DNA of 64,000 nt from Poseidonibacter lekithochrous (GCF_013283835.1 NZ_CP054052.1:1798001-1862000), one strand, 5' to 3'. Counted from the stretch's first letter, positions 1-64,000 are shown. A program made the numbers and translations. Notes: a model not told the origin generated them from the sequence alone.

Positions 1-432
1 GCTGGTAAAACTTTTTTATTCCCAGCACCTAATGCATTTGCAGCAACTTTATTACCTAAATTTGAATTAAGAGAAAAGTTTGGCATAGATATTGATAAAG
101 AAGCAAAAGTTTTATATGTAAATTCACATGATTCTGTTTATAAAGGTATCTCAAGAGGTATTGGATATTTAGGTGGTGGAATTGTAAGAACATTTAATAA
201 TTTTGTTGATAAAAATGATAAAGATAAGTTAAATATTGTTTACAAAACTGATGCATATCCAAGTCACCCAATTGCTGCTCATCCAAGAGTAAAAAATGAT
301 GATATTATGAAAATTCAAAAAGCATTTTTAGCTATGCCAAAAGAGATAAAAAAATCATTAAGTATCAAAAACTTTATTGTTACAAATTCTGCTGAGTATG
401 ATGTAATAAAAGAAGTTAAAAAAGCTGATTAG
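1..432 (+). CDS. Phosphate/phosphonate-type ABC substrate-binding protein, C-terminal part (5' end outside window)
   Basis: Frame 1 is open from the first base to TAG at 430-432 and gives 143 residues with no start codon, so the gene begins before the window. The segment reads like the second lobe of a PhnD-type periplasmic binding protein: LYVNSHDSVYKGISRGIGY, then VYKTDAYPSHPIAAHP, then an amphipathic end. In this family, lobe 2 contributes anion-binding residues, and the protein normally hands phosphate, phosphite or phosphonate to an ABC permease. Here the next gene, 9 bases downstream on the same strand, is a membrane histidine kinase rather than a permease. I infer that the protein is a periplasmic sensor partner for that kinase. 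It differs from the PhnD encoded near 38 kb. The family is fairly sure, the ligand is not known. Confidence 0.75.
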   Translation, partial: AGKTFLFPAPNAFAATLLPKFELREKFGIDIDKEAKVLYVNSHDSVYKGISRGIGYLGGGIVRTFNNFVDKNDKDKLNIVYKTDAYPSHPIAAHPRVKNDDIMKIQKAFLAMPKEIKKSLSIKNFIVTNSAEYDVIKEVKKAD

Positions 433-441
433 TAGGTAGTT

Positions 442-4271
<3,830 letters not shown>

Positions 4272-4366
4272 TTAGCAAAAAAATCATTATTAATAGGCTT
4301 TATTCAGGATTTTTAATATTATTTTGATAATATATTATTATGTTATTATAATTAAAAGGATACAAG

Positions 4367-5092
4367 ATGAAAAAAATAATTTCCGTTTTAATTTTACTTT
4401 TTCTTACTAACCTTATGGCTCAAAAAGAGATAACAGTTTATTCATATCACAAACATGCTCCATTTATTGTGGATTATAATTATGGATTAACATACGAAGT
4501 TATTGATTATTTAAATAGTAAAGCAGAGGGTAAATATCTTTTCAAATTAAAAATTGTTCCTAGAAGTAGGTTAAATTATATATTAAAACCATGGATAAAT
4601 AAACAATGCCTTTCAACAAAAGAGTGTAAAAAAGACTGGATTGTTCTATGGGTAAATCAAAAATGGGGTTTTGGAAAAGACTCTAAAGAAAACTTCTTAT
4701 GGACGCCACTACTAGATGATTCTAATGTAATAGTTTCATCAAGTAATTCAAAAATCGATTATACATCTCCTGAATCTCTTATTGGTCTGAGTTTAATAGG
4801 TATTTCTGGTCATAAATATGTTGGCATTGATGACCTAGTAAAACAAGGAAAAATAAAAAGAATTAATGGAGTAAGTGAAGTAGAAAACTTACATGTTATT
4901 CAAGCTAATAGAGCTGATGTGACTTTGTTGCCTTATTCAGCTTATAAACATTATATTAAAGAAAATAAAGTATTTAATAAATTGTATGTTTCTAAAACTG
5001 CTCATCAAAAATATATGAGAAATATTATGACAAATATAAAAAATAAAGATTTAAATACTTTTTTAAATACTTTAGATTTAGACTTTAAATAA
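4367..5092 (+). CDS. Periplasmic solute-binding protein (SBP_bac_3-like), kinase-linked
   Basis: 241 residues with a clear signal peptide (MKKIISVLILLFLTNLMAQ). The mature part begins ITVYSYHKHAPFIVDY and continues GLTYEVIDYLN, as in family-3 solute-binding proteins, which open and close on amino acids or similar small molecules. A good ribosome-binding site (AAAAGGA) precedes the ATG. There is no permease or ATPase nearby. Instead a membrane histidine kinase starts 8 bases after the stop. I infer that this is the periplasmic sensor subunit of that kinase, in parallel with the first gene pair of the window. The ligand cannot be read from the sequence. Confidence 0.75.
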   Translation: MKKIISVLILLFLTNLMAQKEITVYSYHKHAPFIVDYNYGLTYEVIDYLNSKAEGKYLFKLKIVPRSRLNYILKPWINKQCLSTKECKKDWIVLWVNQKWGFGKDSKENFLWTPLLDDSNVIVSSSNSKIDYTSPESLIGLSLIGISGHKYVGIDDLVKQGKIKRINGVSEVENLHVIQANRADVTLLPYSAYKHYIKENKVFNKLYVSKTAHQKYMRNIMTNIKNKDLNTFLNTLDLDFK

Positions 5093-5100
5093 GAGATGTA

Positions 5101-6984
5101 ATGAAGAATTCAAGTCTCTTTAAATACAAAGATACCATAGGATATTTACTTTTTAAGAAAATATTCTTCTGGTATATACTTTTTGTTTTAATTATCACTT
5201 CTTATCAGGTCTACAAAGAGTACGTAATTACAAAAGATTTACTTGATAAAGAACTTGTAAAAACTGAAAAGGCATATAATAAAATTATTGCTAATAGTGT
5301 ATGGCATTTTGATCAATCAAAACTAAATAGTGAGTCTAATGCCATAATAATGGGGCTTACAATTACTGGGATTTCTATTATTACTCCTAATGAAGAAATC
5401 TTACTACTACAAGGTACAGTATTAAATACTTATAAAAATATTGATAGTTATGTTTTTGATACTAACAATAAAATTGATGTTATTTATAAAAAAGAGTTGA
5501 TAAAACACCAGTTTGAATTAATCGACGAAGTAAATTCCCCTGGGGAAGTTTTGGCAAATATAACATTTTACATTGAATCAAATGAGTTAATAAATATTGC
5601 AAAAGAAGGTGTTTATCTTATTTTAATTAATGTATTAACAAGTGCTTTAATCTTATGGGTTTTATTTATTTATTTTGCAAATAAGTTATTAAATAAACCT
5701 TTAGAGATTATTATTAATGCAACAAAAGAATTCGATGAAAAAGATTTTCATGAGCTTGAGATTAATCTAAATACTGAGAAAAAACATGAATTAAATACTC
5801 TTGCAGATACTTTTAATATTATGAGTAAAAGAATTAATGAATCATTTATAAATATGAAGCAGCTTACAATTATTCAAGATAAACAGAAAAAAGATTTGGA
5901 AACAGCTAATAAATATAAGAATGATTTCTTAGCCAATATGAGTCATGAGTTGAAAACTCCTCTTAATTCTATTAATGTAATTTCTTCTGTAATGATGAAA
6001 AATAAAGATTTATCACTAAATGAAAAACAAGTTAAAAATCTAAATATTATCAACAATTGTGGTAATGACTTATTATTTCTAATAAACGATATTCTTGATA
6101 TTTCAAAACTAGAAGCAGGTGAAGTTGAGTTGGATATGACTCAGGTTGATTTACCTAGATTAATGAATGAAATCAAAGATATGATTGAACCTCAAGCTAT
6201 TGAAAAAGAGATTAGTTTTGTTTTTAAATGTGATGATGAAATTGGTGATATTTATAGTGATCCAAATAGAATAAAACAAATTGTAAAAAACTTATTAAGT
6301 AATGCATTGAAGTTTGTAAAAAAAGGAAAAGTTTCATTTATAATTGAAAACAAAGAAGATACTTTTACTATCTTTGTAAAAGATGATGGTATAGGTATTG
6401 AAAAAAATAAATTAGATCATATTTTTGATAGATTTAAACAAGCAGATGGTAGTACTACTAGGAAGTTCGGTGGTACTGGTCTTGGACTCGCTATTTCAAA
6501 AGAACTTTTAGGTTTATTACATGGGGATATTCATGTAACAAGTACTGTAAATGTTGGTACTACTTTTGTTGTGTCATTACCCAAAAATAAAGAAAAAGTT
6601 ACAAATAAAACAAGTAAAACTAATGGTATTGTTGAAAATAAAACACTTGAACAAAATAACAGTTTTGATAAGAATATTCTTATTTTAAATAGTGACCCAT
6701 TAACATTTATGTCTATTATTGTAGAGCTTAATAAATCTCATAAGGTTGATCAAGCATCAAATACAGTTGATTTTATTAAGAAGTTCAAACAAAAGAAATA
6801 TGACCTAATAATAATAGATGTACATAATCAAAAAGAAAATGAAATAGAAAGAATTGTTAGTAATATATCTACAAGAAGTATTGTTGTTTATAAAGATGAA
6901 TTAAATAACAATATAAATGAAAAAGCAGACATGGTACAACAAAAGCCATTGAATAAAGAAGAATTTATAGCAAGTATTAATTAA
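5101..6984 (+). CDS. Membrane histidine kinase with HAMP and pseudo-receiver (paralogue of 442-2280)
   Basis: 627 residues. Membrane segment about 20-40, periplasmic sensor about 41-175, second membrane segment about 178-200, HAMP with coiled linker to about 270, HisKA with H282 in NMSHELKTPLN, HATPase_c with NLLSNALKF, KDDGIGIE and GGTGLGLAI. The C-terminal 110 residues form a receiver-like domain (ILILNSDPLTF, then LIIIDVH) with a weakened acidic pocket. The histidine kinase core is almost the same as in the upstream kinase while the periplasmic part differs, so the pair looks like a duplication with sensor divergence. It sits in an operon with the binding protein before it and the receiver-kinase 9 bases after it. 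Confidence 0.85.
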   Translation: MKNSSLFKYKDTIGYLLFKKIFFWYILFVLIITSYQVYKEYVITKDLLDKELVKTEKAYNKIIANSVWHFDQSKLNSESNAIIMGLTITGISIITPNEEILLLQGTVLNTYKNIDSYVFDTNNKIDVIYKKELIKHQFELIDEVNSPGEVLANITFYIESNELINIAKEGVYLILINVLTSALILWVLFIYFANKLLNKPLEIIINATKEFDEKDFHELEINLNTEKKHELNTLADTFNIMSKRINESFINMKQLTIIQDKQKKDLETANKYKNDFLANMSHELKTPLNSINVISSVMMKNKDLSLNEKQVKNLNIINNCGNDLLFLINDILDISKLEAGEVELDMTQVDLPRLMNEIKDMIEPQAIEKEISFVFKCDDEIGDIYSDPNRIKQIVKNLLSNALKFVKKGKVSFIIENKEDTFTIFVKDDGIGIEKNKLDHIFDRFKQADGSTTRKFGGTGLGLAISKELLGLLHGDIHVTSTVNVGTTFVVSLPKNKEKVTNKTSKTNGIVENKTLEQNNSFDKNILILNSDPLTFMSIIVELNKSHKVDQASNTVDFIKKFKQKKYDLIIIDVHNQKENEIERIVSNISTRSIVVYKDELNNNINEKADMVQQKPLNKEEFIASIN

Positions 6985-6993
6985 AGGAAAAAT

Positions 6994-8112
6994 ATGGAAA
7001 AGTTTACAGTTTTATTAGTAGATGATGTTTCGGAAAATATTCATTCATTAAAGCTTATTATTGAAGATAGTTTTGATATTAATATCTTATCAGCCTTGAG
7101 TGCAAATGAAGGTATGGAAATACTAATGAAAAGCAGTGTTGATTTAATACTTAGTGATATTCAAATGCCTGATATTGATGGATTTCAGTTTGCAGAGTAT
7201 TTAAAATCTGTGGATGCTACAAAAGATATACCAATTATTTTCATTACAGGTATCTATGATAAAGATGATTACCAAAAAAGAGGGTTTGATCTTGGTGCTG
7301 TTGAGTATATTTCAAAACCAATTGATGATACTTTATTAAGTGCTAAACTTAAAGTTTATATTGATTTATTTGAAGGTAAAAAAACAAGTGAAGCTGAAAT
7401 AAACAAAAAAGATCAATTATTAATTCACCAATCAAAAATGGCAACAATGGGTGAAATGATTGGTGTAATTGCACATCAATTGAAACAACCATTAAATAAT
7501 ATGTCATTGTATTGTGGTGATGTGAAAGACTCTTATAAATATGATGAAATAGATGATGAATTTGTTGAAGAGTTTCATAAAAACACCAAAGAACAAATTG
7601 CATTTATGACTGAAACTATCAATGGTTTTATGAACTTCTTTAATCCTAAAAAAGAGAAAAGATTGTTTACTGTTAAAGATGCTTTAGAAAAGACTGTAAA
7701 ACTGCTAGATAAGCAGCTAGAGACTAGTAATGTAGTGCTAAACTCACAAGTTGGGGAAGAGACAGTTTATGGCGTTGAAACAGAACTAGAACAAGTATTT
7801 CTAAATCTGATAACGAATGCAAAAGAAGCTTTTATTGAAAGATCAATTGATAATAGAAATATTAATATTACTTCAATGACAAAAGACAGATATTCAATTG
7901 TAATTGTTGAAGATACAGCTGGGGGAATTAAAGAAGAAAGTTTAGAAAAAATCTTTGATCCATATTATACAACTAAAGAGTATGGAACAGGAACTGGACT
8001 TTATATGGTTAAATTAGTTGTAAAAACAAGTTTTAAAGGTGATTTAAAAATACAAAATACAGGGCAGGGAGCTAAGTTTATTATTGTAGTTCCAAATAAT
8101 AAACCTAGTTAA
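6994..8112 (+). CDS. Receiver-histidine kinase (soluble hybrid)
   Basis: 372 residues without membrane segments. An N-terminal receiver domain (about 3-120) has the acidic pair D10/D11, phospho-acceptor D55 in LILSDIQMP, and the conserved lysine in YISKPID. It is followed by a short coiled region and a kinase core with H161 in IAHQLKQPLNN, N box NLITNAKEA and G box GTGTGLYMVK. This H-box variant (HQxxQP) is common in Campylobacterota. A strong AAAGGA site precedes the ATG. As the last gene of the binding protein-kinase-kinase operon it is a likely phosphate acceptor for the upstream kinases, which lack an intact receiver of their own. The output partner is unknown. Confidence 0.85.
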   Translation: MEKFTVLLVDDVSENIHSLKLIIEDSFDINILSALSANEGMEILMKSSVDLILSDIQMPDIDGFQFAEYLKSVDATKDIPIIFITGIYDKDDYQKRGFDLGAVEYISKPIDDTLLSAKLKVYIDLFEGKKTSEAEINKKDQLLIHQSKMATMGEMIGVIAHQLKQPLNNMSLYCGDVKDSYKYDEIDDEFVEEFHKNTKEQIAFMTETINGFMNFFNPKKEKRLFTVKDALEKTVKLLDKQLETSNVVLNSQVGEETVYGVETELEQVFLNLITNAKEAFIERSIDNRNINITSMTKDRYSIVIVEDTAGGIKEESLEKIFDPYYTTKEYGTGTGLYMVKLVVKTSFKGDLKIQNTGQGAKFIIVVPNNKPS

Positions 8113-8114
8113 TA

Positions 8115-9353
8115 CTACTTTTGGAAGTCACTATCTAGTTTTTTTAATTGAGATTCTCTAATCTCAATTATTCCTAGTAGGTCTTCAATTCTTTTATCTT
8201 TTCTTTTTACAGTATCTGTTAGTGAATCTACTTGATTCTTAGAATTCCCAAGGTCTTCTGATAGTTTTCTAATAGTACTTGTATATGTATCTTTTTCATG
8301 TTTATTTTTTGCTAGAGTATCTTTTAGCATATCTACTTCTGTATTTTTAACTTTTAAGTTCTTTGCAACTCTATCATCAACATTTAGTAATTCAGATTCA
8401 TAATAGTTAATTTGACTTGTTAAGTCTGCATGTTTTTGTTTTACTAGTTTTAACTCTTCTTGTAGATTGTAAGCTAGTTGTTCATACTGTTTTGTATTAT
8501 TTTGAGACTGTGCTACTTCAAGATTTTTATCTTTCATACTACTTAGAATTTTCTTTCTAAATTCACGTTTTTCATTTACTTCAGAAGTAGAATCAAAACC
8601 AATATTTATATATTCCTCTTTTCCATTACCAGATATTTTAAAGATTGTACTTTTAATATAAAATGAGTGCCCATCTTTATCTATATATTTTAAATCAGCT
8701 TTCCATGTTTTATTATCAGAAATTGTATCCCAGATTCTAGCTAACATCTTTTTGTCAACATCTGGACTAATAATATCACTAAAATTTTTAGTAAGAATAT
8801 CTTCTTTTTTATAAGCAGTAGAGTGTAAAAATAGATTGTTTGCAAAGGTAATATTTCCTTCATTATCCATTTTATGAATAGATGCAACATTATTAATTAT
8901 TTTTAAATACTCTTGTAATTCTTGTGTTTTTTGATGAATAATATTTTCATAAAATTTCTTTTCGCAAACTTTTTCAATTTTTAATACCATATCTTCAATA
9001 TCGATTGGTTTTAATGCATAATGTACAACATTTAATGAAATAGCTTTTAATAAATATTCTGTTTCAGATCTAGCTGTTGAGAATATGATAGGAGTATCTG
9101 GATCATTTACTCTTATTTTTTCTAACATTTCAAGTCCACTCATTTGTGGCATATTAATATCACTGATGATTAAATCAATTTTTGTATCACTTAATTTATA
9201 CTCTTGAAATTTTTGATAACCTTCAAGTCCATTTTTTGCAATAACAACGTCATTAAATAGTCTTTTTAATACTTTTTCTAATTGTTTTCTTGCTAGTTCT
9301 TCATCTTCAACAAATAAGATTCTTAACTTCTTTAGAAAATCTCTATTTACCAT
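8115..9353 (-). CDS. Receiver-PAS-coiled-coil signalling protein
   Basis: 412 residues. The N-terminal receiver (about 10-125) keeps E16/D17, phospho-acceptor D65 in LIISDINMP and the lysine in YALKPID. A PAS domain follows (about 145-265, with NEGNITFANNLF). The last 140 residues are charged and heptad-like with no recognisable enzymatic output, so the protein probably works by protein contact or oligomerisation. AAGG lies 7 bases before the ATG. It is convergent with the receiver-kinase operon and divergent from the PAS kinase at 9545, sharing its promoter region. It could relay phosphate from one of the neighbouring kinases. No close named family is recognised for the whole architecture. 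Confidence 0.8.
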   Translation of the reverse strand: MVNRDFLKKLRILFVEDEELARKQLEKVLKRLFNDVVIAKNGLEGYQKFQEYKLSDTKIDLIISDINMPQMSGLEMLEKIRVNDPDTPIIFSTARSETEYLLKAISLNVVHYALKPIDIEDMVLKIEKVCEKKFYENIIHQKTQELQEYLKIINNVASIHKMDNEGNITFANNLFLHSTAYKKEDILTKNFSDIISPDVDKKMLARIWDTISDNKTWKADLKYIDKDGHSFYIKSTIFKISGNGKEEYINIGFDSTSEVNEKREFRKKILSSMKDKNLEVAQSQNNTKQYEQLAYNLQEELKLVKQKHADLTSQINYYESELLNVDDRVAKNLKVKNTEVDMLKDTLAKNKHEKDTYTSTIRKLSEDLGNSKNQVDSLTDTVKRKDKRIEDLLGIIEIRESQLKKLDSDFQK

Positions 9354-9393
9354 TTGTTTGCCTTTTTTATTTGCTTATTTATAATAATATAAA

Positions 9394-9495
9394 TATCTTA
9401 AAATAATAATATATTTATAACTATATAACGATTTTTCTTTGCTTTTCGTTTGATTTTGTGATTATCTTAAAATAACTTATGAATATCTTATTTTA
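9394..9495. promoter_or_regulatory. Divergent promoter region with repeated TATCTTA elements
   Basis: The 13-base word TATCTTAAAATAA occurs at 9394-9406 and again at 9463-9475. A third related copy, TATCTTATTTTAA, is at 9484-9496. The region separates two divergent signalling genes. Repeats spaced like this can be regulator sites, but the AT-richness makes chance partly possible. Confidence 0.3.
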
Positions 9496-9544
9496 AAAGA
9501 GGTAGAATTTATAAATAACTAAAATCTTTTTTTTGGAGATGGAA

Positions 9545-11038
9545 ATGCCTTTGTCTAATAGTATAGATTTTTATAAAAAACTATATGATCAATTACCGGT
9601 TGCTGTTTTTGTTGCTGATATAAAAACAGGTAAAATAGTAGAAGCTAATAATAAAGCTTGTGAACTTGTAAATCGACCTTATGATGAAGTTATTTCATTA
9701 AATCAAAGTCAATTACATCCTGCAATTGATGAATCAACAATTAGAAATGATTTCAAATCTCATATTGAAGCTTTGATGAATAATAAAGATGTTGAGCCAA
9801 TTGAACATCTTGTAGTTGATTCTGAAAATAATATTATCCCTGTTGAAATTTCCCCTTCTCTTATTACAATTGAAAATGATACTTATATAATTGGTTTATT
9901 TAAAGATTTAAGAAGTAGAAAAGAGAGAGAAAATATCTTAAGTTATTATGACAAAGCATTAGAGAAATCAATGAATTTCTTAGCCTTAGTTGATAGAGAC
10001 TATAGATACAAATCAGTAAATGAATATTATACAAAAGTATTTAAAAGACCAAAAGAAGAGATAATCGGATTAACATTAAAAGATCTATTAGGTGAAGAAT
10101 ATTTTAATGACGTAGTAAAAGAAAGATTTGACAGAGCATTATTAGGAGAATCTATTGAATTTGAAAAAGAGGTTGATATTGCTGGTAAACTATTGTATTT
10201 ACAAGTACATTATGAGCCATATCATTCAATAGACAATAAAATCATTGGAGTTGTAGTAAATGTATATGATTTATCTAGATTTAAAGCTTATGAAGAAGAG
10301 AGTATACAAAAAGAAAAACTACTAATCCAACAATCAAAAATGGCAGCAATGGGTGAGATGCTAGAAAATATTGCCCATCAATGGCGACAACCATTATCTG
10401 TTATTTCTACTTGTACAAGTGGTATTTTATTACAAAAAGAGTTTAAGACTTTGGACGATGATATTTTGGAAGATTCTCTAAAAAATATTATGAATACAAC
10501 TACTTATCTCTCAAATACTATTGATGATTTCAAAAACTTCTTTGAGCGAGACAAACAAAGAATAGAGTTTGATTTGGCTAAAACTACTGATAAAACTCTT
10601 GATTTAGTTGAAATGAGTTTCAAAAATAATGATATAGAAATCAAAAGAGATTATGATAAAAGTATTTTAGTTTACAACTATAAAAATGAATTTATGCAAG
10701 TGTTGCTAAATATTATTAATAATGCAAAAGATGCGATTCTATCAAAATTCGAAAGTGGTGATGATAAGAAAATCATTTGTATTTCTATTTATAGTAGTAA
10801 TGATCAAATAGTTATTGATATTCAAGATAATGCAGGTGGTGTTCCTGAGGATATAAAAGATAAAATATTTGAACCATATTTTACTACAAAACACCAAAGT
10901 CAAGGTACGGGAATCGGACTGTTTATGACGCAAGAAATTGTGACAAAACATATGGAAGGTGAGCTTGAAGTTATGAATAAATCCTTTGAAGTTGAGGATA
11001 TTTCATACTATGGAGCTTTATTTAGAATAATTATTTAA
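9545..11038 (+). CDS. Soluble PAS-PAS histidine kinase
   Basis: 497 residues from the ATG at 9545. I chose this start because GGAG lies 6 bases upstream; the frame also extends to a TTG at 9533. Two PAS domains are visible (about 8-120, LPVAVFVADIKTGKIVEAN; about 130-255, FLALVDRDYRYKSVN), then a kinase core with H278 in IAHQWRQPLSV, N box NIINNAKDAI and the G boxes DNAGGVP and GTGIGLFM. No membrane segments, so it senses a cytoplasmic cue or a redox/ligand signal through PAS. The gene shares its upstream region with the receiver-PAS gene on the other strand, which makes that protein a natural partner, though this is inference. Confidence 0.85.
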   Translation: MPLSNSIDFYKKLYDQLPVAVFVADIKTGKIVEANNKACELVNRPYDEVISLNQSQLHPAIDESTIRNDFKSHIEALMNNKDVEPIEHLVVDSENNIIPVEISPSLITIENDTYIIGLFKDLRSRKERENILSYYDKALEKSMNFLALVDRDYRYKSVNEYYTKVFKRPKEEIIGLTLKDLLGEEYFNDVVKERFDRALLGESIEFEKEVDIAGKLLYLQVHYEPYHSIDNKIIGVVVNVYDLSRFKAYEEESIQKEKLLIQQSKMAAMGEMLENIAHQWRQPLSVISTCTSGILLQKEFKTLDDDILEDSLKNIMNTTTYLSNTIDDFKNFFERDKQRIEFDLAKTTDKTLDLVEMSFKNNDIEIKRDYDKSILVYNYKNEFMQVLLNIINNAKDAILSKFESGDDKKIICISIYSSNDQIVIDIQDNAGGVPEDIKDKIFEPYFTTKHQSQGTGIGLFMTQEIVTKHMEGELEVMNKSFEVEDISYYGALFRIII

Positions 11039-11067
11039 TATTTAATCTAAACACAAAAAATGATGGA

Positions 11068-11073
11068 TATAAT
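11068..11073 (+). promoter_or_regulatory. -10 promoter element (TATAAT)
   Basis: Perfect TATAAT between the PAS kinase stop and the 113-residue gene, followed by a short leader and a CGGAG ribosome-binding site. Campylobacterota sigma-70 promoters usually lack a clear -35, as here. Confidence 0.5.
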
Positions 11074-11092
11074 TTCATAGAACGGAGTTACA

Positions 11093-11434
11093 ATGAGTTA
11101 TATTGATATATGTATTATGGGCTGGAATTTAAATGCATTTATGTTTGTAGTAAATTTCTTGATGGCAATTAGAGTTATATCTAGTAGTGATAGAGATAAA
11201 TTACAAGAAGAAAGTGTTGTTTTAAAAGAGCTAAAAGAACAAATGGAAATGTATTATCCATACAGAACACAAACTACAATAATTACGTACTTAGTACCTT
11301 TTACTGCATTTTTTAGAATGTCGTACAGACTAATTGAAATGTTTTTTTTCTTTCAAAAAAACCAAGGTTCAAGAATGTTCGATTATATGGTATATAAATA
11401 CACAACTGAAATCAACAGAGCTAAAAACAAATAA
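11093..11434 (+). CDS. Small membrane protein of unknown function
   Basis: 113 residues with two likely membrane segments (about 5-27 and about 62-84, the latter with an FFFF run) separated by a charged, helical stretch (SSDRDKLQEESVVLKELKEQ). CGGAG lies 7 bases before the ATG and a TATAAT box just upstream, so the gene is probably expressed on its own. I do not recognise the family. Its last codons and the terminator behind it form the left copy of the 82-bp repeat that flanks the HEPN cassette. Before that cassette arrived it was probably directly convergent with the DUF2461 gene. Confidence 0.7.
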   Translation: MSYIDICIMGWNLNAFMFVVNFLMAIRVISSSDRDKLQEESVVLKELKEQMEMYYPYRTQTTIITYLVPFTAFFRMSYRLIEMFFFFQKNQGSRMFDYMVYKYTTEINRAKNK

Positions 11435-11500
11435 AGAGTACTCAACTCTTTACTGTTAGGCTTAATTCATAAAGCCATTTTTGTAAATCTTTCATATCTT
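11419..11500. repeat. 82-bp direct repeat, left copy (cassette boundary)
   Basis: Matches 14079-14160 at 79 of 82 positions by eye. It contains the last codons of the 113-residue gene, a terminator hairpin and, on the minus strand, the last 18 codons plus stop of a DUF2461 gene (DMKDLQKWLYELSLTVKS). The differences from the right copy include a synonymous Asp codon and TGA in place of TAA. It therefore looks like a real homologous 3' end, not a decayed fragment. Confidence 0.9.
11433..11451. terminator. Terminator hairpin in left repeat copy
   Basis: AAAGAGT, loop ACTCA, ACTCTTT directly after the stop of the 113-residue gene. A 7-bp perfect stem that works in either direction. The same hairpin stands at 14093-14111. 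Confidence 0.55.
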
Positions 11501-12040
11501 TAAAATTTTATTTATTTTTATTTTAATTTCATACTAACCTATATTGTATATTTTAACAATTAATTTTTTTCTGTGTTTCAGTAATATATAGTTTTTTATC
11601 TATTATAAGATTTCTAGAAAAACTATAAATTTTGAAATTTGTATAATTGGATTTAATCCATAGCTAGATTATATAGCTTTTACTCTAAAGATATTAATGA
11701 ATTTACGAAAAAGACTTAATAAAGCTTATATATATTTGCTTTCACAGATGAAGAAGTAGGAATACTCTTTTTTTATCTGATAAAGGTACAATAACTAAAT
11801 TAAATACTTCCATCAGTTATATGAAGCAGAAAACTAAAATCATAAAAACTTATAATTGTATTTCTACTAACAAATATGTAAATTATACAAGCTCCTATAA
11901 AACTACTATTTAATAACTAATTACTTCATTATTTGACTTCTTGTAGAATAACTAAAAAGAAATAAAGTATACGTATAACAATAAAATAATATGTTTATTA
12001 ATTAAAATATAGAGTTCACTAATATATAAGGATTTATAGT
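11501..12040. other. Non-coding AT-rich stretch inside the cassette
   Basis: About 540 bases with no intact gene. Short open stretches on the plus strand, such as the frame from about 11752 to 11910 (reading FLSDKGTITKLNTSISYMKQ), look like a fragment of a decayed coding region. They have no start and I recognise no family. The sequence lies between the left repeat and the HEPN gene and probably carries that gene's promoter. No hairpin with a T-run stands out. Confidence 0.4.
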
Positions 12041-13204
12041 TTGAAATGGAATGAGATAATAACTAATATAGAAACAAAAGAAATAAAAGTACCAGATGAT
12101 TGGTTACACATACATTATTATGAAGCATTAAATATTCTTTTTAGATTTGAAAACTTTTTAAGAGTATTTGTTTATATTATTTTAAAAGAAAACTTAAAAG
12201 AAAAGTGGGATGAAACTAATATTAAAGATAATAAAACAATAAAAAGTATTTCTAATCAGCGTAAAAATCAAGATGAGGATTATGGATATTTAACTTGTGA
12301 AATTAATTCACCTATGTTGTACTTATCAAGTGGTGAGCTAATTGACATAATTATGCATGATAAGAATTGGAAGTATTTTAACAGATATTTTAAAGCGAAG
12401 AAGGAGATTATTAAGCATAAACTGCTTGAAATTGGGGCGATAAGAAATGCTTTAGCTCATTTTAGACCAATTAATGAACAAGATCTAGACGTGATTAAAC
12501 AAAATGTAAAACATACATTACTTTTAGTAGAAAAAACATTAAATGATATTACAAATATCACTATCGACGTTCCAACAAATACTAAAGCAATATGGTACAA
12601 AAACATAAAAGATATTATTTCTGAAAATTTTTGTCTATTTCTATATCAAGATATAGAGCAAAATTGGATAAAAATACAAATCAATTTAAATATAAAAAAA
12701 CTACACACTTCATACGAATTTGATACGCTCATGTGTTGTGATGTGACTAATATAAAAACTACAAATATATTAAAAGAATCTCCTATTTTAAGAAATAATG
12801 TAATTTTTGTTGAGGAAAGTGTTATCGACTATTTGGATAATCAACCTAAGAAAAAAATTAATCTTGTTTTCTCAAAAAATTTACTTCTTAATAATTGGGA
12901 TGTTATTTTAAAAGAGCTGTTGATAATTTTCAATTATATTGATAAAGATGTAGAACTACTTTCAAACGATAATATTGCTGAAGCTATATTATTAAATAAA
13001 AAGACAATTTATTATAAAAAAAATGAAGCAAGCGATAAATATTGGAATTTAGACAAAAGACCACTTTTTGAAAATATTGAAGATTATAATGGAGTAGAAT
13101 ATTGGGGAGAGAATGAATATTGTACAGGAAATAGCTTTATAGTCTCTGAGCATAAGTTACCTTGGATGCCCGTAAGTATCTCAAGTAATAAAATACCTTT
13201 TTAA
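12041..13204 (+). CDS. HEPN-domain protein, probable defence or toxin-type ribonuclease
   Basis: 387 residues. The start is TTG at 12041, with AAGGA 8 bases upstream; no ATG in this frame has a comparable site. The N-terminal part is helical (HIHYYEALNILFRFENFLRVF), and at about residue 136 there is the HEPN signature RNALAH (R-x4-H) followed by FRP, like Swt1/abortive-infection type HEPN domains. In this superfamily the Arg-His pair cleaves RNA. The C-terminal half (about 180-387) has no recognised domain. The gene lies in the cassette between the 82-bp repeats, about 120 bases ahead of the second gene. I infer a role in phage or plasmid defence; only the HEPN motif is directly seen. Confidence 0.65.
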   Translation: MKWNEIITNIETKEIKVPDDWLHIHYYEALNILFRFENFLRVFVYIILKENLKEKWDETNIKDNKTIKSISNQRKNQDEDYGYLTCEINSPMLYLSSGELIDIIMHDKNWKYFNRYFKAKKEIIKHKLLEIGAIRNALAHFRPINEQDLDVIKQNVKHTLLLVEKTLNDITNITIDVPTNTKAIWYKNIKDIISENFCLFLYQDIEQNWIKIQINLNIKKLHTSYEFDTLMCCDVTNIKTTNILKESPILRNNVIFVEESVIDYLDNQPKKKINLVFSKNLLLNNWDVILKELLIIFNYIDKDVELLSNDNIAEAILLNKKTIYYKKNEASDKYWNLDKRPLFENIEDYNGVEYWGENEYCTGNSFIVSEHKLPWMPVSISSNKIPF

Positions 13205-13217
13205 GGGTTTCCTACAA

Positions 13218-13322
13218 ATGAAAAAGACAGTTAGAAAAAGTTCATTACCTCAAACTACATAGATATACTGTAATGAGTTGAAAGAAAATAAGATACTTCA
13301 ATATGATGTATATAAATTTTAA
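13218..13322 (+). pseudogene. Possible small decayed ORF between the cassette genes
   Basis: An ATG at 13218 opens MKKTVRKSSLPQTT, is stopped by TAG at 13260, and the same frame then stays open to TAA at 13320. It could be a tiny gene or a remnant of a third cassette gene with an in-frame stop. No ribosome-binding site is convincing. Confidence 0.2.
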
Positions 13323-13325
13323 TAA

Positions 13326-14084
13326 ATGGAGAATAAAATAATTATGAGTCAACATGGTGATAAACAAGAAAAGTTAATTAATTTTTATGAAAATAAGTTT
13401 TTAGGTGCAGATATTCCAAAGAGTTATTCCTCTCCTCACTTAGTTAGTTTAAATAATGAGAATATCAACACAGATATTATGATTATTGGTCAAGAGACTA
13501 ACTCATGGTATGGCAACTATGAAGATTTTAATGTACGTGGTATTAATGAGCAAATGAAGATTTATGATAATTTCATGGAACGTAGCTACAAAGATATGAA
13601 CAATATTTTTTTTAGATATGTAAAAAATATTATTGATGATAAAGATTGCATTCCCGTTTGGACTAACCTATTTAAATTTGATTTAGGTGATGGAAAAGAA
13701 AATAGAAATATATCAAAAGCTTCAAAGAAAGAATACGAAGAAATAGTTCATTTTCATAATGAAGTACTTGCAAAAGAAATTGAAATTATTAAGCCAAAAA
13801 TTATCATATTTTTTACAGGGCATACATACGATAAGCTATTTTTTGACCCTTTAGTTATAAAAGATAAAGATTATAGAGACCTATACAATAAGATATGTGA
13901 TTTCGAGAATATTAACGAATGGAAATGTGCAGTTATGGACTTGAAACAATATCCAGACTTTGAGTGTTTTGAAGGTAAAGCTATTAGAACATATCATCCT
14001 ATTTATTTAAATAGAAATAAAAGTAAATTTGGAGATACAGTTATAAATTATATTAAAAACGAAGTTAAAAAAGTAAAAAGCTAA
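13326..14084 (+). CDS. Uncharacterised protein, possible uracil-DNA-glycosylase fold
   Basis: 252 residues. After an N-terminal helix the sequence IMIIGQETNSWYG sits where UDG-superfamily proteins have their first active-site loop. PKIIIFFTGHTYD and later IRTYHPIYLNR resemble the central strand and the HP-type DNA-intercalating loop. I infer a UDG-like fold; catalytic activity is not shown by the motifs. The ATG at 13326 has no ribosome-binding site, and ATG 13344 with GGAG 12 bases upstream is an alternative start. The final Ser codon and TAA stop lie inside the right 82-bp repeat, so the reading frame ends in host-derived sequence. Probably co-transcribed with the HEPN gene. Confidence 0.55.
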   Translation: MENKIIMSQHGDKQEKLINFYENKFLGADIPKSYSSPHLVSLNNENINTDIMIIGQETNSWYGNYEDFNVRGINEQMKIYDNFMERSYKDMNNIFFRYVKNIIDDKDCIPVWTNLFKFDLGDGKENRNISKASKKEYEEIVHFHNEVLAKEIEIIKPKIIIFFTGHTYDKLFFDPLVIKDKDYRDLYNKICDFENINEWKCAVMDLKQYPDFECFEGKAIRTYHPIYLNRNKSKFGDTVINYIKNEVKKVKS

Positions 14085-14160
14085 AAACAGATAAAGAGTA
14101 CTTAACTCTTTACTGTTAGGCTTAATTCATAAAGCCATTTTTGTAAGTCTTTCATATCTT
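14079..14160. repeat. 82-bp direct repeat, right copy (cassette boundary)
   Basis: Right partner of 11419-11500, offset 2660 bases, three mismatches. It holds the end of the preceding cassette gene, the terminator hairpin and the intact 3' end of the DUF2461 gene. The pair resembles attL/attR copies made when an element integrates at a gene end. Confidence 0.9.
14093..14111. terminator. Bidirectional terminator hairpin in right repeat copy
   Basis: AAAGAGT, loop ACTTA, ACTCTTT. Overlaps the DUF2461 stop codon and lies just behind the cassette gene stop, so it can serve both strands. Confidence 0.55.
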
Positions 14161-14794
14161 CAAATACTGAAAATGCATAATCCACAATCTCTATAGAATA
14201 AAACTTATCATCATGTTTCTGAGAAATAGAAGCATTCAGCGTTCCGTACAATGCTAAATGGGCATATTTATAATCTTTGTCTATTCCTTTTGGAATTCTT
14301 TTGAACTTAGGTTCATTAATCTCATAACCTTTGTTTTTCAAATCTTCTAAAATTTCTATTAATTCTTTAGCTTTTTTTTCATCTTTGATATATTCTCTAT
14401 ATGCTTTTAAAACTGGTGGTTTAAACATTCTCATTCCAGAAGCTATATAGTATTCATCTTTATTATAAAAGAAATAAAAACTAGAACTACTCATTCTATG
14501 AGCTGTTCCTTGCCAGAATAAAATTCCAATTTTATCTTTCATTGGAGTTTTGTCTTTTGAAAATCTTGTATCTCTATATATTTTGAATAATGAAGCAGAT
14601 GCTTTTGGAATAGCTTTTATTGTTGGAACAAGTATTTGTAATGTCTCGCCCATTTCTTCAACAAAATCTACATTTGGTTCTAAGATATTTTTTTGCCAAA
14701 TATGTCTATGATCTTCAAACCAAACTTTGCTATTATTTTTATCTAAATCTTTTAGAAAAGTAATTGCTTCTTTTTTAAATCCATTAAATGCCAT
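14102..14794 (-). CDS. DUF2461 family protein
   Basis: 230 residues, normal length for DUF2461 (TIGR02453), a widespread family of unknown function. Recognised by FLKDLDKNNSKVWFEDHR near the N-terminus, the central FKIYRDTRFSKDKTPMKD stretch and FYFFYNKDEYYIASGMRMF. No signal peptide or membrane segment, so cytoplasmic. A TATAAT box lies 23 bases before the ATG. The 3' end is the target of the 82-bp duplication described at 11419 and 14079, but this copy is complete. Nothing in the neighbourhood indicates a function. Confidence 0.9.
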   Translation of the reverse strand: MAFNGFKKEAITFLKDLDKNNSKVWFEDHRHIWQKNILEPNVDFVEEMGETLQILVPTIKAIPKASASLFKIYRDTRFSKDKTPMKDKIGILFWQGTAHRMSSSSFYFFYNKDEYYIASGMRMFKPPVLKAYREYIKDEKKAKELIEILEDLKNKGYEINEPKFKRIPKGIDKDYKYAHLALYGTLNASISQKHDDKFYSIEIVDYAFSVFEDMKDLQKWLYELSLTVKS

Positions 14795-14816
14795 TTTTTC
14801 ACTTTTATTTTTTTGT

Positions 14817-14822
14817 ATTATA
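14817..14822 (-). promoter_or_regulatory. -10 promoter element for the DUF2461 gene
   Basis: TATAAT on the minus strand, 23 bases upstream of the ATG. A 10-bp palindrome (CGTTATAACG, 14858-14867) lies about 36 bases further upstream and could be an operator. Confidence 0.45.
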
Positions 14823-14902
14823 TCAAATTATGTATTTACTATTAAAAACTTGCATTACGTTATAACGAAGTTTATAAAATACAATAATAAGTTAGTATTA
14901 TT

Positions 14903-14973
14903 GGGTTAAATCATCAAATTTGCCCGTGAGCAGCCTTTTGGACTTAAAGTCGTACCTTTCTAAGCCAAAAAGC
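14903..14973 (-). ncRNA. Candidate structured RNA between pepD and DUF2461
   Basis: Two adjacent hairpins. The first (14903-14925) pairs GGG/CCC and AAAT/ATTT around a 6-base loop. The second (14933-14973) has an outer 9-bp arm and an inner arm (CTT/AAG, AAAG/CTTT) around a 6-base loop. One outer pair is C-A on the plus strand but G-U on the minus strand, which favours a minus-strand transcript. No T-run follows, so it is not a standard terminator. It could be a small RNA, the leader of the DUF2461 transcript, or a processing site. No known riboswitch class was recognised. Confidence 0.35.
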
Positions 14974-15002
14974 CTTCTAGAGCTTTGTAAAAAATGATTT
15001 TA

Positions 15003-16292
15003 TTAGTTTATTTCTTCTACTATTTTTTTAACTACTTTAAAAACATTTTCAACTGATTGAATTGAAACTTGTTCTTTTTTAGAATGAGGAAATTGAATAC
15101 TAGGTCCAATTGATGCAACTTTGATAGATGAATACTTATCTTTGAAAATCGCACACTCTAATCCAGCATGAATAGCTTCTAATGATGCTTCAGAATTAAA
15201 CTCTTTGTAAATCTCTAATACCTTAGATGTGAACTCATTAATATCAGGTTTCCAAGCAGGGTATTTCCCATCAGTTGTAACTGTGAAATTATGCTCTTCT
15301 AACATTTGGATAGTTTCATCTTTGATGTTTGCTAATTCATCATTAGCCATTGATCTTGCACTTAATTCGATTTTTATTTCATCTGGGTTTGTAGAAATGA
15401 TTGCAAGGTTTATAGAGTTTTGAACTACACCTAATTCATCATTCATTGATCTCATACCATTTTCGAAATTGTATAAGAAATCTATAATTTTATCATCAAA
15501 AATATTTAGATGTTCAGATTTTGTATCAATCTTTTCAATAACCATATTTTCATGAGATGCTATTGGAGTTTCTTTTGATGCAATGATTGCTTTTACATTA
15601 ACAGGAATTGAGTTGATTCTCTCTCCACCATTAATATCTAGTAGTTTAGCATTGGCTTCTTTTATAGTTTTTGCTATTAATTTGATTCCATTTGGAATGT
15701 TTTTATCAATATCAACACCACTGTGTCCACCTTGAAGTTTAGAAATTGACACTTCATATAAGTCTAGGTTTTCATCATTTGGAACAATCTTTTTATTAGT
15801 GTTACTAGCAAAAATATCAACTCCACCAGCACAACCAATACATACTCCACCTTCTTCTTCACTATCAAGGTTTAGCATATAAGGGGCATTTAGTTCTAAA
15901 TCCAAATTATTAGCACCAATTAATCCTATCTCTTCATCAGAAGTAAATAAGAATTCTCCATCTACATTATCATGCATTAATTGAATCATATAAGCACATC
16001 CAATACCATTATCACTACCTAAAGTAGAGTTTTTGGCACTTAAAATATCACCATTTTGAACAATTACAGGCACACAATTATCACTAAGACATACAATATC
16101 ATAGTGTGATTGGAAAGCTAGTTTTGCTTTTGAATCATTTTTCTTACATAAAATATTATTTACTTCATCTACTAAACAAAGATAATCTAATTTTTCGCAT
16201 AGTTCTTTCATATAATTAATAAAAGGTTCATGTGTTTTCGAACATCTTGGAATTGATGTTATTTCTTTGAATATATCTATTATTTGGCTCAA
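15003..16292 (-). CDS. pepD: Aminoacyl-histidine dipeptidase (peptidase M20 family)
   Basis: 429 residues. Cytoplasmic di-zinc exopeptidase that splits Xaa-His and related dipeptides, releasing amino acids for growth. Family features in order are IPRCSKTHEPF, the metal ligand FQSHYDIVC, the bridging aspartate in TLGSDNGIGC, the catalytic pair TSDEEIG, the LNLDSEEEGGVCIGCAGG stretch, the lid domain with GGHSG, and a C-terminal zinc ligand region HAGLECAIF. The start is TTG at 16292, with AAGGA 5 bases before it; no nearby ATG has such a site. It is divergent from the HD-GYP gene. Length and motif order fit PepD well. Confidence 0.92.
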   Translation of the reverse strand: MSQIIDIFKEITSIPRCSKTHEPFINYMKELCEKLDYLCLVDEVNNILCKKNDSKAKLAFQSHYDIVCLSDNCVPVIVQNGDILSAKNSTLGSDNGIGCAYMIQLMHDNVDGEFLFTSDEEIGLIGANNLDLELNAPYMLNLDSEEEGGVCIGCAGGVDIFASNTNKKIVPNDENLDLYEVSISKLQGGHSGVDIDKNIPNGIKLIAKTIKEANAKLLDINGGERINSIPVNVKAIIASKETPIASHENMVIEKIDTKSEHLNIFDDKIIDFLYNFENGMRSMNDELGVVQNSINLAIISTNPDEIKIELSARSMANDELANIKDETIQMLEEHNFTVTTDGKYPAWKPDINEFTSKVLEIYKEFNSEASLEAIHAGLECAIFKDKYSSIKVASIGPSIQFPHSKKEQVSIQSVENVFKVVKKIVEEIN

Positions 16293-16388
16293 GTTTGTCC
16301 TTTATTTTTTTTGATTATATCCAAAATATTAAAAAAGTTCTTGAATAAATTAATAATTATTTTAAGGGTAATATACAGATGTTTTTTA

Positions 16389-16394
16389 TATAAT
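16389..16394 (+). promoter_or_regulatory. -10 promoter element for the HD-GYP gene
   Basis: TATAAT preceded by a T-run, 27 bases before the chosen ATG at 16422. The T-rich region before the box is typical of Campylobacterota promoters. Confidence 0.45.
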
Positions 16395-16421
16395 ATAACT
16401 ATTAATAACACAAGGGAAGTA

Positions 16422-17618
16422 ATGAAATTAAATTTAAATTCATTCTTATATTCAGTATCAGTTGCACTTGATGCTGTAGAAAAAGAGTTACTAAATACTA
16501 CGAATAATCATAGTAAAAAAGTAGCTTATATTTCTTTATTACTTGGTGAAGAATTCAATCTAAATAATAAAGAAAAATTTGACTTATGTGCCTACTCAAT
16601 CATGCACGACTGCGGTATTGTGCAATCATTTGCACAATCAAATTTTAATGATAATTTTGAGCAAGCAGAAGGCTTTACTAGTCATTGTCTTGCTGGTGAA
16701 AAAAACATAGAACATTTTCCTTTTTTTGAGAAAAAAGAAAATATTATTTTATATCACCATGAAACATATAATGGTAAAGGCTACTTTGGTAAAAAAGGTG
16801 ATGAAATACCTTTGATGTCACAGATTATTTTTCTAGCTGATTGTATAGATACACAGTTTTCATTAGTTGATATTACATTAGATACAAAGTATGAAGTTGA
16901 TGAATTTGTTAAATCAAATGTTGAAGTGCTATTCTCACCAAAATTAGTAGAAGCTTTTTTAAATATTTCAGATAGAGATATTTTCTGGTACAACTTAGAA
17001 TTACTAGAAATGGATTTCTTATTAAATGAAATATTGCCAACATTTATAATCGATATATCTTATGAACAGATGTTAAAAATATCAATGGTATTCTCAAATA
17101 TTATTGATTCAAAATCACAGTTTACAGCTAATCATACTTATGAATTAATGGGAAAAGCAAAAATCTTAGCAGACTTCTATAATTTTACAGAAGATAAAAG
17201 CTACAAGATACAAATAGCAGCGAACCTTCATGATTTAGGAAAGCTAGGAACTCCTAATGATATATTAGAAAAACCTGGAAAACTTACAAAAAATGAACTA
17301 TTTATTATTAAAAAACATGCAAGTTTAACACATAGAATTCTAAGTTCAATAGAAGGTATGGAAGAGATAAGCAAAATAGCTTCTGCTCATCATGAAAGAC
17401 TTGATGGAAAAGGTTATCCTTTTGGGCTTGATGCAAAAGACTTAAATTTTGAACAAAAAATCTTAGCTTCTTTAGATATTTACCAAGCTTTAGTAGAAGA
17501 TAGACCATATAGAAAATCTATGAGTCATAACAATGCTATAAAAATTTTAAATAGATTAGTTATTGATAATGGATTAGAAGAAGAAATTGTAGAATCAATA
17601 GATAAAGTATTCTCTTAA
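16422..17618 (+). CDS. Tandem HD-GYP protein, probable c-di-GMP phosphodiesterase
   Basis: 398 residues from ATG 16422, which has AAGGGAAG just upstream; the frame extends further 5' but without support. The C-terminal half is a complete HD-GYP domain: H270-D271 in HDLGKLGTP, the KKHASLTHRIL helix, HHERLDGKGYP at 323-333, and DIYQALVEDRPYRK. Such domains hydrolyse cyclic di-GMP to pGpG or GMP. The N-terminal half repeats the layout in weaker form (MHDCGIVQ, HHETYNGKGYF, FLADCID), so it looks like a duplicated domain kept for regulation or dimer contact. No membrane segment. It would oppose the GGDEF proteins near 33-34 kb. Confidence 0.85.
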   Translation: MKLNLNSFLYSVSVALDAVEKELLNTTNNHSKKVAYISLLLGEEFNLNNKEKFDLCAYSIMHDCGIVQSFAQSNFNDNFEQAEGFTSHCLAGEKNIEHFPFFEKKENIILYHHETYNGKGYFGKKGDEIPLMSQIIFLADCIDTQFSLVDITLDTKYEVDEFVKSNVEVLFSPKLVEAFLNISDRDIFWYNLELLEMDFLLNEILPTFIIDISYEQMLKISMVFSNIIDSKSQFTANHTYELMGKAKILADFYNFTEDKSYKIQIAANLHDLGKLGTPNDILEKPGKLTKNELFIIKKHASLTHRILSSIEGMEEISKIASAHHERLDGKGYPFGLDAKDLNFEQKILASLDIYQALVEDRPYRKSMSHNNAIKILNRLVIDNGLEEEIVESIDKVFS

Positions 17619-17631
17619 AAAGAGACTACTT
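17605..17631. terminator. Bidirectional terminator at convergent stops
   Basis: AGTATTCTCTT, loop AAA, AAGAGACTACT. An 11-bp stem with one mismatch, extended by one A-T pair. It spans the stop codons of the HD-GYP gene and of the small gene on the minus strand. Confidence 0.55.
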
Positions 17632-17973
17632 ATCTTTGATACATCTAACTCCATATCTATCGGCTTTATAATACCAAGTATCTCTACCTTCCATAAAATA
17701 AAATGGATAAGCAGCATGTTTATTATCAAGTACTTCATCTCTAGTCCAATAAGACACAGAAATATCAAAACCTTTTATATCAGGTGCTTTATTATTATCA
17801 TCCCATACTTTTTGAAAGACTTTTTTACTAGGAAGTTTTGCTCCTAAATCTTCACAATATTTCATGGCTTCTACCCATTTCATTCTCTTAGGTGCTTCGT
17901 CTAACCAAACAATATCAGCAAAAGCTACATTTGTCAGCAAAACGCCTGCAATTAATAGTTTATTTAATTTCAT
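17626..17973 (-). CDS. Small periplasmic Lcl/DUF1566-like protein
   Basis: 115 residues with a signal peptide (MKLNKLLIAGVLLTNVAFA). The mature part has the DUF1566-type spacing: WVEAMKYCEDLGAKLPSKKVF, then SYWTRDE, then a final YGVRCIKDK. The two cysteines at either end of the domain probably form a disulfide. DUF1566/Lcl domains are found in secreted proteins and have no established activity. It is the last gene of the minus-strand unit with the sulfide-dehydrogenase flavoprotein, 8 bases after it. I infer an accessory periplasmic role there, but nothing proves it. Confidence 0.65.
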   Translation of the reverse strand: MKLNKLLIAGVLLTNVAFADIVWLDEAPKRMKWVEAMKYCEDLGAKLPSKKVFQKVWDDNNKAPDIKGFDISVSYWTRDEVLDNKHAAYPFYFMEGRDTWYYKADRYGVRCIKDK

Positions 17974-17981
17974 ATTTTTCC

Positions 17982-19280
17982 TTATATTCCAAATAAATCA
18001 CTAGTTATACTTGTATACCAATTTTTGGCTGTTAGGTAATTATCACTAGTAATATCTGAACTTTGTGCATAAACTCTTAGTTTATCTTCATATTTGTATT
18101 CATGACTAACCCAAGCAGCTTTGTTTGGGGCTATTATTGAATAACAAACATTTCCCGGTAAATTTGATTTATAATCAAACTCTTTTTTATTTATTCTTTC
18201 GATTAACTCTTTTGCTAATATTAAAGCACATGAATTAGCCATTTGTCCTGATTTTGGATATGGATATTCACCTTGAGCATCTCCAATAACATAAATATCA
18301 TCATCACTTACAGTTCTAAAAGTAGGGCGTTTTAGTTTTACCCATCCTTGTGCATAGGTTTTTATTCCCGCTTTTTTATATAAGTCATTTGCTTTGTTTG
18401 GTGGAATGATTGATAGTTCTTCATACTTTAGAGTGCTAGTAATATATTTATCATTTAATTCATCAAATTTTTTAATTAAAATTTCTTTTTTAGAAAAATC
18501 CACATCTTTAAATCTTGTATTAGGTGTATAAACAATGTAGTCTTTATATATAGTAGAAAAAGCTTCTAGATATGCTTTTGCTTTAGAAGCAGGTTTTGCT
18601 CTTGGGTCAATAATCACAACTTTACCATCAATTTTATTTTCTTTAAAATAGTTAGCAATCATACAAGCTCTCTCATATGGAGCAGGGGGACATTTGTATG
18701 AAGATTTTGGAAGTGTTAATATAAAATTTCCACCTTTAAAATCTGTAATCATTTTTTTAAGTCTTATTATTTCACTTCCCGGTTTTAAACCAGCAGGAGC
18801 TTTGATTAAGGCTTCTTTTGCTTTTTGTTTATCTCTTTTGAATATTTTTTTATAGTTATAATCAATTCCTAAAGCCATAATCATATAGTCATATTTAACT
18901 ACACTTTTATTAGTAATGACTTCTTTTTTATCTCTGTTAATATTTACAACAGTTTCATTTAGAAAATTGTAATTATATTTTATAACTGAACTATTGTAAT
19001 CAAAATTCAATGATTCAAAAGTAATATCTTTGATTCCACCTAACCAGCCATTTGAGAATGGACATGAAATAAAATTAAGATTCTTTTCTATTAGTGTTAC
19101 ATTTAGATTTGGGTTTAATTCTTTTAGATATTTTGCTGTACTAATTCCTGCAAAACCACCGCCTAAAATAAGAATATTAGTTTTACTATTTGATGTAGTA
19201 GAAGCAATAGCATCAATTTTAGTAGAAACTAAAATCGATGCTGTAAATATTGAAAGTTTGAAAAAGTCTCTTCTTTGCAT
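17982..19280 (-). CDS. fccB: FccB-type sulfide dehydrogenase flavoprotein
   Basis: 432 residues. Starts with a twin-arginine-type leader (RRDFFK followed by a hydrophobic stretch), so it is likely exported folded with its FAD. The dinucleotide motif GGGFAGISTAKYL is at about 40. The pair of redox cysteines known from flavocytochrome c sulfide dehydrogenase is present: C197 in YKCPPAPYERAC and C379 in GNVCYSIIAP, with spacing close to the characterised enzyme. The family oxidises sulfide and passes electrons to a cytochrome c subunit. Here no FccA lies next to it, but a monoheme and a 12-heme cytochrome are nearby. SoxF-type or polysulfide-related activity is an alternative. The family is sure, the substrate is inferred. 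Confidence 0.85.
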   Translation of the reverse strand: MQRRDFFKLSIFTASILVSTKIDAIASTTSNSKTNILILGGGFAGISTAKYLKELNPNLNVTLIEKNLNFISCPFSNGWLGGIKDITFESLNFDYNSSVIKYNYNFLNETVVNINRDKKEVITNKSVVKYDYMIMALGIDYNYKKIFKRDKQKAKEALIKAPAGLKPGSEIIRLKKMITDFKGGNFILTLPKSSYKCPPAPYERACMIANYFKENKIDGKVVIIDPRAKPASKAKAYLEAFSTIYKDYIVYTPNTRFKDVDFSKKEILIKKFDELNDKYITSTLKYEELSIIPPNKANDLYKKAGIKTYAQGWVKLKRPTFRTVSDDDIYVIGDAQGEYPYPKSGQMANSCALILAKELIERINKKEFDYKSNLPGNVCYSIIAPNKAAWVSHEYKYEDKLRVYAQSSDITSDNYLTAKNWYTSITSDLFGI

Positions 19281-19292
19281 TAAAAATCCTTT

Positions 19293-19763
19293 TTATGAAA
19301 CACCATTATCTTTTAGGTATTTTTGCCAATCTTTAGCAGTATAATCGCCATTATGTAAACCATCAATAAATTTCATAAACGTAATCATTTGTGCAGGATG
19401 TGCATATCCTGGTAGTTGAAAAATCTTATTCCATTTTTTATCAAACATTACAATATTTGGAGTAGTTTTAGACATAAATGCCATTCTTAATGTTGTAGTT
19501 GTTTCTTGTTTTTTTGTTGTTCCAACTACATAATCTTTTTGATTGTCTTGATTAATAAAATAGATATTAAAACCTTTTGATATCTCTTTCATCTCTTTAT
19601 TTTCTTTAAAATCTTTTTTTAGTAATTCACAATAAGGACATGACTTACTTTCAAAAATAAACATTACGCCTTTACCTTGGGCAATTAATCTAGTTTCATC
19701 ATTGTAAATATCAGCAAATACAGAAACCATAAATAAACTAAGTACTAATAAAATCTTTTTCAT
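19293..19763 (-). CDS. Periplasmic thioredoxin-fold protein with CPYC (SoxW-like)
   Basis: 156 residues with a signal peptide (MKKILLVLSLFMVSVFA). The thioredoxin fold is seen from GVMFIFESKSCPYCELL, with an active CPYC pair as in SoxW and DsbC-like reductases, to the cis-Pro loop KTTPNIVMFD. SoxW proteins keep partner thiols reduced in thiosulfate and sulfur oxidation. The gene follows a second thioredoxin-fold gene by 2 bases and precedes the FccB-like gene by 12, so all are one transcript. A role in reducing the flavoprotein disulfide or apocytochrome cysteines is inferred. Confidence 0.8.
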   Translation of the reverse strand: MKKILLVLSLFMVSVFADIYNDETRLIAQGKGVMFIFESKSCPYCELLKKDFKENKEMKEISKGFNIYFINQDNQKDYVVGTTKKQETTTTLRMAFMSKTTPNIVMFDKKWNKIFQLPGYAHPAQMITFMKFIDGLHNGDYTAKDWQKYLKDNGVS

Positions 19764-19765
19764 AA

Positions 19766-20428
19766 TTAAGCCTTTGTTTTAACGTCAATACCATTATTAA
19801 TGTAATGGTTTTTTAAAGCTTCATAAACTTCGCCATTCTTTCTATCTTTACCTTCCCATTTTTTACTTTCCATAAAGTTAATAGTTTCTAAAAACTGTTT
19901 TGCTGGCATATATCCAGGTACAACAATTACAGCTTTACCATTTTTATCTGTGAAGATTAGGGTAGGTGTTGATTGAACAGCATAGATATTAATCATAGTT
20001 TTTGTATCAACATCCATATAGTCACCCTCATGGAATAGTTTTAATCTTTTGTTTTCATGGGCTTTCAAATAATATGACGAGAAATTATTCATTAATTTGT
20101 CTGTTAATTCTTTTGAGCTTTTAATATCAGCTTTTAATCTATCTGTATAAGGATCTGTATTTGTTCCAAATACTAATAACATATATTTACCCTCAGGACC
20201 AATCTTTGCTATATCTTTAAATACATCATCTACAACTGAATCGTATTTAGTATAAACTATTTTTTTCTCTGGTACTTCTTTTACTCTTTCGTCTGTTTGT
20301 TGTTGTGCAATTTTTGGTTTTTCTTCAACAACTTCTGCTTTTGACTTGCCTTCACTACATCCACTTAATAATATAGTTGATGCAACTAATGATGTGATAA
20401 TTGTTTTACTTAAAAATTTATTTTTCAT
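19766..20428 (-). CDS. Lipoprotein with thioredoxin fold lacking CXXC
   Basis: 220 residues. A lipobox (LLSGC, C24) marks a lipid-anchored protein, followed by a charged linker and then a thioredoxin-like domain (MLLVFGTNTDPYTDRL to STPTLIFTDKNG and PGYMPAKQFLETINF). Where active thioredoxins have CXXC this protein has NTDPYT, so it cannot do dithiol exchange. It may bind a partner or act as a chaperone for the multiheme cytochrome or the CPYC protein encoded next. It is the first gene of the four-gene minus-strand unit downstream of the 12-heme cytochrome gene. The fold assignment is fairly good, the role unknown. Confidence 0.7.
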   Translation of the reverse strand: MKNKFLSKTIITSLVASTILLSGCSEGKSKAEVVEEKPKIAQQQTDERVKEVPEKKIVYTKYDSVVDDVFKDIAKIGPEGKYMLLVFGTNTDPYTDRLKADIKSSKELTDKLMNNFSSYYLKAHENKRLKLFHEGDYMDVDTKTMINIYAVQSTPTLIFTDKNGKAVIVVPGYMPAKQFLETINFMESKKWEGKDRKNGEVYEALKNHYINNGIDVKTKA

Positions 20429-20502
20429 TTTATACCTTCCTTACTAATAATCAAAATTATAATAACTTTTTTGAAATTATCATAAGTTAAATTATTAATG
20501 AA

Positions 20503-20520
20503 AAGAGGATTTCTCCTCTT
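20503..20520 (-). terminator. Hairpin after the 12-heme cytochrome gene
   Basis: AAGAGGA and TCCTCTT pair perfectly around a 4-base loop that reads GAAA on the minus strand, a stable tetraloop. It lies 21 bases after the cytochrome stop and before the thioredoxin-lipoprotein gene. It may terminate or attenuate so that the abundant cytochrome is made in excess over the accessory proteins. Confidence 0.6.
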
Positions 20521-20541
20521 CTCAAATTTTCAAAAGAACTA

Positions 20542-22914
20542 TTATTTTGCTTTAGCAGCTTTAGTAGCCATTTCATGCATTTTTTCAATGTGTTCTTTTA
20601 GGTTTAGTTTTTTGTCCGTGTTTAATTTGTCCCAAATTTCTTTGTTTGACATATTTTGGTGACAACCCATACATAAACCAGTTTTTTCCATTCTTTCTCT
20701 TTGGTCTTGATCAAGAGGTCTTGAATCAGGCCAGTGAGAACCAACAGTTTGAAGTTGTTTTCCATCTCTAGTTACGATTTGCGACCAATCGTAATCCATA
20801 CCTGGAATACCTTTCATTTGAACTGTTTTGTTTTTAGGAACGAATTTACCAGTTTTTAAATCTTGAAGATCCATGTATAAATCTTCACCTTGTTTTTGTA
20901 AGAATTGTCCATCTTGAATACCATAACCTAATGCTTTAGGATTAGAGTGACAAGATTCACAAGTTCTAGCTTTTCTACCAGTTGTGTGTGGTTGAACAGG
21001 TGACATATCCGTACCAGCAACTGTTGATCCATTATCTTGAACTCTAGCTTGTTTATTTAAGATAAGAGTTTTACCATCAGGTCCAATTACAGTAAATGTT
21101 ACTTGACATCCAGGAATTACAGGAGTTACAAGTCCTTCACCATTGATACCTAAAATTGGGTCTTCCCATCTTAAGTAAGATCTAGTTTCACTAGGTTTAC
21201 CAAATAGTTTTTTACCTTTTGTTCCTAAAACAGACTCAGAAGTTTCACCATTTTTTAAGTGTGATGAACCAGATGCAATCCAGTCAATTTTAGATTTACC
21301 AGGAGTATAATCTACTTTTACGTGACAACCATAACATTGTGGAGCCCAATCAGAGTGACAAGCATAACATTCTAAGTTATCCATGTGAGCTTTGATTTCA
21401 CCCATAGCAACGTGTGCTTGTTGTGATTTATATGTTTTTGTATCAGCTTTATATTTTAATAAAGGAACTTCTAGATCTTTACCAGATGCTAAATGAACAA
21501 TTACTTTATTTTTATTTTCAACTTTTACAACGTTTCCTAGTGGGTTACCTCTAGTAGATAATAAATATCCACCTTGTTTATCATAAACTGTACCTTGAGT
21601 CATATAGTATGGTAAATCAGTAGCCATACCTCTTGGACCTTCAGGAGTTTCAATTTTGAAGTTTTCACCGTAACCAACTTTTAACTGCCATGGATATTTA
21701 TCATTTGTACCGTGACAATCTGAACACTCAATTTCAACTTGACCTAATGTAGTACCAAATAATGTACCATCACCATGCATATCAACTGAAGTGTGACAAT
21801 CTTGACAAGTCATACCCGCTTCAAAGTGTAAGTCTTCTTTGATGTGTTTATATCTTTTACCGTGGTGTTTAGATTGAGATTTTCCACCTTCATTTAAAGG
21901 AGAACCATAAGGTTGTTCCATTAAACCAACGTAAGAAACACCAATTCTTTTACCTCTATTGTGACAAGAGTTACAAGTTTCAGGGTGAATACCAGAGAAT
22001 TCCATTCCAGATGGAGTTTTTACTTTAGCTTCTCTTGAACCTTGCATCATATGTACTAACATATGTCCATGTTCTTTTTTATCAATAGTTGGGTCATTAC
22101 CTTCGTAAATACCTTCATTTCCATAAGGCATGTGACAAGCAGAACATCCCATTCCTCTCCAGTCACCTCTACCTTTTCTACCTCTAACACCGATATGACA
22201 TCTCTGACAATCAGATCTTTGGTAAGTAATAGAAGCCATTTCTCCAATTTCTTGTTCTGTTTTACCAGCGAAATCTTCTGGACCACTTGGTGGTAATGGA
22301 AGTTGTTTTAATTCAGTTGGGAATTGATCAGGATATTTATCAATCATTTTAAGCATATAATCTTTATATACTTTTGTTCCCCAAGCTGGTTCTTTACCAT
22401 CTTCATCTTTTACATCATAGTTTGCATATTGAACTTTTTTAGTATCATATGTTCCCCATGTATGCATGTTTCCTTGAATTTTACCAGCTTCAGTCATCAT
22501 TAATGACTTCATAGTATTTTTCACAGTATCAGCATGACAAATACCACATGTTTTATCAGCAACCCACATAGAACCTGGATCTCTAACAAATTCAGCTAAT
22601 CCACCTGCATGACCTGCAGGAGCACCTTTGTGAGCACCTTTTACAGTACCGTCTTCAGGATTACCACCATGACAAACAACACATCCCCCTGTGTCGCCAA
22701 TGCCTTGGCCCATTGCCATTATTTGTTGCATCATATCTGATTTGGTATCTCTAATTGATTCTATGCCTTTATGACATTTAATACATGAGTCACCACCAGA
22801 TACTGCTTCCATTTCTGCCATACCTTTTGAGTGTTCAGCCCCAAAAAGTGTAGAAAATGAAAGTACCGATGCAAATAATGCAATCTTAGCAATTTTACAC
22901 ACTAAGCTTTTCAT
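20542..22914 (-). CDS. Periplasmic dodecaheme cytochrome c
   Basis: 790 residues with a signal peptide ending near GAEHS. There are twelve CXXCH heme sites, in order CIKCH (44-48), CVVCH (78-82), CGICH (123-127), CQRCH, CSACH, CNSCH, CQDCH, CSDCH, CYACH, CYGCH, CESCH and CMGCH (748-752). No CXXCK or long-spaced heme motif of the NrfA or MccA type was found. A heme-free stretch of about 125 residues between the tenth and eleventh sites (GINGEGLVTPVIPGC) could be a substrate or fold-specific domain. A strong AAAGGAGA site precedes the ATG. Neighbours are thioredoxin-fold proteins, an FccB-like flavoprotein and CcsBA. It could be a terminal reductase or oxidase for a sulfur or nitrogen compound, or an electron conduit. 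I do not recognise the exact family. Confidence 0.88.
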   Translation of the reverse strand: MKSLVCKIAKIALFASVLSFSTLFGAEHSKGMAEMEAVSGGDSCIKCHKGIESIRDTKSDMMQQIMAMGQGIGDTGGCVVCHGGNPEDGTVKGAHKGAPAGHAGGLAEFVRDPGSMWVADKTCGICHADTVKNTMKSLMMTEAGKIQGNMHTWGTYDTKKVQYANYDVKDEDGKEPAWGTKVYKDYMLKMIDKYPDQFPTELKQLPLPPSGPEDFAGKTEQEIGEMASITYQRSDCQRCHIGVRGRKGRGDWRGMGCSACHMPYGNEGIYEGNDPTIDKKEHGHMLVHMMQGSREAKVKTPSGMEFSGIHPETCNSCHNRGKRIGVSYVGLMEQPYGSPLNEGGKSQSKHHGKRYKHIKEDLHFEAGMTCQDCHTSVDMHGDGTLFGTTLGQVEIECSDCHGTNDKYPWQLKVGYGENFKIETPEGPRGMATDLPYYMTQGTVYDKQGGYLLSTRGNPLGNVVKVENKNKVIVHLASGKDLEVPLLKYKADTKTYKSQQAHVAMGEIKAHMDNLECYACHSDWAPQCYGCHVKVDYTPGKSKIDWIASGSSHLKNGETSESVLGTKGKKLFGKPSETRSYLRWEDPILGINGEGLVTPVIPGCQVTFTVIGPDGKTLILNKQARVQDNGSTVAGTDMSPVQPHTTGRKARTCESCHSNPKALGYGIQDGQFLQKQGEDLYMDLQDLKTGKFVPKNKTVQMKGIPGMDYDWSQIVTRDGKQLQTVGSHWPDSRPLDQDQRERMEKTGLCMGCHQNMSNKEIWDKLNTDKKLNLKEHIEKMHEMATKAAKAK

Positions 22915-23032
22915 CTCGTCTCCTTTAAATTATTGGGCTCTAAACCCAATTATTGAAAAGTTTAACAAAGTAAAGTGCTTCCAAAGTGCCAATTTATAAT
23001 TTTCATACTAAAAAATTACAATTATTTCATTA

Positions 23033-23046
23033 TTGATTCAAATCAA
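23033..23046. promoter_or_regulatory. FNR/CRP-type palindrome in the divergent promoter region
   Basis: TTGATTCAAATCAA, exactly TTGAT-N4-ATCAA, the classical FNR half-sites. It lies between the 12-heme cytochrome gene (119 bases from its ATG) and the thioredoxin-cytochrome operon (76 bases from its ATG), so it could control both in response to oxygen or a related signal. The regulator is not encoded in this window. Confidence 0.6.
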
Positions 23047-23121
23047 TTTTTTTTAGAATAAAAAAGTATAGAGTATAAAAAAGTGCGACAAAAACACTTA
23101 TATTTTACAAAGGCAATAAAA

Positions 23122-23613
23122 ATGAAAAAATTATTATTTCTTCTATTTATGATTATATCGTGCTTAAGCGCTGAAGATGAATGGAAAAAAGGTTTAGACT
23201 GGCAACATGAATTTGATGAAGCAGTACAGCTTGCAAATTATCATAATAAACCAATTTTTATGTTTTTAGAATCAAGAACTTGTTTTTATTGTCCCAAATT
23301 AAAAGAAGAAATTTTTAATCAAAAAGAATTTCAAGAAAAAATAAAAAAATATTTTATACCAGTAATATTAGATAATTCATTAGATGCTGATTCGGATGTA
23401 GAAAATACAGGACAATGTCCTCCAAGACTAACTGTATCTATGACACCTGCAATATATTTTATGGGACCAAATGAAGAGAAGTTATCAAGAAAAGGCAAAA
23501 AACATATGATTATTTATGGAATGTGGGACCTTAAACAGATGTTAGAGTGGATGGATGATGCCATTAAAAAATTTGAAAAACTTCATGGAGCTAAATATGA
23601 TTTTAAAAAATAA
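23122..23613 (+). CDS. Periplasmic thioredoxin-fold protein with CFYC
   Basis: 163 residues from ATG 23122, chosen because it begins a standard signal peptide (MKKLLFLLFMIISCLSA) and has AAAGG 8-9 bases upstream; the open frame is 13 codons longer. The thioredoxin-like domain has PIFMFLESRTCFYCPKLK with a CXXC pair, then PVILDN and the MTPAIYFMG cis-Pro loop. This is the thioredoxin_7 or DsbD-gamma-like type. It is the first gene of an operon divergent from the 12-heme cytochrome gene, with the monoheme cytochrome overlapping its end. Probable role: reducing disulfides in apocytochromes or a sulfur enzyme. Third thioredoxin-fold gene of this locus. Confidence 0.78.
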   Translation: MKKLLFLLFMIISCLSAEDEWKKGLDWQHEFDEAVQLANYHNKPIFMFLESRTCFYCPKLKEEIFNQKEFQEKIKKYFIPVILDNSLDADSDVENTGQCPPRLTVSMTPAIYFMGPNEEKLSRKGKKHMIIYGMWDLKQMLEWMDDAIKKFEKLHGAKYDFKK

Positions 23614-23968
23614 AACTACACTGCTATGTATAGTAATTCTTATGCTTTCATTTACAAATTTAAATGCAGCTAAAAAAAGAGGTGCTTATGCTACAAAAAA
23701 TATTATTGGACAAAGCTTTTATTTAAAAGCATGTTCTTCTTGCCATGGAGAGGGTAGTCGTGGTGGAAATATGGCTTCAATTAGAGAATGGAAAGAGCTA
23801 TTTGCAAAGAATGCTTTTGAACTAAAAGATTTACATACAGACGATGAAGAAACACTATTAGTAATTGAGTATTTTAACTCAGATGAGTTCCAAATCCAAA
23901 AAGTAGATTTATTGGATTTTTTACAAGAATTTGCATATGATTCAGAGAATATTCCTACTTGTAATTAA
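23597..23968 (+). CDS. Periplasmic monoheme cytochrome c
   Basis: 123 residues from ATG 23597, which has GGAG 6 bases upstream and starts a signal peptide (MILKNKTTLLCIVILMLSF). It overlaps the previous gene by 17 bases. One heme site, CSSCHGEG, follows the GQSFYLKAC lead-in, as in short class I c-type cytochromes; no clear downstream methionine ligand is visible, so the second axial ligand is uncertain. It could be the electron acceptor for the FccB-like flavoprotein encoded on the other strand, in place of a fused FccA, or a shuttle to the 12-heme protein. This is inference from location. Confidence 0.8.
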   Translation: MILKNKTTLLCIVILMLSFTNLNAAKKRGAYATKNIIGQSFYLKACSSCHGEGSRGGNMASIREWKELFAKNAFELKDLHTDDEETLLVIEYFNSDEFQIQKVDLLDFLQEFAYDSENIPTCN

Positions 23969-24003
23969 GATTTACTTATGGTAATTATAAGCAAATATAA
24001 GTG

Positions 24004-24009
24004 TATAAT
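24004..24009 (+). promoter_or_regulatory. -10 promoter element for the two-component operon
   Basis: TATAAT 35 bases before the response-regulator ATG, with an AAGGAG ribosome-binding site 4 bases ahead of that ATG. Gives the regulators their own promoter apart from the upstream cytochrome. Confidence 0.5.
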
Positions 24010-24044
24010 AAAAGAAAAATTACAAATAGTGACTAAGGAGTTAC

Positions 24045-24701
24045 ATGAAAATTTTACTTTTAGAGGACGATAACTTTATCTGTGAATCTATAAAAAGTTA
24101 TTTTGAACTAGATGGAAATAAGGTAGATTTTTTTAATGATGGAGAAGAATTATTAGACAATGCAATTCTTACAAATTATGATATATTTCTTTTTGATATT
24201 AATACTCCAAAAAAAAATGGTTTTGAAACATTAAAAGCCATTAGAGACGATGGAATAAGTACTCCTGCAATTTATTTAACTGCACAAAGTGATATTGAAC
24301 ATGTAAAACAAGGTTATGCTTTAGGCTGTAGTGATTATGTTCGAAAGCCTTTTATTTTAGATGAACTAGAACTTAGAATCAACCAAATTTTACATAAAGA
24401 TTTAGACTCTGACAATGTAAAAATAACAGAATCTTATAGCTTTAATTTGTGCTCAATGCAATTAGCTTTTGAAGGTGAGAGCATAGATTTAAAACAACAA
24501 GAAAAAGATTTATTATATATTTTAGTAAAAAATATAGGAAATATCGTAAGTCCTAGTATTATAAAAGATTATGTTTGGGATGAAAAAGATGTTTGTGATA
24601 ATACCCTAAGAACTCAAATAAAAAAAATTAGAACTAAACTAAAAGAAAATTTTATTGTTAATATTAGAAACTCTGGTTACAAGATAGAAAAGAATGCTTG
24701 A
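24045..24701 (+). CDS. OmpR-family response regulator
   Basis: 218 residues. Receiver domain (1-115) with E7/D8/D9, phospho-acceptor D51 in FLFDINTP, the threonine in YLTAQSD and lysine in YVRKPF. A winged-helix DNA-binding domain follows (about 130-215; KQQEKDLLYILV, then CDNTLRTQIKKIRTKL and NSGYKIE). It overlaps the kinase gene behind it by 8 bases, so the two form a cognate pair. Its likely targets are the cytochrome and thioredoxin operons on either side, judged only by position. Confidence 0.92.
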   Translation: MKILLLEDDNFICESIKSYFELDGNKVDFFNDGEELLDNAILTNYDIFLFDINTPKKNGFETLKAIRDDGISTPAIYLTAQSDIEHVKQGYALGCSDYVRKPFILDELELRINQILHKDLDSDNVKITESYSFNLCSMQLAFEGESIDLKQQEKDLLYILVKNIGNIVSPSIIKDYVWDEKDVCDNTLRTQIKKIRTKLKENFIVNIRNSGYKIEKNA

Positions 24702-26478
24702 GATAAATAAACTATCTAAAGAAAATAGAAACTTTGGAATTAAATTATTTTTCTCTTATATAGTTTTTACAGTTTTATTAATAGCTTCTATTACTGCAAT
24801 TCATATTTATTTTTCTCAAGATCTAGTAGCTAATAAATTTCAGAGAGAAGTAAAATTACAAAGTGGAGAAAAAAAAGATAAATTTGATAAGTTTTTCCAA
24901 TCAAAAAAAGATGAATTACAAGCCATTGCAAAGAATGAATACTTTCTTAATTATGTAGAAGAGGGCTCATATAAATACTATATTGATTTACTTTTATTAA
25001 CAATAATGGAATCAAATAAAGATTATATGCAAATTAGATATATAAATGAGAAGGGTTTTGAAGTACTAAGATTTGATAGAGAAAAACACTCAAAAGAACC
25101 ATATAAGTCTAAAACACTACAAAATAAATCAAATAGATATTACTTTAAAAATGTATCAAAAATGAAAAATAAAGATGTTTGGTTCTCAGATATTGATTTA
25201 AATGTAGAACATGGACATATAGAAGTGCCAAATAAACCAGTTATTCGAGTAGCAACTCCAATGTTTATAAAAAATAAATTTAAAGGTATTTTAATTGTTA
25301 ATATCTTTATGCAAGAACTACTTGAAAGTATTACAAACTCTGCTTTATATGATATTTATTTAGTTAATAGCAATGGATATTATTTAAGACATAAAAATAG
25401 TGAATTTAACTGGTCCTTTTATAATTCTAAAAAAAGAGTATCTGATGACTTTAGTGATGAACTTGTGAATAAAATAAAAAATGAAGATAAAAACTTTGTA
25501 TTTCATAAGAATATTTTTGTACAACCTTTATATTTAAATAAACAAAAAATATCAATGATAATGCTTGAAAAAGACGAATCTATTGAACAAGTTGAAAATA
25601 ACAACAATACTATGATTATTACTATTTTAATTTTTGCAACTCTAATGTCAATACTATTTACATTTCTTTTTACAAGAGTACCAAAGTCACTTTTTGAGTT
25701 TGCCGTAGCTCAATCAGATGAATTACATGATTTAGCAACAAATTTAGATAATAAAGTAATTTTAAAAACTCTAGAAGTAGCAAAAAAAGATAGATTATTA
25801 CAAAACCAAAGTAAACTTGCAGAACTAGGAGATATGATTGGTAATATCGCTCATCAATGGCGACATCCTTTAACAAGATTATCACTAACTTTACAAAATC
25901 TAAGAGCTTATAAAAGAAAAAATAGAATGAGTGATGAAATGTTTGATGAAGCATTAGAAAATTCACTATATCAAATCGAATTTATGTCTACAACAATTGA
26001 TAACTTTAAAAACTTTTATAAAAAAGATGAAGAAAAATCTGATTTTATTGTGAAAGAATCAGTTGATAATGTACTTAATATTATTGGAGCAGTTCTTGAA
26101 CATAGCAATATTAAATTACATATTGAATCAAAAGAAGAAATCACAATACACGGAAACAAAAATGAGTTCTCACAGGTTCTAATGAATCTTATAATTAATG
26201 CTAAAGATGCAATAGATGAGAATAAAATTGAAAATGCAAAAATAGATATTATTATAGAAAAAGAAGAAGAGAAAATTAAAATCATTGTTAAAGATAATGC
26301 AGGAGGTGTTCCTTCTTGTTTAATAGAAGAGATATTTAATCCTTACTTTACTACAAAAGAAGATAAAGGAACAGGAATTGGTCTTTATTTATCAAAAGCA
26401 ATTATTGAAGATAAATTAAATGGTAAATTAACAGTACATAATGACGAAAATGGTGCTGTATTTACCATTTATATATAG
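24694..26478 (+). CDS. Membrane histidine kinase with dCache-type periplasmic sensor
   Basis: 594 residues. First membrane segment about 18-40, a long periplasmic region to about 300 with Cache-like elements (YMQIRYINEKGFEVLRFDR, IRVATPMF, DIYLVNSNGYYLRH), second membrane segment about 305-325, then a kinase core with H387 in IAHQWRHPLTR, N box NLIINAKDAI and GTGIGLYLSK. It pairs with the response regulator it overlaps. The large extracytoplasmic sensor suggests detection of a small dissolved compound, possibly the substrate of the adjacent cytochrome system. The ligand is unknown. Confidence 0.87.
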   Translation: MLEINKLSKENRNFGIKLFFSYIVFTVLLIASITAIHIYFSQDLVANKFQREVKLQSGEKKDKFDKFFQSKKDELQAIAKNEYFLNYVEEGSYKYYIDLLLLTIMESNKDYMQIRYINEKGFEVLRFDREKHSKEPYKSKTLQNKSNRYYFKNVSKMKNKDVWFSDIDLNVEHGHIEVPNKPVIRVATPMFIKNKFKGILIVNIFMQELLESITNSALYDIYLVNSNGYYLRHKNSEFNWSFYNSKKRVSDDFSDELVNKIKNEDKNFVFHKNIFVQPLYLNKQKISMIMLEKDESIEQVENNNNTMIITILIFATLMSILFTFLFTRVPKSLFEFAVAQSDELHDLATNLDNKVILKTLEVAKKDRLLQNQSKLAELGDMIGNIAHQWRHPLTRLSLTLQNLRAYKRKNRMSDEMFDEALENSLYQIEFMSTTIDNFKNFYKKDEEKSDFIVKESVDNVLNIIGAVLEHSNIKLHIESKEEITIHGNKNEFSQVLMNLIINAKDAIDENKIENAKIDIIIEKEEEKIKIIVKDNAGGVPSCLIEEIFNPYFTTKEDKGTGIGLYLSKAIIEDKLNGKLTVHNDENGAVFTIYI

Positions 26479-26488
26479 AAGGGTATTT

Positions 26489-27085
26489 ATGTTAGGAAAA
26501 AAGTTTTTATGTAGTTCTATACTTTGTTTTAGCACTTTATTTGCAAATGATTGTAGTCCTTACTACAATCCGGACAAGTTCTATGAAACGCCAGAGTATT
26601 TACAAGAGTTAATGGATACAAGTCTAAAAGGAAAAACACTTTTTGGCGAAGTATCTGAATATAAAAGTTTAAACTTCACAAAAGATTCAAGTAATAAATA
26701 TACTAATAAATCAATAAAACTAAAAGATTATAAATTCCCAAAACAAAGTGGTTTATATAGTTATAAAATAAAAAATAAACATATTGATGAAATAGAAATA
26801 GCAACTGTAAATTTATATAGATATACAGATGTAGAAATTGCAGAAGAAATAAACAATGATTTTGAGGGTTTTTGGTCAGATTGGATTGAAGATGGATATG
26901 AAATGCAATTAGTTCCTGAGCAAATTTTATTAAAATATAATGATAAGTATTTTACTTTTTCTGTATTTATTTATGGAGTAAAAGGTGATACAACTAGACT
27001 AGAAGGTACAAGTATTAAATACTGGATGAAAGATTATACAATCCAAGTTAATGAATATATAGAGTGCTCAAAAAAGAAGAAGTAA
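26489..27085 (+). CDS. Secreted protein of unknown function linked to the kinase
   Basis: 198 residues from ATG 26489, which has AAGGG upstream and opens a signal peptide (MLGKKFLCSSILCFSTLFA); the frame starts earlier inside the kinase gene but without support. The mature protein has CSPYYNPDKFYETPEYL and a mixed strand-helix body ending in IECSKKKK, with two cysteines (near residues 22 and 193) that may form a disulfide. It lies 10 bases after the kinase stop, so it is probably in its operon. It may be a periplasmic ligand-binding partner. I recognise no family. Confidence 0.65.
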   Translation: MLGKKFLCSSILCFSTLFANDCSPYYNPDKFYETPEYLQELMDTSLKGKTLFGEVSEYKSLNFTKDSSNKYTNKSIKLKDYKFPKQSGLYSYKIKNKHIDEIEIATVNLYRYTDVEIAEEINNDFEGFWSDWIEDGYEMQLVPEQILLKYNDKYFTFSVFIYGVKGDTTRLEGTSIKYWMKDYTIQVNEYIECSKKKK

Positions 27086-27101
27086 TTTAATTACTTCTTC
27101 T
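27075..27101. terminator. Bidirectional terminator at convergent stops
   Basis: AGAAGAAGTAAT, loop TTA, ATTACTTCTTCT: a perfect 12-bp stem covering the end of both convergent genes. The last codons of both proteins are part of the hairpin. Confidence 0.65.
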
Positions 27102-28065
27102 CAAAGATAAATAGATGTTTATCTAAATTCTCAAAATAGTATGTTTTTACTTCAAAAATATTTGTATCTCTTTTTTCAAAATCATAAAGTTCTATTTCGT
27201 GTAAACCTTTTGAAAAGAGGGTAGTTTTTAAAGTTTCTAATTCTTTTGAATTATGTTTAATTAATTGGAAAAAATCACCCTTTGTTTCATCCCATAACTC
27301 TTTTATTATATCAGTGCCTAGAAAGTCTCTAAAGGCTTTATTTATACAATACAGTTGTTTATGTATGAAAGTCACAATATACACAGGTGAACTATCTATA
27401 ATCTCTTGCATTAAGTTGTTTTGCTCTTCAAGTTCTTTTATGTGAGAAGAGAAGTTTGATTCATTCTTATTTATATTTTCACTAAGATTTAATTTATAAC
27501 CATAATTTCTTTTATGTAAAATCAAATCATTATTAGTTTTCTTCCTAATTCTATTTATAATAGTTCTTACACTTGTTTGACTTTGTAATTGCAAAATACC
27601 TACTAAAGTATTTGTATTTACATAATTTTGTGAGTTTATTGCATTTAATAGGGCAAACTCTTGCAGAGTTAATTTAATATTTTCTTCATTTGTTTTTATA
27701 GTTTTTGATTCAAAATTTAATATCATTTCATCATTGAGTTCAAGAGTTTTTTCTTTTTTGTCTTTAATTAAAAACTTTATCCATGAAATTAATTCATTTG
27801 AAGAAAAGTTTGTTTTTAAAAAGTATGGGAAATCATTTTGTAAACATAAAGTTATCTCTTCATCATTATTTACAATAAAAAGTAGTTTAGAATATTCTTT
27901 TCTATTTTTATATGATAAAAGTGATGTTTTACTAAGCGTAGAAGCGTCTATAAGCCAAAAATCTACTTCTTGGATATGAATAGACTCATTCATATCCAAA
28001 GAAGTAAATATAGTGTTTGCTTTGTTTATAATATCTTTATTATTGGAAACTATTTTATAATTCAT
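27091..28065 (-). CDS. Atypical regulator: pseudo-receiver, winged helix, PAS
   Basis: 324 residues. The first 100 residues resemble a receiver (DFWLIDAS at the phospho-site, YFLKTNF at the lysine), but the acidic pair near residue 8 is replaced by SNN, so normal phosphorylation is unlikely. An OmpR-type winged helix follows (about 115-200; LTLQEFALLNAI, then QTSVRTIINRIRKK and RNYGYKLN). The C-terminal part is a PAS domain (about 215-324; MQEIIDSSPVYIVTFI, CINKAFRDFLG). A PAS behind the DNA-binding domain of an OmpR-type protein is unusual. It may sense a ligand or redox state directly and control the cytochrome genes next to it. Confidence 0.72.
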   Translation of the reverse strand: MNYKIVSNNKDIINKANTIFTSLDMNESIHIQEVDFWLIDASTLSKTSLLSYKNRKEYSKLLFIVNNDEEITLCLQNDFPYFLKTNFSSNELISWIKFLIKDKKEKTLELNDEMILNFESKTIKTNEENIKLTLQEFALLNAINSQNYVNTNTLVGILQLQSQTSVRTIINRIRKKTNNDLILHKRNYGYKLNLSENINKNESNFSSHIKELEEQNNLMQEIIDSSPVYIVTFIHKQLYCINKAFRDFLGTDIIKELWDETKGDFFQLIKHNSKELETLKTTLFSKGLHEIELYDFEKRDTNIFEVKTYYFENLDKHLFIFEKK

Positions 28066-28085
28066 AGTTTAAAGTATATCAACTA

Positions 28086-28805
28086 TTATGGTTCTTGTCT
28101 AGTTGCTGTAATTACTAATTCTCTAATACAAACATTTTGTGGTTGGTTATATACAAATTCAATTGATCTTGCAATATCTTCAGGAACAATAACACCATTC
28201 ATAGATTCTTTCCAAGCTTCATAACCTTTGATAATCTCTTCGCTAGTTGTATGAGATAATAATTCAGTTTCAACAGCACCAGGAGCAATTGTGATAACTC
28301 TAACATCATTTGCAGCTACTTCTTCTCTTACGTTTTCACTAATTGCATGAACTGCAAATTTAGTACCACAATAAGCAGCGTGGGCTGGGAATGTTTTTTT
28401 ACCTGCAACAGATGAAATATTTATAATAGTTCCACCTTTTCGCTCTTTCATATCTGGTAACACTGCTTGCATTGCATTTAATACAGCCATTACATTTAAG
28501 TCATACATTTTTTGCCACTCACTAATATCTTGAGTATCAATAGAACCTAATAACATTGCTCCCGCATTGTTTACTAAACAAGCAGTTTTTCCGTAAACTT
28601 CTTCTGCATTTTTAATAGCTACTCTTAGTGCATCAAAATCTGTAACATCTACTTTTGCACAAATCGCATTTGGTAAATTTAATGCTTCAAGTTTTTCAAT
28701 TCTTCTTGCAATTAATAAAAGAGGGTGTCCTGCATTTGAAAATGCTTTTGCAGTAGCTTCACCAATTCCTGAGCTTGCACCTGTTATTACTATTAGTTCT
28801 TTCAT
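28086..28805 (-). CDS. Short-chain dehydrogenase (YdfG-like NADP-dependent oxidoreductase)
   Basis: 239 residues. Classical SDR with cofactor motif TGASSGIGEAT, LVNNAGAM, the catalytic serine in ISSVAGKK and the YCGTK pair. The RR after the second strand (LLIARRIEKL) favours NADP. Similar proteins of the YdfG type reduce serine, 3-hydroxy acids or malonic semialdehyde, but the substrate cannot be read here. AAGGA precedes the ATG by 7 bases. Two tandem copies of an 11-base repeat lie about 45 bases upstream and may be its control site. No clear link to the cytochrome genes around it. Confidence 0.85.
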   Translation of the reverse strand: MKELIVITGASSGIGEATAKAFSNAGHPLLLIARRIEKLEALNLPNAICAKVDVTDFDALRVAIKNAEEVYGKTACLVNNAGAMLLGSIDTQDISEWQKMYDLNVMAVLNAMQAVLPDMKERKGGTIINISSVAGKKTFPAHAAYCGTKFAVHAISENVREEVAANDVRVITIAPGAVETELLSHTTSEEIIKGYEAWKESMNGVIVPEDIARSIEFVYNQPQNVCIRELVITATRQEP

Positions 28806-28849
28806 TATTAATCCTTAAATATTTTATATAAAGAATTATAATTTATTAT

Positions 28850-28871
28850 ACGTTTCAAAAACGTTTCAAAA
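28850..28871. repeat. Tandem 11-base repeat upstream of the SDR gene
   Basis: ACGTTTCAAAA occurs twice without a gap. On the minus strand this is TTTTGAAACGT twice, about 45 bases before the SDR start. One helical turn spacing suits two subunits of a DNA-binding protein. Confidence 0.4.
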
Positions 28872-28913
28872 AATTTAGATTATTGTTTGGGAAGGAAGAG
28901 AGGAGTTAAAGGT

Positions 28914-28943
28914 AAAAACCTAAGAATTACTTCTTAGGTTTTT
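28914..28943 (-). terminator. Terminator of the ccsBA gene
   Basis: A perfect 13-bp stem (AAAAACCTAAGAA with its complement) around a 4-base loop that contains the ccsBA stop codon. The T-run is formed by the end of the stem. The stem core CCTAAGA also occurs in the terminator behind the chemoreceptor gene. Confidence 0.75.
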
Positions 28944-31686
28944 GGTTTTCTTCGTGACAGATAGAATCTTTTAAATCACGTTTTCTATAAGCTACTAGTA
29001 TTGTTATAATCACTAATGATGTAAGTACGTAAGCCCATGTAGGAATTGGTACAGGATCTCCTGTAGCATATGAATGCATTCCTGATAAATAGAAGTTTAC
29101 TCCTAAATATGTCATTAAAATTGTAGAGAAAGCTAATAATGCAGATACTACTAAAGTAAATGGATTATTAAGTTTTTTAACAAATCTCATATGGATAACT
29201 AAAACATAAACAACAATTGATACGTATGCCCATGTCTCTTTTGGATCCCATCCCCAGTATCTACCCCAAGACTCGTTAGCCCAGATACCACCAAGGAAGT
29301 TACCAATTGTAATTGCGGCAACACCAATAATAAGAGCAATTTCAGTAATTGCTGCAATATTTTTGATTGTTTCATCTAAATGTGGTCTAGATGGACTTCT
29401 AAAGATAAATAAGATTAATGCTAAGTAAGAAATTACAGCAGCTAATCCAAAGAATCCATAAGATGCAGTTAAAATTGATACGTGAATTGTTAACCAGTAA
29501 GATTTAAGTACTGGAACTAAGTTCGTAATTTGTGGATCAATACCTGCTAAGTGTGCAGTAAACATGAAAATACCACCAACAATAATAGCGGCACTTAGTG
29601 CAAGTAATGATTTTCTAAAGAACATAACCCCTGCAAACACAGCAGACCATGAAATATATAACATTGATTCATAAGTATTAGACCAAGGAGCATGTCCGGC
29701 TACCACCCATCTGAATCCCATACCAAAGGTATGTACTGCAAACAGCAATGATAAAATTATAAAGAAGAACACAGTAGTTTTTCTTGGTTGGATCTTTGGA
29801 TTAAATACTACAATAAATGCAGCAATTAACATAATAAGACCAAAGATAATATATGCAACAGTTAATTTAATAAAGATATCTAATTCATTAAAATAGATTT
29901 CATTATTTACTTCTGTTTTACTTAAGATTACATCAGCTCCAACTTTTTCTTGGTATAAAGCAATCATATCTACAAATTTATTAGCTTCTTGCCAATCCAT
30001 TTGGATTACAGCGTTAATAAAACCTCTAGTCATTGCTTCAACAGCTGGTTGACTTTTCCCTGTAAAAGTTTTCATCGCGTCTAAAGGTGTATGCCATGTA
30101 TTAGCAGTATCTCTAGGTTTTGGGAAGATATTAAATAAGTTACCATTAAATGTTGCATAAACAATATTTAATTTTTCATCTAATTTTATAATATCTTTTT
30201 CGTATGTTCCTCTATCTGTTGGTTTAGACATAGAAGCTTTTTCAGCCTCTTTGCTTAGTACATACGTACCATCAACAAATACTTCAGAGAATGCAATTAA
30301 TTTTCTCTCTTTTTCAATTCCTAAAAAGTTTTTTAGTTTTGGAGTTTTAATTTTAATGATTTTTAAATCTCTCCAAATTTCTGGTCTAGATAATAAACCT
30401 AAAACAATTTGATCTGAGTTCATTCCAAATAAAGATTTTTTACCACTTAACTTCATGATAATTTCTCTATTTAAAGTAGAAACTGGTTTCATTCTTCCTG
30501 ATTGACTTTGTGTTACTAATCTAGAGAATTTCTCAGCAGTTTCTAATGAACCACTTTTGAATTTATTTAAATATTCAACAGTTTGTTGTGCTTTTGTTTG
30601 CTCGTTTACTTGTTCATTTGCTTCTAATGAAGTTGAACCAAAAGCGATAAAACATGCTACAGCAATTGATGCTAGGTTTCTTGAACTTACATATTTAGTT
30701 AATTTCCAGAATCTAGATTTTTTATCGAAGAAATTCAGGAATAAACCTAAAGTTAATAAGAAATATCCTAAGTATGTTGGCCATTTTCCTGGGTCATTAT
30801 TAACAGATAATACAGTTCCTGTTTCATCTGGGAAATATGAACTTTGGAAAAATAAGAAGTTTCCTTCATGTAATGTTTTGTTCATGAAAATTCTATAATC
30901 ATAAGATTTACCATTCTCTTTAGTAACTGTAACTTCAGATGCATAAGATGATGGTGACATACTTCCTGGGTATCTATCTAGTTGGAAGTCGTTTAAAGTA
31001 ATTCTAAATGGTAAAGTTAAAACTTTTGAACCATATTCTAAAGCAACAATAGTATCTCCAAAAGATAAATCTCTTCTAATACTTTTTTGTCCTCTTTTAC
31101 CTGGTAATTTAATCTCTTTAGTCTCACCATTGTGTGAAACATCCAAAGTTAACATTCCCATAGAGGCATTTCCATTTTTAGCTAACATATAATTTTTATA
31201 TTTTAAGTTAACTTCTTTTTCACCAAAAAGTACTTTGTTCTCAAAGTCATTTACTGTTGTAAAAACTGTAGTAAATTCTTTTTGATACTCTTTGTAGTAT
31301 GTTTTGCCCTTGTCTTTAATAGTAATTTGTAAGTATGGCTCAAGAGAAATCATTCTATTTTCAGTTGTACCTTCTTTGATTTGCATGATACCTTCGTATC
31401 CTACATATCTAGTAACACCTGCACCTATTAAAATTACAACAAATGAGATGTGAAATATAAATCTAGGTTTGTTTTTCCACATTTTATATTTAAATATTAT
31501 ACCTGTCATATTAATGGTAGTTAACACTAATATTACTTCGTACCAAATTGTGTTATATACTAAAACTCTAGCCGAGGAAGTACCAAAATCATTTTCAATA
31601 AATGTGGCATAACCAGCTCCGATTGCTAAAATAGCAAGTAAGATTAATGTAGTCTTAAAAGAAAATAAGACACTTGTAGTTTTCAA
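28927..31686 (-). CDS. ccsBA: Fused cytochrome c synthase CcsBA
   Basis: 919 residues. Fused system II heme exporter and ligase that attaches heme to CXXCH motifs outside the membrane, as usual in Campylobacterota. The N-terminal CcsB/ResB part has four membrane segments and a large periplasmic loop; the CcsA part carries the tryptophan-rich heme motif WGRYWGWDPKETWAY and conserved histidines (MGFRWVVAGHAPW, VLVIHMRF). The start is TTG at 31686, with AAAAGGA 6 bases upstream; a TTG 18 bases further 5' is in frame but lies before that site. Its closeness to a 12-heme cytochrome suggests a dedicated or main maturation factor. A hairpin covers the stop. Confidence 0.93.
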   Translation of the reverse strand: MKTTSVLFSFKTTLILLAILAIGAGYATFIENDFGTSSARVLVYNTIWYEVILVLTTINMTGIIFKYKMWKNKPRFIFHISFVVILIGAGVTRYVGYEGIMQIKEGTTENRMISLEPYLQITIKDKGKTYYKEYQKEFTTVFTTVNDFENKVLFGEKEVNLKYKNYMLAKNGNASMGMLTLDVSHNGETKEIKLPGKRGQKSIRRDLSFGDTIVALEYGSKVLTLPFRITLNDFQLDRYPGSMSPSSYASEVTVTKENGKSYDYRIFMNKTLHEGNFLFFQSSYFPDETGTVLSVNNDPGKWPTYLGYFLLTLGLFLNFFDKKSRFWKLTKYVSSRNLASIAVACFIAFGSTSLEANEQVNEQTKAQQTVEYLNKFKSGSLETAEKFSRLVTQSQSGRMKPVSTLNREIIMKLSGKKSLFGMNSDQIVLGLLSRPEIWRDLKIIKIKTPKLKNFLGIEKERKLIAFSEVFVDGTYVLSKEAEKASMSKPTDRGTYEKDIIKLDEKLNIVYATFNGNLFNIFPKPRDTANTWHTPLDAMKTFTGKSQPAVEAMTRGFINAVIQMDWQEANKFVDMIALYQEKVGADVILSKTEVNNEIYFNELDIFIKLTVAYIIFGLIMLIAAFIVVFNPKIQPRKTTVFFFIILSLLFAVHTFGMGFRWVVAGHAPWSNTYESMLYISWSAVFAGVMFFRKSLLALSAAIIVGGIFMFTAHLAGIDPQITNLVPVLKSYWLTIHVSILTASYGFFGLAAVISYLALILFIFRSPSRPHLDETIKNIAAITEIALIIGVAAITIGNFLGGIWANESWGRYWGWDPKETWAYVSIVVYVLVIHMRFVKKLNNPFTLVVSALLAFSTILMTYLGVNFYLSGMHSYATGDPVPIPTWAYVLTSLVIITILVAYRKRDLKDSICHEENQKPKK

Positions 31687-31731
31687 AAAAAATCCTTTTC
31701 TCAAAATTGAACGTAATTATATTCATAAGTG

Positions 31732-31748
31732 GTTAACTTATCGTTAAC
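31732..31748. promoter_or_regulatory. Inverted repeat upstream of ccsBA
   Basis: GTTAAC-TTATC-GTTAAC, two self-complementary 6-mers with a 5-base spacer, about 46 bases before the ccsBA start. It resembles the CRP/FNR-family site TTAAC-N4-GTTAA known for NssR in Campylobacter, but with one extra spacer base, so identity is uncertain. Confidence 0.35.
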
Positions 31749-31869
31749 GAGCAATTATTTTTCATATTATAATAAATGATTGTGCTTTATAAGTGCTAGT
31801 TATGTGCAGTTATATTCCGAAGTATAACAAAATATAGTTTTTAATTCCATTGATTTAAGATAAGATTTT

Positions 31870-32808
31870 ATGTATTCAACCTATAATTACGTCATGGATT
31901 TAGAAACATTACAAAAAAAGAAAAACGATTGTCGAGAATGGAAAAATGTACAACCTTGGTATGAGCAAATAAATAAGGCTCGTGAAATATCAAAAGGTGA
32001 ACTTTCATTGGATTTTGGGGACTGGTTTACAGTTGGAAAAAGAGAAGACATCTCTCAAGAAGAGTATGACTTAATTGAAGAAACTGCAAAAGCCTTAATA
32101 CCATGGAGAAAAGGACCATTTAATTTATTTGGTTTAGAAATTGATTCTGAGTGGCAAAGTAATATAAAATATAATTTAATTAGACCGCATTTTAATCTAA
32201 AAGATAAACTTGTTGCAGACATTGGATGTAATAATGGATATTACATGTTTAGAATGCTTGAAGATGAACCTAAAAAAATGGTAGGCTTTGATCCTTCTGC
32301 TTTAACATTACATCAATTTGAATTTGTTAATCACTTTGTAAAAGCTGATATTGAATATGAAATGTTAGGTGTTGAGCACTTAGAATTCTATGATCATAAA
32401 TTTGATTTCATTTTTATGTTAGGGGTTTTATATCATAGACCAGATCCAGTTGGAACTTTAAAAGCACTTGCAAAAGGTTTAAATTCAAAAGGTGAAATTT
32501 TAATTGATACTTTTATGATTGATGGGGATGAAGAATTATGTCTTACACCAAATAAAAGATATTCAAAAATACCTAATATTTATTTTATTCCTACAATTCC
32601 AGCCTTAGAAAACTGGCTAAGTAGAGCAGGGTTTGAAGATATTGAAGTTATTGCAACAACTGTAACAACTAATGAAGAACAAAGAAAAACAAAATGGTCT
32701 TTTGATCAGAGTTTAGAGGATTTCTTAGATCCTGAAGATAGTAGTAAAACTATTGAAGGTTATCCAGCTCCAAAAAGAGTTTATATGAAAGCTAGGAAAA
32801 AACAATAG
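31870..32808 (+). CDS. cmoB: tRNA U34 carboxymethyltransferase CmoB
   Basis: 312 residues. Transfers the carboxymethyl group of carboxy-SAM to 5-hydroxyuridine at tRNA position 34, making cmo5U. Recognised by WRKGPFNLFGLEIDSEW, the SAM-binding motif ADIGCNNGYYMF, GFDPSALTLHQFE, and MLGVLYHRPDPVGTLK. Length is normal. ATG 31870 has no clear ribosome-binding site; an in-frame ATG at 31894 is possible, but the family usually includes the residues before it. Convergent with the GGDEF gene, with shared terminator. Confidence 0.93.
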   Translation: MYSTYNYVMDLETLQKKKNDCREWKNVQPWYEQINKAREISKGELSLDFGDWFTVGKREDISQEEYDLIEETAKALIPWRKGPFNLFGLEIDSEWQSNIKYNLIRPHFNLKDKLVADIGCNNGYYMFRMLEDEPKKMVGFDPSALTLHQFEFVNHFVKADIEYEMLGVEHLEFYDHKFDFIFMLGVLYHRPDPVGTLKALAKGLNSKGEILIDTFMIDGDEELCLTPNKRYSKIPNIYFIPTIPALENWLSRAGFEDIEVIATTVTTNEEQRKTKWSFDQSLEDFLDPEDSSKTIEGYPAPKRVYMKARKKQ

Positions 32809-32828
32809 AATTAAAATAATTCTATTGT
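32802..32828. terminator. Bidirectional terminator between cmoB and GGDEF gene
   Basis: ACAATAGAATTA, loop AAA, TAATTCTATTGT: a perfect 12-bp stem that contains both stop codons. Confidence 0.65.
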
Positions 32829-33785
32829 ATCTTCATCTTTAAGTTCACTGTGTTTAAATAAGATACTTCTACCTTTATTTTTTGCTTCATAAAGAGCAAT
32901 ATCAGCATTTTTTATTGCATCTGTAATTGTATCATCTGAATTTGCTTTAAATATTTCAAAACCAATACATACAGTCTTTTTAAGAGTTTGTTTAGTCTCT
33001 TCATTAACTAATATCTTAATTTTTGCAAAATCATTAATTATTTTTTCTGCTACATCTGTTGCATTATATTCACTTGAATTACTGATAATTGATACTAAAA
33101 ACTCATCAGCATTTAATCTAGCAACCATATCAAATTCATTAATGTTACTATGAATAACTTTTGCAAGTTCAATTAATAGTTTATCAGATACATCATAATC
33201 AAATTCATCAATTACAGCTTTGAAATGATCAATTCCAATCATTAAAAAATAAATTTCATTTTGTTTATTATTAGAAATAGTTAAATGTTTTGTTAAATTA
33301 TCAATTAAATAGTTTCTATTATAAACTTTTGTTACAGAATCTAAAGAAGATGATTCTATAAAATTCTTTTTTAGAATACCACTTTGAATAATTGGTGATA
33401 TTTGAAAAAAAGCAGCTTCAATAGTTTCATATTTAGCTTGAAGTACTTGATAGTGTACATTAGATGTGGCACAAAAAGATACTGTAGCATTAATATTTGT
33501 ATGTGTATTGATAATAAAGAAATATGATTTATCATCATCTAAATAGAATTCTTCACCTTCTACATATATTTCTTCTCTTGAATTTGTATTAATATCAAAT
33601 AATGCAAAAGTCAAATTATCTATATTAAACTCTTTATGTAACCAAGAGTAAATATCTTCACCCATTTGTTTTATATTTGTCGAGAACTGTAACTGTTCAT
33701 ATAATGAAAAGATACTCTCTAATGATTTGTAATCATCTTCACTATGGGCAGCTTTTTTAATAAGTTCTAATATTTTATGTTTCAT
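32811..33785 (-). CDS. GGDEF-domain protein with degenerate signature (NADEF)
   Basis: 324 residues. An N-terminal GAF-like region (about 20-150; FNIDNLTFALFDINT) is followed by a GGDEF domain (about 165-315; SVTKVYNRNYLIDNL, then ARLNADEFLVSI, ADIALYEAKNKGR). The active signature GGDEF is NADEF here, losing the second glycine needed for GTP binding, so diguanylate cyclase activity is doubtful. It may bind substrate or partner instead. The gene follows its paralogue by 9 bases in one operon. Confidence 0.82.
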   Translation of the reverse strand: MKHKILELIKKAAHSEDDYKSLESIFSLYEQLQFSTNIKQMGEDIYSWLHKEFNIDNLTFALFDINTNSREEIYVEGEEFYLDDDKSYFFIINTHTNINATVSFCATSNVHYQVLQAKYETIEAAFFQISPIIQSGILKKNFIESSSLDSVTKVYNRNYLIDNLTKHLTISNNKQNEIYFLMIGIDHFKAVIDEFDYDVSDKLLIELAKVIHSNINEFDMVARLNADEFLVSIISNSSEYNATDVAEKIINDFAKIKILVNEETKQTLKKTVCIGFEIFKANSDDTITDAIKNADIALYEAKNKGRSILFKHSELKDEDTIELF

Positions 33786-33794
33786 AATTTTTGC

Positions 33795-34697
33795 CTAAAA
33801 AAAATCTATACTATTTGCATCTTCTTCAATATATTTGAAGCTTTTGCTTCTTCCCAAATTTTTTGCTTCATATAAAGCAATATCTGTTTTTCTAATAATA
33901 TCATCTATCTCTAAAGCATCATCGGGGAATACAGTAATTCCTGCACAAATAGTCTTTTTAAGTACTTGCTCTGTTTGTTTATTTACTAACACTTTTTCTT
34001 CACTGAAATTATTAATAATTTTTTCAGATATCATTATAGCATTATCAGTATTAATAATATTCATTAAAATAACTAAAAATTCATCTCCATCAATTTTAAC
34101 AACTATATCAGAAGATCTAACTGTTGTTTTTAGAATATCAGCTAAGGCTTTAAGTACTTTATCTCCTACATTGTAGTCAAATTCATCAATTACTGCTTTA
34201 AATTGATCAATACCAATTTTAAGGAATGCAACTTTTTTTGACTCACGATTTGAAATATTTAGAATATTTCCAGCGTAGTTATCAAGATAATGTCTATTAT
34301 AAAGTCCTGTTACATTGTCAATTAATGTTAAATCATTTAATGTCTCATTTAAAAGTCTAATAAAAATAGTTTGTGAGAAAACTTGTAAAGCCAAGTCTAA
34401 TACACATCTGTTTTCTATTAAATAACTCTCATCTTCATATGAACAAATAACTTTTATTTTAGTATTTTCATTTTGAATTAACTCAAAAATATTGTGCTCT
34501 TCTACATCAATATTTTTTACAGAAGCAAAAATAACCTCTTCTGATCTTTCGTCTACTCTTATAACTGAGATAATTATATCTGTGATCTTAAACTCAAGTT
34601 TAAGGTACTCTAAAATTGTATTACATGTATCTTCTATCGTTTTAGTATTCTTTAAATTTAAATTTTGTTTCGCAATAATTTCACAAACTTCGCTCAT
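33795..34697 (-). CDS. GGDEF-domain protein, probable diguanylate cyclase (DGDEF)
   Basis: 300 residues, paralogue of the downstream gene. GAF-like N-terminal half (about 25-130), then a GGDEF domain with NVTGLYNRHYLDNYAG, VKIDGDEFLVIL and TDIALYEAKNLGR. The signature is DGDEF; the second glycine and the acidic pair are kept, so it may still make c-di-GMP from GTP. No inhibitory RxxD site is evident just before the signature. Together with the paralogue it suggests a pair of an active and an inactive enzyme. Confidence 0.82.
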   Translation of the reverse strand: MSEVCEIIAKQNLNLKNTKTIEDTCNTILEYLKLEFKITDIIISVIRVDERSEEVIFASVKNIDVEEHNIFELIQNENTKIKVICSYEDESYLIENRCVLDLALQVFSQTIFIRLLNETLNDLTLIDNVTGLYNRHYLDNYAGNILNISNRESKKVAFLKIGIDQFKAVIDEFDYNVGDKVLKALADILKTTVRSSDIVVKIDGDEFLVILMNIINTDNAIMISEKIINNFSEEKVLVNKQTEQVLKKTICAGITVFPDDALEIDDIIRKTDIALYEAKNLGRSKSFKYIEEDANSIDFF

Positions 34698-34709
34698 ATA
34701 AGTAACCCT

Positions 34710-35306
34710 TTAAATATAACTTTCCCATTGTTTTAGTGATGGTAGCTCACTTTTAAGTGTTGTTTTTTCTCCATGTCCTGGATAGACATGAAAGTTAGTC
34801 TCTTCCCATTGAAGTATTTTACTTAAACTTCGTTTCATTAGCGTAGCATCTGAGTTAGGAAAATCAAATCTTCCAATAGTTCCTTTAAAAATAAAGTCAC
34901 CTGAGAACAAATGTTCATTGATTTGAATTACAGAACATCCAGGAGTATGACCAGGGAAATGATGAAATTTTATTTGTATGTTTTCTATTTCAATCGCTTC
35001 ATCTGGTTCAATTAAAACGTCAGCACATGATGCTGGCATTCCCATTCCATAAGGATCTTTTTCTAACATAAAATTATCATCTTTTGGAGTATAAATTTTT
35101 AAATTATATTCATCTTGAACTTCTTTATTAGACCATACATGATCAAAATGACCATGTGTATTAAGTATCGCAACAGGATTTGTTACATTTTGTTTTATCC
35201 ATCTTAATGCACCTACACCAGGATCGATAATAAAATCTTTATTTTCAATTGTAACTATATAACAATTTGTTTGATAATCGCCCATTGGCTGAACTTTTAT
35301 ATCCAT
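34710..35306 (-). CDS. Metallo-beta-lactamase-fold hydrolase (glyoxalase II type)
   Basis: 198 residues. Zinc-binding motif NTHGHFDHVW, further ligands in HHFPGHTPGC, LFSGDFIF and VYPGHGEKT complete the glyoxalase-II-like metal site. Proteins of this short cytoplasmic type hydrolyse thioesters such as S-lactoylglutathione or act as persulfide-related hydrolases; the substrate is open. It lies 12 bases upstream of the GGDEF pair on the same strand and may share its transcript. Confidence 0.85.
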   Translation of the reverse strand: MDIKVQPMGDYQTNCYIVTIENKDFIIDPGVGALRWIKQNVTNPVAILNTHGHFDHVWSNKEVQDEYNLKIYTPKDDNFMLEKDPYGMGMPASCADVLIEPDEAIEIENIQIKFHHFPGHTPGCSVIQINEHLFSGDFIFKGTIGRFDFPNSDATLMKRSLSKILQWEETNFHVYPGHGEKTTLKSELPSLKQWESYI

Positions 35307-35358
35307 TTTAAAGCCTTTTCGCTAAAATTCAAATATTATATCAGAACAGAGGTTATGA

Positions 35359-36177
35359 ATGGATTATTTTTTTATGCTTGAAGAAGTACTATTAACAAAA
35401 AGACCAGAGGAAAAGATCGAGAAATTCAATATTTTCTACGAAAAATTTTTAAATAATGAATTACAATTTAATAACGAACATATTGCTTGTGAGTTAATTG
35501 AACCATCTTATGAAAGTTATTTAGATATTGTAAAACCAACTGCTTTACCTAAAATCAAAAATTTTAATACAGATGAAGGTAAAAAGTACTTATTACATAC
35601 AATTTTACATATTGAATACTCAGCAATTGATTTAGCTTTAGATGCAGCACTTAGATTTAAAAATAAACCAGATCAGTATTATAAAGATTGGTTAGAAGTT
35701 GCAGACGATGAAATTAGGCACTTTTTAATGTTAGAAGAGTTATTAGGTGAATTAGGTGGGAAATATGGAGATTTCCAAGTACATAAGAATTTATTTGAAG
35801 CAATGCAAGAAACTCCAGAGTTTTTAAGAAGAATGGCAGCAGTTCCTAGATATTTAGAAGCAAATGGTTTAGATCAAAATCCAAAAATCATGGAAAAACT
35901 AAAATCTAATAATGATCCATTTAATAGAAAAATTTTAAAAGCTTTAGAAATAATCTTAGAAGAAGAGGTTGATCACGTTACAAAGGGTGATGTTTGGTAC
36001 AAATATGCTTGTGATTTAGAGAATCTTCCTTATGATAGTACTTACCTAGAAATTATTGAAGATGTATTTCCTGGTTCAACAAAAAGAAAAATGGACTTAA
36101 ATTTCGAAGCTCGAAAAAAAGCCGGTTTCTCTTGTGATGTTTTAAAAGTACTATCTAAAAAAAGTGATTGTGTTTAA
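35359..36177 (+). CDS. DUF455 ferritin-like protein
   Basis: 272 residues. DUF455 has a ferritin-like four-helix core. Metal-ligand style motifs are seen in LLHTILHIEYSAIDLALDA, DDEIRHFLMLEELL and EEEVDHVTKGDVW. The function of the family is unknown; relatives are di-iron hydroxylases. AGAGG lies about 8 bases before the ATG. It is divergent from the MBL hydrolase gene with a short shared promoter region. Confidence 0.9.
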   Translation: MDYFFMLEEVLLTKRPEEKIEKFNIFYEKFLNNELQFNNEHIACELIEPSYESYLDIVKPTALPKIKNFNTDEGKKYLLHTILHIEYSAIDLALDAALRFKNKPDQYYKDWLEVADDEIRHFLMLEELLGELGGKYGDFQVHKNLFEAMQETPEFLRRMAAVPRYLEANGLDQNPKIMEKLKSNNDPFNRKILKALEIILEEEVDHVTKGDVWYKYACDLENLPYDSTYLEIIEDVFPGSTKRKMDLNFEARKKAGFSCDVLKVLSKKSDCV

Positions 36178-36202
36178 AAATATTTAATCTATCCTAACAA
36201 CG

Positions 36203-36225
36203 GAAGCCCTCTCTTTGATGGCTTC
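36203..36225 (+). terminator. Hairpin behind the DUF455 gene
   Basis: GAAGCC and GGCTTC with an 11-base loop, 26 bases after the stop. GC-richer than its surroundings but without a clear T-run, so a moderate terminator candidate. Confidence 0.4.
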
Positions 36226-36320
36226 TAAAAATCTACAAACAACTTTACTCCCATAAACTTTATTGTTTACAATTCTCTATAATTAACACTCAAATTCTTC
36301 CAATCTATACAAGCACACTA

Positions 36321-36396
36321 ACTTGTCTATACAAGATGTAATCGCTGTGTAATCTTACTCTTTTATACTTCCTTCATCAAACTTGTATAGACAAGT
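36321..36396. promoter_or_regulatory. PhnF operator pair and promoter of the phn operon
   Basis: ACTTGTCTATACAAGA at 36321-36336 and ACTTGTATAGACAAGT at 36381-36396 are near-perfect mirror copies of one palindromic site. A further half-site, TCTATACAAG, is at 36304-36313. A TATACT -10 box at 36364-36369 lies between the two full sites. The second site abuts the phnF ribosome-binding site. The TATAGAC core is that of UTRA-type GntR regulators, so PhnF probably represses its own operon here. Confidence 0.8.
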
Positions 36397-36408
36397 AAAG
36401 GAGTTTAA

Positions 36409-37131
36409 TTGAAACGTGTAGAAAAACCTATGTACGTAAAACTATATGAAGAAATATTAAAAAACATTGAAAATAAAAATTACAGTACTTCTGAAAAATT
36501 ACCTTCAGAAAATGTATTTGCTACAACTTTTGATGTAAATCGACATACAGTAAGACAAGCATTATCAATGCTTAAAGATGAAGGTTATATCTACACAAAA
36601 AAAGGAAAAGGAAATTATATTTCTAATATTAAAGTGCCTTATTCAATTTCTGATAAAAGCTCTTATACTTCAAAAATATTAGATTTAGGATATGAGCCTA
36701 AAACAAAATTTTTAGGTGCAGATATTATTGAACCTACAAATGAAATTGCACAAAACCTTGGTTTAAATAAAAATTTAAAAGTAATAGAGTTAAGACTTTT
36801 ACGTTATGCAAATGATTTACCAATATCTGTTTCATACTCATATTTTGATGCTTATATTTATAGAGAAATTATTAACAACTTAGATTGTAAACCATTCTCT
36901 TTATACAAAGTATTAGAAAAATGCTACCCAAATTTAGAAATCACAAAAGTCTCAACAGTTTTTGAATCACATACATCAACAAATGAATTAAGTGAATTAT
37001 TAATGATGCCATCAAACTCACCAATATTAGCAGCTAGTACATTATCAAAAGATCAAGATGGAAATTTTGTTGAATACGGTACCTCTTTTTTTAGAGGCGA
37101 CACATGTAAAATCAAAGTAGATTTAGTTTAA
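36409..37131 (+). CDS. phnF: GntR/UTRA-family transcriptional regulator PhnF
   Basis: 240 residues. N-terminal winged helix (about 8-75; SEKLPSENVFATTF, NRHTVRQALSMLKDEGYIYTKKGKG) and a C-terminal UTRA ligand domain (about 95-238). The start is TTG at 36409, with AAAGGAG 5 bases before it; the operator at 36381-36396 ends directly at this site, so binding would block initiation. In the PhnF group the effector is linked to phosphonate or phosphate supply. First gene of the C-P lyase operon, 11 bases before phnC. Confidence 0.9.
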   Translation: MKRVEKPMYVKLYEEILKNIENKNYSTSEKLPSENVFATTFDVNRHTVRQALSMLKDEGYIYTKKGKGNYISNIKVPYSISDKSSYTSKILDLGYEPKTKFLGADIIEPTNEIAQNLGLNKNLKVIELRLLRYANDLPISVSYSYFDAYIYREIINNLDCKPFSLYKVLEKCYPNLEITKVSTVFESHTSTNELSELLMMPSNSPILAASTLSKDQDGNFVEYGTSFFRGDTCKIKVDLV

Positions 37132-37142
37132 AAGGAAAAGTA

Positions 37143-37880
37143 ATGATAAAAATGAAGAAATTAACTTTAGGTTATAAAAAAGAGAAGATTTTAAATGACA
37201 TTGATTTAAAAGTAAAAAAAGGTGAATTCATTGGAATTATTGGAACTAGTGGAGCTGGGAAATCAACACTATTAATGTCTCTAACTGGTGGAATCAAAGT
37301 ATTTGATGGGAAATTTGAAGTTTTAGATTATGACTTAAATAACATCAAAAAGAAAAACTTAATCAAATTAAGAGAACAAATTGGTGTAATTTTCCAAGGT
37401 TACAACCTAGTAGATAGATTAAGTGTATTAGACAATGTTGTAAGTGGAATGTTAAAAGATATTCCTGTATCACGAGCAATTTTAAAATTATATAAAGACA
37501 AGGAGATAAAAAAAGCAAAAGAGTATATGGACATAGTTGATATTACAAAACATTCACTAAAAAGGTGTGATGAACTTTCGGGAGGCCAAAGACAAAGAGT
37601 AGCAATTGCTAGGGCTTTAGCCGCTGAACCAAAGATTATCTTAGCAGATGAACCAGTTTCAGCACTTGATCCAAAAAGTGCAAAAAAAGTTATGGGTATT
37701 TTGAAGAAGGTAAATGAAGTTTATGGAGTAACCGTAATCGCAAACCTTCATCACTTGGAGTACGCAAAAGAGTACTGTGACAGAATCATTGGTGTGAATA
37801 ATGGATCAGTAGTTTTTGACGACAACAGCGATCAACTAACAGATAAATTAGTTGAAAAAATTTATACAGTAAATAATTAA
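37143..37880 (+). CDS. phnC: Phosphonate ABC transporter ATP-binding protein PhnC
   Basis: 245 residues. Walker A GTSGAGKSTLL, signature LSGGQRQRVAIARAL, Walker B IILADEPVSALDP and the H-loop NLHHLEYA mark an importer ATPase. YDLNNIKKKNLIKLREQIGVIFQ is typical of PhnC. It powers uptake of phosphonates with PhnD and PhnE, encoded next. Starts 11 bases after phnF. Confidence 0.95.
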   Translation: MIKMKKLTLGYKKEKILNDIDLKVKKGEFIGIIGTSGAGKSTLLMSLTGGIKVFDGKFEVLDYDLNNIKKKNLIKLREQIGVIFQGYNLVDRLSVLDNVVSGMLKDIPVSRAILKLYKDKEIKKAKEYMDIVDITKHSLKRCDELSGGQRQRVAIARALAAEPKIILADEPVSALDPKSAKKVMGILKKVNEVYGVTVIANLHHLEYAKEYCDRIIGVNNGSVVFDDNSDQLTDKLVEKIYTVNN

Positions 37881-37889
37881 GGGATAAAA

Positions 37890-38756
37890 ATGAAACTTAT
37901 TAAGAATATTACAGTAGCAACACTTGCTTTGACTTTAGGTACAACTTCTATGATGGCACAAGAAAAATGGCCAGAAAAATTAACTTTTGGTGTAATTCCA
38001 GTAGCTGGTTCTACTTCAATGAAAGAGAACTTTGGTCCATTAACTGATTATATATCTAAACAATTAGGTATTAAAGTTGAAATGAAACTAGCAGGGGATT
38101 ACACTGGAATTATTACTGGTATGCAACATAATCATATTGATGTAGCTTACCTTGGACCTAAATCTTATGTAGAAGCACACAAAAGAGCAAATGCAGAAGC
38201 TTTAGTTGTTGAAGTTGATGGAGAATCAGGACTTCCTGGTTATAGAGGAACAATTATTACAAAAAAAGGTTCAGGTCTTAAATCTTTAGCAGATATCAAA
38301 AACAAAACTTGGGCATTTACTTCTTCTCAATCTACATCAGGAACTTTAGTTCCAACTGTAATGTTTTCAAAAGCTGGTATCAATCCAAAAGATTACTTTA
38401 AAAAAGTAGTATATTCAGGTGGACATGAAGCTTCTATTCTTTCTGTAAAAGCTGGAAAAGTTGATGCAGCATCTACAAATAACTTAGACTTTAATAGAGG
38501 TTTAGGCAGACACTGGAATAAAGACCAATTTAATGTAATTTGGACTTCAGATTTAATTCCAGGAGCACCAGTAGCAGCTAGAGGAGATTTACCTTCGTCT
38601 TTAAAAATGGCATTAAAAGGTGCATTTTTATCTTATAACGATCCAGAAGGATTAAAAAGATTAAAAAATAAAGGCTTCATCAAAGGTGATGATTCAGTTT
38701 ATGATTCAGTAAGAGAATTAATCAAATTAAAAAAACAATTAAAAAATAAAAAATAA
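37890..38756 (+). CDS. phnD: Phosphonate ABC transporter substrate-binding protein PhnD
   Basis: 288 residues with a signal peptide ending near MMAQ. Binding-lobe motifs GVIPVAGSTSMKENFGPL, DVAYLGPKSYVEA, FTSSQSTSGTLVP and YSGGHEASILSV are those of PhnD, which binds phosphonates such as 2-aminoethylphosphonate in the periplasm. It sits between phnC and phnE; a hairpin after its stop suggests it is made in excess over the permease. A second PhnD-like protein, linked to a kinase, starts the window. Confidence 0.94.
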   Translation: MKLIKNITVATLALTLGTTSMMAQEKWPEKLTFGVIPVAGSTSMKENFGPLTDYISKQLGIKVEMKLAGDYTGIITGMQHNHIDVAYLGPKSYVEAHKRANAEALVVEVDGESGLPGYRGTIITKKGSGLKSLADIKNKTWAFTSSQSTSGTLVPTVMFSKAGINPKDYFKKVVYSGGHEASILSVKAGKVDAASTNNLDFNRGLGRHWNKDQFNVIWTSDLIPGAPVAARGDLPSSLKMALKGAFLSYNDPEGLKRLKNKGFIKGDDSVYDSVRELIKLKKQLKNKK

Positions 38757-38766
38757 ATATCTAAAT

Positions 38767-38788
38767 AAACAGGCTTAAGGGCCTGTTT
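38767..38788 (+). terminator. Attenuator-type hairpin between phnD and phnE
   Basis: AAACAGGC, loop TTAAGG, GCCTGTTT: a perfect 8-bp stem 10 bases after the phnD stop with a short T-run. Likely a partial terminator or mRNA 3' stabiliser setting more PhnD than PhnE. Confidence 0.6.
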
Positions 38789-38802
38789 TAAAAGGAAAAG
38801 TA

Positions 38803-39660
38803 ATGAACATAGAAGAAATAAGGGATAAAAGTAACCCATTTTCATTTTCAAAATCAGTTGTAATTGTAATATTTTTATTAATTTTTATTCAAAGCTGGAA
38901 AGACACAGAAATGAGTGTTGTTTCACTAATTGATGGGTGGCATTATATGATGGAATATATTGCAGGTAATCCAGAAATAGAGAATAGTGGATTCTTCCCA
39001 CCAAATTTAAATAGTGATGATTTAATGACTTATGCTTTATCTATGCTAGAAACAATTCAAATGGCAATTATTGCATTGATTCTATCAATTATCGTGGCAG
39101 TTCCATTGTCATATATGAGCTCAAGAAATATAATAAACATTTTAATACCAGGGAAATCTCCTATTCATGAGTTTACAAAAAGTGTGATATATGGAAGTGC
39201 TACCTTTGTTGCAAATGTATTTAGATCAATTAATGAAATCATTTGGGCACTAATATTTGTATCTGCAGTTGGACTTGGACCAATGGCAGGAATATTAGCT
39301 TTAGGAGTACATACAGCAGGAGTTTTAAGTAAATTATTAAGTGAAGGAAATGAATCAATTGATCCAGGACCTGTAGAAGCACTAACAACAACTGGTGCTG
39401 GGTTTATTAAAGTATTAATTTACGCAGTAATTCCTCAAACAATGCCTCATTTTGTATCTATGTGTTTATATAGATTTGAAAGCGATGTTAGATCTGCTTC
39501 AATTTTAGGATTTGTTGGAGCTGGTGGTATTGGTTTTTATCTATTTGATAAGATGAGAGCTTTTGAAAATGGCGATGTTTGTACAATTATTATTGTTATT
39601 GTATTGACAGTTTGGGGATTAGACAAAGTAAGTGCAATTATTAGAAAAAGGTTTATATAA
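38803..39660 (+). CDS. phnE: Phosphonate ABC transporter permease PhnE
   Basis: 285 residues with about six membrane segments. The permease signature region is VEALTTTGAGFIKVLIYAVIPQ, and the end GFVGAGGIGFYLFDKM is characteristic of PhnE. Forms the membrane channel for phosphonate import with PhnC and PhnD. A single permease gene is present. AAAAGGAAAAG precedes the ATG; the stop is followed immediately by phnG. Confidence 0.94.
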   Translation: MNIEEIRDKSNPFSFSKSVVIVIFLLIFIQSWKDTEMSVVSLIDGWHYMMEYIAGNPEIENSGFFPPNLNSDDLMTYALSMLETIQMAIIALILSIIVAVPLSYMSSRNIINILIPGKSPIHEFTKSVIYGSATFVANVFRSINEIIWALIFVSAVGLGPMAGILALGVHTAGVLSKLLSEGNESIDPGPVEALTTTGAGFIKVLIYAVIPQTMPHFVSMCLYRFESDVRSASILGFVGAGGIGFYLFDKMRAFENGDVCTIIIVIVLTVWGLDKVSAIIRKRFI

Positions 39661-40074
39661 ATGAAAAGAGAAGATATTAATTCATTAGCACAATTAGTTG
39701 CAAAAGCTGAATTAAAAAAATTATATACAAAAATAAATGAAAAACATTCTATTAAAGTTTTAACTGCTCCAACTGAACAAACATTACTTGTTCCTGTAAA
39801 AGACCCAATTTCAGGCGGTGAGTTTTATGCGGGAGAAGTTCTTGTAACATCAACTATTGTATCTGTAGATAATATAAAAGGTTGGTCAATGGTTATGGAT
39901 TCAAATAATAAACTATCTCTTTATACTGCGGTTTTAGATGCGAGTTTTGAAGCAAATATTTTTAAAGATGAAATAAAAACTTTACTAAAAAGTGCTAAAA
40001 AAGCTGAAGAAAAAGCCAATAAAGAACAAAACAAAAAAGTGAACTCAACTAGAGTTTCTTTTGATTTAATGTAA
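39661..40074 (+). CDS. phnG: C-P lyase subunit PhnG
   Basis: 137 residues. Part of the PhnG2H2I2J2 core complex that makes ribose-triphosphate phosphonate from ATP and phosphonate and then breaks the C-P bond. Recognised by LLVPVKDPISGGEFYAGEVLVT and the following strands. The last 25 residues are charged and variable. It begins directly after the phnE stop. Confidence 0.9.
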   Translation: MKREDINSLAQLVAKAELKKLYTKINEKHSIKVLTAPTEQTLLVPVKDPISGGEFYAGEVLVTSTIVSVDNIKGWSMVMDSNNKLSLYTAVLDASFEANIFKDEIKTLLKSAKKAEEKANKEQNKKVNSTRVSFDLM

Positions 40075-40086
40075 GGTAATTAAATA

Positions 40087-40623
40087 ATGAATACAGTTGA
40101 TATAGAAAAATTAAATAGAGATAATTTTAGAGCAATGATGAATGTGTTATCAATGCCAGGAAGTGTTGAAAAAGTTGAGTCATTATTTGATTCTGATTTA
40201 TTAGCAATTGCAAATACACTTCTATATTCAGAGGTTTCTTTTAATTATGAAGGGAAAGAGGAATTTGCACTAATTGAAGCAATTACAAATTCAAAAGAGA
40301 ATGATTTAGAAAATGCAGACTATATTTTTTGTGATGAGATTAGCGAATTTGCATTTAATAAAGGAAAAGTAGGAACTTCAAAAGATCCTGAATTTTCAGC
40401 AACATATATTTTCAAATGCAAAAACTTCAAAGGTCAAAAAATAAAACTAACTGGTCCTGGAATTAATAAAGAAAAAATTGTTTCTTTGCCAGTAGATAAG
40501 TCTTTTGTAAACTTTTTCAATGAAAAGAATTCATATTTTCCTTTAGGAAATGAAGTTTTCTTTTTAAACAAAAATAGCGAAATAACTGCAATTTCTAGAA
40601 CAACAAAAATGGAGATAATCTAA
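40087..40623 (+). CDS. phnH: C-P lyase subunit PhnH
   Basis: 178 residues. Small structural subunit of the C-P lyase core, related to a PLP-enzyme fold without the cofactor. The N-terminal NFRAMMNVLSMPGSVEKVE and KLTGPGINKEK are family marks. Its TAA shares an A with the phnI ATG, so the two genes are translationally coupled. Confidence 0.9.
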   Translation: MNTVDIEKLNRDNFRAMMNVLSMPGSVEKVESLFDSDLLAIANTLLYSEVSFNYEGKEEFALIEAITNSKENDLENADYIFCDEISEFAFNKGKVGTSKDPEFSATYIFKCKNFKGQKIKLTGPGINKEKIVSLPVDKSFVNFFNEKNSYFPLGNEVFFLNKNSEITAISRTTKMEII

Positions 40624-41687
40624 TGGCATATTATGCAATAAAAGGCGGAGAAGAGGCTATTAAAAACTCATTAGATTTTTATGCTGATTTAACAAATAGC
40701 GCTGATGAATTAGAAGATGAAGTATTAATTAAATCATTGACTTTTTCAATTGACAGAGTTATGAGTGAAGGTTCGTTATATTCAAAAAAACTAGCTGCTA
40801 GGTCTATTAAAAGAAGTGCCGGAGATTTATTAAATGCATCTTTCTTTTTAAGAGCACACAGATCTTCTTGTCAAAGAATCGGTATTTCTAGAACTATAGA
40901 CATAAATAAAATGAGATTATCGAGAAGAATTTCTTCAGCTTTTAAAGATATTGAAGGAGGGCAATTATTAGGGCCTTCAAATGATTATGAAATCAAATTA
41001 TTAGTTGATTTAAAAAATGAAGATGTAAATATTGAAGAGTATTCAAGTAAAGATTGTGTTATTAAATCTGCTTTATCTCCACTAAGAGATGATGATTTAA
41101 TCAAAAAACTTCCAAAAGAAGAAAAGATTTGGGATGTTACAAGAAATTATCCAAGTGCGCCATATCCAAGATCGGCAGTCCTTCAAGTAATGAGTAGAGC
41201 TGAAACTGGCTCATTATTATGTGTAGGATACACAACTATGAGAGGTTATGGGGATATTCACCCAACTATTGGAGATTTGAGAATTGGTGAACTTGATATT
41301 GATTTCACTCATCCCTTTACAAAAAAAGATGTAAAAGTTGGAAGTATTGAAGCTACTGCTGTTGAGTGTGTTGGTACATTTAATCAAGATGAAAATGGTG
41401 ATACAAAACTAACTACTGGTTTTGGATTTTGTTTTGGGAAGAATGAAACAAAAGCTATTTCTATGTCTATGATTGATTTATCTTTGTATAACACACATTA
41501 TTCAGTTGGTGGAGAGCATATTATTGCAGCTGATTTTGACATGATTATGCATCACTTAGATGGAATTGAGTCATTTGGTATGACAAATCACTTTAAATTA
41601 CCTCATTATGTTACTTTCCAAACTGATTATCAGATTTTTAAATCGGCTCAAAAGTATTCAAATGACAAAAAAGGAGATGCAAAATGA
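40623..41687 (+). CDS. phnI: C-P lyase nucleosidase-type subunit PhnI
   Basis: 354 residues. PhnI displaces adenine from ATP with phosphonate together with PhnG, H and L. Visible features are the start MAYYAIKGGEEAI, a central AETGSLLCVGYTTMRGYGDIHP stretch (conserved around the proposed active site) and EHIIAADFDMIMHHLDGIE, with metal-type histidines. Length is normal. It overlaps phnJ by 4 bases. Confidence 0.93.
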   Translation: MAYYAIKGGEEAIKNSLDFYADLTNSADELEDEVLIKSLTFSIDRVMSEGSLYSKKLAARSIKRSAGDLLNASFFLRAHRSSCQRIGISRTIDINKMRLSRRISSAFKDIEGGQLLGPSNDYEIKLLVDLKNEDVNIEEYSSKDCVIKSALSPLRDDDLIKKLPKEEKIWDVTRNYPSAPYPRSAVLQVMSRAETGSLLCVGYTTMRGYGDIHPTIGDLRIGELDIDFTHPFTKKDVKVGSIEATAVECVGTFNQDENGDTKLTTGFGFCFGKNETKAISMSMIDLSLYNTHYSVGGEHIIAADFDMIMHHLDGIESFGMTNHFKLPHYVTFQTDYQIFKSAQKYSNDKKGDAK

Positions 41688-42511
41688 GATATGCATTTTT
41701 AGATGAAGAAGCAAAAAAAGAGATTAGAAGATCTATTTTAAAAGCTATTGCAATTCCTGGTTATATTGTTGGTTTTGCTTCAAGAGAATTGCCAGTAGCT
41801 CGTGGTTGGGGTACTGGTGGTCTGCAAGTAACACTTGCACTTATAAATGAAAAAGATAATTTAAAAGTAATTGACCAAGGTTGTGATGGAAGTGTAAATG
41901 CTGTAAATATTAGGAACTTTATAAAATCTGTAACTAATGTAAATACAACTACAAAAACAACAGATGCCAGTATTATTCAAACAAGACATAGAGTTCCAGA
42001 GATTGAACTAGAAGAGAGACAAACTCTTGTTTATCAAGTTCCTATGCCAGATGTACTTGAAACAGTTGAACCAAATATATCTAAAGCAAAATTATTACAT
42101 GCTAATGCTGATTATTCAAAACTATGGGTTTTATTATATGAAGATACATCACAGTTTGGGGATTCTAGGATTTCTAATAGATATCCAGTAATGGTAAATA
42201 ATAGATATGCAATGGATCCAAGTCCAATACCAAAGTATGATACACCTAAACTAAATGATTGTAAAGCATTACAAATATTTGGAGCAGGAAGAGAAAAGAA
42301 AATCTATGCAATACCACCATATACAAAAGTAGAACCTTTAAAATTTGAAGATAGAGATTTTAAAGTTGAAAACTTTGATGGTAAGTCTTGTTCTAGATGT
42401 GGAAGTACAAACTCTTTTCTAGATGAAGTTTATGATGATGAGGGTATTACTCATTATTATTGTAATGACACAGATTATTGTGATAGTAATATTGAAGTAG
42501 GAGAAAAATAA
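41684..42511 (+). CDS. phnJ: C-P lyase radical SAM subunit PhnJ
   Basis: 275 residues. The catalytic subunit that cleaves the carbon-phosphorus bond, using a 4Fe-4S cluster and SAM. The four cysteines are present at the C-terminus (C236, C239, C260, C266), matching the CX2C, about 20, C, 5, C arrangement. The last corresponds to the thiyl cysteine of the E. coli enzyme. The N-terminal IPGYIVGFASRELPVARGWGT contains the glycine region. It overlaps phnI and phnK. Confidence 0.95.
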   Translation: MRYAFLDEEAKKEIRRSILKAIAIPGYIVGFASRELPVARGWGTGGLQVTLALINEKDNLKVIDQGCDGSVNAVNIRNFIKSVTNVNTTTKTTDASIIQTRHRVPEIELEERQTLVYQVPMPDVLETVEPNISKAKLLHANADYSKLWVLLYEDTSQFGDSRISNRYPVMVNNRYAMDPSPIPKYDTPKLNDCKALQIFGAGREKKIYAIPPYTKVEPLKFEDRDFKVENFDGKSCSRCGSTNSFLDEVYDDEGITHYYCNDTDYCDSNIEVGEK

Positions 42512-43347
42512 TGGTACTAGATATGAAAAATGTTTCTAAAGTTTTTGGTAAATTTTGTCCAAAATGTTTAGAAACAACTGGTGCAAATTTTAATAGTTCT
42601 ATTTGTCCTACTTGTAAAAGTGTTGTGGGAGTAAATGATGTAAATCTAGCTCTTTCAAAAGGGGAAGTTTTAGGAATAGTAGGTGAGAGTGGTAGTGGAA
42701 AATCAACACTATTACAACTAATTTATCAAGATCAAAAAGCATCATTAGGTGAAATATTTGTAAAAGATTTTCTTGGAAATAATGGGGAAAGAAAAAATAT
42801 CCTTGATGCAAACCTAAATGAATTATCTCATTTACGAAACTCTTTGATGTCTATGATTTATCAAAATCCAAGACTTGGACTTAATTATAATTTCTCAGCT
42901 GGCGGTAATATCGCTGAGAAAGTAATAATGAGTGGGAATAAGAAATATGATGAGATTAGAAATAGAGCTTTATTCTTTTTAGATAAAACAGAAATTCCAA
43001 CATCTAGAATTGATGATTATCCTGAGTATTTCTCAGGAGGACAACAACAAAGAATTCAAATTTCAAAAGCATTATCATCTAATCCTAAGATATTACTTTT
43101 AGATGAGCCTACAACAGGTCTTGATTTATCAGTACAAGCAAAAATACTTGATTTAATAAAAGAGTTACAACACGAAATTGGTTTTTCAATGATTGTAGTT
43201 TCACACGATTTAGGAGTTATTAAACACCTAACAGACATAACTGTTGTTATGAAAAATGGGCAAATAGTTGAAAAAGGTCTAACAGATCAGATATTAGAAG
43301 ACCCACAACATCCATATACACAATTACTTGTGTCATCAATACTGTAA
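42511..43347 (+). CDS. phnK: C-P lyase ABC-type ATPase PhnK with N-terminal zinc ribbon
   Basis: 278 residues. ABC ATPase that docks on the C-P lyase core, with Walker A GESGSGKSTLL, signature FSGGQQQRIQISKAL, Walker B ILLLDEPTTGLDLS and H-loop VVSHDLGVIKHL. Between the first strand and the usual VNDVNLALSKGEVLG there is an inserted CPKC (C16, C19) and CPTC (C32, C35) pair that looks like a small zinc ribbon. E. coli PhnK has no such insert as far as I recall. Start overlaps the phnJ stop by one base. Confidence 0.92.
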   Translation: MVLDMKNVSKVFGKFCPKCLETTGANFNSSICPTCKSVVGVNDVNLALSKGEVLGIVGESGSGKSTLLQLIYQDQKASLGEIFVKDFLGNNGERKNILDANLNELSHLRNSLMSMIYQNPRLGLNYNFSAGGNIAEKVIMSGNKKYDEIRNRALFFLDKTEIPTSRIDDYPEYFSGGQQQRIQISKALSSNPKILLLDEPTTGLDLSVQAKILDLIKELQHEIGFSMIVVSHDLGVIKHLTDITVVMKNGQIVEKGLTDQILEDPQHPYTQLLVSSIL

Positions 43348-43356
43348 AGGCTAATT

Positions 43357-44046
43357 ATGACTAGATTAGAAGTAAAAAATTTAAATAAAACATTTAAAGT
43401 ACATACTCAAGGAAGTATTGAAGTTAAAGGTTTTGAAAACATTTCGTTTGAAGTTAAAAATGGAGAGTTCTTATCTCTATTTGGACCAAGTGGAGCAGGG
43501 AAGTCATCTATATTAAAAACACTGTTTAGAACATATACAACAACAAATGGACAAGTTATCTTTCATAGGGATAATGGAAATAAAATAGATATTTCATCAG
43601 CAAATGAAAGTGAAATTTTAGAGCTTAGAAAAAGAGAAATTGGTTATGTATCACAATTCTTACAAATTTTACCAAGAGTATCAGCAGTTGATGTTGTAGC
43701 GGAACAGCTTATTTTCAAAGGTGAAAGTGAAGAAATCTCAAGAGTTAAAGCAAAAGAGATGTTAGATTATTTATCAATTCGAGAAGAGTTGTTTGATTTA
43801 TCTCCTTTAACTTTCTCAGGTGGAGAGCAACAAAGAGTAAATATAGCAAAAGGAATTATTGCACCAAAATCTTTACTATTGCTAGATGAGCCAACTGCCT
43901 CATTAGATAAAAAGAACACAATGAAAGTAGTTGAAAAACTAAAAGTACTTAAAACTCAAGGTGTTGCAATGGTTGGGATTTTCCATGACTTAGAAGCAAT
44001 GGAAATGATTAGTGACAAAATATACAAATTAAAGAGAGTTAAATAA
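43357..44046 (+). CDS. phnL: C-P lyase ABC-type protein PhnL
   Basis: 229 residues. Second ABC-type ATPase of the C-P lyase pathway, needed with PhnG, H and I for the nucleosidase step and able to bind PhnK. Walker A GPSGAGKSSIL, signature FSGGEQQRVNIAKG, Walker B LLLLDEPTASLD, and H-loop IFHDLEAME are intact. The gene lies 9 bases behind phnK and directly before phnM. Confidence 0.94.
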   Translation: MTRLEVKNLNKTFKVHTQGSIEVKGFENISFEVKNGEFLSLFGPSGAGKSSILKTLFRTYTTTNGQVIFHRDNGNKIDISSANESEILELRKREIGYVSQFLQILPRVSAVDVVAEQLIFKGESEEISRVKAKEMLDYLSIREELFDLSPLTFSGGEQQRVNIAKGIIAPKSLLLLDEPTASLDKKNTMKVVEKLKVLKTQGVAMVGIFHDLEAMEMISDKIYKLKRVK

Positions 44047-44047
44047 A

Positions 44048-45187
44048 GTGGAAACAATTTTAAGAAGTAAAAATGTATTAATTAACGAAGAGTTTGTCTC
44101 AGCTGATGTTGTAATCTATAAAGATTTAATTAAAAGAGTTGATAAATACGGAGTAAATGAAGTTGCAGTTGATTTAGGTGAGAAAAAAATAGCTCCAGGA
44201 ATTGTAGATTTACACTCAGATGCAATTGAAAAAGAGATTGAACCAAGACCAGGAGCTACTTTTAGCATTGAAACAGCAGTTGCTGAGCTTGATAAAAAGC
44301 TATCAATGGCAGGAGTTACAACAATGTTCCATGCTATTGGCTTTGAAGAAAACCCTAAAAAGAAAAGAAGCATTGATTTAGCAAAACAACAAATTGAAGA
44401 GATTTATACAGCTAATAAAAAACACTTAGGGGTTGATAATTATATTCATGCAAGATTTGAATTAAGCTCTGATGAGGCAGTTGAACCTATAAAAGAAGTT
44501 ATTTCAAATGGAATGGTTAAATTAGTATCTTTAATGGATCATAGTCCTGGGCAAGGTCAATTTAAATCTTTAGAATCATTTCAAAAATATTATGGAAGTT
44601 ATTATGGATTAAATGAGGAAGAAGTACAAAGTGTAGTTGATAAAAAACTCTCAAAAGATGAAGAAAAAATCAATGATTTAATTTCCCATGCTAAAGAGCA
44701 TAATTTAACACTATTAAGTCATGATGATGATTGTATTGAAAAACTTGATGGTCTACTAAATCTAGGAGTTCAAATCTCAGAGTTTCCATTAGATTTAGAA
44801 GTTGCAAAGTATGCAGTATCTAAAGGAATTGCTACAGGAATGGGAGCACCAAATATTGTAAGAGGTGGATCTCAAAGTGGAAATATCGCAGCAATTGAGT
44901 TAGTAAAAGAAGATGTTTGTAAATATCTTTGTTCAGATTATCATCCAACATCTATGTTACAAGCAGTTTATAGAATGAAAGAGGATGCAAATCTTGATAT
45001 TGCAAAAGGATTCTCAATGGTTACATCAACACCAGCAAAATACGCTAATTTAGACGATAGAGGTGAAATTGCTGTTGGTAAAAAAGCTGATATTATTGTT
45101 ATTGATGATACACATATTCCAAAAGTAGTTCTTACATTAAAAGATGGTGATTCAATATACAATGGTATTAGAGGCTTTAGGTTATAG
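44048..45187 (+). CDS. phnM: RPnTP diphosphatase PhnM
   Basis: 379 residues. Amidohydrolase-fold enzyme that removes pyrophosphate from ribose 1-phosphonate 5-triphosphate. Seen in the metal-binding motif VDLHSDAIEKEIEPRPG, TTMFHAIGF, VSLMDHSPGQGQF, LLSHDDDC and CSDYHPTSMLQ. The start is GTG at 44048, one base behind the phnL stop; no ATG in frame keeps the N-terminal strand. Length is normal. Confidence 0.94.
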   Translation: METILRSKNVLINEEFVSADVVIYKDLIKRVDKYGVNEVAVDLGEKKIAPGIVDLHSDAIEKEIEPRPGATFSIETAVAELDKKLSMAGVTTMFHAIGFEENPKKKRSIDLAKQQIEEIYTANKKHLGVDNYIHARFELSSDEAVEPIKEVISNGMVKLVSLMDHSPGQGQFKSLESFQKYYGSYYGLNEEEVQSVVDKKLSKDEEKINDLISHAKEHNLTLLSHDDDCIEKLDGLLNLGVQISEFPLDLEVAKYAVSKGIATGMGAPNIVRGGSQSGNIAAIELVKEDVCKYLCSDYHPTSMLQAVYRMKEDANLDIAKGFSMVTSTPAKYANLDDRGEIAVGKKADIIVIDDTHIPKVVLTLKDGDSIYNGIRGFRL

Positions 45188-45196
45188 GACTTTATT

Positions 45197-45832
45197 ATGA
45201 CTAAAATAGAGAGTTTTAATGAAGAAATAGAAGTAGAACTTGGTATTAAACCATTTATTTTTCCAAAGGCAATTATAAAGAATTGTTCCTTTGGAAAATA
45301 TACTGAAATACGTGATTATGTAAATATTAGTGATTCTATTATGGATGATTATTCTTATGTATGTGAGTATTCTCAAATCACAAATACAAAAATTGGTAAG
45401 TTTGTAAATATTGCTTCAAATGTTCGAATTAATCCTGGTTTTCATCCCTATGAAATGCCTTGCCAACATCATTTTATGTATAGAAGAAAAAGTTATGGTT
45501 TTGGTGAAGATGATAAAGCCTTTTTTCATTATAGAAATTTACAAAAAGTAGAAATAGGGCATGATGTTTGGATTGGACATGGTGCAGTTATAATGCCAGG
45601 AGTAAAAATTGCTAATGGTGCTATTATTGGATCAAATTGTGTTGTAACAAAAGATGTACCTGCTTATGCAATTGTAGTTGGTGTAAGTGGCAAAATTCTT
45701 AAATATAGATTCTCAAATGAGATTATAAAAAAACTTGAAAAAATTTCTTGGTGGAATTGGGAATATGAAGAAATAAAAAATAATTTAGATAATTTTAAAG
45801 ATATTCGTGAGTTTCTTTATAAATTTTCATAA
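45197..45832 (+). CDS. Hexapeptide acyltransferase of the phosphonate-metabolism type
   Basis: 211 residues with a left-handed beta-helix built from hexapeptide repeats (FGKYTEIRDYVNISDS, then HDVWIGHGAVIMPGVKIANG, IIGSNCVVTKDVPAYAIVVG). It matches the transferase family often linked to phn operons (DapH/CatB-like). The probable role is acylation of an aminoalkylphosphonate or of an intermediate, comparable to PhnO. It lies 9 bases after phnM, so it is the last gene of the main phn unit. The substrate is inferred from location. Confidence 0.82.
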   Translation: MTKIESFNEEIEVELGIKPFIFPKAIIKNCSFGKYTEIRDYVNISDSIMDDYSYVCEYSQITNTKIGKFVNIASNVRINPGFHPYEMPCQHHFMYRRKSYGFGEDDKAFFHYRNLQKVEIGHDVWIGHGAVIMPGVKIANGAIIGSNCVVTKDVPAYAIVVGVSGKILKYRFSNEIIKKLEKISWWNWEYEEIKNNLDNFKDIREFLYKFS

Positions 45833-45862
45833 AAGACAATTTTTATCCACCTTTATAACCTT

Positions 45863-45898
45863 TGTTTTATTATTTAATTACTATCATTAAATAAAACA
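45863..45898 (+). terminator. AT-rich hairpin between phn unit and chemoreceptor gene
   Basis: TGTTTTATTATTTAAT and ATTAAATAAAACA pair with a small bulge around a 7-base loop. It ends just before the AAGGAAATTT ribosome-binding site of the chemoreceptor gene. It may end the phn transcript or be part of the chemoreceptor leader. Confidence 0.35.
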
Positions 45899-45909
45899 CA
45901 AGGAAATTT

Positions 45910-47973
45910 ATGAGAAGTTTAAATTTATCCACAAAAATAATTTCTAGTATGCTTATTTCAATAATAGGAATGGCAATTATTTCTTTTTCCTCTTATGTAG
46001 GAATTAGCTCAATTGGAAAGGAATTGGTTGAAATTGCGGAATACCAAATTCCAATAAATAAAGCGACTATCGAACTAGAGAAAGATATCCTAAAAGAGGA
46101 AATCCTGACTTATGAACTATTTATTGCAAGTAAAAATATAAATAGTGATGAATTTAAAAAAGCAAAAACTAATATTGAAGAGCTTGAAGTAAAAACGGAT
46201 AAAGCTATTATTCATGCTGAGGATTTAGTTAAAAAAGCAGTTGATCACGCGGATACAATTGAAACGAAAAATTTATATAATAATTTTTTACAAGAGTTAA
46301 AAACACTTGAAAAAGAACAAAAAATCTTTAAAAAAGAGTTATCTAAATTTATTCATGCTTTAAAAGATGGTAATTATGACCAAGTTTTAAAAGAGAAAAA
46401 AATCTTAATTGCTGAACTTAAACAAATGGATCATAATATTGAAAAACTTCTTACAGAATTAACTACTTTATTAGAAGAATCAGCTTTAACAGCAGAACAT
46501 GATGAAGAAAGAGTATTACTTATAATTGAAATAATAGCAGCAATTGCACTATTATTATCAATAATAGCAGCTATTATTGTAATAAAATATTTTAATAAAA
46601 CAATACATGATTTTAGAATGGGCATTAGAGGATTCTTTAAATATTTAGGTAAAGAAACAAATGATGTAAAACTTCTAAATGATTCAGTACAAGATGAATT
46701 TGGTGAAATGTCAACAGCTGTTAATAAGTATATTGGTAGAACTAAAACAATGATTGATGAAGATAAAGAGTTTATCTATGCAGTACAAGGACTTGTTTCA
46801 AATATTAAAAATGGTGATCTAGCTTCAAGAATTGATATCAATACAAATAATGAAAGTTTTGAAGAATTAAAAACAAATTTAAATGAAATGTTAGATACTT
46901 TAGAATCAAGTGTTGGTAAAGATACAAATAAAATCTTAGCTGTTTTAGTAAAATTATCTAGTCAAGACTTTAGCCAAAATATTGCCAATCCAGAAGGTAA
47001 AATTGAAAAATCATTAAATGAAGTAATATTATTAATTAATGAAATGTTACTTGATAATAAAAAGAATGGTTTAACACTTGATACTTCAGCAAATACTTTA
47101 TTAAGTAATGTTGATAAATTAAATACAAGTTCAAACGAAGCAGCAGCTTCACTAGAAGAAACAGCTGCAGCACTAGAAGAAATTACAGGTAATGTAAGTT
47201 CAACAACTTTAAAAATTAATCAAATGTCAGTATTAGCTGATGAAGTTACTAAGTCAACAAATGAAGGTGAAGATTTAGCTTCTAAAACTACAAAAGCAAT
47301 GGACGAGATTAATTCTCAAGTAACTGCTATTAATGATGCAATTACAGTAATTGACCAAATTGCATTCCAAACAAATATTCTATCACTTAATGCAGCAGTT
47401 GAAGCAGCAACAGCTGGAGAAGCTGGTAAAGGATTTGCAGTAGTTGCAGCAGAAGTTAGAAACCTAGCTTCAAGATCCGCAGAAGCTGCTAAAGAGATTA
47501 AAGACTTAGTTGAAAATGCAAATGTTAAAGCTAATGAAGGTAAAAACATTGCTGATAAAATGATTCATGGTTATACTAGTTTAAATAGTGATATTAATAA
47601 AACTATTGAATTAATTTCAGATGTTACAAATGCAGCAAAAGAGCAAGAAACTGGTATTGTACAAATTAATGATGCAGTTAACTTATTAGATCAACAAACT
47701 CAACAAAATGCTAGAATTGCAAGTGAAACACAAGATATTGCATCTCATACTTCAACTATTGCAAAAGATATTCTACTAGACGTTGATAAAAAAGAATTTA
47801 TTGGTAAGGATTCAATTAAACAAGAAACTCCTCCAATGATTAATAAAACTCCTATACAGAAGAAACCTCAAGTTAAATATGAACCTAAAAAAGCACCTGC
47901 TTTTGAACAAAAAAATAAACCCAAAGTTATAGAAGCAAATAGTTCATCTGATGATGAATGGGAAAGCTTCTAA
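45910..47973 (+). CDS. Methyl-accepting chemotaxis protein with C-terminal tether
   Basis: 687 residues. Membrane segment about 10-32, a four-helix-bundle-type periplasmic sensor (about 33-195), second membrane segment about 198-223, HAMP region and a further HAMP-like linker ([20 protein letters not shown]), then the MCP signalling hairpin with [22 protein letters not shown] and [17 protein letters not shown]. The end is a flexible Pro/Lys-rich tail closing with EWESF, which fits the xWxxF pentapeptide that docks CheR/CheB. Located between phnM/acyltransferase and phnN-phnP, so it may steer taxis towards phosphonates or phosphate. A strong terminator follows. Confidence 0.9.
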
Positions 47974-47984
47974 ACTCAATTATT

Positions 47985-48011
47985 AACACCTAAGAATTAC
48001 TCTTAGGTGTT
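47985..48011 (+). terminator. Rho-independent terminator of the chemoreceptor gene
   Basis: AACACCTAAGA, loop ATTAC, TCTTAGGTGTT: perfect 11-bp stem followed by a T-rich tail. Confidence 0.8.
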
Positions 48012-48136
48012 TCTTCTAAATCCTCTTAAATACTTCAAATTGTAACCAAAGAAGAACTTTTCTTCGATATAGTAAATCTAATAAATAATAATGTTTAAGC
48101 ATTAAATTTATACAAATATTCAAAAAGAAGAAAATT

Positions 48137-48667
48137 ATGAAAACAAAAATTATATTAATCGTAGGTCCAAGTGGAGTTGGTAAAGATACACTAATTAAAG
48201 GTGCAAAAAAAGAATTAAAAACTGATATAAATTTTGTAAAAAGATATATTACAAGAAAGCCTGATAAAAGTGAAAAAAATTACTATTTGGATGAATATGC
48301 TTTTGAAATTTTAAAACATAATAGTTTATTTGTTTCAACATGGAATGCACATGAAAATTTTTATGGTATTTCTAAAAATTCAATTAAAAATGGTTTAAAT
48401 ATAATCTCTATATCGAGATCAAAAATTGAAGATTTTGAAAAGGTATATAAAGATGTTTATACTATAAATATAACTGTTCCTAAAGAAGAATTAAGAAGTA
48501 GACTACTTATTAGAAAAAGAGAAACAGAAGAAGAAATTGAAAAAAGACTAAATAGAACTTACAAAAAAATCAATGCAAGAAACTTAATAGAATTCGATAA
48601 CTCTGGTGACATTGAAAAATCTATAGAAAGTTTTGTCAAAGTATTAAAAAAGATTGATAGTGAGTAG
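48137..48667 (+). CDS. phnN: Ribose 1,5-bisphosphate phosphokinase PhnN
   Basis: 176 residues. Guanylate-kinase-like enzyme that turns ribose 1,5-bisphosphate into PRPP, the last recovery step of the C-P lyase route. P-loop GPSGVGKDTL, then KRYITRKP as in nucleotide monophosphate kinases, and the lid LLIRKRETEEEIEKRL. Starts a second phn unit behind the chemoreceptor terminator, with a weak AAGAAG site. Confidence 0.88.
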   Translation: MKTKIILIVGPSGVGKDTLIKGAKKELKTDINFVKRYITRKPDKSEKNYYLDEYAFEILKHNSLFVSTWNAHENFYGISKNSIKNGLNIISISRSKIEDFEKVYKDVYTINITVPKEELRSRLLIRKRETEEEIEKRLNRTYKKINARNLIEFDNSGDIEKSIESFVKVLKKIDSE

Positions 48668-49343
48668 AATAAACATTGCTACATATAATATTTGGAAAGA
48701 TGATGGTGACTTTCCAAATAGAATCTATAATTTATCAAATAAATTAAAAAACAATAAATTTGATATTATTTGTTTACAAGAAGATTATAATTCAAAAGAT
48801 TTTTCTAGTAGTAGGTTTCTAAATATTGAACTTGATTTTAACTATATTTCTACATCAACACGAACAAAAATAAGAAATGGCAAAAATAGTAGTTCCAATC
48901 TTACTATATTATCAAAGTATGATACAAAACTTTTGCAAGAGATTTATTTTGATAAAGATGGACCCCAAGAGAGAGCTTTTCAAATTATTGAAGTAAATAT
49001 AAAGAACAAAAAAGTCTTAGTAGTAAATACACATTTATCTCATATTAATAGTAAAACTAGATACGATCAAATGCAATTAATTCTAACTCACTTAAGAAAT
49101 TATAATGAATATGATATTACATTTTTATGTGGAGATTTTAATGCTCAACCAAACTCAAAAGAGATTAAATTAATACGAGAAATGGGATTTAAAGATAAGA
49201 ATATTCAACAAAGCCATGAACATGGTATTATTATAGATTATATCTTTTATAAAACAAAAAATACACCACAAAGTATAAAATCAAAAATCATACTAAAAGA
49301 GTATAGTGATCATTATTGCTTAATAAATTCTTTTAGGATATAA
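48660..49343 (+). CDS. Endonuclease/exonuclease/phosphatase-family hydrolase in the phn locus
   Basis: About 227 residues. EEP (DNase I-like) fold with all the usual marks: IATYNIWK at the start, CLQEDYN metal glutamate, VNTHLSHINS, LCGDFNAQPNS, DYIFY, and SDHYCLI at the end. Such enzymes cut phosphodiester or phosphomonoester bonds. It lies between phnN and phnP and overlaps phnN, so it is likely part of the phosphonate pathway. It could process a cyclic or diester phosphate intermediate. I took GTG at 48660 as start because it directly precedes the first conserved strand; TTG at 48654 is possible too. Standard phn operons do not carry this gene. Confidence 0.8.
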   Translation: MSRINIATYNIWKDDGDFPNRIYNLSNKLKNNKFDIICLQEDYNSKDFSSSRFLNIELDFNYISTSTRTKIRNGKNSSSNLTILSKYDTKLLQEIYFDKDGPQERAFQIIEVNIKNKKVLVVNTHLSHINSKTRYDQMQLILTHLRNYNEYDITFLCGDFNAQPNSKEIKLIREMGFKDKNIQQSHEHGIIIDYIFYKTKNTPQSIKSKIILKEYSDHYCLINSFRI

Positions 49344-49351
49344 GGTTAAAT

Positions 49352-50092
49352 ATGAAGCTAAAATTTTTAGGTACTGCTGATAGTGCGGGTTTTCCTGTAC
49401 ATAATTGTTTATGTAATGTATGTGTTTATCATAGAGAAAAAGGTTTACAAAATCTCTCTACTTCTGCATATATTAAAATTGATGATTCTCATATATTACT
49501 TGATGCTGGAATTGAAAATATCTCTAATATTTTTGATGGCAAAAAAATAAAATCTATTTTTCTTACTCATTTTCATGCTGATCATTGTTTGGGATTATTA
49601 CGACTTAGACACTCAAATGATTATATACCTTGTTATCATCCAAAAGATGAAAATGGTTTTTCTGATTTATTTAAACACAAACATTCTATAGGTTATAACG
49701 AAATAAAAGAGTTTGAATCTATAATAGTAGAAAATATTAAATTTACTTCTATTCCTCTAAAACATTCTAAAAATACTTTTGGTTATTTCATTGAAACTAA
49801 AAATGTAAATATTGCTTATTTAACAGATTGTTCAGGTCTTCCAATAGAATCAATGAAGTTTTTAAAAAATAAAAAAATTGACTATGCTTTTATCGATGCG
49901 TGTTATGATGAGAGAAAGAATACTGGTAATCACTTAAATTATATTCAAGCAAGTGATATTTTAGATGAGTTAAAAGTAAAAAATGGATATTTAATGCATA
50001 TATCACATACAACACTAGAATATATCTTAGAGAATAATATTATTCTTAGATATAAATATGTAAAAGCAAATGATGAGTTTTATCTAGATTAA
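49352..50092 (+). CDS. phnP: 5-phosphoribosyl 1,2-cyclic phosphodiesterase PhnP
   Basis: 246 residues. Metallo-beta-lactamase-fold enzyme that opens the cyclic phosphate left by PhnJ to ribose 1,5-bisphosphate, the substrate of PhnN. Metal motif LTHFHADHC, further histidines in PLKHS and LMHISHT, and a cysteine-rich structural zinc loop (HNCLCNVCVYH) as in E. coli PhnP. It completes the pathway. Ends overlapping the stop of the small lipocalin fragment on the other strand. Confidence 0.93.
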   Translation: MKLKFLGTADSAGFPVHNCLCNVCVYHREKGLQNLSTSAYIKIDDSHILLDAGIENISNIFDGKKIKSIFLTHFHADHCLGLLRLRHSNDYIPCYHPKDENGFSDLFKHKHSIGYNEIKEFESIIVENIKFTSIPLKHSKNTFGYFIETKNVNIAYLTDCSGLPIESMKFLKNKKIDYAFIDACYDERKNTGNHLNYIQASDILDELKVKNGYLMHISHTTLEYILENNIILRYKYVKANDEFYLD

Positions 50093-50235
50093 ATACTCTT
50101 TTGTATTTTTTTCTTGTTGTAGTTATTAAAGTATTTTTCTAAAACTACTTTGGATACAGTATCTAAAGGTTCATGTTTTGATGAACAAGCAGAAAAAAAT
50201 AAAATTATTGATATAGATAATATATAAGTTTTCAT
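50089..50235 (-). pseudogene. Truncated lipocalin lipoprotein (N-terminal fragment)
   Basis: 48 codons from ATG 50235, with AAGGA 6 bases upstream. The protein starts with a signal peptide and lipobox (FFSAC) followed by SSKHEPLDTVSKVVLEKY. This part aligns with the intact lipocalin at 55479-55991 (CSKKYENLETVEKVQIEKY) and the upstream non-coding bases are nearly the same, including AAAAAAGGATAATTATGAAA in both. The similarity ends where the lipocalin GSWY signature should be, and the frame stops soon after. I infer a partial duplication of the lipocalin gene. It may still be translated as a small lipoprotein. Confidence 0.75.
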
Positions 50236-50308
50236 AATTATCCTTTTTTATTTATTTTATAAGATAAAAGAATCTTTTAATAGATATATTATGTCTCTTA
50301 ATGCCATT

Positions 50309-51865
50309 CTACTTATATATTATTCTAGCAAAGGCAAAAACAAATAATGCAATAGATATTTCTTTGTAATCCTTATCTAAATTAAGTAAATACAATGATG
50401 AGAGCATTAAAACAATAGAGAATATTTTTGGTGCTAAGTAGCTTTTTATTTCTTTTTGTAGATACTCTAATTGATTAGATGATAACTCCACTTTTAATTC
50501 TCCAACACTTGCTTGTTTTACTGCTGTTTTAAAATCCTTTATAGTAAATGGTATATCTTTTAATTCATCAATTATTGTTTCCACTATGGATTCTTTTGCA
50601 CCTAAAGCTTTTGGAAGATTATCTTTTAAGATTGGTAATATGTCTTTTACACCATTAAAGTTTTCAATATAAGTAGTGCCTAATCCTTCAATTATTGCAC
50701 TTACTCTTAAGATATAAATAGCATCACTTGGTAACTTAAAAGGCATATCTCTAGTCGTACTTAATACATCAAAGGCCAACTTTTGCATTGATTCACTATC
50801 TAAATTATCATTAGAAAAGATATCAAACATTTTAGAAGTAAATTGTGTCAATTCTGAAGTAGGGGCTTCATAGGCTATTGTTCCTAATCTCTTGCTTGCA
50901 CTTATATATAATTCATAGTCTTGCTCATTTGCACCTTTGATTAATTCGATAATAGCAACTCTTTTATCATTAGAAACTGTTTTTACCATACCAAAATCAA
51001 GTAGTATAATTTCACCTTCTTTTGTAATTAGTAAATTGCCAGGATGTGGGTCAGCATGAAAATATCCATTAATTAACATCTGTGTTGTATAAAACCCAAC
51101 TAGTTTTGAAATGATCTTATTAAAATCTATATTATGTTTAAAGAGTGATTTTTTATCATCAAATCTAAAACCTTCTTCATAACTCATAACAAGTGCATCA
51201 TCGCAAGAGTATTGAGCATAAGGAATTGGAAATTTTATTTCTGAGTTTTTATATGTTTTTGAGAATTTTATTAAATTTTGTAATTCTATACTTAGGCTTA
51301 TTTCTTCTTTTATCATTGAAGAAAACTCTGAAACAACTGCTTCAATTGAATTTTTTGTATAAAAAGAAAATAATGGTTTAAATATAGTATTAAAGAAATT
51401 GATTATATGAATATCTGCTAAAACACGCTGTTTGATGCCTTCTCGTCTTAGTTTAACAGCAACTTTTTCACCTGTTTTTAGCTTTGCAATATGCACTTGT
51501 CCAATTGATGCGGAGGCAAGAGCATTGTTATCAAAATATTCAAAAGGAGTATTCTTAAATGATTTATCAAACACTCTTTTGAAACTATCATTTGACATAG
51601 TAGGAAGTTTATCATGTAATTGTCTAAGTTCTTGTAAATAATCTTCACCAAAAAAATCAGCTCTAGTAGCTAAAACTTGGGCAAGTTTTATAAAGCTTGC
51701 ACCTAAGTGTATAGTTGTATTTTTTAAATCAATAGGGCAAAGAGGTTTAATCCAAAGAAAACTATCTTTTTTCTTAATTACTAAATAAATTGTCATTAAA
51801 AACCTAAAAACTTTATAGACCCTTCCTAGAGAGTAAAGTCTTAGGATATTAAATAAAGTTTTCAT
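50309..51865 (-). CDS. ABC1/UbiB-family atypical kinase
   Basis: 518 residues. UbiB-type protein with a KLAQVLATRADFF element at the KxGQ position, an alanine/serine loop SASIGQVHIAKL, the lysine strand VAVKLRREG, catalytic loop FHADPHPGNLL, and metal DFG in LLDFGMV. Hydrophobic segments near the C-terminus fit membrane attachment. UbiB proteins help quinone biosynthesis by ATP-driven extraction of lipid intermediates. The gene overlaps the phasin-like gene upstream by 4 bases, a pairing that suggests a lipid- or membrane-related role. Confidence 0.85.
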   Translation of the reverse strand: MKTLFNILRLYSLGRVYKVFRFLMTIYLVIKKKDSFLWIKPLCPIDLKNTTIHLGASFIKLAQVLATRADFFGEDYLQELRQLHDKLPTMSNDSFKRVFDKSFKNTPFEYFDNNALASASIGQVHIAKLKTGEKVAVKLRREGIKQRVLADIHIINFFNTIFKPLFSFYTKNSIEAVVSEFSSMIKEEISLSIELQNLIKFSKTYKNSEIKFPIPYAQYSCDDALVMSYEEGFRFDDKKSLFKHNIDFNKIISKLVGFYTTQMLINGYFHADPHPGNLLITKEGEIILLDFGMVKTVSNDKRVAIIELIKGANEQDYELYISASKRLGTIAYEAPTSELTQFTSKMFDIFSNDNLDSESMQKLAFDVLSTTRDMPFKLPSDAIYILRVSAIIEGLGTTYIENFNGVKDILPILKDNLPKALGAKESIVETIIDELKDIPFTIKDFKTAVKQASVGELKVELSSNQLEYLQKEIKSYLAPKIFSIVLMLSSLYLLNLDKDYKEISIALFVFAFARIIYK

Positions 51866-52125
51866 TTTATATCATTTTTAAATTTTTCTAAATCATCTTT
51901 AGTAACTAATCCTAATTCATCAATAGCTTCTTTAAGACTCTCTTTTATATGCTTTTTAATGTTTATCTCTTCGTCTTTACCTTTTTTCTCTAAGGATTCG
52001 ATAAAGCTTTTAATATCAGAAGAGTCGATTTTTCCTTTTTCTTCTAACTTATTTAGTTCATCTTCAACTTTTTCTTTTAATAGTACTCCTGCTCCAAGAC
52101 CTGTAAAAATCAGTTCCTTTAACAT
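51862..52125 (-). CDS. Small phasin-like coiled-coil protein
   Basis: 87 residues. Short hydrophobic start (LKELIFTGLGAGVLLKEK) followed by a charged coiled coil (VEDELNKLEEKGKI, ESLEKKGKDEEINIKK). It resembles the small proteins described as phasin or PhaF-related, often encoded next to ABC1 kinases. The gene overlaps the UbiB-like gene by ATGA, so the two are translated together. No direct evidence for polyhydroxyalkanoate is seen. Confidence 0.65.
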   Translation of the reverse strand: MLKELIFTGLGAGVLLKEKVEDELNKLEEKGKIDSSDIKSFIESLEKKGKDEEINIKKHIKESLKEAIDELGLVTKDDLEKFKNDIK

Positions 52126-52201
52126 AACATCTCCTTTTTTATTTAGTTTATAAGAAAAGAAGTGTTATTTGTATGTATTTTTTGTTAGTTTATTATATTG
52201 T

Positions 52202-55200
52202 TTATTGAATACTTTCTAAAAAGCTTTTCGCTACTTTTTGTACTTTTAGTTTAGAATGACTAGAGAATTCTTCTAATATTTGTTTTTTCTTCTCTTGAGT
52301 TTCTTCTCTATTATCATTTGCTATTTCTCTTAAAAGAAAAATTATTTTATTTTCTTTATAATCTTTTGATGCATTATATAAATCAATTTTTGTATAAATA
52401 TCCATCAATGCTTTTATGAAATTTTTGTCTTCCTCATCTTCGGCATATTGAGCTTCTCTTGTAGCTTGAGATAAAATAAACATCAATGCAAAACTTTCAT
52501 CTATTCCTAAACTAGTTATTTTATAAAAAAGCTTATGTGTTAATCCATAAGTTTCAAACTCATCTTCGTAAGCTACTCTCATATGATCGTAGACTCTACT
52601 TATATATCCGATTTTACATATCAGATAAAGATATTTATCTTGTATATCCGCATCAAAATAAGGAATAATTTCAGATAAATCATCAGGCGTATAGTGTTCT
52701 TTTTGGTCTACTATATTTTCTTGTATTTTATCAAAAGAACTGTTGTTAAATAAAAAGTCTTCGATTAGTTGAGCATTTACTTCTATGGCTTCTTTGTATC
52801 TTAATTTCTCTTTTTCATCCATATTCCAATCTGGATTATCCCAAACAGTTAATCTTTTTGCAAATGAAAAATTCATTCTATCAAACTGTTTTTTACAATC
52901 TATAAAATACTCATCTATTGGTTCAATATCATTTACAAGTTTTAAAAACTCTCTTCTTGTTCCAAAGTCTAAATATTGAATACTGTCTCTTACTACTTCG
53001 GTATTATTTGATAAATAATCTTTACTTAGATTTTCAAGTCTTTTAACACAAAAATCTTCATATTTATGTCTATTTACTCTATTTATCTCCCAAGCAATAA
53101 TATACTCATTTTTTACACCCATACTTTCTAATAACTCTATAAAATTATAATAAACATGTGGGTTTTTCCCCAACTCTTCATTTGCGTGTTGATTAAAAAA
53201 TGATTTAGAAGTTTCATTTATTGTTTTTACAGGAGCTAAATCAAGGATCAATGTATATATTCTAGAAATTTGTTTTTGCATATCTTTTGATACATATTTA
53301 TACATATATGCTATTGAAGCCAATAATCCTTGCATCTCATCACTAGAAAATAGTCCTATCATATAAATACCCATCTCATGACCAACAAACTTCGTATCTA
53401 CTTCTTGCTCATTTATAAATGAAAGTTCATTTAAATTTTCTCTAATTTTTTCTAAACCATGAGATGAATTGATACAATACTCTAATACTTCATCTGCTAA
53501 ATGAGATTGATCAACTGTGTCATTTCCTACATAATAACTTGTTTTTCCATACTCTTTTAAAATTGAAGCAAATACTACAAAAATATTATTTTTATAAAAA
53601 TTTATAAGTGTTTGAATATTTTCATCTTTAGGATCAAAATTTTTATGTATAACAAATGCAACACTTGCTAAATATGCACCTTTTATATCAGATCTACTTA
53701 ATCCTGGCATCACTTGAACAATATCCTCATCAACACCAACTGCTTTATTGTGCATAACTGAAGATAAAATATCATCCCACATTGTTCTATCTTGTAAGAA
53801 TAGGGCGTTAAGTTGTTCCAAGTCTTCTCTTGAGGTTTCTCCCCCATAGAACTTATTCATTAAACCTTGTATTTGTTTTATAAGATCTTTTTTATTTGTA
53901 AAAAGTGTATATCTTTTAAATACTTCATCTAACGCACATAGTTCATACTCTTGCGTTAATTGTCGTATACTAAACTCATCTAAGTTTTGTCCATATGCTC
54001 TAAATAACACATCAACAGCTCGTAAAGCTCGCTCTTTTGGACTAATATCATTTTTACTAAAAAACTTTCCTATAAACGATTGTCTTACTTCACATTCTAG
54101 TTGTTGATTGATAAAAGATTCTGTTATATCTGATAAAAAATCTACACCATAGTAGTTAAATCTTTTTAGTATTTCTAAGTCATTTTTTGCAGCAAAATAT
54201 TTAAAATCTTTTATTTTTTTTATATTAGCTAAAAGATTTTCATTTTTCCCATATAGCACATAGTCATAGATTTTCTCACCATTATCAAAACCTTTTGTAA
54301 AAAACTCTGTATTTATTCTTATAGTATCATGAATATCTTCTTCATAATCTTCAAGCTCTTCAGACTCACCATCTTCATCTCTTATAAAAGGATAATCTTC
54401 TTCTGTAAAATCCTCTAATACTTCATCAATTTCATCAGAGAATATAACAAGCTCTTCTTCTATAGTTTTGCCTGTAAACTCTTCTTCAAATCTTTCTTCA
54501 AATCTTTCTTCTAGGTTTTCATCGATAATTACTTTAAATATCTTCGTACTTAAATGTACAAAATCTTCATCTTCATTTGATCTTGGGTATTTTCTAAGAT
54601 AGTTTAAAAACTCCTCTTTAAAATACAGATAATCATTATGATTGTTTTTAAAATGCTCGAAAAGCTCTCCATTTGTATTCTCTCCATATTCCTCATCATA
54701 CTGCATAAAACAAGCAAAAAAACTCTGTATACTATGAGTATAAGCAAAAGCTTTTAATATATCTTTTGTAAAACCATGTTTTTTCATAAAATAAGGAAGG
54801 TAGTCAAAAATATAAGGCGCATGTTCATCATCCCAATAAGGAATAATATATTCTGAAATCAAATGAATATATTTGGGATTGTGTAGAGCTAGAGTTGTTA
54901 TGATATCGATTCCATAAACATTGCACTCGTCATACCATAAATCACTCGAATCATTTATTTTTACACTAAAAGAAATTATTTTATTTACAAACTTTAAAAC
55001 TTCATCTTCCAATCCATGCTCTAATGCTTTATGGATTAGAAAACACTGTGTAAATACGTTTAATGAATTATCTATATAAGTCTCATCTGTTTTAAAAAGA
55101 TTATCTTTTGATAAATCAGCTGATAAATGAATAACATTCTCTAATATATCATTGTTAAACATCTCTTCTTTTGTTATGCTTTTACCTTGATTATTAATAA

Positions 55201-55342
55201 TGGGAAGATAGTTTTCTATCATAAAGTAGCCGTTATTTTCTGTAAATTTGAAAACTTTTGACATCATTTTACTTAAAGTTTTTAAAGAAGATTTTAAAGA
55301 TTCTTTATCCTCAAAATCTACGCTTATTTCAATTTCTTGCAT
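52202..55342 (-). CDS. Large cytoplasmic protein of unknown function (about 1046 residues)
   Basis: No signal peptide, no membrane segment, no recognised enzyme motif. ATG 55342 has AGGA 7 bases upstream; the frame opens one codon earlier with TTG. The sequence is mostly acidic and helical, with an especially acidic stretch around residues 285-345 (FEERFEEEFTGKTIEEELVIF, then EESEELEDYEEDIHD). The rest is a long series of helices that resembles an alpha-solenoid. It stands alone between the UbiB unit and a lipocalin. I cannot name a family or propose a function beyond a scaffold-like role. Confidence 0.75.
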   Translation of the reverse strand: MQEIEISVDFEDKESLKSSLKTLSKMMSKVFKFTENNGYFMIENYLPIINNQGKSITKEEMFNNDILENVIHLSADLSKDNLFKTDETYIDNSLNVFTQCFLIHKALEHGLEDEVLKFVNKIISFSVKINDSSDLWYDECNVYGIDIITTLALHNPKYIHLISEYIIPYWDDEHAPYIFDYLPYFMKKHGFTKDILKAFAYTHSIQSFFACFMQYDEEYGENTNGELFEHFKNNHNDYLYFKEEFLNYLRKYPRSNEDEDFVHLSTKIFKVIIDENLEERFEERFEEEFTGKTIEEELVIFSDEIDEVLEDFTEEDYPFIRDEDGESEELEDYEEDIHDTIRINTEFFTKGFDNGEKIYDYVLYGKNENLLANIKKIKDFKYFAAKNDLEILKRFNYYGVDFLSDITESFINQQLECEVRQSFIGKFFSKNDISPKERALRAVDVLFRAYGQNLDEFSIRQLTQEYELCALDEVFKRYTLFTNKKDLIKQIQGLMNKFYGGETSREDLEQLNALFLQDRTMWDDILSSVMHNKAVGVDEDIVQVMPGLSRSDIKGAYLASVAFVIHKNFDPKDENIQTLINFYKNNIFVVFASILKEYGKTSYYVGNDTVDQSHLADEVLEYCINSSHGLEKIRENLNELSFINEQEVDTKFVGHEMGIYMIGLFSSDEMQGLLASIAYMYKYVSKDMQKQISRIYTLILDLAPVKTINETSKSFFNQHANEELGKNPHVYYNFIELLESMGVKNEYIIAWEINRVNRHKYEDFCVKRLENLSKDYLSNNTEVVRDSIQYLDFGTRREFLKLVNDIEPIDEYFIDCKKQFDRMNFSFAKRLTVWDNPDWNMDEKEKLRYKEAIEVNAQLIEDFLFNNSSFDKIQENIVDQKEHYTPDDLSEIIPYFDADIQDKYLYLICKIGYISRVYDHMRVAYEDEFETYGLTHKLFYKITSLGIDESFALMFILSQATREAQYAEDEEDKNFIKALMDIYTKIDLYNASKDYKENKIIFLLREIANDNREETQEKKKQILEEFSSHSKLKVQKVAKSFLESIQ

Positions 55343-55478
55343 CAAATATCCTATTAAAACAAATTATTATTTGTTTATTTAATTATTAAACAGAATATTA
55401 TTATAAGTAAATAAATAAGAGATTAATTATTGTAACTTAATGAAATTTTTATGATGAAATAACAAAATTAATTAATAA

Positions 55479-55991
55479 TTATTCTTGAATAGTCCATATA
55501 AGTTTTGATTCATTAAAGCCTAAACTTGGGAGTTTTATTAAAATCTCTTTTTTTATTTTTTCATCTAGTTTTTTAGTTCTTGATAATATCCATAAATACT
55601 CTCTTGATGGTTCACCTATTAAGGCATATTCATAATTATCACCCAACATCAAAATCCAATAGTCACCATAAAAAGGTCTAAAAAAACTAACTCTTAATTT
55701 ACTATTTGTTTCATTTGTAGTATATGCAATACCTAAAGCTTCCTTTTTTTTATTTGTATTTATATTTACACATTCATTTATTACTTTTATTTTTTTATCA
55801 TCGTTAATACTATATGTGGCCTTTACATTTTTACAATCTTTTTCAAAACTATGTTCATATCTAGCAATTTCATACCAAGAGCCTAAATATTTTTCTATTT
55901 GCACTTTTTCTACGGTTTCAAGATTTTCATATTTTTTTGAGCAAGAAACAAAAAGTAAGATTATTAATACTGGTAATAGATAAAGTTTCAT
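55479..55991 (-). CDS. blc: Lipocalin lipoprotein (Blc family)
   Basis: 170 residues. Lipoprotein signal with lipobox FVSC, then the Blc marks YLGSWYEIARYEHSFEK (GxWY), CKNVKATYSI, and YALIGEPSREYLWILSRT near the end. Bacterial lipocalins of this type sit in the outer membrane and bind lysophospholipids or fatty acids, often under envelope stress. Signal and upstream region were copied into the truncated fragment at 50089-50235. A second intact lipocalin is at 60602-61117. Confidence 0.9.
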   Translation of the reverse strand: MKLYLLPVLIILLFVSCSKKYENLETVEKVQIEKYLGSWYEIARYEHSFEKDCKNVKATYSINDDKKIKVINECVNINTNKKKEALGIAYTTNETNSKLRVSFFRPFYGDYWILMLGDNYEYALIGEPSREYLWILSRTKKLDEKIKKEILIKLPSLGFNESKLIWTIQE

Positions 55992-56202
55992 AATTATCCT
56001 TTTTTGTTTATTTTACAAAATATTGTTATACTTTAGTAGTTATAAAATGTAAGTTCATATCTTATATTTTACTTAACTCTATATTTGGACGAGGTTTGTT
56101 TTTGTAGTGTAATGATACGTTAATAAGTATAAAAAGCCCTTGTAGGCCAAATTCACAAATAAACAATGTTTATATAGTATATTTTCTATAAAAAGGTTAA
56201 TT

Positions 56203-56871
56203 ATGATTACTTCAAATATAAACGAGCTTGAATTATTGGCAAATATCAAAAAAGATAATTTAAATAATAAAAATATTGATTTTATAAAAGATTTAAAAGA
56301 TTCTGCTAATGAAGAATTTACTACTAATAAAACTAGCAGTTTATCTTATTCGAATATTAAAGGAATAAGCATTCAAGAAATTGAACATTTATTTCAAAAT
56401 GATAATGATAAGCAAATGGCAAAAAATTTAAGATTAACAACTTTATTTACAAGTGATGAGAAATTATCTCAAGCATTATTTAATACAGTATTGGGATATC
56501 CCTTTGATGTTGGATACTCTTTTTTAAATGATAGATACAATGATAAACATAATTACTTTTCATCACTAAATGGTAAAAGCAAATTATCAGACTTACTTCA
56601 CGATAGTATTACGGATAGAATAAACAATAAAAGTTTAAAAGTTACAGATCAAATATCACAAGAAAAACTTGATGAAATTTTATTAGAAATAAATTCTTTT
56701 TCATTTCTTGATGCCATGAGAAATACATCAAAAGATCAGTATGACAGGTACGAGGATGAAGATGATTATTCATTTTTATATAATGACTATTATTCAAAAT
56801 ATAATGAACTAATTTATAAATATAAAAATCTTGAAGAAGAAAATAATAATTTTATAAAGCAGTTCAAATAA
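56203..56871 (+). CDS. Protein of unknown function
   Basis: 222 residues, no signal peptide or membrane segment. Rich in Asn, Lys and Asp, mostly helical, with an acidic tyrosine-rich stretch near 180-205 (DQYDRYEDEDDYSFLYNDYY) and a final coiled segment. The ATG has a weak AAAAGG site 8 bases upstream. It is convergent with the DUF3833 gene; a short AGTTC/GAACT hairpin covers the junction. I recognise no family, and the gene may be lineage-specific. Confidence 0.55.
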   Translation: MITSNINELELLANIKKDNLNNKNIDFIKDLKDSANEEFTTNKTSSLSYSNIKGISIQEIEHLFQNDNDKQMAKNLRLTTLFTSDEKLSQALFNTVLGYPFDVGYSFLNDRYNDKHNYFSSLNGKSKLSDLLHDSITDRINNKSLKVTDQISQEKLDEILLEINSFSFLDAMRNTSKDQYDRYEDEDDYSFLYNDYYSKYNELIYKYKNLEEENNNFIKQFK

Positions 56872-56874
56872 GAA

Positions 56875-57408
56875 CTACTCTTTAATTATAGTTATTACTA
56901 ACTCACCAACCTCAAAACCAAATTTCTTCATTTTAGAGTGATTAATTATCACATTATCTTCTTGCAAATGAAGCCAATCTTTTACATTTATATCAAGTGT
57001 TGAATTATTATAAGGAACTCGCATTGTATAATCAATCATTATTGTATTACCAGTAGATTTTAGTTTTGCATCACCTACAATATCTCCTGCAGTTCCTATA
57101 TACTCGCCATTTCCACTTGGAGTAAAAGTCCATATTCTTCTTTGTCTTTCTCCATTATCATAAACAAAATGTTCATCTAAAGTACCAATACCATTCTTAT
57201 CCCAAGAACCAAACATATCTGCTTTAAAGGTTTTAATAATTTTTCCACTTCTATCTTTTACTAAACCATAAGCTTTTAAATTACCATTAAAATATGTTTT
57301 TACATCCAAAATTGGAGTTTTGTTTTTAAAATCACTTAGTTTCATTGATCCACACCCCGTAAAAATAATAATAAAAAAAGAGATGAGTATTATATTAAAA
57401 GTTTTCAT
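56875..57408 (-). CDS. DUF3833 lipoprotein
   Basis: 177 residues with signal and lipobox (IIIFTGCGS). The mature part follows the DUF3833 pattern: FNGNLKAYGLVKDRSGKI, FKADMFGSWDKNG, LDEHFVYDNGERQRRIW, and YNNSTLDINVKDWLHL. Function unknown, but the family is regularly the last gene of clusters with Cfa-like methyltransferase, DUF1365 and FAD oxidoreductase, as here. It overlaps the methyltransferase gene by ATGA. A role in transport or assembly of modified lipids at the outer membrane is inferred. Confidence 0.9.
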   Translation of the reverse strand: MKTFNIILISFFIIIFTGCGSMKLSDFKNKTPILDVKTYFNGNLKAYGLVKDRSGKIIKTFKADMFGSWDKNGIGTLDEHFVYDNGERQRRIWTFTPSGNGEYIGTAGDIVGDAKLKSTGNTIMIDYTMRVPYNNSTLDINVKDWLHLQEDNVIINHSKMKKFGFEVGELVITIIKE

Positions 57409-58631
57409 GCTACTAATCCTTTATTTAATTCTATATTCTGATCTCTTGTAAATGTAACTTGAACAAGATTCACATTCCTAGTTAAAAATGCTGCCTCACA
57501 ATAACTTAAATACATTTTCCACATTCTTATAAAATACTCATCAAACCCTAATTCTTTTACTTCATCTAATTTATTTAGAAAATTTTCATGCCAAATATTT
57601 AATGTTTTTGCATAATCTTCTGTAAATTCTTCCATATGTAAAAGGTTTAATCGTGTATGTTTACTTGTTGTTTCAAGAATTTTTGAAACACTAGGCAAAT
57701 GTCCACCTGGAAAAATATACTTTTGAATAAAATCTGTTCCCTTAGAATAATCTTCATATCTATTATCTGGCATTGTGATTATTTGTAATACTAATACTCC
57801 ACTAGGTTTTAGTAATTCTTCACATTTTTTGAAGAAAATATCAAAATATTCACGTCCTACTGCCTCAAACATTTCTACTGCAATTATTGCATCAAATTGA
57901 CCTTTTAAATCCCTGTAATCTTTAAGAAAAATATCTATTTTTTCTTCAATATTATGTTTATTAAATTTATCTTCACATAGTTTCTTCTGTTCATTACTTA
58001 GCGTAACTGTTGTAACATTACAGTTTTTCTCTTTAGCTAAATGTAATGCCATAGAACCCCATCCAGAGCCTATTTCAAGTACATTGTCTCCATCTTTTAA
58101 ATTCAATTTATTTGCCAAATGACTGATTTTTCTTTTTTGAGCTTCATACAAAGTCTCTTCTTTTGATCTAAAAATTGCTGATGAATACATCATCGTATCA
58201 TCTAATAATAACTTATAAAAGTCATTAGATAAATCATAATGATCTGATATATTCTTTCTAGAATTCTCTTTTGTATTTTTTCTAAAATAGTGTTTGATTT
58301 TATTAAAAACTGGTAGTATATTTATAAAACTATTTTTCCCATTATCTTCACTTTTTACTCCTAATTCATTAGAGTTTAACAGTGCTATTTCTATTAATTT
58401 AGTTAAATTATTAGTTTTAAAATCTTCATCCATATAACTTTCTGCAAAACCAACATCTCCATAAAGTAAGATTTTATAAAAAAAATCATAATTATAAAGT
58501 TCTAGGTTTACTTCCTCTGTATTATCTGATCCATAATGTTTTATAAGACCATTAGGGTATTTAACTTTTAATCTTCCGTAAGTTAATTTTGATAAGAAAT
58601 TGTCACCAAATTTATGCCATAAAGTTTCCAT
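57405..58631 (-). CDS. Cfa-like SAM-dependent fatty acyl methyltransferase
   Basis: 408 residues. Cyclopropane-fatty-acyl-phospholipid synthase family: N-terminal lipid-binding region, then NISDHYDLSNDFYKLLLD, SAM motif VLEIGSGWGSMALHLA, and VEMFEAVGREY. It methylates unsaturated acyl chains of membrane lipids. In other bacteria, paralogues next to DUF1365 and FAD oxidoreductases make altered products such as branched or furan fatty acids rather than cyclopropane. Which product is formed here is not shown by the sequence. Central gene of the operon. Confidence 0.9.
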   Translation of the reverse strand: METLWHKFGDNFLSKLTYGRLKVKYPNGLIKHYGSDNTEEVNLELYNYDFFYKILLYGDVGFAESYMDEDFKTNNLTKLIEIALLNSNELGVKSEDNGKNSFINILPVFNKIKHYFRKNTKENSRKNISDHYDLSNDFYKLLLDDTMMYSSAIFRSKEETLYEAQKRKISHLANKLNLKDGDNVLEIGSGWGSMALHLAKEKNCNVTTVTLSNEQKKLCEDKFNKHNIEEKIDIFLKDYRDLKGQFDAIIAVEMFEAVGREYFDIFFKKCEELLKPSGVLVLQIITMPDNRYEDYSKGTDFIQKYIFPGGHLPSVSKILETTSKHTRLNLLHMEEFTEDYAKTLNIWHENFLNKLDEVKELGFDEYFIRMWKMYLSYCEAAFLTRNVNLVQVTFTRDQNIELNKGLVA

Positions 58632-58632
58632 A

Positions 58633-59373
58633 TCAGTGTCTCCTTTTTGTATCTATTTCTTCTGCTTTTCTAAACTTTATACCTTTTAGATATAGTTTTA
58701 AAGACTGCCATACCGTTCTAATTACTACAAATGTAGTTAAAAAAGTATGCTTTAAAAATAGTTTCATTAAATTTTCTTCATTATAATGTAATGAATTTCC
58801 AGAAAAAGAAGCTGTTAACATCTTTTTATTTTCTTCATATAAATCTATTTTTAAAGATACGTTTTCTTCATCGTATTTAAATGAAAAATCATATTTTCCA
58901 TCTCTATTAAAAAATGGAGATACATACATGTCTTTCATAATTTCACCCTTGTATGAATTATTATTCTTATTTAATTTTATAGGATAAATCACTCTTCCAC
59001 CATTATAGTTATGCACTTCTGCTAAGAGAAAATCAGGTTTATTTTCACTATCAAATATCACTAATAAACTAATAGGATTAAATACAAAATTTAGTATTCT
59101 AGGTAAGGTGATAAATCTCATTTTTGAGCTTTCTTTAAGCTCAAACTTTTTTAATAAAGTTCTTACATTTTCTATGAAATCTTCACTAGAACCAAAATGA
59201 TCTTTTGTATTAAATGAAAATAAATTAAATTTATTATTTGAAAACCATTTATTTTTTAATTCATCTAAATTCTTAAGATCAATGTCTAACATAAAAAATT
59301 TGTATGAAAAGTTATGCTCTTTTGGGTGAAATCTTTTATGATAAATCACCCCATCATATAGTGTATGTTTCAT
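58633..59373 (-). CDS. DUF1365 protein
   Basis: 246 residues. Recognised by the start YDGVIYHKRFHPKEHNFSYK, the FNPISLL motif, LLAEVHNYNGG and MYVSPFFNRDGKYDF. DUF1365 proteins are of unknown biochemical function and nearly always lie between a Cfa-like methyltransferase and an FAD oxidoreductase. It overlaps the oxidoreductase gene by ATGA and the methyltransferase gene follows after one base, so the proteins are probably made in fixed ratio. Confidence 0.92.
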   Translation of the reverse strand: MKHTLYDGVIYHKRFHPKEHNFSYKFFMLDIDLKNLDELKNKWFSNNKFNLFSFNTKDHFGSSEDFIENVRTLLKKFELKESSKMRFITLPRILNFVFNPISLLVIFDSENKPDFLLAEVHNYNGGRVIYPIKLNKNNNSYKGEIMKDMYVSPFFNRDGKYDFSFKYDEENVSLKIDLYEENKKMLTASFSGNSLHYNEENLMKLFLKHTFLTTFVVIRTVWQSLKLYLKGIKFRKAEEIDTKRRH

Positions 59374-60605
59374 AACTCACATCCTAATTTTTCAGCTATA
59401 GTATTAGCACTCCAAAGGCCGTCTTCATGGAAACCATATCTCCAATAAGCCCCAGCAAAATATGTATTATTCACTCCATTTATTTCATCTCTTCTAGCTT
59501 GCATTTTTATTGCATTTAGATCAAATTGAGGATGAGAATATTTGATATTTTCTATTACTTCTTTTATTTCATCTGTTTCATTTAGAGAAACAAAATAGTC
59601 TTTTTTTGTGATTAAGTTTTGTAGTTTATTAATCCAATAAGATAAAGTCACATCATTAGATTTTCCACTTGTTTTATAATTCCAAGCAGCATAAATATTT
59701 TTGTTTGGATATAAAGCATTTTTATCAGTATGTAAAACAGCATTATTCTCTTTATAAGAAAAAGCACCTAATATTTCTTGCTCTTTTGGGGAACTGTCAT
59801 CAAGTATTTTTAATGCTTCAGGTGCATGCATAGCTAAAATTACCTTATCATAGATATTGATTTCACCATTTTTATCTATTAAATATACTTTATTATCAAC
59901 TCTTTTTACAGAAATAATATTACTATTTTTTATTACTTTTCCTGAGATTTTAGGAAGAATTTTATTTACATAATTAATACTTCCATTACTAACCGTCAGC
60001 CATTGATGCTGAGTACTAACGCCTAATAAACCGTGGTTTTTAAAAAATCTTAAAAAAGTTAGAGCAGGGAATTCATTCATTTTATTACTAGGTGTTGACC
60101 AAATTGCAGCTCCCATAGGAATTATATATCTTTGTTTAAAAACTTCTGAGTAGCTTTGTAAATACTCTCCTAATGTTAAAGATAAATCTAATTCATTAGT
60201 TTCTAAATCAATATTAGCTTGTTTATTAAATCTCACTATATTTTTAATCATTAAATAGTGTTCTAATGAAAATAAATTCTTTTTTTGGAAAAATAAACCT
60301 CCAATAGATTGCCCATTGTATGCCATATTATTTTTTTGATCCCAAAATCCAAAACTCATATCTGAATTCTCAATTTTCACATCTAATTGTTCAAATAGTT
60401 TTGTTAATAAAGGGTATGTTTCATGGTTAAATACTAAAAAACCAGTATCAACTCCAAATGTTTTACCATCTTCTTCAACTTGTGTAGTTCTTGCATGTCC
60501 ACCAAATCTATTATCTTTTTCGTACAGGTCAACTTGATGTTTTTTACTTAAAAGATAGGCAGAACCTAATCCACTAATACCTGCACCTAATACTGCAATT
60601 TTCAT
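59370..60605 (-). CDS. FAD-dependent amine-oxidase-like oxidoreductase
   Basis: 411 residues. FAD motif VLGAGISGLGSAYLLS, followed by LYEKDNRFGGHARTT, as in the NAD(P)-binding Rossmann amine oxidase group. WRYGFHEDGLWSAN at the end closes the FAD site. In the conserved gene group with DUF1365 and a Cfa-like enzyme it probably oxidises or desaturates an acyl chain. No signal peptide. Overlaps both neighbours by ATGA. Confidence 0.9.
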   Translation of the reverse strand: MKIAVLGAGISGLGSAYLLSKKHQVDLYEKDNRFGGHARTTQVEEDGKTFGVDTGFLVFNHETYPLLTKLFEQLDVKIENSDMSFGFWDQKNNMAYNGQSIGGLFFQKKNLFSLEHYLMIKNIVRFNKQANIDLETNELDLSLTLGEYLQSYSEVFKQRYIIPMGAAIWSTPSNKMNEFPALTFLRFFKNHGLLGVSTQHQWLTVSNGSINYVNKILPKISGKVIKNSNIISVKRVDNKVYLIDKNGEINIYDKVILAMHAPEALKILDDSSPKEQEILGAFSYKENNAVLHTDKNALYPNKNIYAAWNYKTSGKSNDVTLSYWINKLQNLITKKDYFVSLNETDEIKEVIENIKYSHPQFDLNAIKMQARRDEINGVNNTYFAGAYWRYGFHEDGLWSANTIAEKLGCEL

Positions 60606-61117
60606 CTGTATCTTCCTTTCTCATCTTGAGGTGTTATAATCAATTCATTTGTATTCATATACTTATTTAACAAAGTAATTATCATTTCAAACTCATCTTT
60701 TTGCATTTTTGGAGTTCTGCTCATTATCCATACATACTCCATATCATCATCAACCACTACAGCACTTTTATAGTTATTCAAATAGATAACTTTATATTCA
60801 TTTGAAAAAATCCAAAAATAAGTCATTTTTAGTTTTGACATTGAGTTTTCACTTTGAGCTTTTGCTACACCTCTGAACTCTATACGTTTACCACCAATTT
60901 CATTTTCAAAACATCTATTAAATACTTTGTATTCATTTTGTTCTTTTAATTGATACTCAACAGTAGAAGCAACACAGCTATGTTCAAAACTATTATATGT
61001 TCTTGCTATCTCGTACCATAAACCACTGAATCGTTCAGGGCTTACATAATCAACAGCTTTAGGAGAATTTGAATAAAGTGATACAAAGGCTATAAGTAAA
61101 ATAAATAAAGCTTTCAT
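60602..61117 (-). CDS. Lipocalin (Blc family), operon copy
   Basis: 171 residues with a cleavable signal (MKALFILLIAFVSLYS) but no lipobox cysteine, unlike the lipocalin at 55479. The GxWY motif is FSGLWYEIARTYNSFEH, with CVASTVEYQL and VDDDMEYVWIMSRTPKM further on. Probably a soluble periplasmic carrier for fatty acids or lysolipids made by the neighbouring enzymes. AAAGGAG lies 6 bases before the ATG. A 78-base gap separates it from the MFS gene upstream and may hold an internal promoter. Confidence 0.9.
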   Translation of the reverse strand: MKALFILLIAFVSLYSNSPKAVDYVSPERFSGLWYEIARTYNSFEHSCVASTVEYQLKEQNEYKVFNRCFENEIGGKRIEFRGVAKAQSENSMSKLKMTYFWIFSNEYKVIYLNNYKSAVVVDDDMEYVWIMSRTPKMQKDEFEMIITLLNKYMNTNELIITPQDEKGRYR

Positions 61118-61195
61118 CTTTAACTCCTTTTGTTCTTATATTAATGATATCTACTGTTTAGGATTGTTCATATATATAAAATGTTAGTTAATAAA

Positions 61196-62440
61196 CTAAT
61201 GCAACTCTTTATAGTTTATAACAAAGATTATTGCAATAATTTTGCAGATTACAGGAAGTATTGAATAGAGTAGGGAAATAGTTACTAAAGATAAATCATC
61301 AGGATTTTTACTATCAAAACCCACAAGTTCCAATATCCCAAATGTAATTACAACGGCAAAGGCCAAAGAAAATTTTGTAATCATTGCCCAGAATCCAAAT
61401 AATAAGCCTGAGACTTGATTGCCTAAAACTTCAGATCGTTTAGCAATATCTGATTGTATTGATGTAGGTATTGCCATATCTGCTCCAAGACTCATTCCTG
61501 TAAGTATTGATATAATTGAAAAGGCTATATAATCATCTTCATTTAAAAAAGGTACAAAACAAAAAACAACAGATGCCATTGTCATAGAAATTATCCATAC
61601 TTTTTGCTTAGATATTTTTTTTGATAAATATATCCATATAGGCAAAGACAATACTCCAGATAAAAAATAAACAATTAGTAATATTCCTGTTAAGTCTTCT
61701 CTTTTTAAGACTAATTCAACATAAAACAAAAATAGTGTTGCAGGAATCGCATTTGCTAGATTATTCAAAATAAAAGCTATAAATATGTTTTTTGATTTAC
61801 TAAAATCTTTGTAGAATTTTTTTAGTGTTTCTAGAAATGAGTATTTTACTTCTACTTGTTTTATTGATTTTATATTAAGTAGAAAGAAAACTAAAACTAC
61901 TGGTAAAACCACTAATAATGAAGTATATATTAAATCCAAACTCTCTTTTGAATTTTCAGATACATTGAATAAATATGGTAATAATAAAGCAGTTAAAATA
62001 CCTAAGATTGAACATATCTCCCTTGAAAAAGATAATCTTGTATTATCATAATAGTCTTTTCCTAGTTGAGCATTTAATGCAAGATATGGAATGTTAACTA
62101 AACTAAATCCAATATAGGTTAATACGGAGAAAACTAATAAATACAGTATTGAGCTACTAGAAGTAGGGTGTGTTAGAAAATAAAATCCAATTAGAATTAA
62201 AACCGAACCAATTAGAATCATATTTTTTCTTTTTATTCGAGTATCACTTAATCTACCAATAAAAGGGTCAGCAAGCATATCTAATAATCGTGCTATAAAT
62301 AAAACAGCTCCTACAACAGCTACATTCATACCTACTTCATTTACATAAAAGTTTGGTAAATATATATAAAGTGGTAATCCTAAAAAAGCAATTGGTATTG
62401 CTAATATTCCGTATGTTAATACTCTTAATAAATTTTTCAT
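61196..62440 (-). CDS. MFS transporter (GPH-like)
   Basis: 414 residues with about 12 membrane segments. ADPFIGRLSDTRIKRKNMILIG is the conserved loop between helices 2 and 3, and the layout is that of the glycoside-pentoside-hexuronide or related MFS subgroup. MFS proteins of this group are a regular member of the DUF1365/Cfa cluster, where they may move lipid precursors or protect the membrane. Overlaps the NTF2-like gene upstream by ATGA. Confidence 0.87.
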   Translation of the reverse strand: MKNLLRVLTYGILAIPIAFLGLPLYIYLPNFYVNEVGMNVAVVGAVLFIARLLDMLADPFIGRLSDTRIKRKNMILIGSVLILIGFYFLTHPTSSSSILYLLVFSVLTYIGFSLVNIPYLALNAQLGKDYYDNTRLSFSREICSILGILTALLLPYLFNVSENSKESLDLIYTSLLVVLPVVLVFFLLNIKSIKQVEVKYSFLETLKKFYKDFSKSKNIFIAFILNNLANAIPATLFLFYVELVLKREDLTGILLIVYFLSGVLSLPIWIYLSKKISKQKVWIISMTMASVVFCFVPFLNEDDYIAFSIISILTGMSLGADMAIPTSIQSDIAKRSEVLGNQVSGLLFGFWAMITKFSLAFAVVITFGILELVGFDSKNPDDLSLVTISLLYSILPVICKIIAIIFVINYKELH

Positions 62441-62868
62441 GTTTTTATCTTATTTTTTATAAATATTAATATATTTTTTAATATTGGTATTTTTTCAAAA
62501 ACATTTTTAGAACTATCCCAATAATCTATATGAGATATTACTTTTCCATTTTCAGCAAATTCAACTCTACTTACTCCGGTTATACTCTCAAAAGAAGATT
62601 TCTCATTCATTTTAAAGGAAAAAGTCCATTGAATATATGCTATATTTTGATTTATTGCACATTCATTAATTTTAAACTCTGGCTTATGTAAATTTTGAAA
62701 CATCTCTTCATATATTTTATATAAAGCATTTAATGTATATGTTTTTTGAAAAGGGTCCTCAAAATATATATGTTCTTCATATATCTCTGCATATTTATCG
62801 ATTTTTATATCTTTGTTTAGTTTCTCAAAGAAGTTTATATACTCTTCAAGTTTTTTTTCATAACTCAT
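62437..62868 (-). CDS. NTF2/SnoaL-like protein
   Basis: 143 residues. The cone-shaped NTF2 fold is suggested by EEYINFFEKLNKD, YEEHIYFEDPFQKTYTL, and the final strands VSRVEFAENGKVISHIDYWD. SnoaL-like proteins are cyclases, isomerases or binding proteins. The set SDR, NTF2-like, FAD oxidoreductase, DUF1365 and Cfa occurs together in other bacteria. Overlaps both neighbours by 4 bases, thus in one transcript. Confidence 0.83.
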   Translation of the reverse strand: MSYEKKLEEYINFFEKLNKDIKIDKYAEIYEEHIYFEDPFQKTYTLNALYKIYEEMFQNLHKPEFKINECAINQNIAYIQWTFSFKMNEKSSFESITGVSRVEFAENGKVISHIDYWDSSKNVFEKIPILKNILIFIKNKIKT

Positions 62869-63617
62869 TTTAAAAACCTTTTAGTAATTGATAGGGATAA
62901 TTTGTAAGGAAGAAGATTTAAAAATCTTAGAAATAGGGATAATTTATAAGGAAATCTAATTTCAAATTTATAGGTATCATTTAAATTATTGTATATCTGT
63001 TTCGCTGCATCTTCTGGATCCATTAATTCAGGCATATCAAAATCATTTTTTGCTGTAAGTCTTGTTTTTACAAAACCATGATTTATTATTTGTATTTGTA
63101 TGTTTTTTGCTAATAATTCAGGTTGAATGGATTGAGCAAAATTTACTAATGCAGATTTAGAAGCACTATATGCTCCTCCATAAGGTAAACCAAAATAAGT
63201 AGATAAACTTGCATTAAAAACACAGTGTCCAAAACCTTGTTTTTCAAAATAGGGTATTAAAGTATTTAGAACTCTAACAGCTCCTAGATAGTTTATATTT
63301 GTCATATTCTCAAAGTCTTTTATATTCCATTCATTATATTTCATACTTTCATAAACACCAGCATTAAAAAAAACTGTATCCAAATGATCATTGGCTGAAA
63401 ATACTTCTTTTGTTGCTTTTATAATTGATTCAATATTTGAAACATCAACATTAAGTAAAAGTAAGTTTTCATACTCTTTTTTTAGTTCATTTAAAGCAGT
63501 TGAGCTTTCCGCGCTTCTTGCACTTGCAATTACATTTGAACCATCTTTTAAAAATTCTTTTACTAAGTTTAGTCCAATGCCACTACTACTACCTATAATC
63601 CATATATTCTTTTTCAT
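62865..63617 (-). CDS. Short-chain dehydrogenase, first gene of the lipid operon
   Basis: 250 residues. SDR with GSSSGIGLNLVKEF cofactor motif, FFNAGVYE, catalytic serine in VFNASLSTYFG, and YSASK pair. RFPYKLSLFLRFLNLLPYKL at the end is hydrophobic and could dip into the membrane, in line with a lipid substrate. An AAAAGGACATATT leader precedes the ATG. The upstream region has no clear ECF-sigma promoter of the singlet-oxygen type that controls such clusters elsewhere. Confidence 0.87.
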   Translation of the reverse strand: MKKNIWIIGSSSGIGLNLVKEFLKDGSNVIASARSAESSTALNELKKEYENLLLLNVDVSNIESIIKATKEVFSANDHLDTVFFNAGVYESMKYNEWNIKDFENMTNINYLGAVRVLNTLIPYFEKQGFGHCVFNASLSTYFGLPYGGAYSASKSALVNFAQSIQPELLAKNIQIQIINHGFVKTRLTAKNDFDMPELMDPEDAAKQIYNNLNDTYKFEIRFPYKLSLFLRFLNLLPYKLSLSITKRFLK

Positions 63618-63743
63618 AATATGTCCTTTTAGAACAAAGTTATTAATATTTCTTATTATGTTAGTTTAGCTTTTATATATAGTTTTTTGTAGGAATAATA
63701 TGTCAGTTAAAAATCAAGTATATTTTGTGTAATTAAATAGAGG

Positions 63744-63773
63744 TATAACACCTAACCGAAGTTAGATGTTATA
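63744..63773 (-). terminator. Terminator with UUCG tetraloop
   Basis: TATAACATCTAAC, loop TTCG closed by C-G, GTTAGGTGTTATA read on the minus strand: a 13-bp stem with one T-G pair. On the plus strand that pair would be C-A, so the minus-strand transcript is favoured. It overlaps the stop codon of the gene at the window end. Confidence 0.75.
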
Positions 63774-63999
63774 TTACTACTGTGTCAGCTATTTCTTGTT
63801 GTACAAGTACTTTATATGATGAATCTTCACTATTTGTATATACATCATAAGTTACTGTATCAATCTCTTGTGTAGATGTAGAAGTCCAAGCTCCTGTACC
63901 ATCTTTTAATTCTACATTATCAGAAGAATCACCTGTAATTCTTAGTGTTTTATCTGCACTATCTGTCATATCTATTACATCTTGTAAAGATAGTTTTTC
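63769..63999 (-). CDS. C-terminal end of a large, probably secreted repeat protein (5' part outside window)
   Basis: The frame is open to the window edge and gives 76 residues plus stop; the upstream start is outside. It reads LSLQDVIDMTDSADKTLRIT, then DSSDNVELKDGTGAWTSTS and ends EIADTVVI. Acidic, Ser/Thr/Asp-rich beta sequence with a hydrophobic end is common at the C-terminus of type I secreted giant adhesins. I infer such a protein. A strong hairpin terminator overlaps its stop. Confidence 0.6.
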   Translation of the reverse strand, partial: EKLSLQDVIDMTDSADKTLRITGDSSDNVELKDGTGAWTSTSTQEIDTVTYDVYTNSEDSSYKVLVQQEIADTVVI

Positions 64000-64000
64000 T

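Follow-up and report, generated by a model that had tools for sequence, protein, structure and literature searches.

The window analysed here is a stretch of 64,000 nucleotides from Poseidonibacter lekithochrous, a genome of a single 3.57-Mb contig. Genes and sites lie on both strands around the gene of a large multiheme cytochrome, here called MHC12. The genes named in the original prediction lie where it placed them; the genes and sites are as follows:

17626..17973, (-): small secreted Lcl_C-like protein (PF07603 below cut-off), closing the operon in Arcobacter relatives
17982..19280, (-): FccB-like flavoprotein (PF21706, 85 bits; C197 and C379), an Arcobacter-lineage addition
19293..19763, (-): Trx1, thioredoxin fold with CPYC (PF13098; 4fyb, E 2e-16)
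19766..20428, (-): Trx2, thioredoxin-fold lipoprotein (PF13098 and alignment)
20542..22914, (-): MHC12, 790 aa, periplasmic dodecaheme c-type cytochrome with 12 CXXCH
22932..22951, (-): small hairpin predicted from the leader sequence, downstream of the operator and upstream of the ribosome-binding site
22972..22989, (-): GCACTTT-GGAA-GCACTTT, a direct repeat in tandem with a period of 11 bp, the proposed MHC12 operator
23033..23046, (+): FNR-like palindrome TTGATTCAAATCAA in the trx3-cytc1 promoter
23122..23613, (+): Trx3, thioredoxin fold with CFYC (Thioredoxin_7/DsbH-like), in a divergent operon with cytc1
23555..23968, (+): cytc1, monoheme c-type cytochrome whose C-terminal Cys (DSEN/HIPTCN) is conserved
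24045..24701, (+): OmpR-type response regulator, RR (Response_reg 74.9 bits, Trans_reg_C 52.2 bits)
24694..26478, (+): sensor histidine kinase, HK (PF21623, HisKA, HATPase_c)
26489..27085, (+): secreted protein next to the kinase, no family match, present in 6 of 35 loci
28927..31704, (-): CcsBA heme ligase (Cytochrom_C_asm and ResB)

The product of the ORF at 20542-22914 has a signal peptide and contains CXXCH exactly 12 times, confirming the dodecaheme cytochrome, and its mature part holds a single cysteine, Cys603, beyond the 24 heme-binding ones. Pfam detects only generic multiheme domains. The top named NCBIfam family is ExtM (NF040943), with 227.8 bits (186 bits in the genome search) against a curated membership cut-off of 800 bits, which leaves MHC12 outside that family. 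All 12 motifs are CXXCH, with no special catalytic motif (CX15CH or CXXCK), and no sequence relative was found in the PDB at E<0.4 (phmmer, best E 0.42), so that membership of the MccA/NrfA/OTR type is not indicated. Foldseek and structural re-alignment of the AlphaFold model (pLDDT 78, pTM 0.82, built without heme) against the PDB gave no usable match either. MHC12 thereby stands outside every described enzyme family found here, in agreement with the original prediction. This analysis found no described function for it, and no published description of the cluster was found in the non-subscription literature searched.

Judged by its sequence, MHC12 is a member of an uncharacterised family, with 455 relatives in a genome-contig collection. 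The best 80 of these are 46-100% identical and are labelled as Campylobacterota, Pseudomonadota, Deinococcota, Thermodesulfobacteriota, Myxococcota, Nitrospirota, Nitrospinota, Bacteroidota, Chlorobiota and Poribacteria. An essentially identical ORF occurs in the metagenome-derived 'Arcobacter sp. UBA7394' (L007), and copies from the same genus and family are 85-89% identical. Some match to MHC12 was detected in 60 of 397 Campylobacterota genomes, and these matches comprise clade A (that of the window; 67-89% identity, 13 genomes), clade B (about 45-50% identical to MHC12) and remote ExtM-type proteins. The tree, built by a quick method and with long-branch warnings, separates clades A and B and places ExtM on a very long branch.

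The 12 heme motifs are fixed throughout 74 aligned sequences, with CX3CH or CX4CH replacing the usual spacing at hemes 1 and 3 in some relatives. We assigned distal ligands by conservation and not from model coordinates. Eleven non-motif histidines are invariant or nearly so (95, 284, 288, 351, 363, 380, 474, 510, 643, 727 and 775; His284 is kept in 71 of 74), and Met61, Met139 and Met504 are conserved. As candidate ligands, the 11 histidines and Met139 can suffice for 12 hemes, and an enzymatic role at a heme site is not indicated by this pattern. Hemes 10 and 12 are missing from three 10-heme proteins, and with them His351, His775 and Cys603; the joint loss of both hemes with two of the histidines fits the ligand bookkeeping.

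We then compared the surroundings of MHC12 across 35 clade-A loci, some of which are near-duplicates within species, with ratios taken among the loci that have enough flank. Trx2 and Trx1 lie beside MHC12 in 32/32 loci with room, although the two are paralogues and may cross-match in searches; at one locus (L139), Trx2 alone was found as an ORF adjoining MHC12. The response regulator lies within 6.5 Kbp of MHC12 in 29/29 loci and the kinase in 25/25. Trx3 is present in 22/29 loci and cytc1 in 20/26, CcsBA in 12/35, the Lcl-like gene in 5 of the 21 loci with room and FccB in 4 of 24, all four being close Arcobacter relatives. The module in Campylobacterota is therefore MHC12, Trx2, Trx1 and the adjacent RR and HK, joined often (about 75%) by Trx3 and cytc1. 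The neighbourhood is indeed conserved in other Campylobacterota, as the original prediction had proposed to check, and it drew the membership too widely: FccB is confined to few species, and the wHTH-PAS and SDR genes, which occur in 0/35 loci, were rejected as members. Of the wHTH-PAS regulator itself, a weak wHTH below the Pfam cut-off was recovered in 27091-28065 and no PAS domain was detected there.

Outside clade A the context changes. Clade-B genes mostly stand without Trx, two-component or CcsBA genes, which are thus not essential to the family. Among other phyla, the genes after MHC12 encode a TPR lipoprotein and a protein of unknown family; in other cases a tetraheme protein, a DsrO-like protein and one of DsrP type (DsrP 380 bits, above its cut-off) are encoded ahead of it, or PhsA-like Mo enzymes lie nearby. 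Campylobacterota ExtM clusters contain PhsA-like Mo enzymes and a rhodanese. The links to sulfur are thus supplied by other parts of the superfamily, through DsrOP-like, PhsA-like and rhodanese neighbours, and by FccB in a few species.

Upstream of MHC12, GCACTTT-N4-GCACTTT is present in 35/35 clade-A regions, a few of which represent one genome more than once; 26 copies are exact and the rest carry 1-3 mismatches. The exact box is single-copy both in its own genome and in the window, the reversed control has no copy in the genome, and shuffles of the window predict 0.58 sites even at two mismatches. Among the 397 genomes, 48 contain the exact box. It is found in 11 of the 13 clade-A MHC12 genomes, just upstream of MHC12 in 10 of them; in the remaining one, G355, MHC12 runs to a contig end and the box is found beside Trx3, close to where a different contig ends. 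G270 and G340 have it with 1-2 mismatches. In further genomes (G049, G095 and G309, and partly G015 and G013), the exact box precedes RR/HK orthologues (RR 50-52% identical) and an operon of NrfH-like tetraheme, Trx, CcsBA and hemA/E/B/C/N. These placements tie this type of regulator to cytochrome-plus-maturation genes. We had considered that boxed operons elsewhere lead to MccA or HaoA, which was rejected, as they lead to hemA/E/B/C/N. An exact box also precedes a PhsA-like gene in G389. In G388, a genome without the kinase, the box falls within a coding gene, indicating that chance copies exist.

OmpR-type regulators usually recognise repeats arranged in tandem with an 11-bp period. The box has the shape of an OmpR/PhoB-type operator (tandem direct repeats with an 11-bp period, located upstream and conserved with the regulator), and we propose that it is the operator through which the adjacent RR would act on MHC12. 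The two-component system named in the original prediction is present in full, with Response_reg and Trans_reg_C domains in the RR and sensor, HisKA and HATPase domains in the HK, whose periplasmic Cache-type sensor resembles 3lid/2p7j (E 1e-10). It might conceivably correspond to the sulfite-responsive regulator of the Wolinella mcc genes, which the papers found do not describe. The leader hairpin varies in sequence among relatives, its pairing being often kept in single-sequence folds.

The FNR-like palindrome has no second exact match in the window, in line with the one FNR-type site originally noted. With 0.45 sites expected by chance per 64 Kbp (at least one in 36 of 100 shuffles), it is not remarkable on its own. 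It is kept with 0-1 mismatch in relatives that have trx3-cytc1 and lost in two loci without that pair (L004 and L139). We therefore place the palindrome with trx3-cytc1, whereas the tandem box is proposed as the operator of MHC12 itself. The monoheme cytochrome is confirmed.

Three thioredoxin-fold proteins had been claimed, and the folds are present (PF13098/PF13899); CXXC is found in Trx1 (CPYC) and Trx3 (CFYC) only, Trx2 having lost it in this lineage (TDPY) and retaining CPYC in vent relatives. The closest solved relative of Trx1 is H. pylori HP0377 (4fyb; annotated DsbC; CcmG-type), with which it shares the thioredoxin fold and a reactive-type CXXC. HP0377, a CcmG, acts as a reductant of apocytochrome c, and its gene shares a transcript with ccsBA (PMC4460558, PMC4491210, PMC5909903). 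In several vent relatives of the window's locus, Trx1 is directly followed by ccsBA. From the likeness to HP0377 and this adjacency, we infer that Trx1 and Trx2 serve as maturation helpers of MHC12, with apocytochrome reduction as the predicted activity; the earlier reading of the thioredoxins as SoxW-like sulfur partners was not borne out. The arrangement recalls the HP0377-CcsBA pair in its CXYC reductant and adjacent ccsBA, but differs in that Trx1 is tied to one multiheme cytochrome gene and has beside it Trx2, CXXC-less in this lineage.

CcsBA is present as predicted, with its Cytochrom_C_asm and ResB domains, and no second copy was detected in the genome (partners elsewhere in the genome were probed by single searches). 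It is thus a general helper here, and its role as a ligase specific to the module was rejected. Wolinella Mcc/Nrf-type cytochrome operons have a dedicated CcsBA. The several vent relatives in which the MHC12 cluster is linked to CcsBA resemble these operons, whereas the 12 hemes of MHC12 itself are all of the ordinary kind, with neither CX15CH nor CXXCK, and this genome has a sole detected CcsBA. CcsA1/NrfI are named in PMC4460558.

Taken together, these data point to an undescribed, sensor-controlled respiratory unit. The reading that we favour, and consider moderately probable, is a two-component-controlled unit around the periplasmic dodecaheme carrier MHC12, with its own maturation helpers. 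The kinase, with its periplasmic Cache-type sensor, would detect a signal, and the OmpR-type regulator would bind GCACTTT-N4-GCACTTT at the MHC12 promoter and switch on MHC12-trx2-trx1(-fccB). In the periplasm, Trx1, as a CcmG/HP0377-type reductant aided by Trx2, would hold the apoprotein cysteines (24 plus Cys603) reduced, and CcsBA would attach 12 hemes to the exported apoprotein. Mature MHC12 would most likely be a fully hexacoordinated periplasmic electron carrier, wire or hub, passing electrons between the divergently encoded, FNR-boxed cytc1 or other cytochromes and a further donor or acceptor; in Arcobacter relatives only, FccB could feed electrons to it.

One alternative, which we hold to be doubtful, is that MHC12 is a respiratory sulfur-compound enzyme whose active site is either Cys603 or a heme with a Cys ligand, like that of SoxA/TsdA, with the thioredoxins and FccB handling persulfide-type intermediates. 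Cys603 is invariant in the 74 sequences and in four ExtM relatives, and its disappearance together with two hemes from the 10-heme branch places it functionally near hemes 10 and 12; this co-loss is a single evolutionary event and not a proof. If Cys603 or another Met were a heme ligand, there could be room for a catalytic heme, but the motifs are ordinary and no distal position need stay empty with the 11 histidines and Met139 available. The gene context of relatives, namely the DsrO/DsrP-like operon, the PhsA-like Mo enzymes and the rhodanese, makes a sulfur role plausible, although clade-B genes have no sulfur neighbours. The host also encodes SoxB, of the Sox system, elsewhere in its genome. 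The FccB-like protein aligns over its full length with flavocytochrome c sulfide dehydrogenases (5n1t, E 1e-46; 1fcd, E 7e-42) and, as was claimed, has both redox cysteines, C197 (YKCPPAPYERA) and C379 (NVCYSIIAP) aligning with those of 5n1t/1fcd; with these and the FCSD central domain it belongs to the family, sulfide activity being a prediction. It thus resembles FccAB/SoxF in fold and cysteines, but no FccA-type partner cytochrome lies beside it (its neighbours are the Lcl-like gene and Trx1), it occurs in few species of the group, and it is missing from 20 of the 24 loci with room. The maturation role also suits Trx1 better than persulfide handling. The bolder form, in which MHC12 would be the first described of widespread dodecaheme respiratory enzymes, with an invariant active-site Cys, a sulfur compound as substrate and a dedicated two-component system that senses this substrate and turns the gene on, we regard as unlikely.

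The nearest named relative of MHC12 is ExtM, which raises the question of whether MHC12 belongs to a conduit that carries electrons out of the cell to minerals or electrodes, as proposed for Geobacter ExtM. The ext genes encode 12-, 10- and 5-heme cytochromes and a porin (PMC5877670), ExtM homologues occur in cable bacteria (PMC11976967) and Arcobacter strains with electrochemical activity exist (PMC6724507). The 12 heme motifs of ExtM, from the Geobacter extHIJKLMNOPQS genes, align one to one with those of MHC12, the PGCQV cysteine is common to both and the profile matches over most of the protein. However, ExtM is about 600 aa long versus 790 aa for MHC12, and differs in most distal His, in its neighbours and in its clade. 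Identity to Campylobacterota ExtM is 24-26%, and G340 has both MHC12 and an ExtM-ExtN pair, the two types remaining separate even within one genome. The gene maps of clade A showed no recognisable porin or outer-membrane partner and none of the ext context (ExtI porin, ExtKL, ExtN, ExtO/ExtP), and MHC12 is without a lipobox. MHC12 is thus related to Geobacter ExtM only distantly, and we find a conduit role decidedly unlikely. That the genes are neighbours linked by co-regulation alone, MHC12 acting singly as it may in most clade-B genomes, where it stands alone among housekeeping genes, is very improbable given that gene order and operator are common to Arcobacter and to Sulfurospirillum-, Nitratifractor- and Campylobacteraceae-labelled genomes.

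Overall, the observations behind the original prediction stand, as do the conserved neighbourhood and the absence of a described enzyme family; its account of the membership does not, and its sulfur-linked chain with a new multiheme enzyme stays conjectural. What is new is the corrected core set of the module together with its proposed operator, the suggested maturation role of the thioredoxins and how widely the family is spread. About 50% identity across many phyla, with all 12 hemes fixed, argues that MHC12 does something important. For the module centred on this carrier, the arrangement suggests that a multiheme cytochrome may come as a unit with the helpers for its maturation. The conserved operator and adjacent sensor provide a handle on the MHC12 pathway, as the signal of the kinase should be a cue for, and perhaps a substrate of, its electron flow.

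The leader of the gene for the dodecaheme cytochrome, MHC12, contains a predicted structure:
22932-22951 (-), short hairpin
A short hairpin is also predicted in the MHC12 leaders of most relatives, and its differing stem sequences (TTGGG/CCCAA, TTGAG/CTCAA, TTAGG/CCTAA and GAGGAT/ATCCTC) suggest, at the level of sequence, that the pairing is kept among them. The monoheme cytochrome encoded at 23555-23968 has a conserved Cys at its extreme C-terminus, within IPTCN or IPSCN, in nearly all relatives seen. Campylobacterota genes for ExtM, the 12-heme Geobacter cytochrome remotely related to MHC12, and ExtN are clustered at three loci (L144, L149 and L151) with those for a PhsA-like Mo enzyme and for FeS, NrfD-type and b-type cytochrome subunits, the L151 cluster also including a rhodanese.

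Further along the window lie:
32811-34697, two tandem GGDEF-like proteins, their mutual similarity judged by eye
40623-41687, PhnI gene
Because of the latter, the region around 38-45 kb is probably a phosphonate degradation cluster. The 1047-aa protein encoded at 52202-55345 gave zero Pfam matches at E 1e-5.

In another Campylobacterota genome (G296, locus L199), the two-component pair, whose regulator is 68% identical, together with two boxes (the GCACTTT tandem repeat proposed as operator), appears to drive the gene for a YyaL-type thioredoxin protein as well as an RND efflux operon. This locus sits between nusB and mqnC, the interval that in sister genomes of G296 is the site of the clade-B MHC12, ~45-50% identical to the window's type. 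With the window's Cache-type sensor kinase as query, 76 places matched across the Poseidonibacter lekithochrous genome, which is thus rich in sensor kinases.
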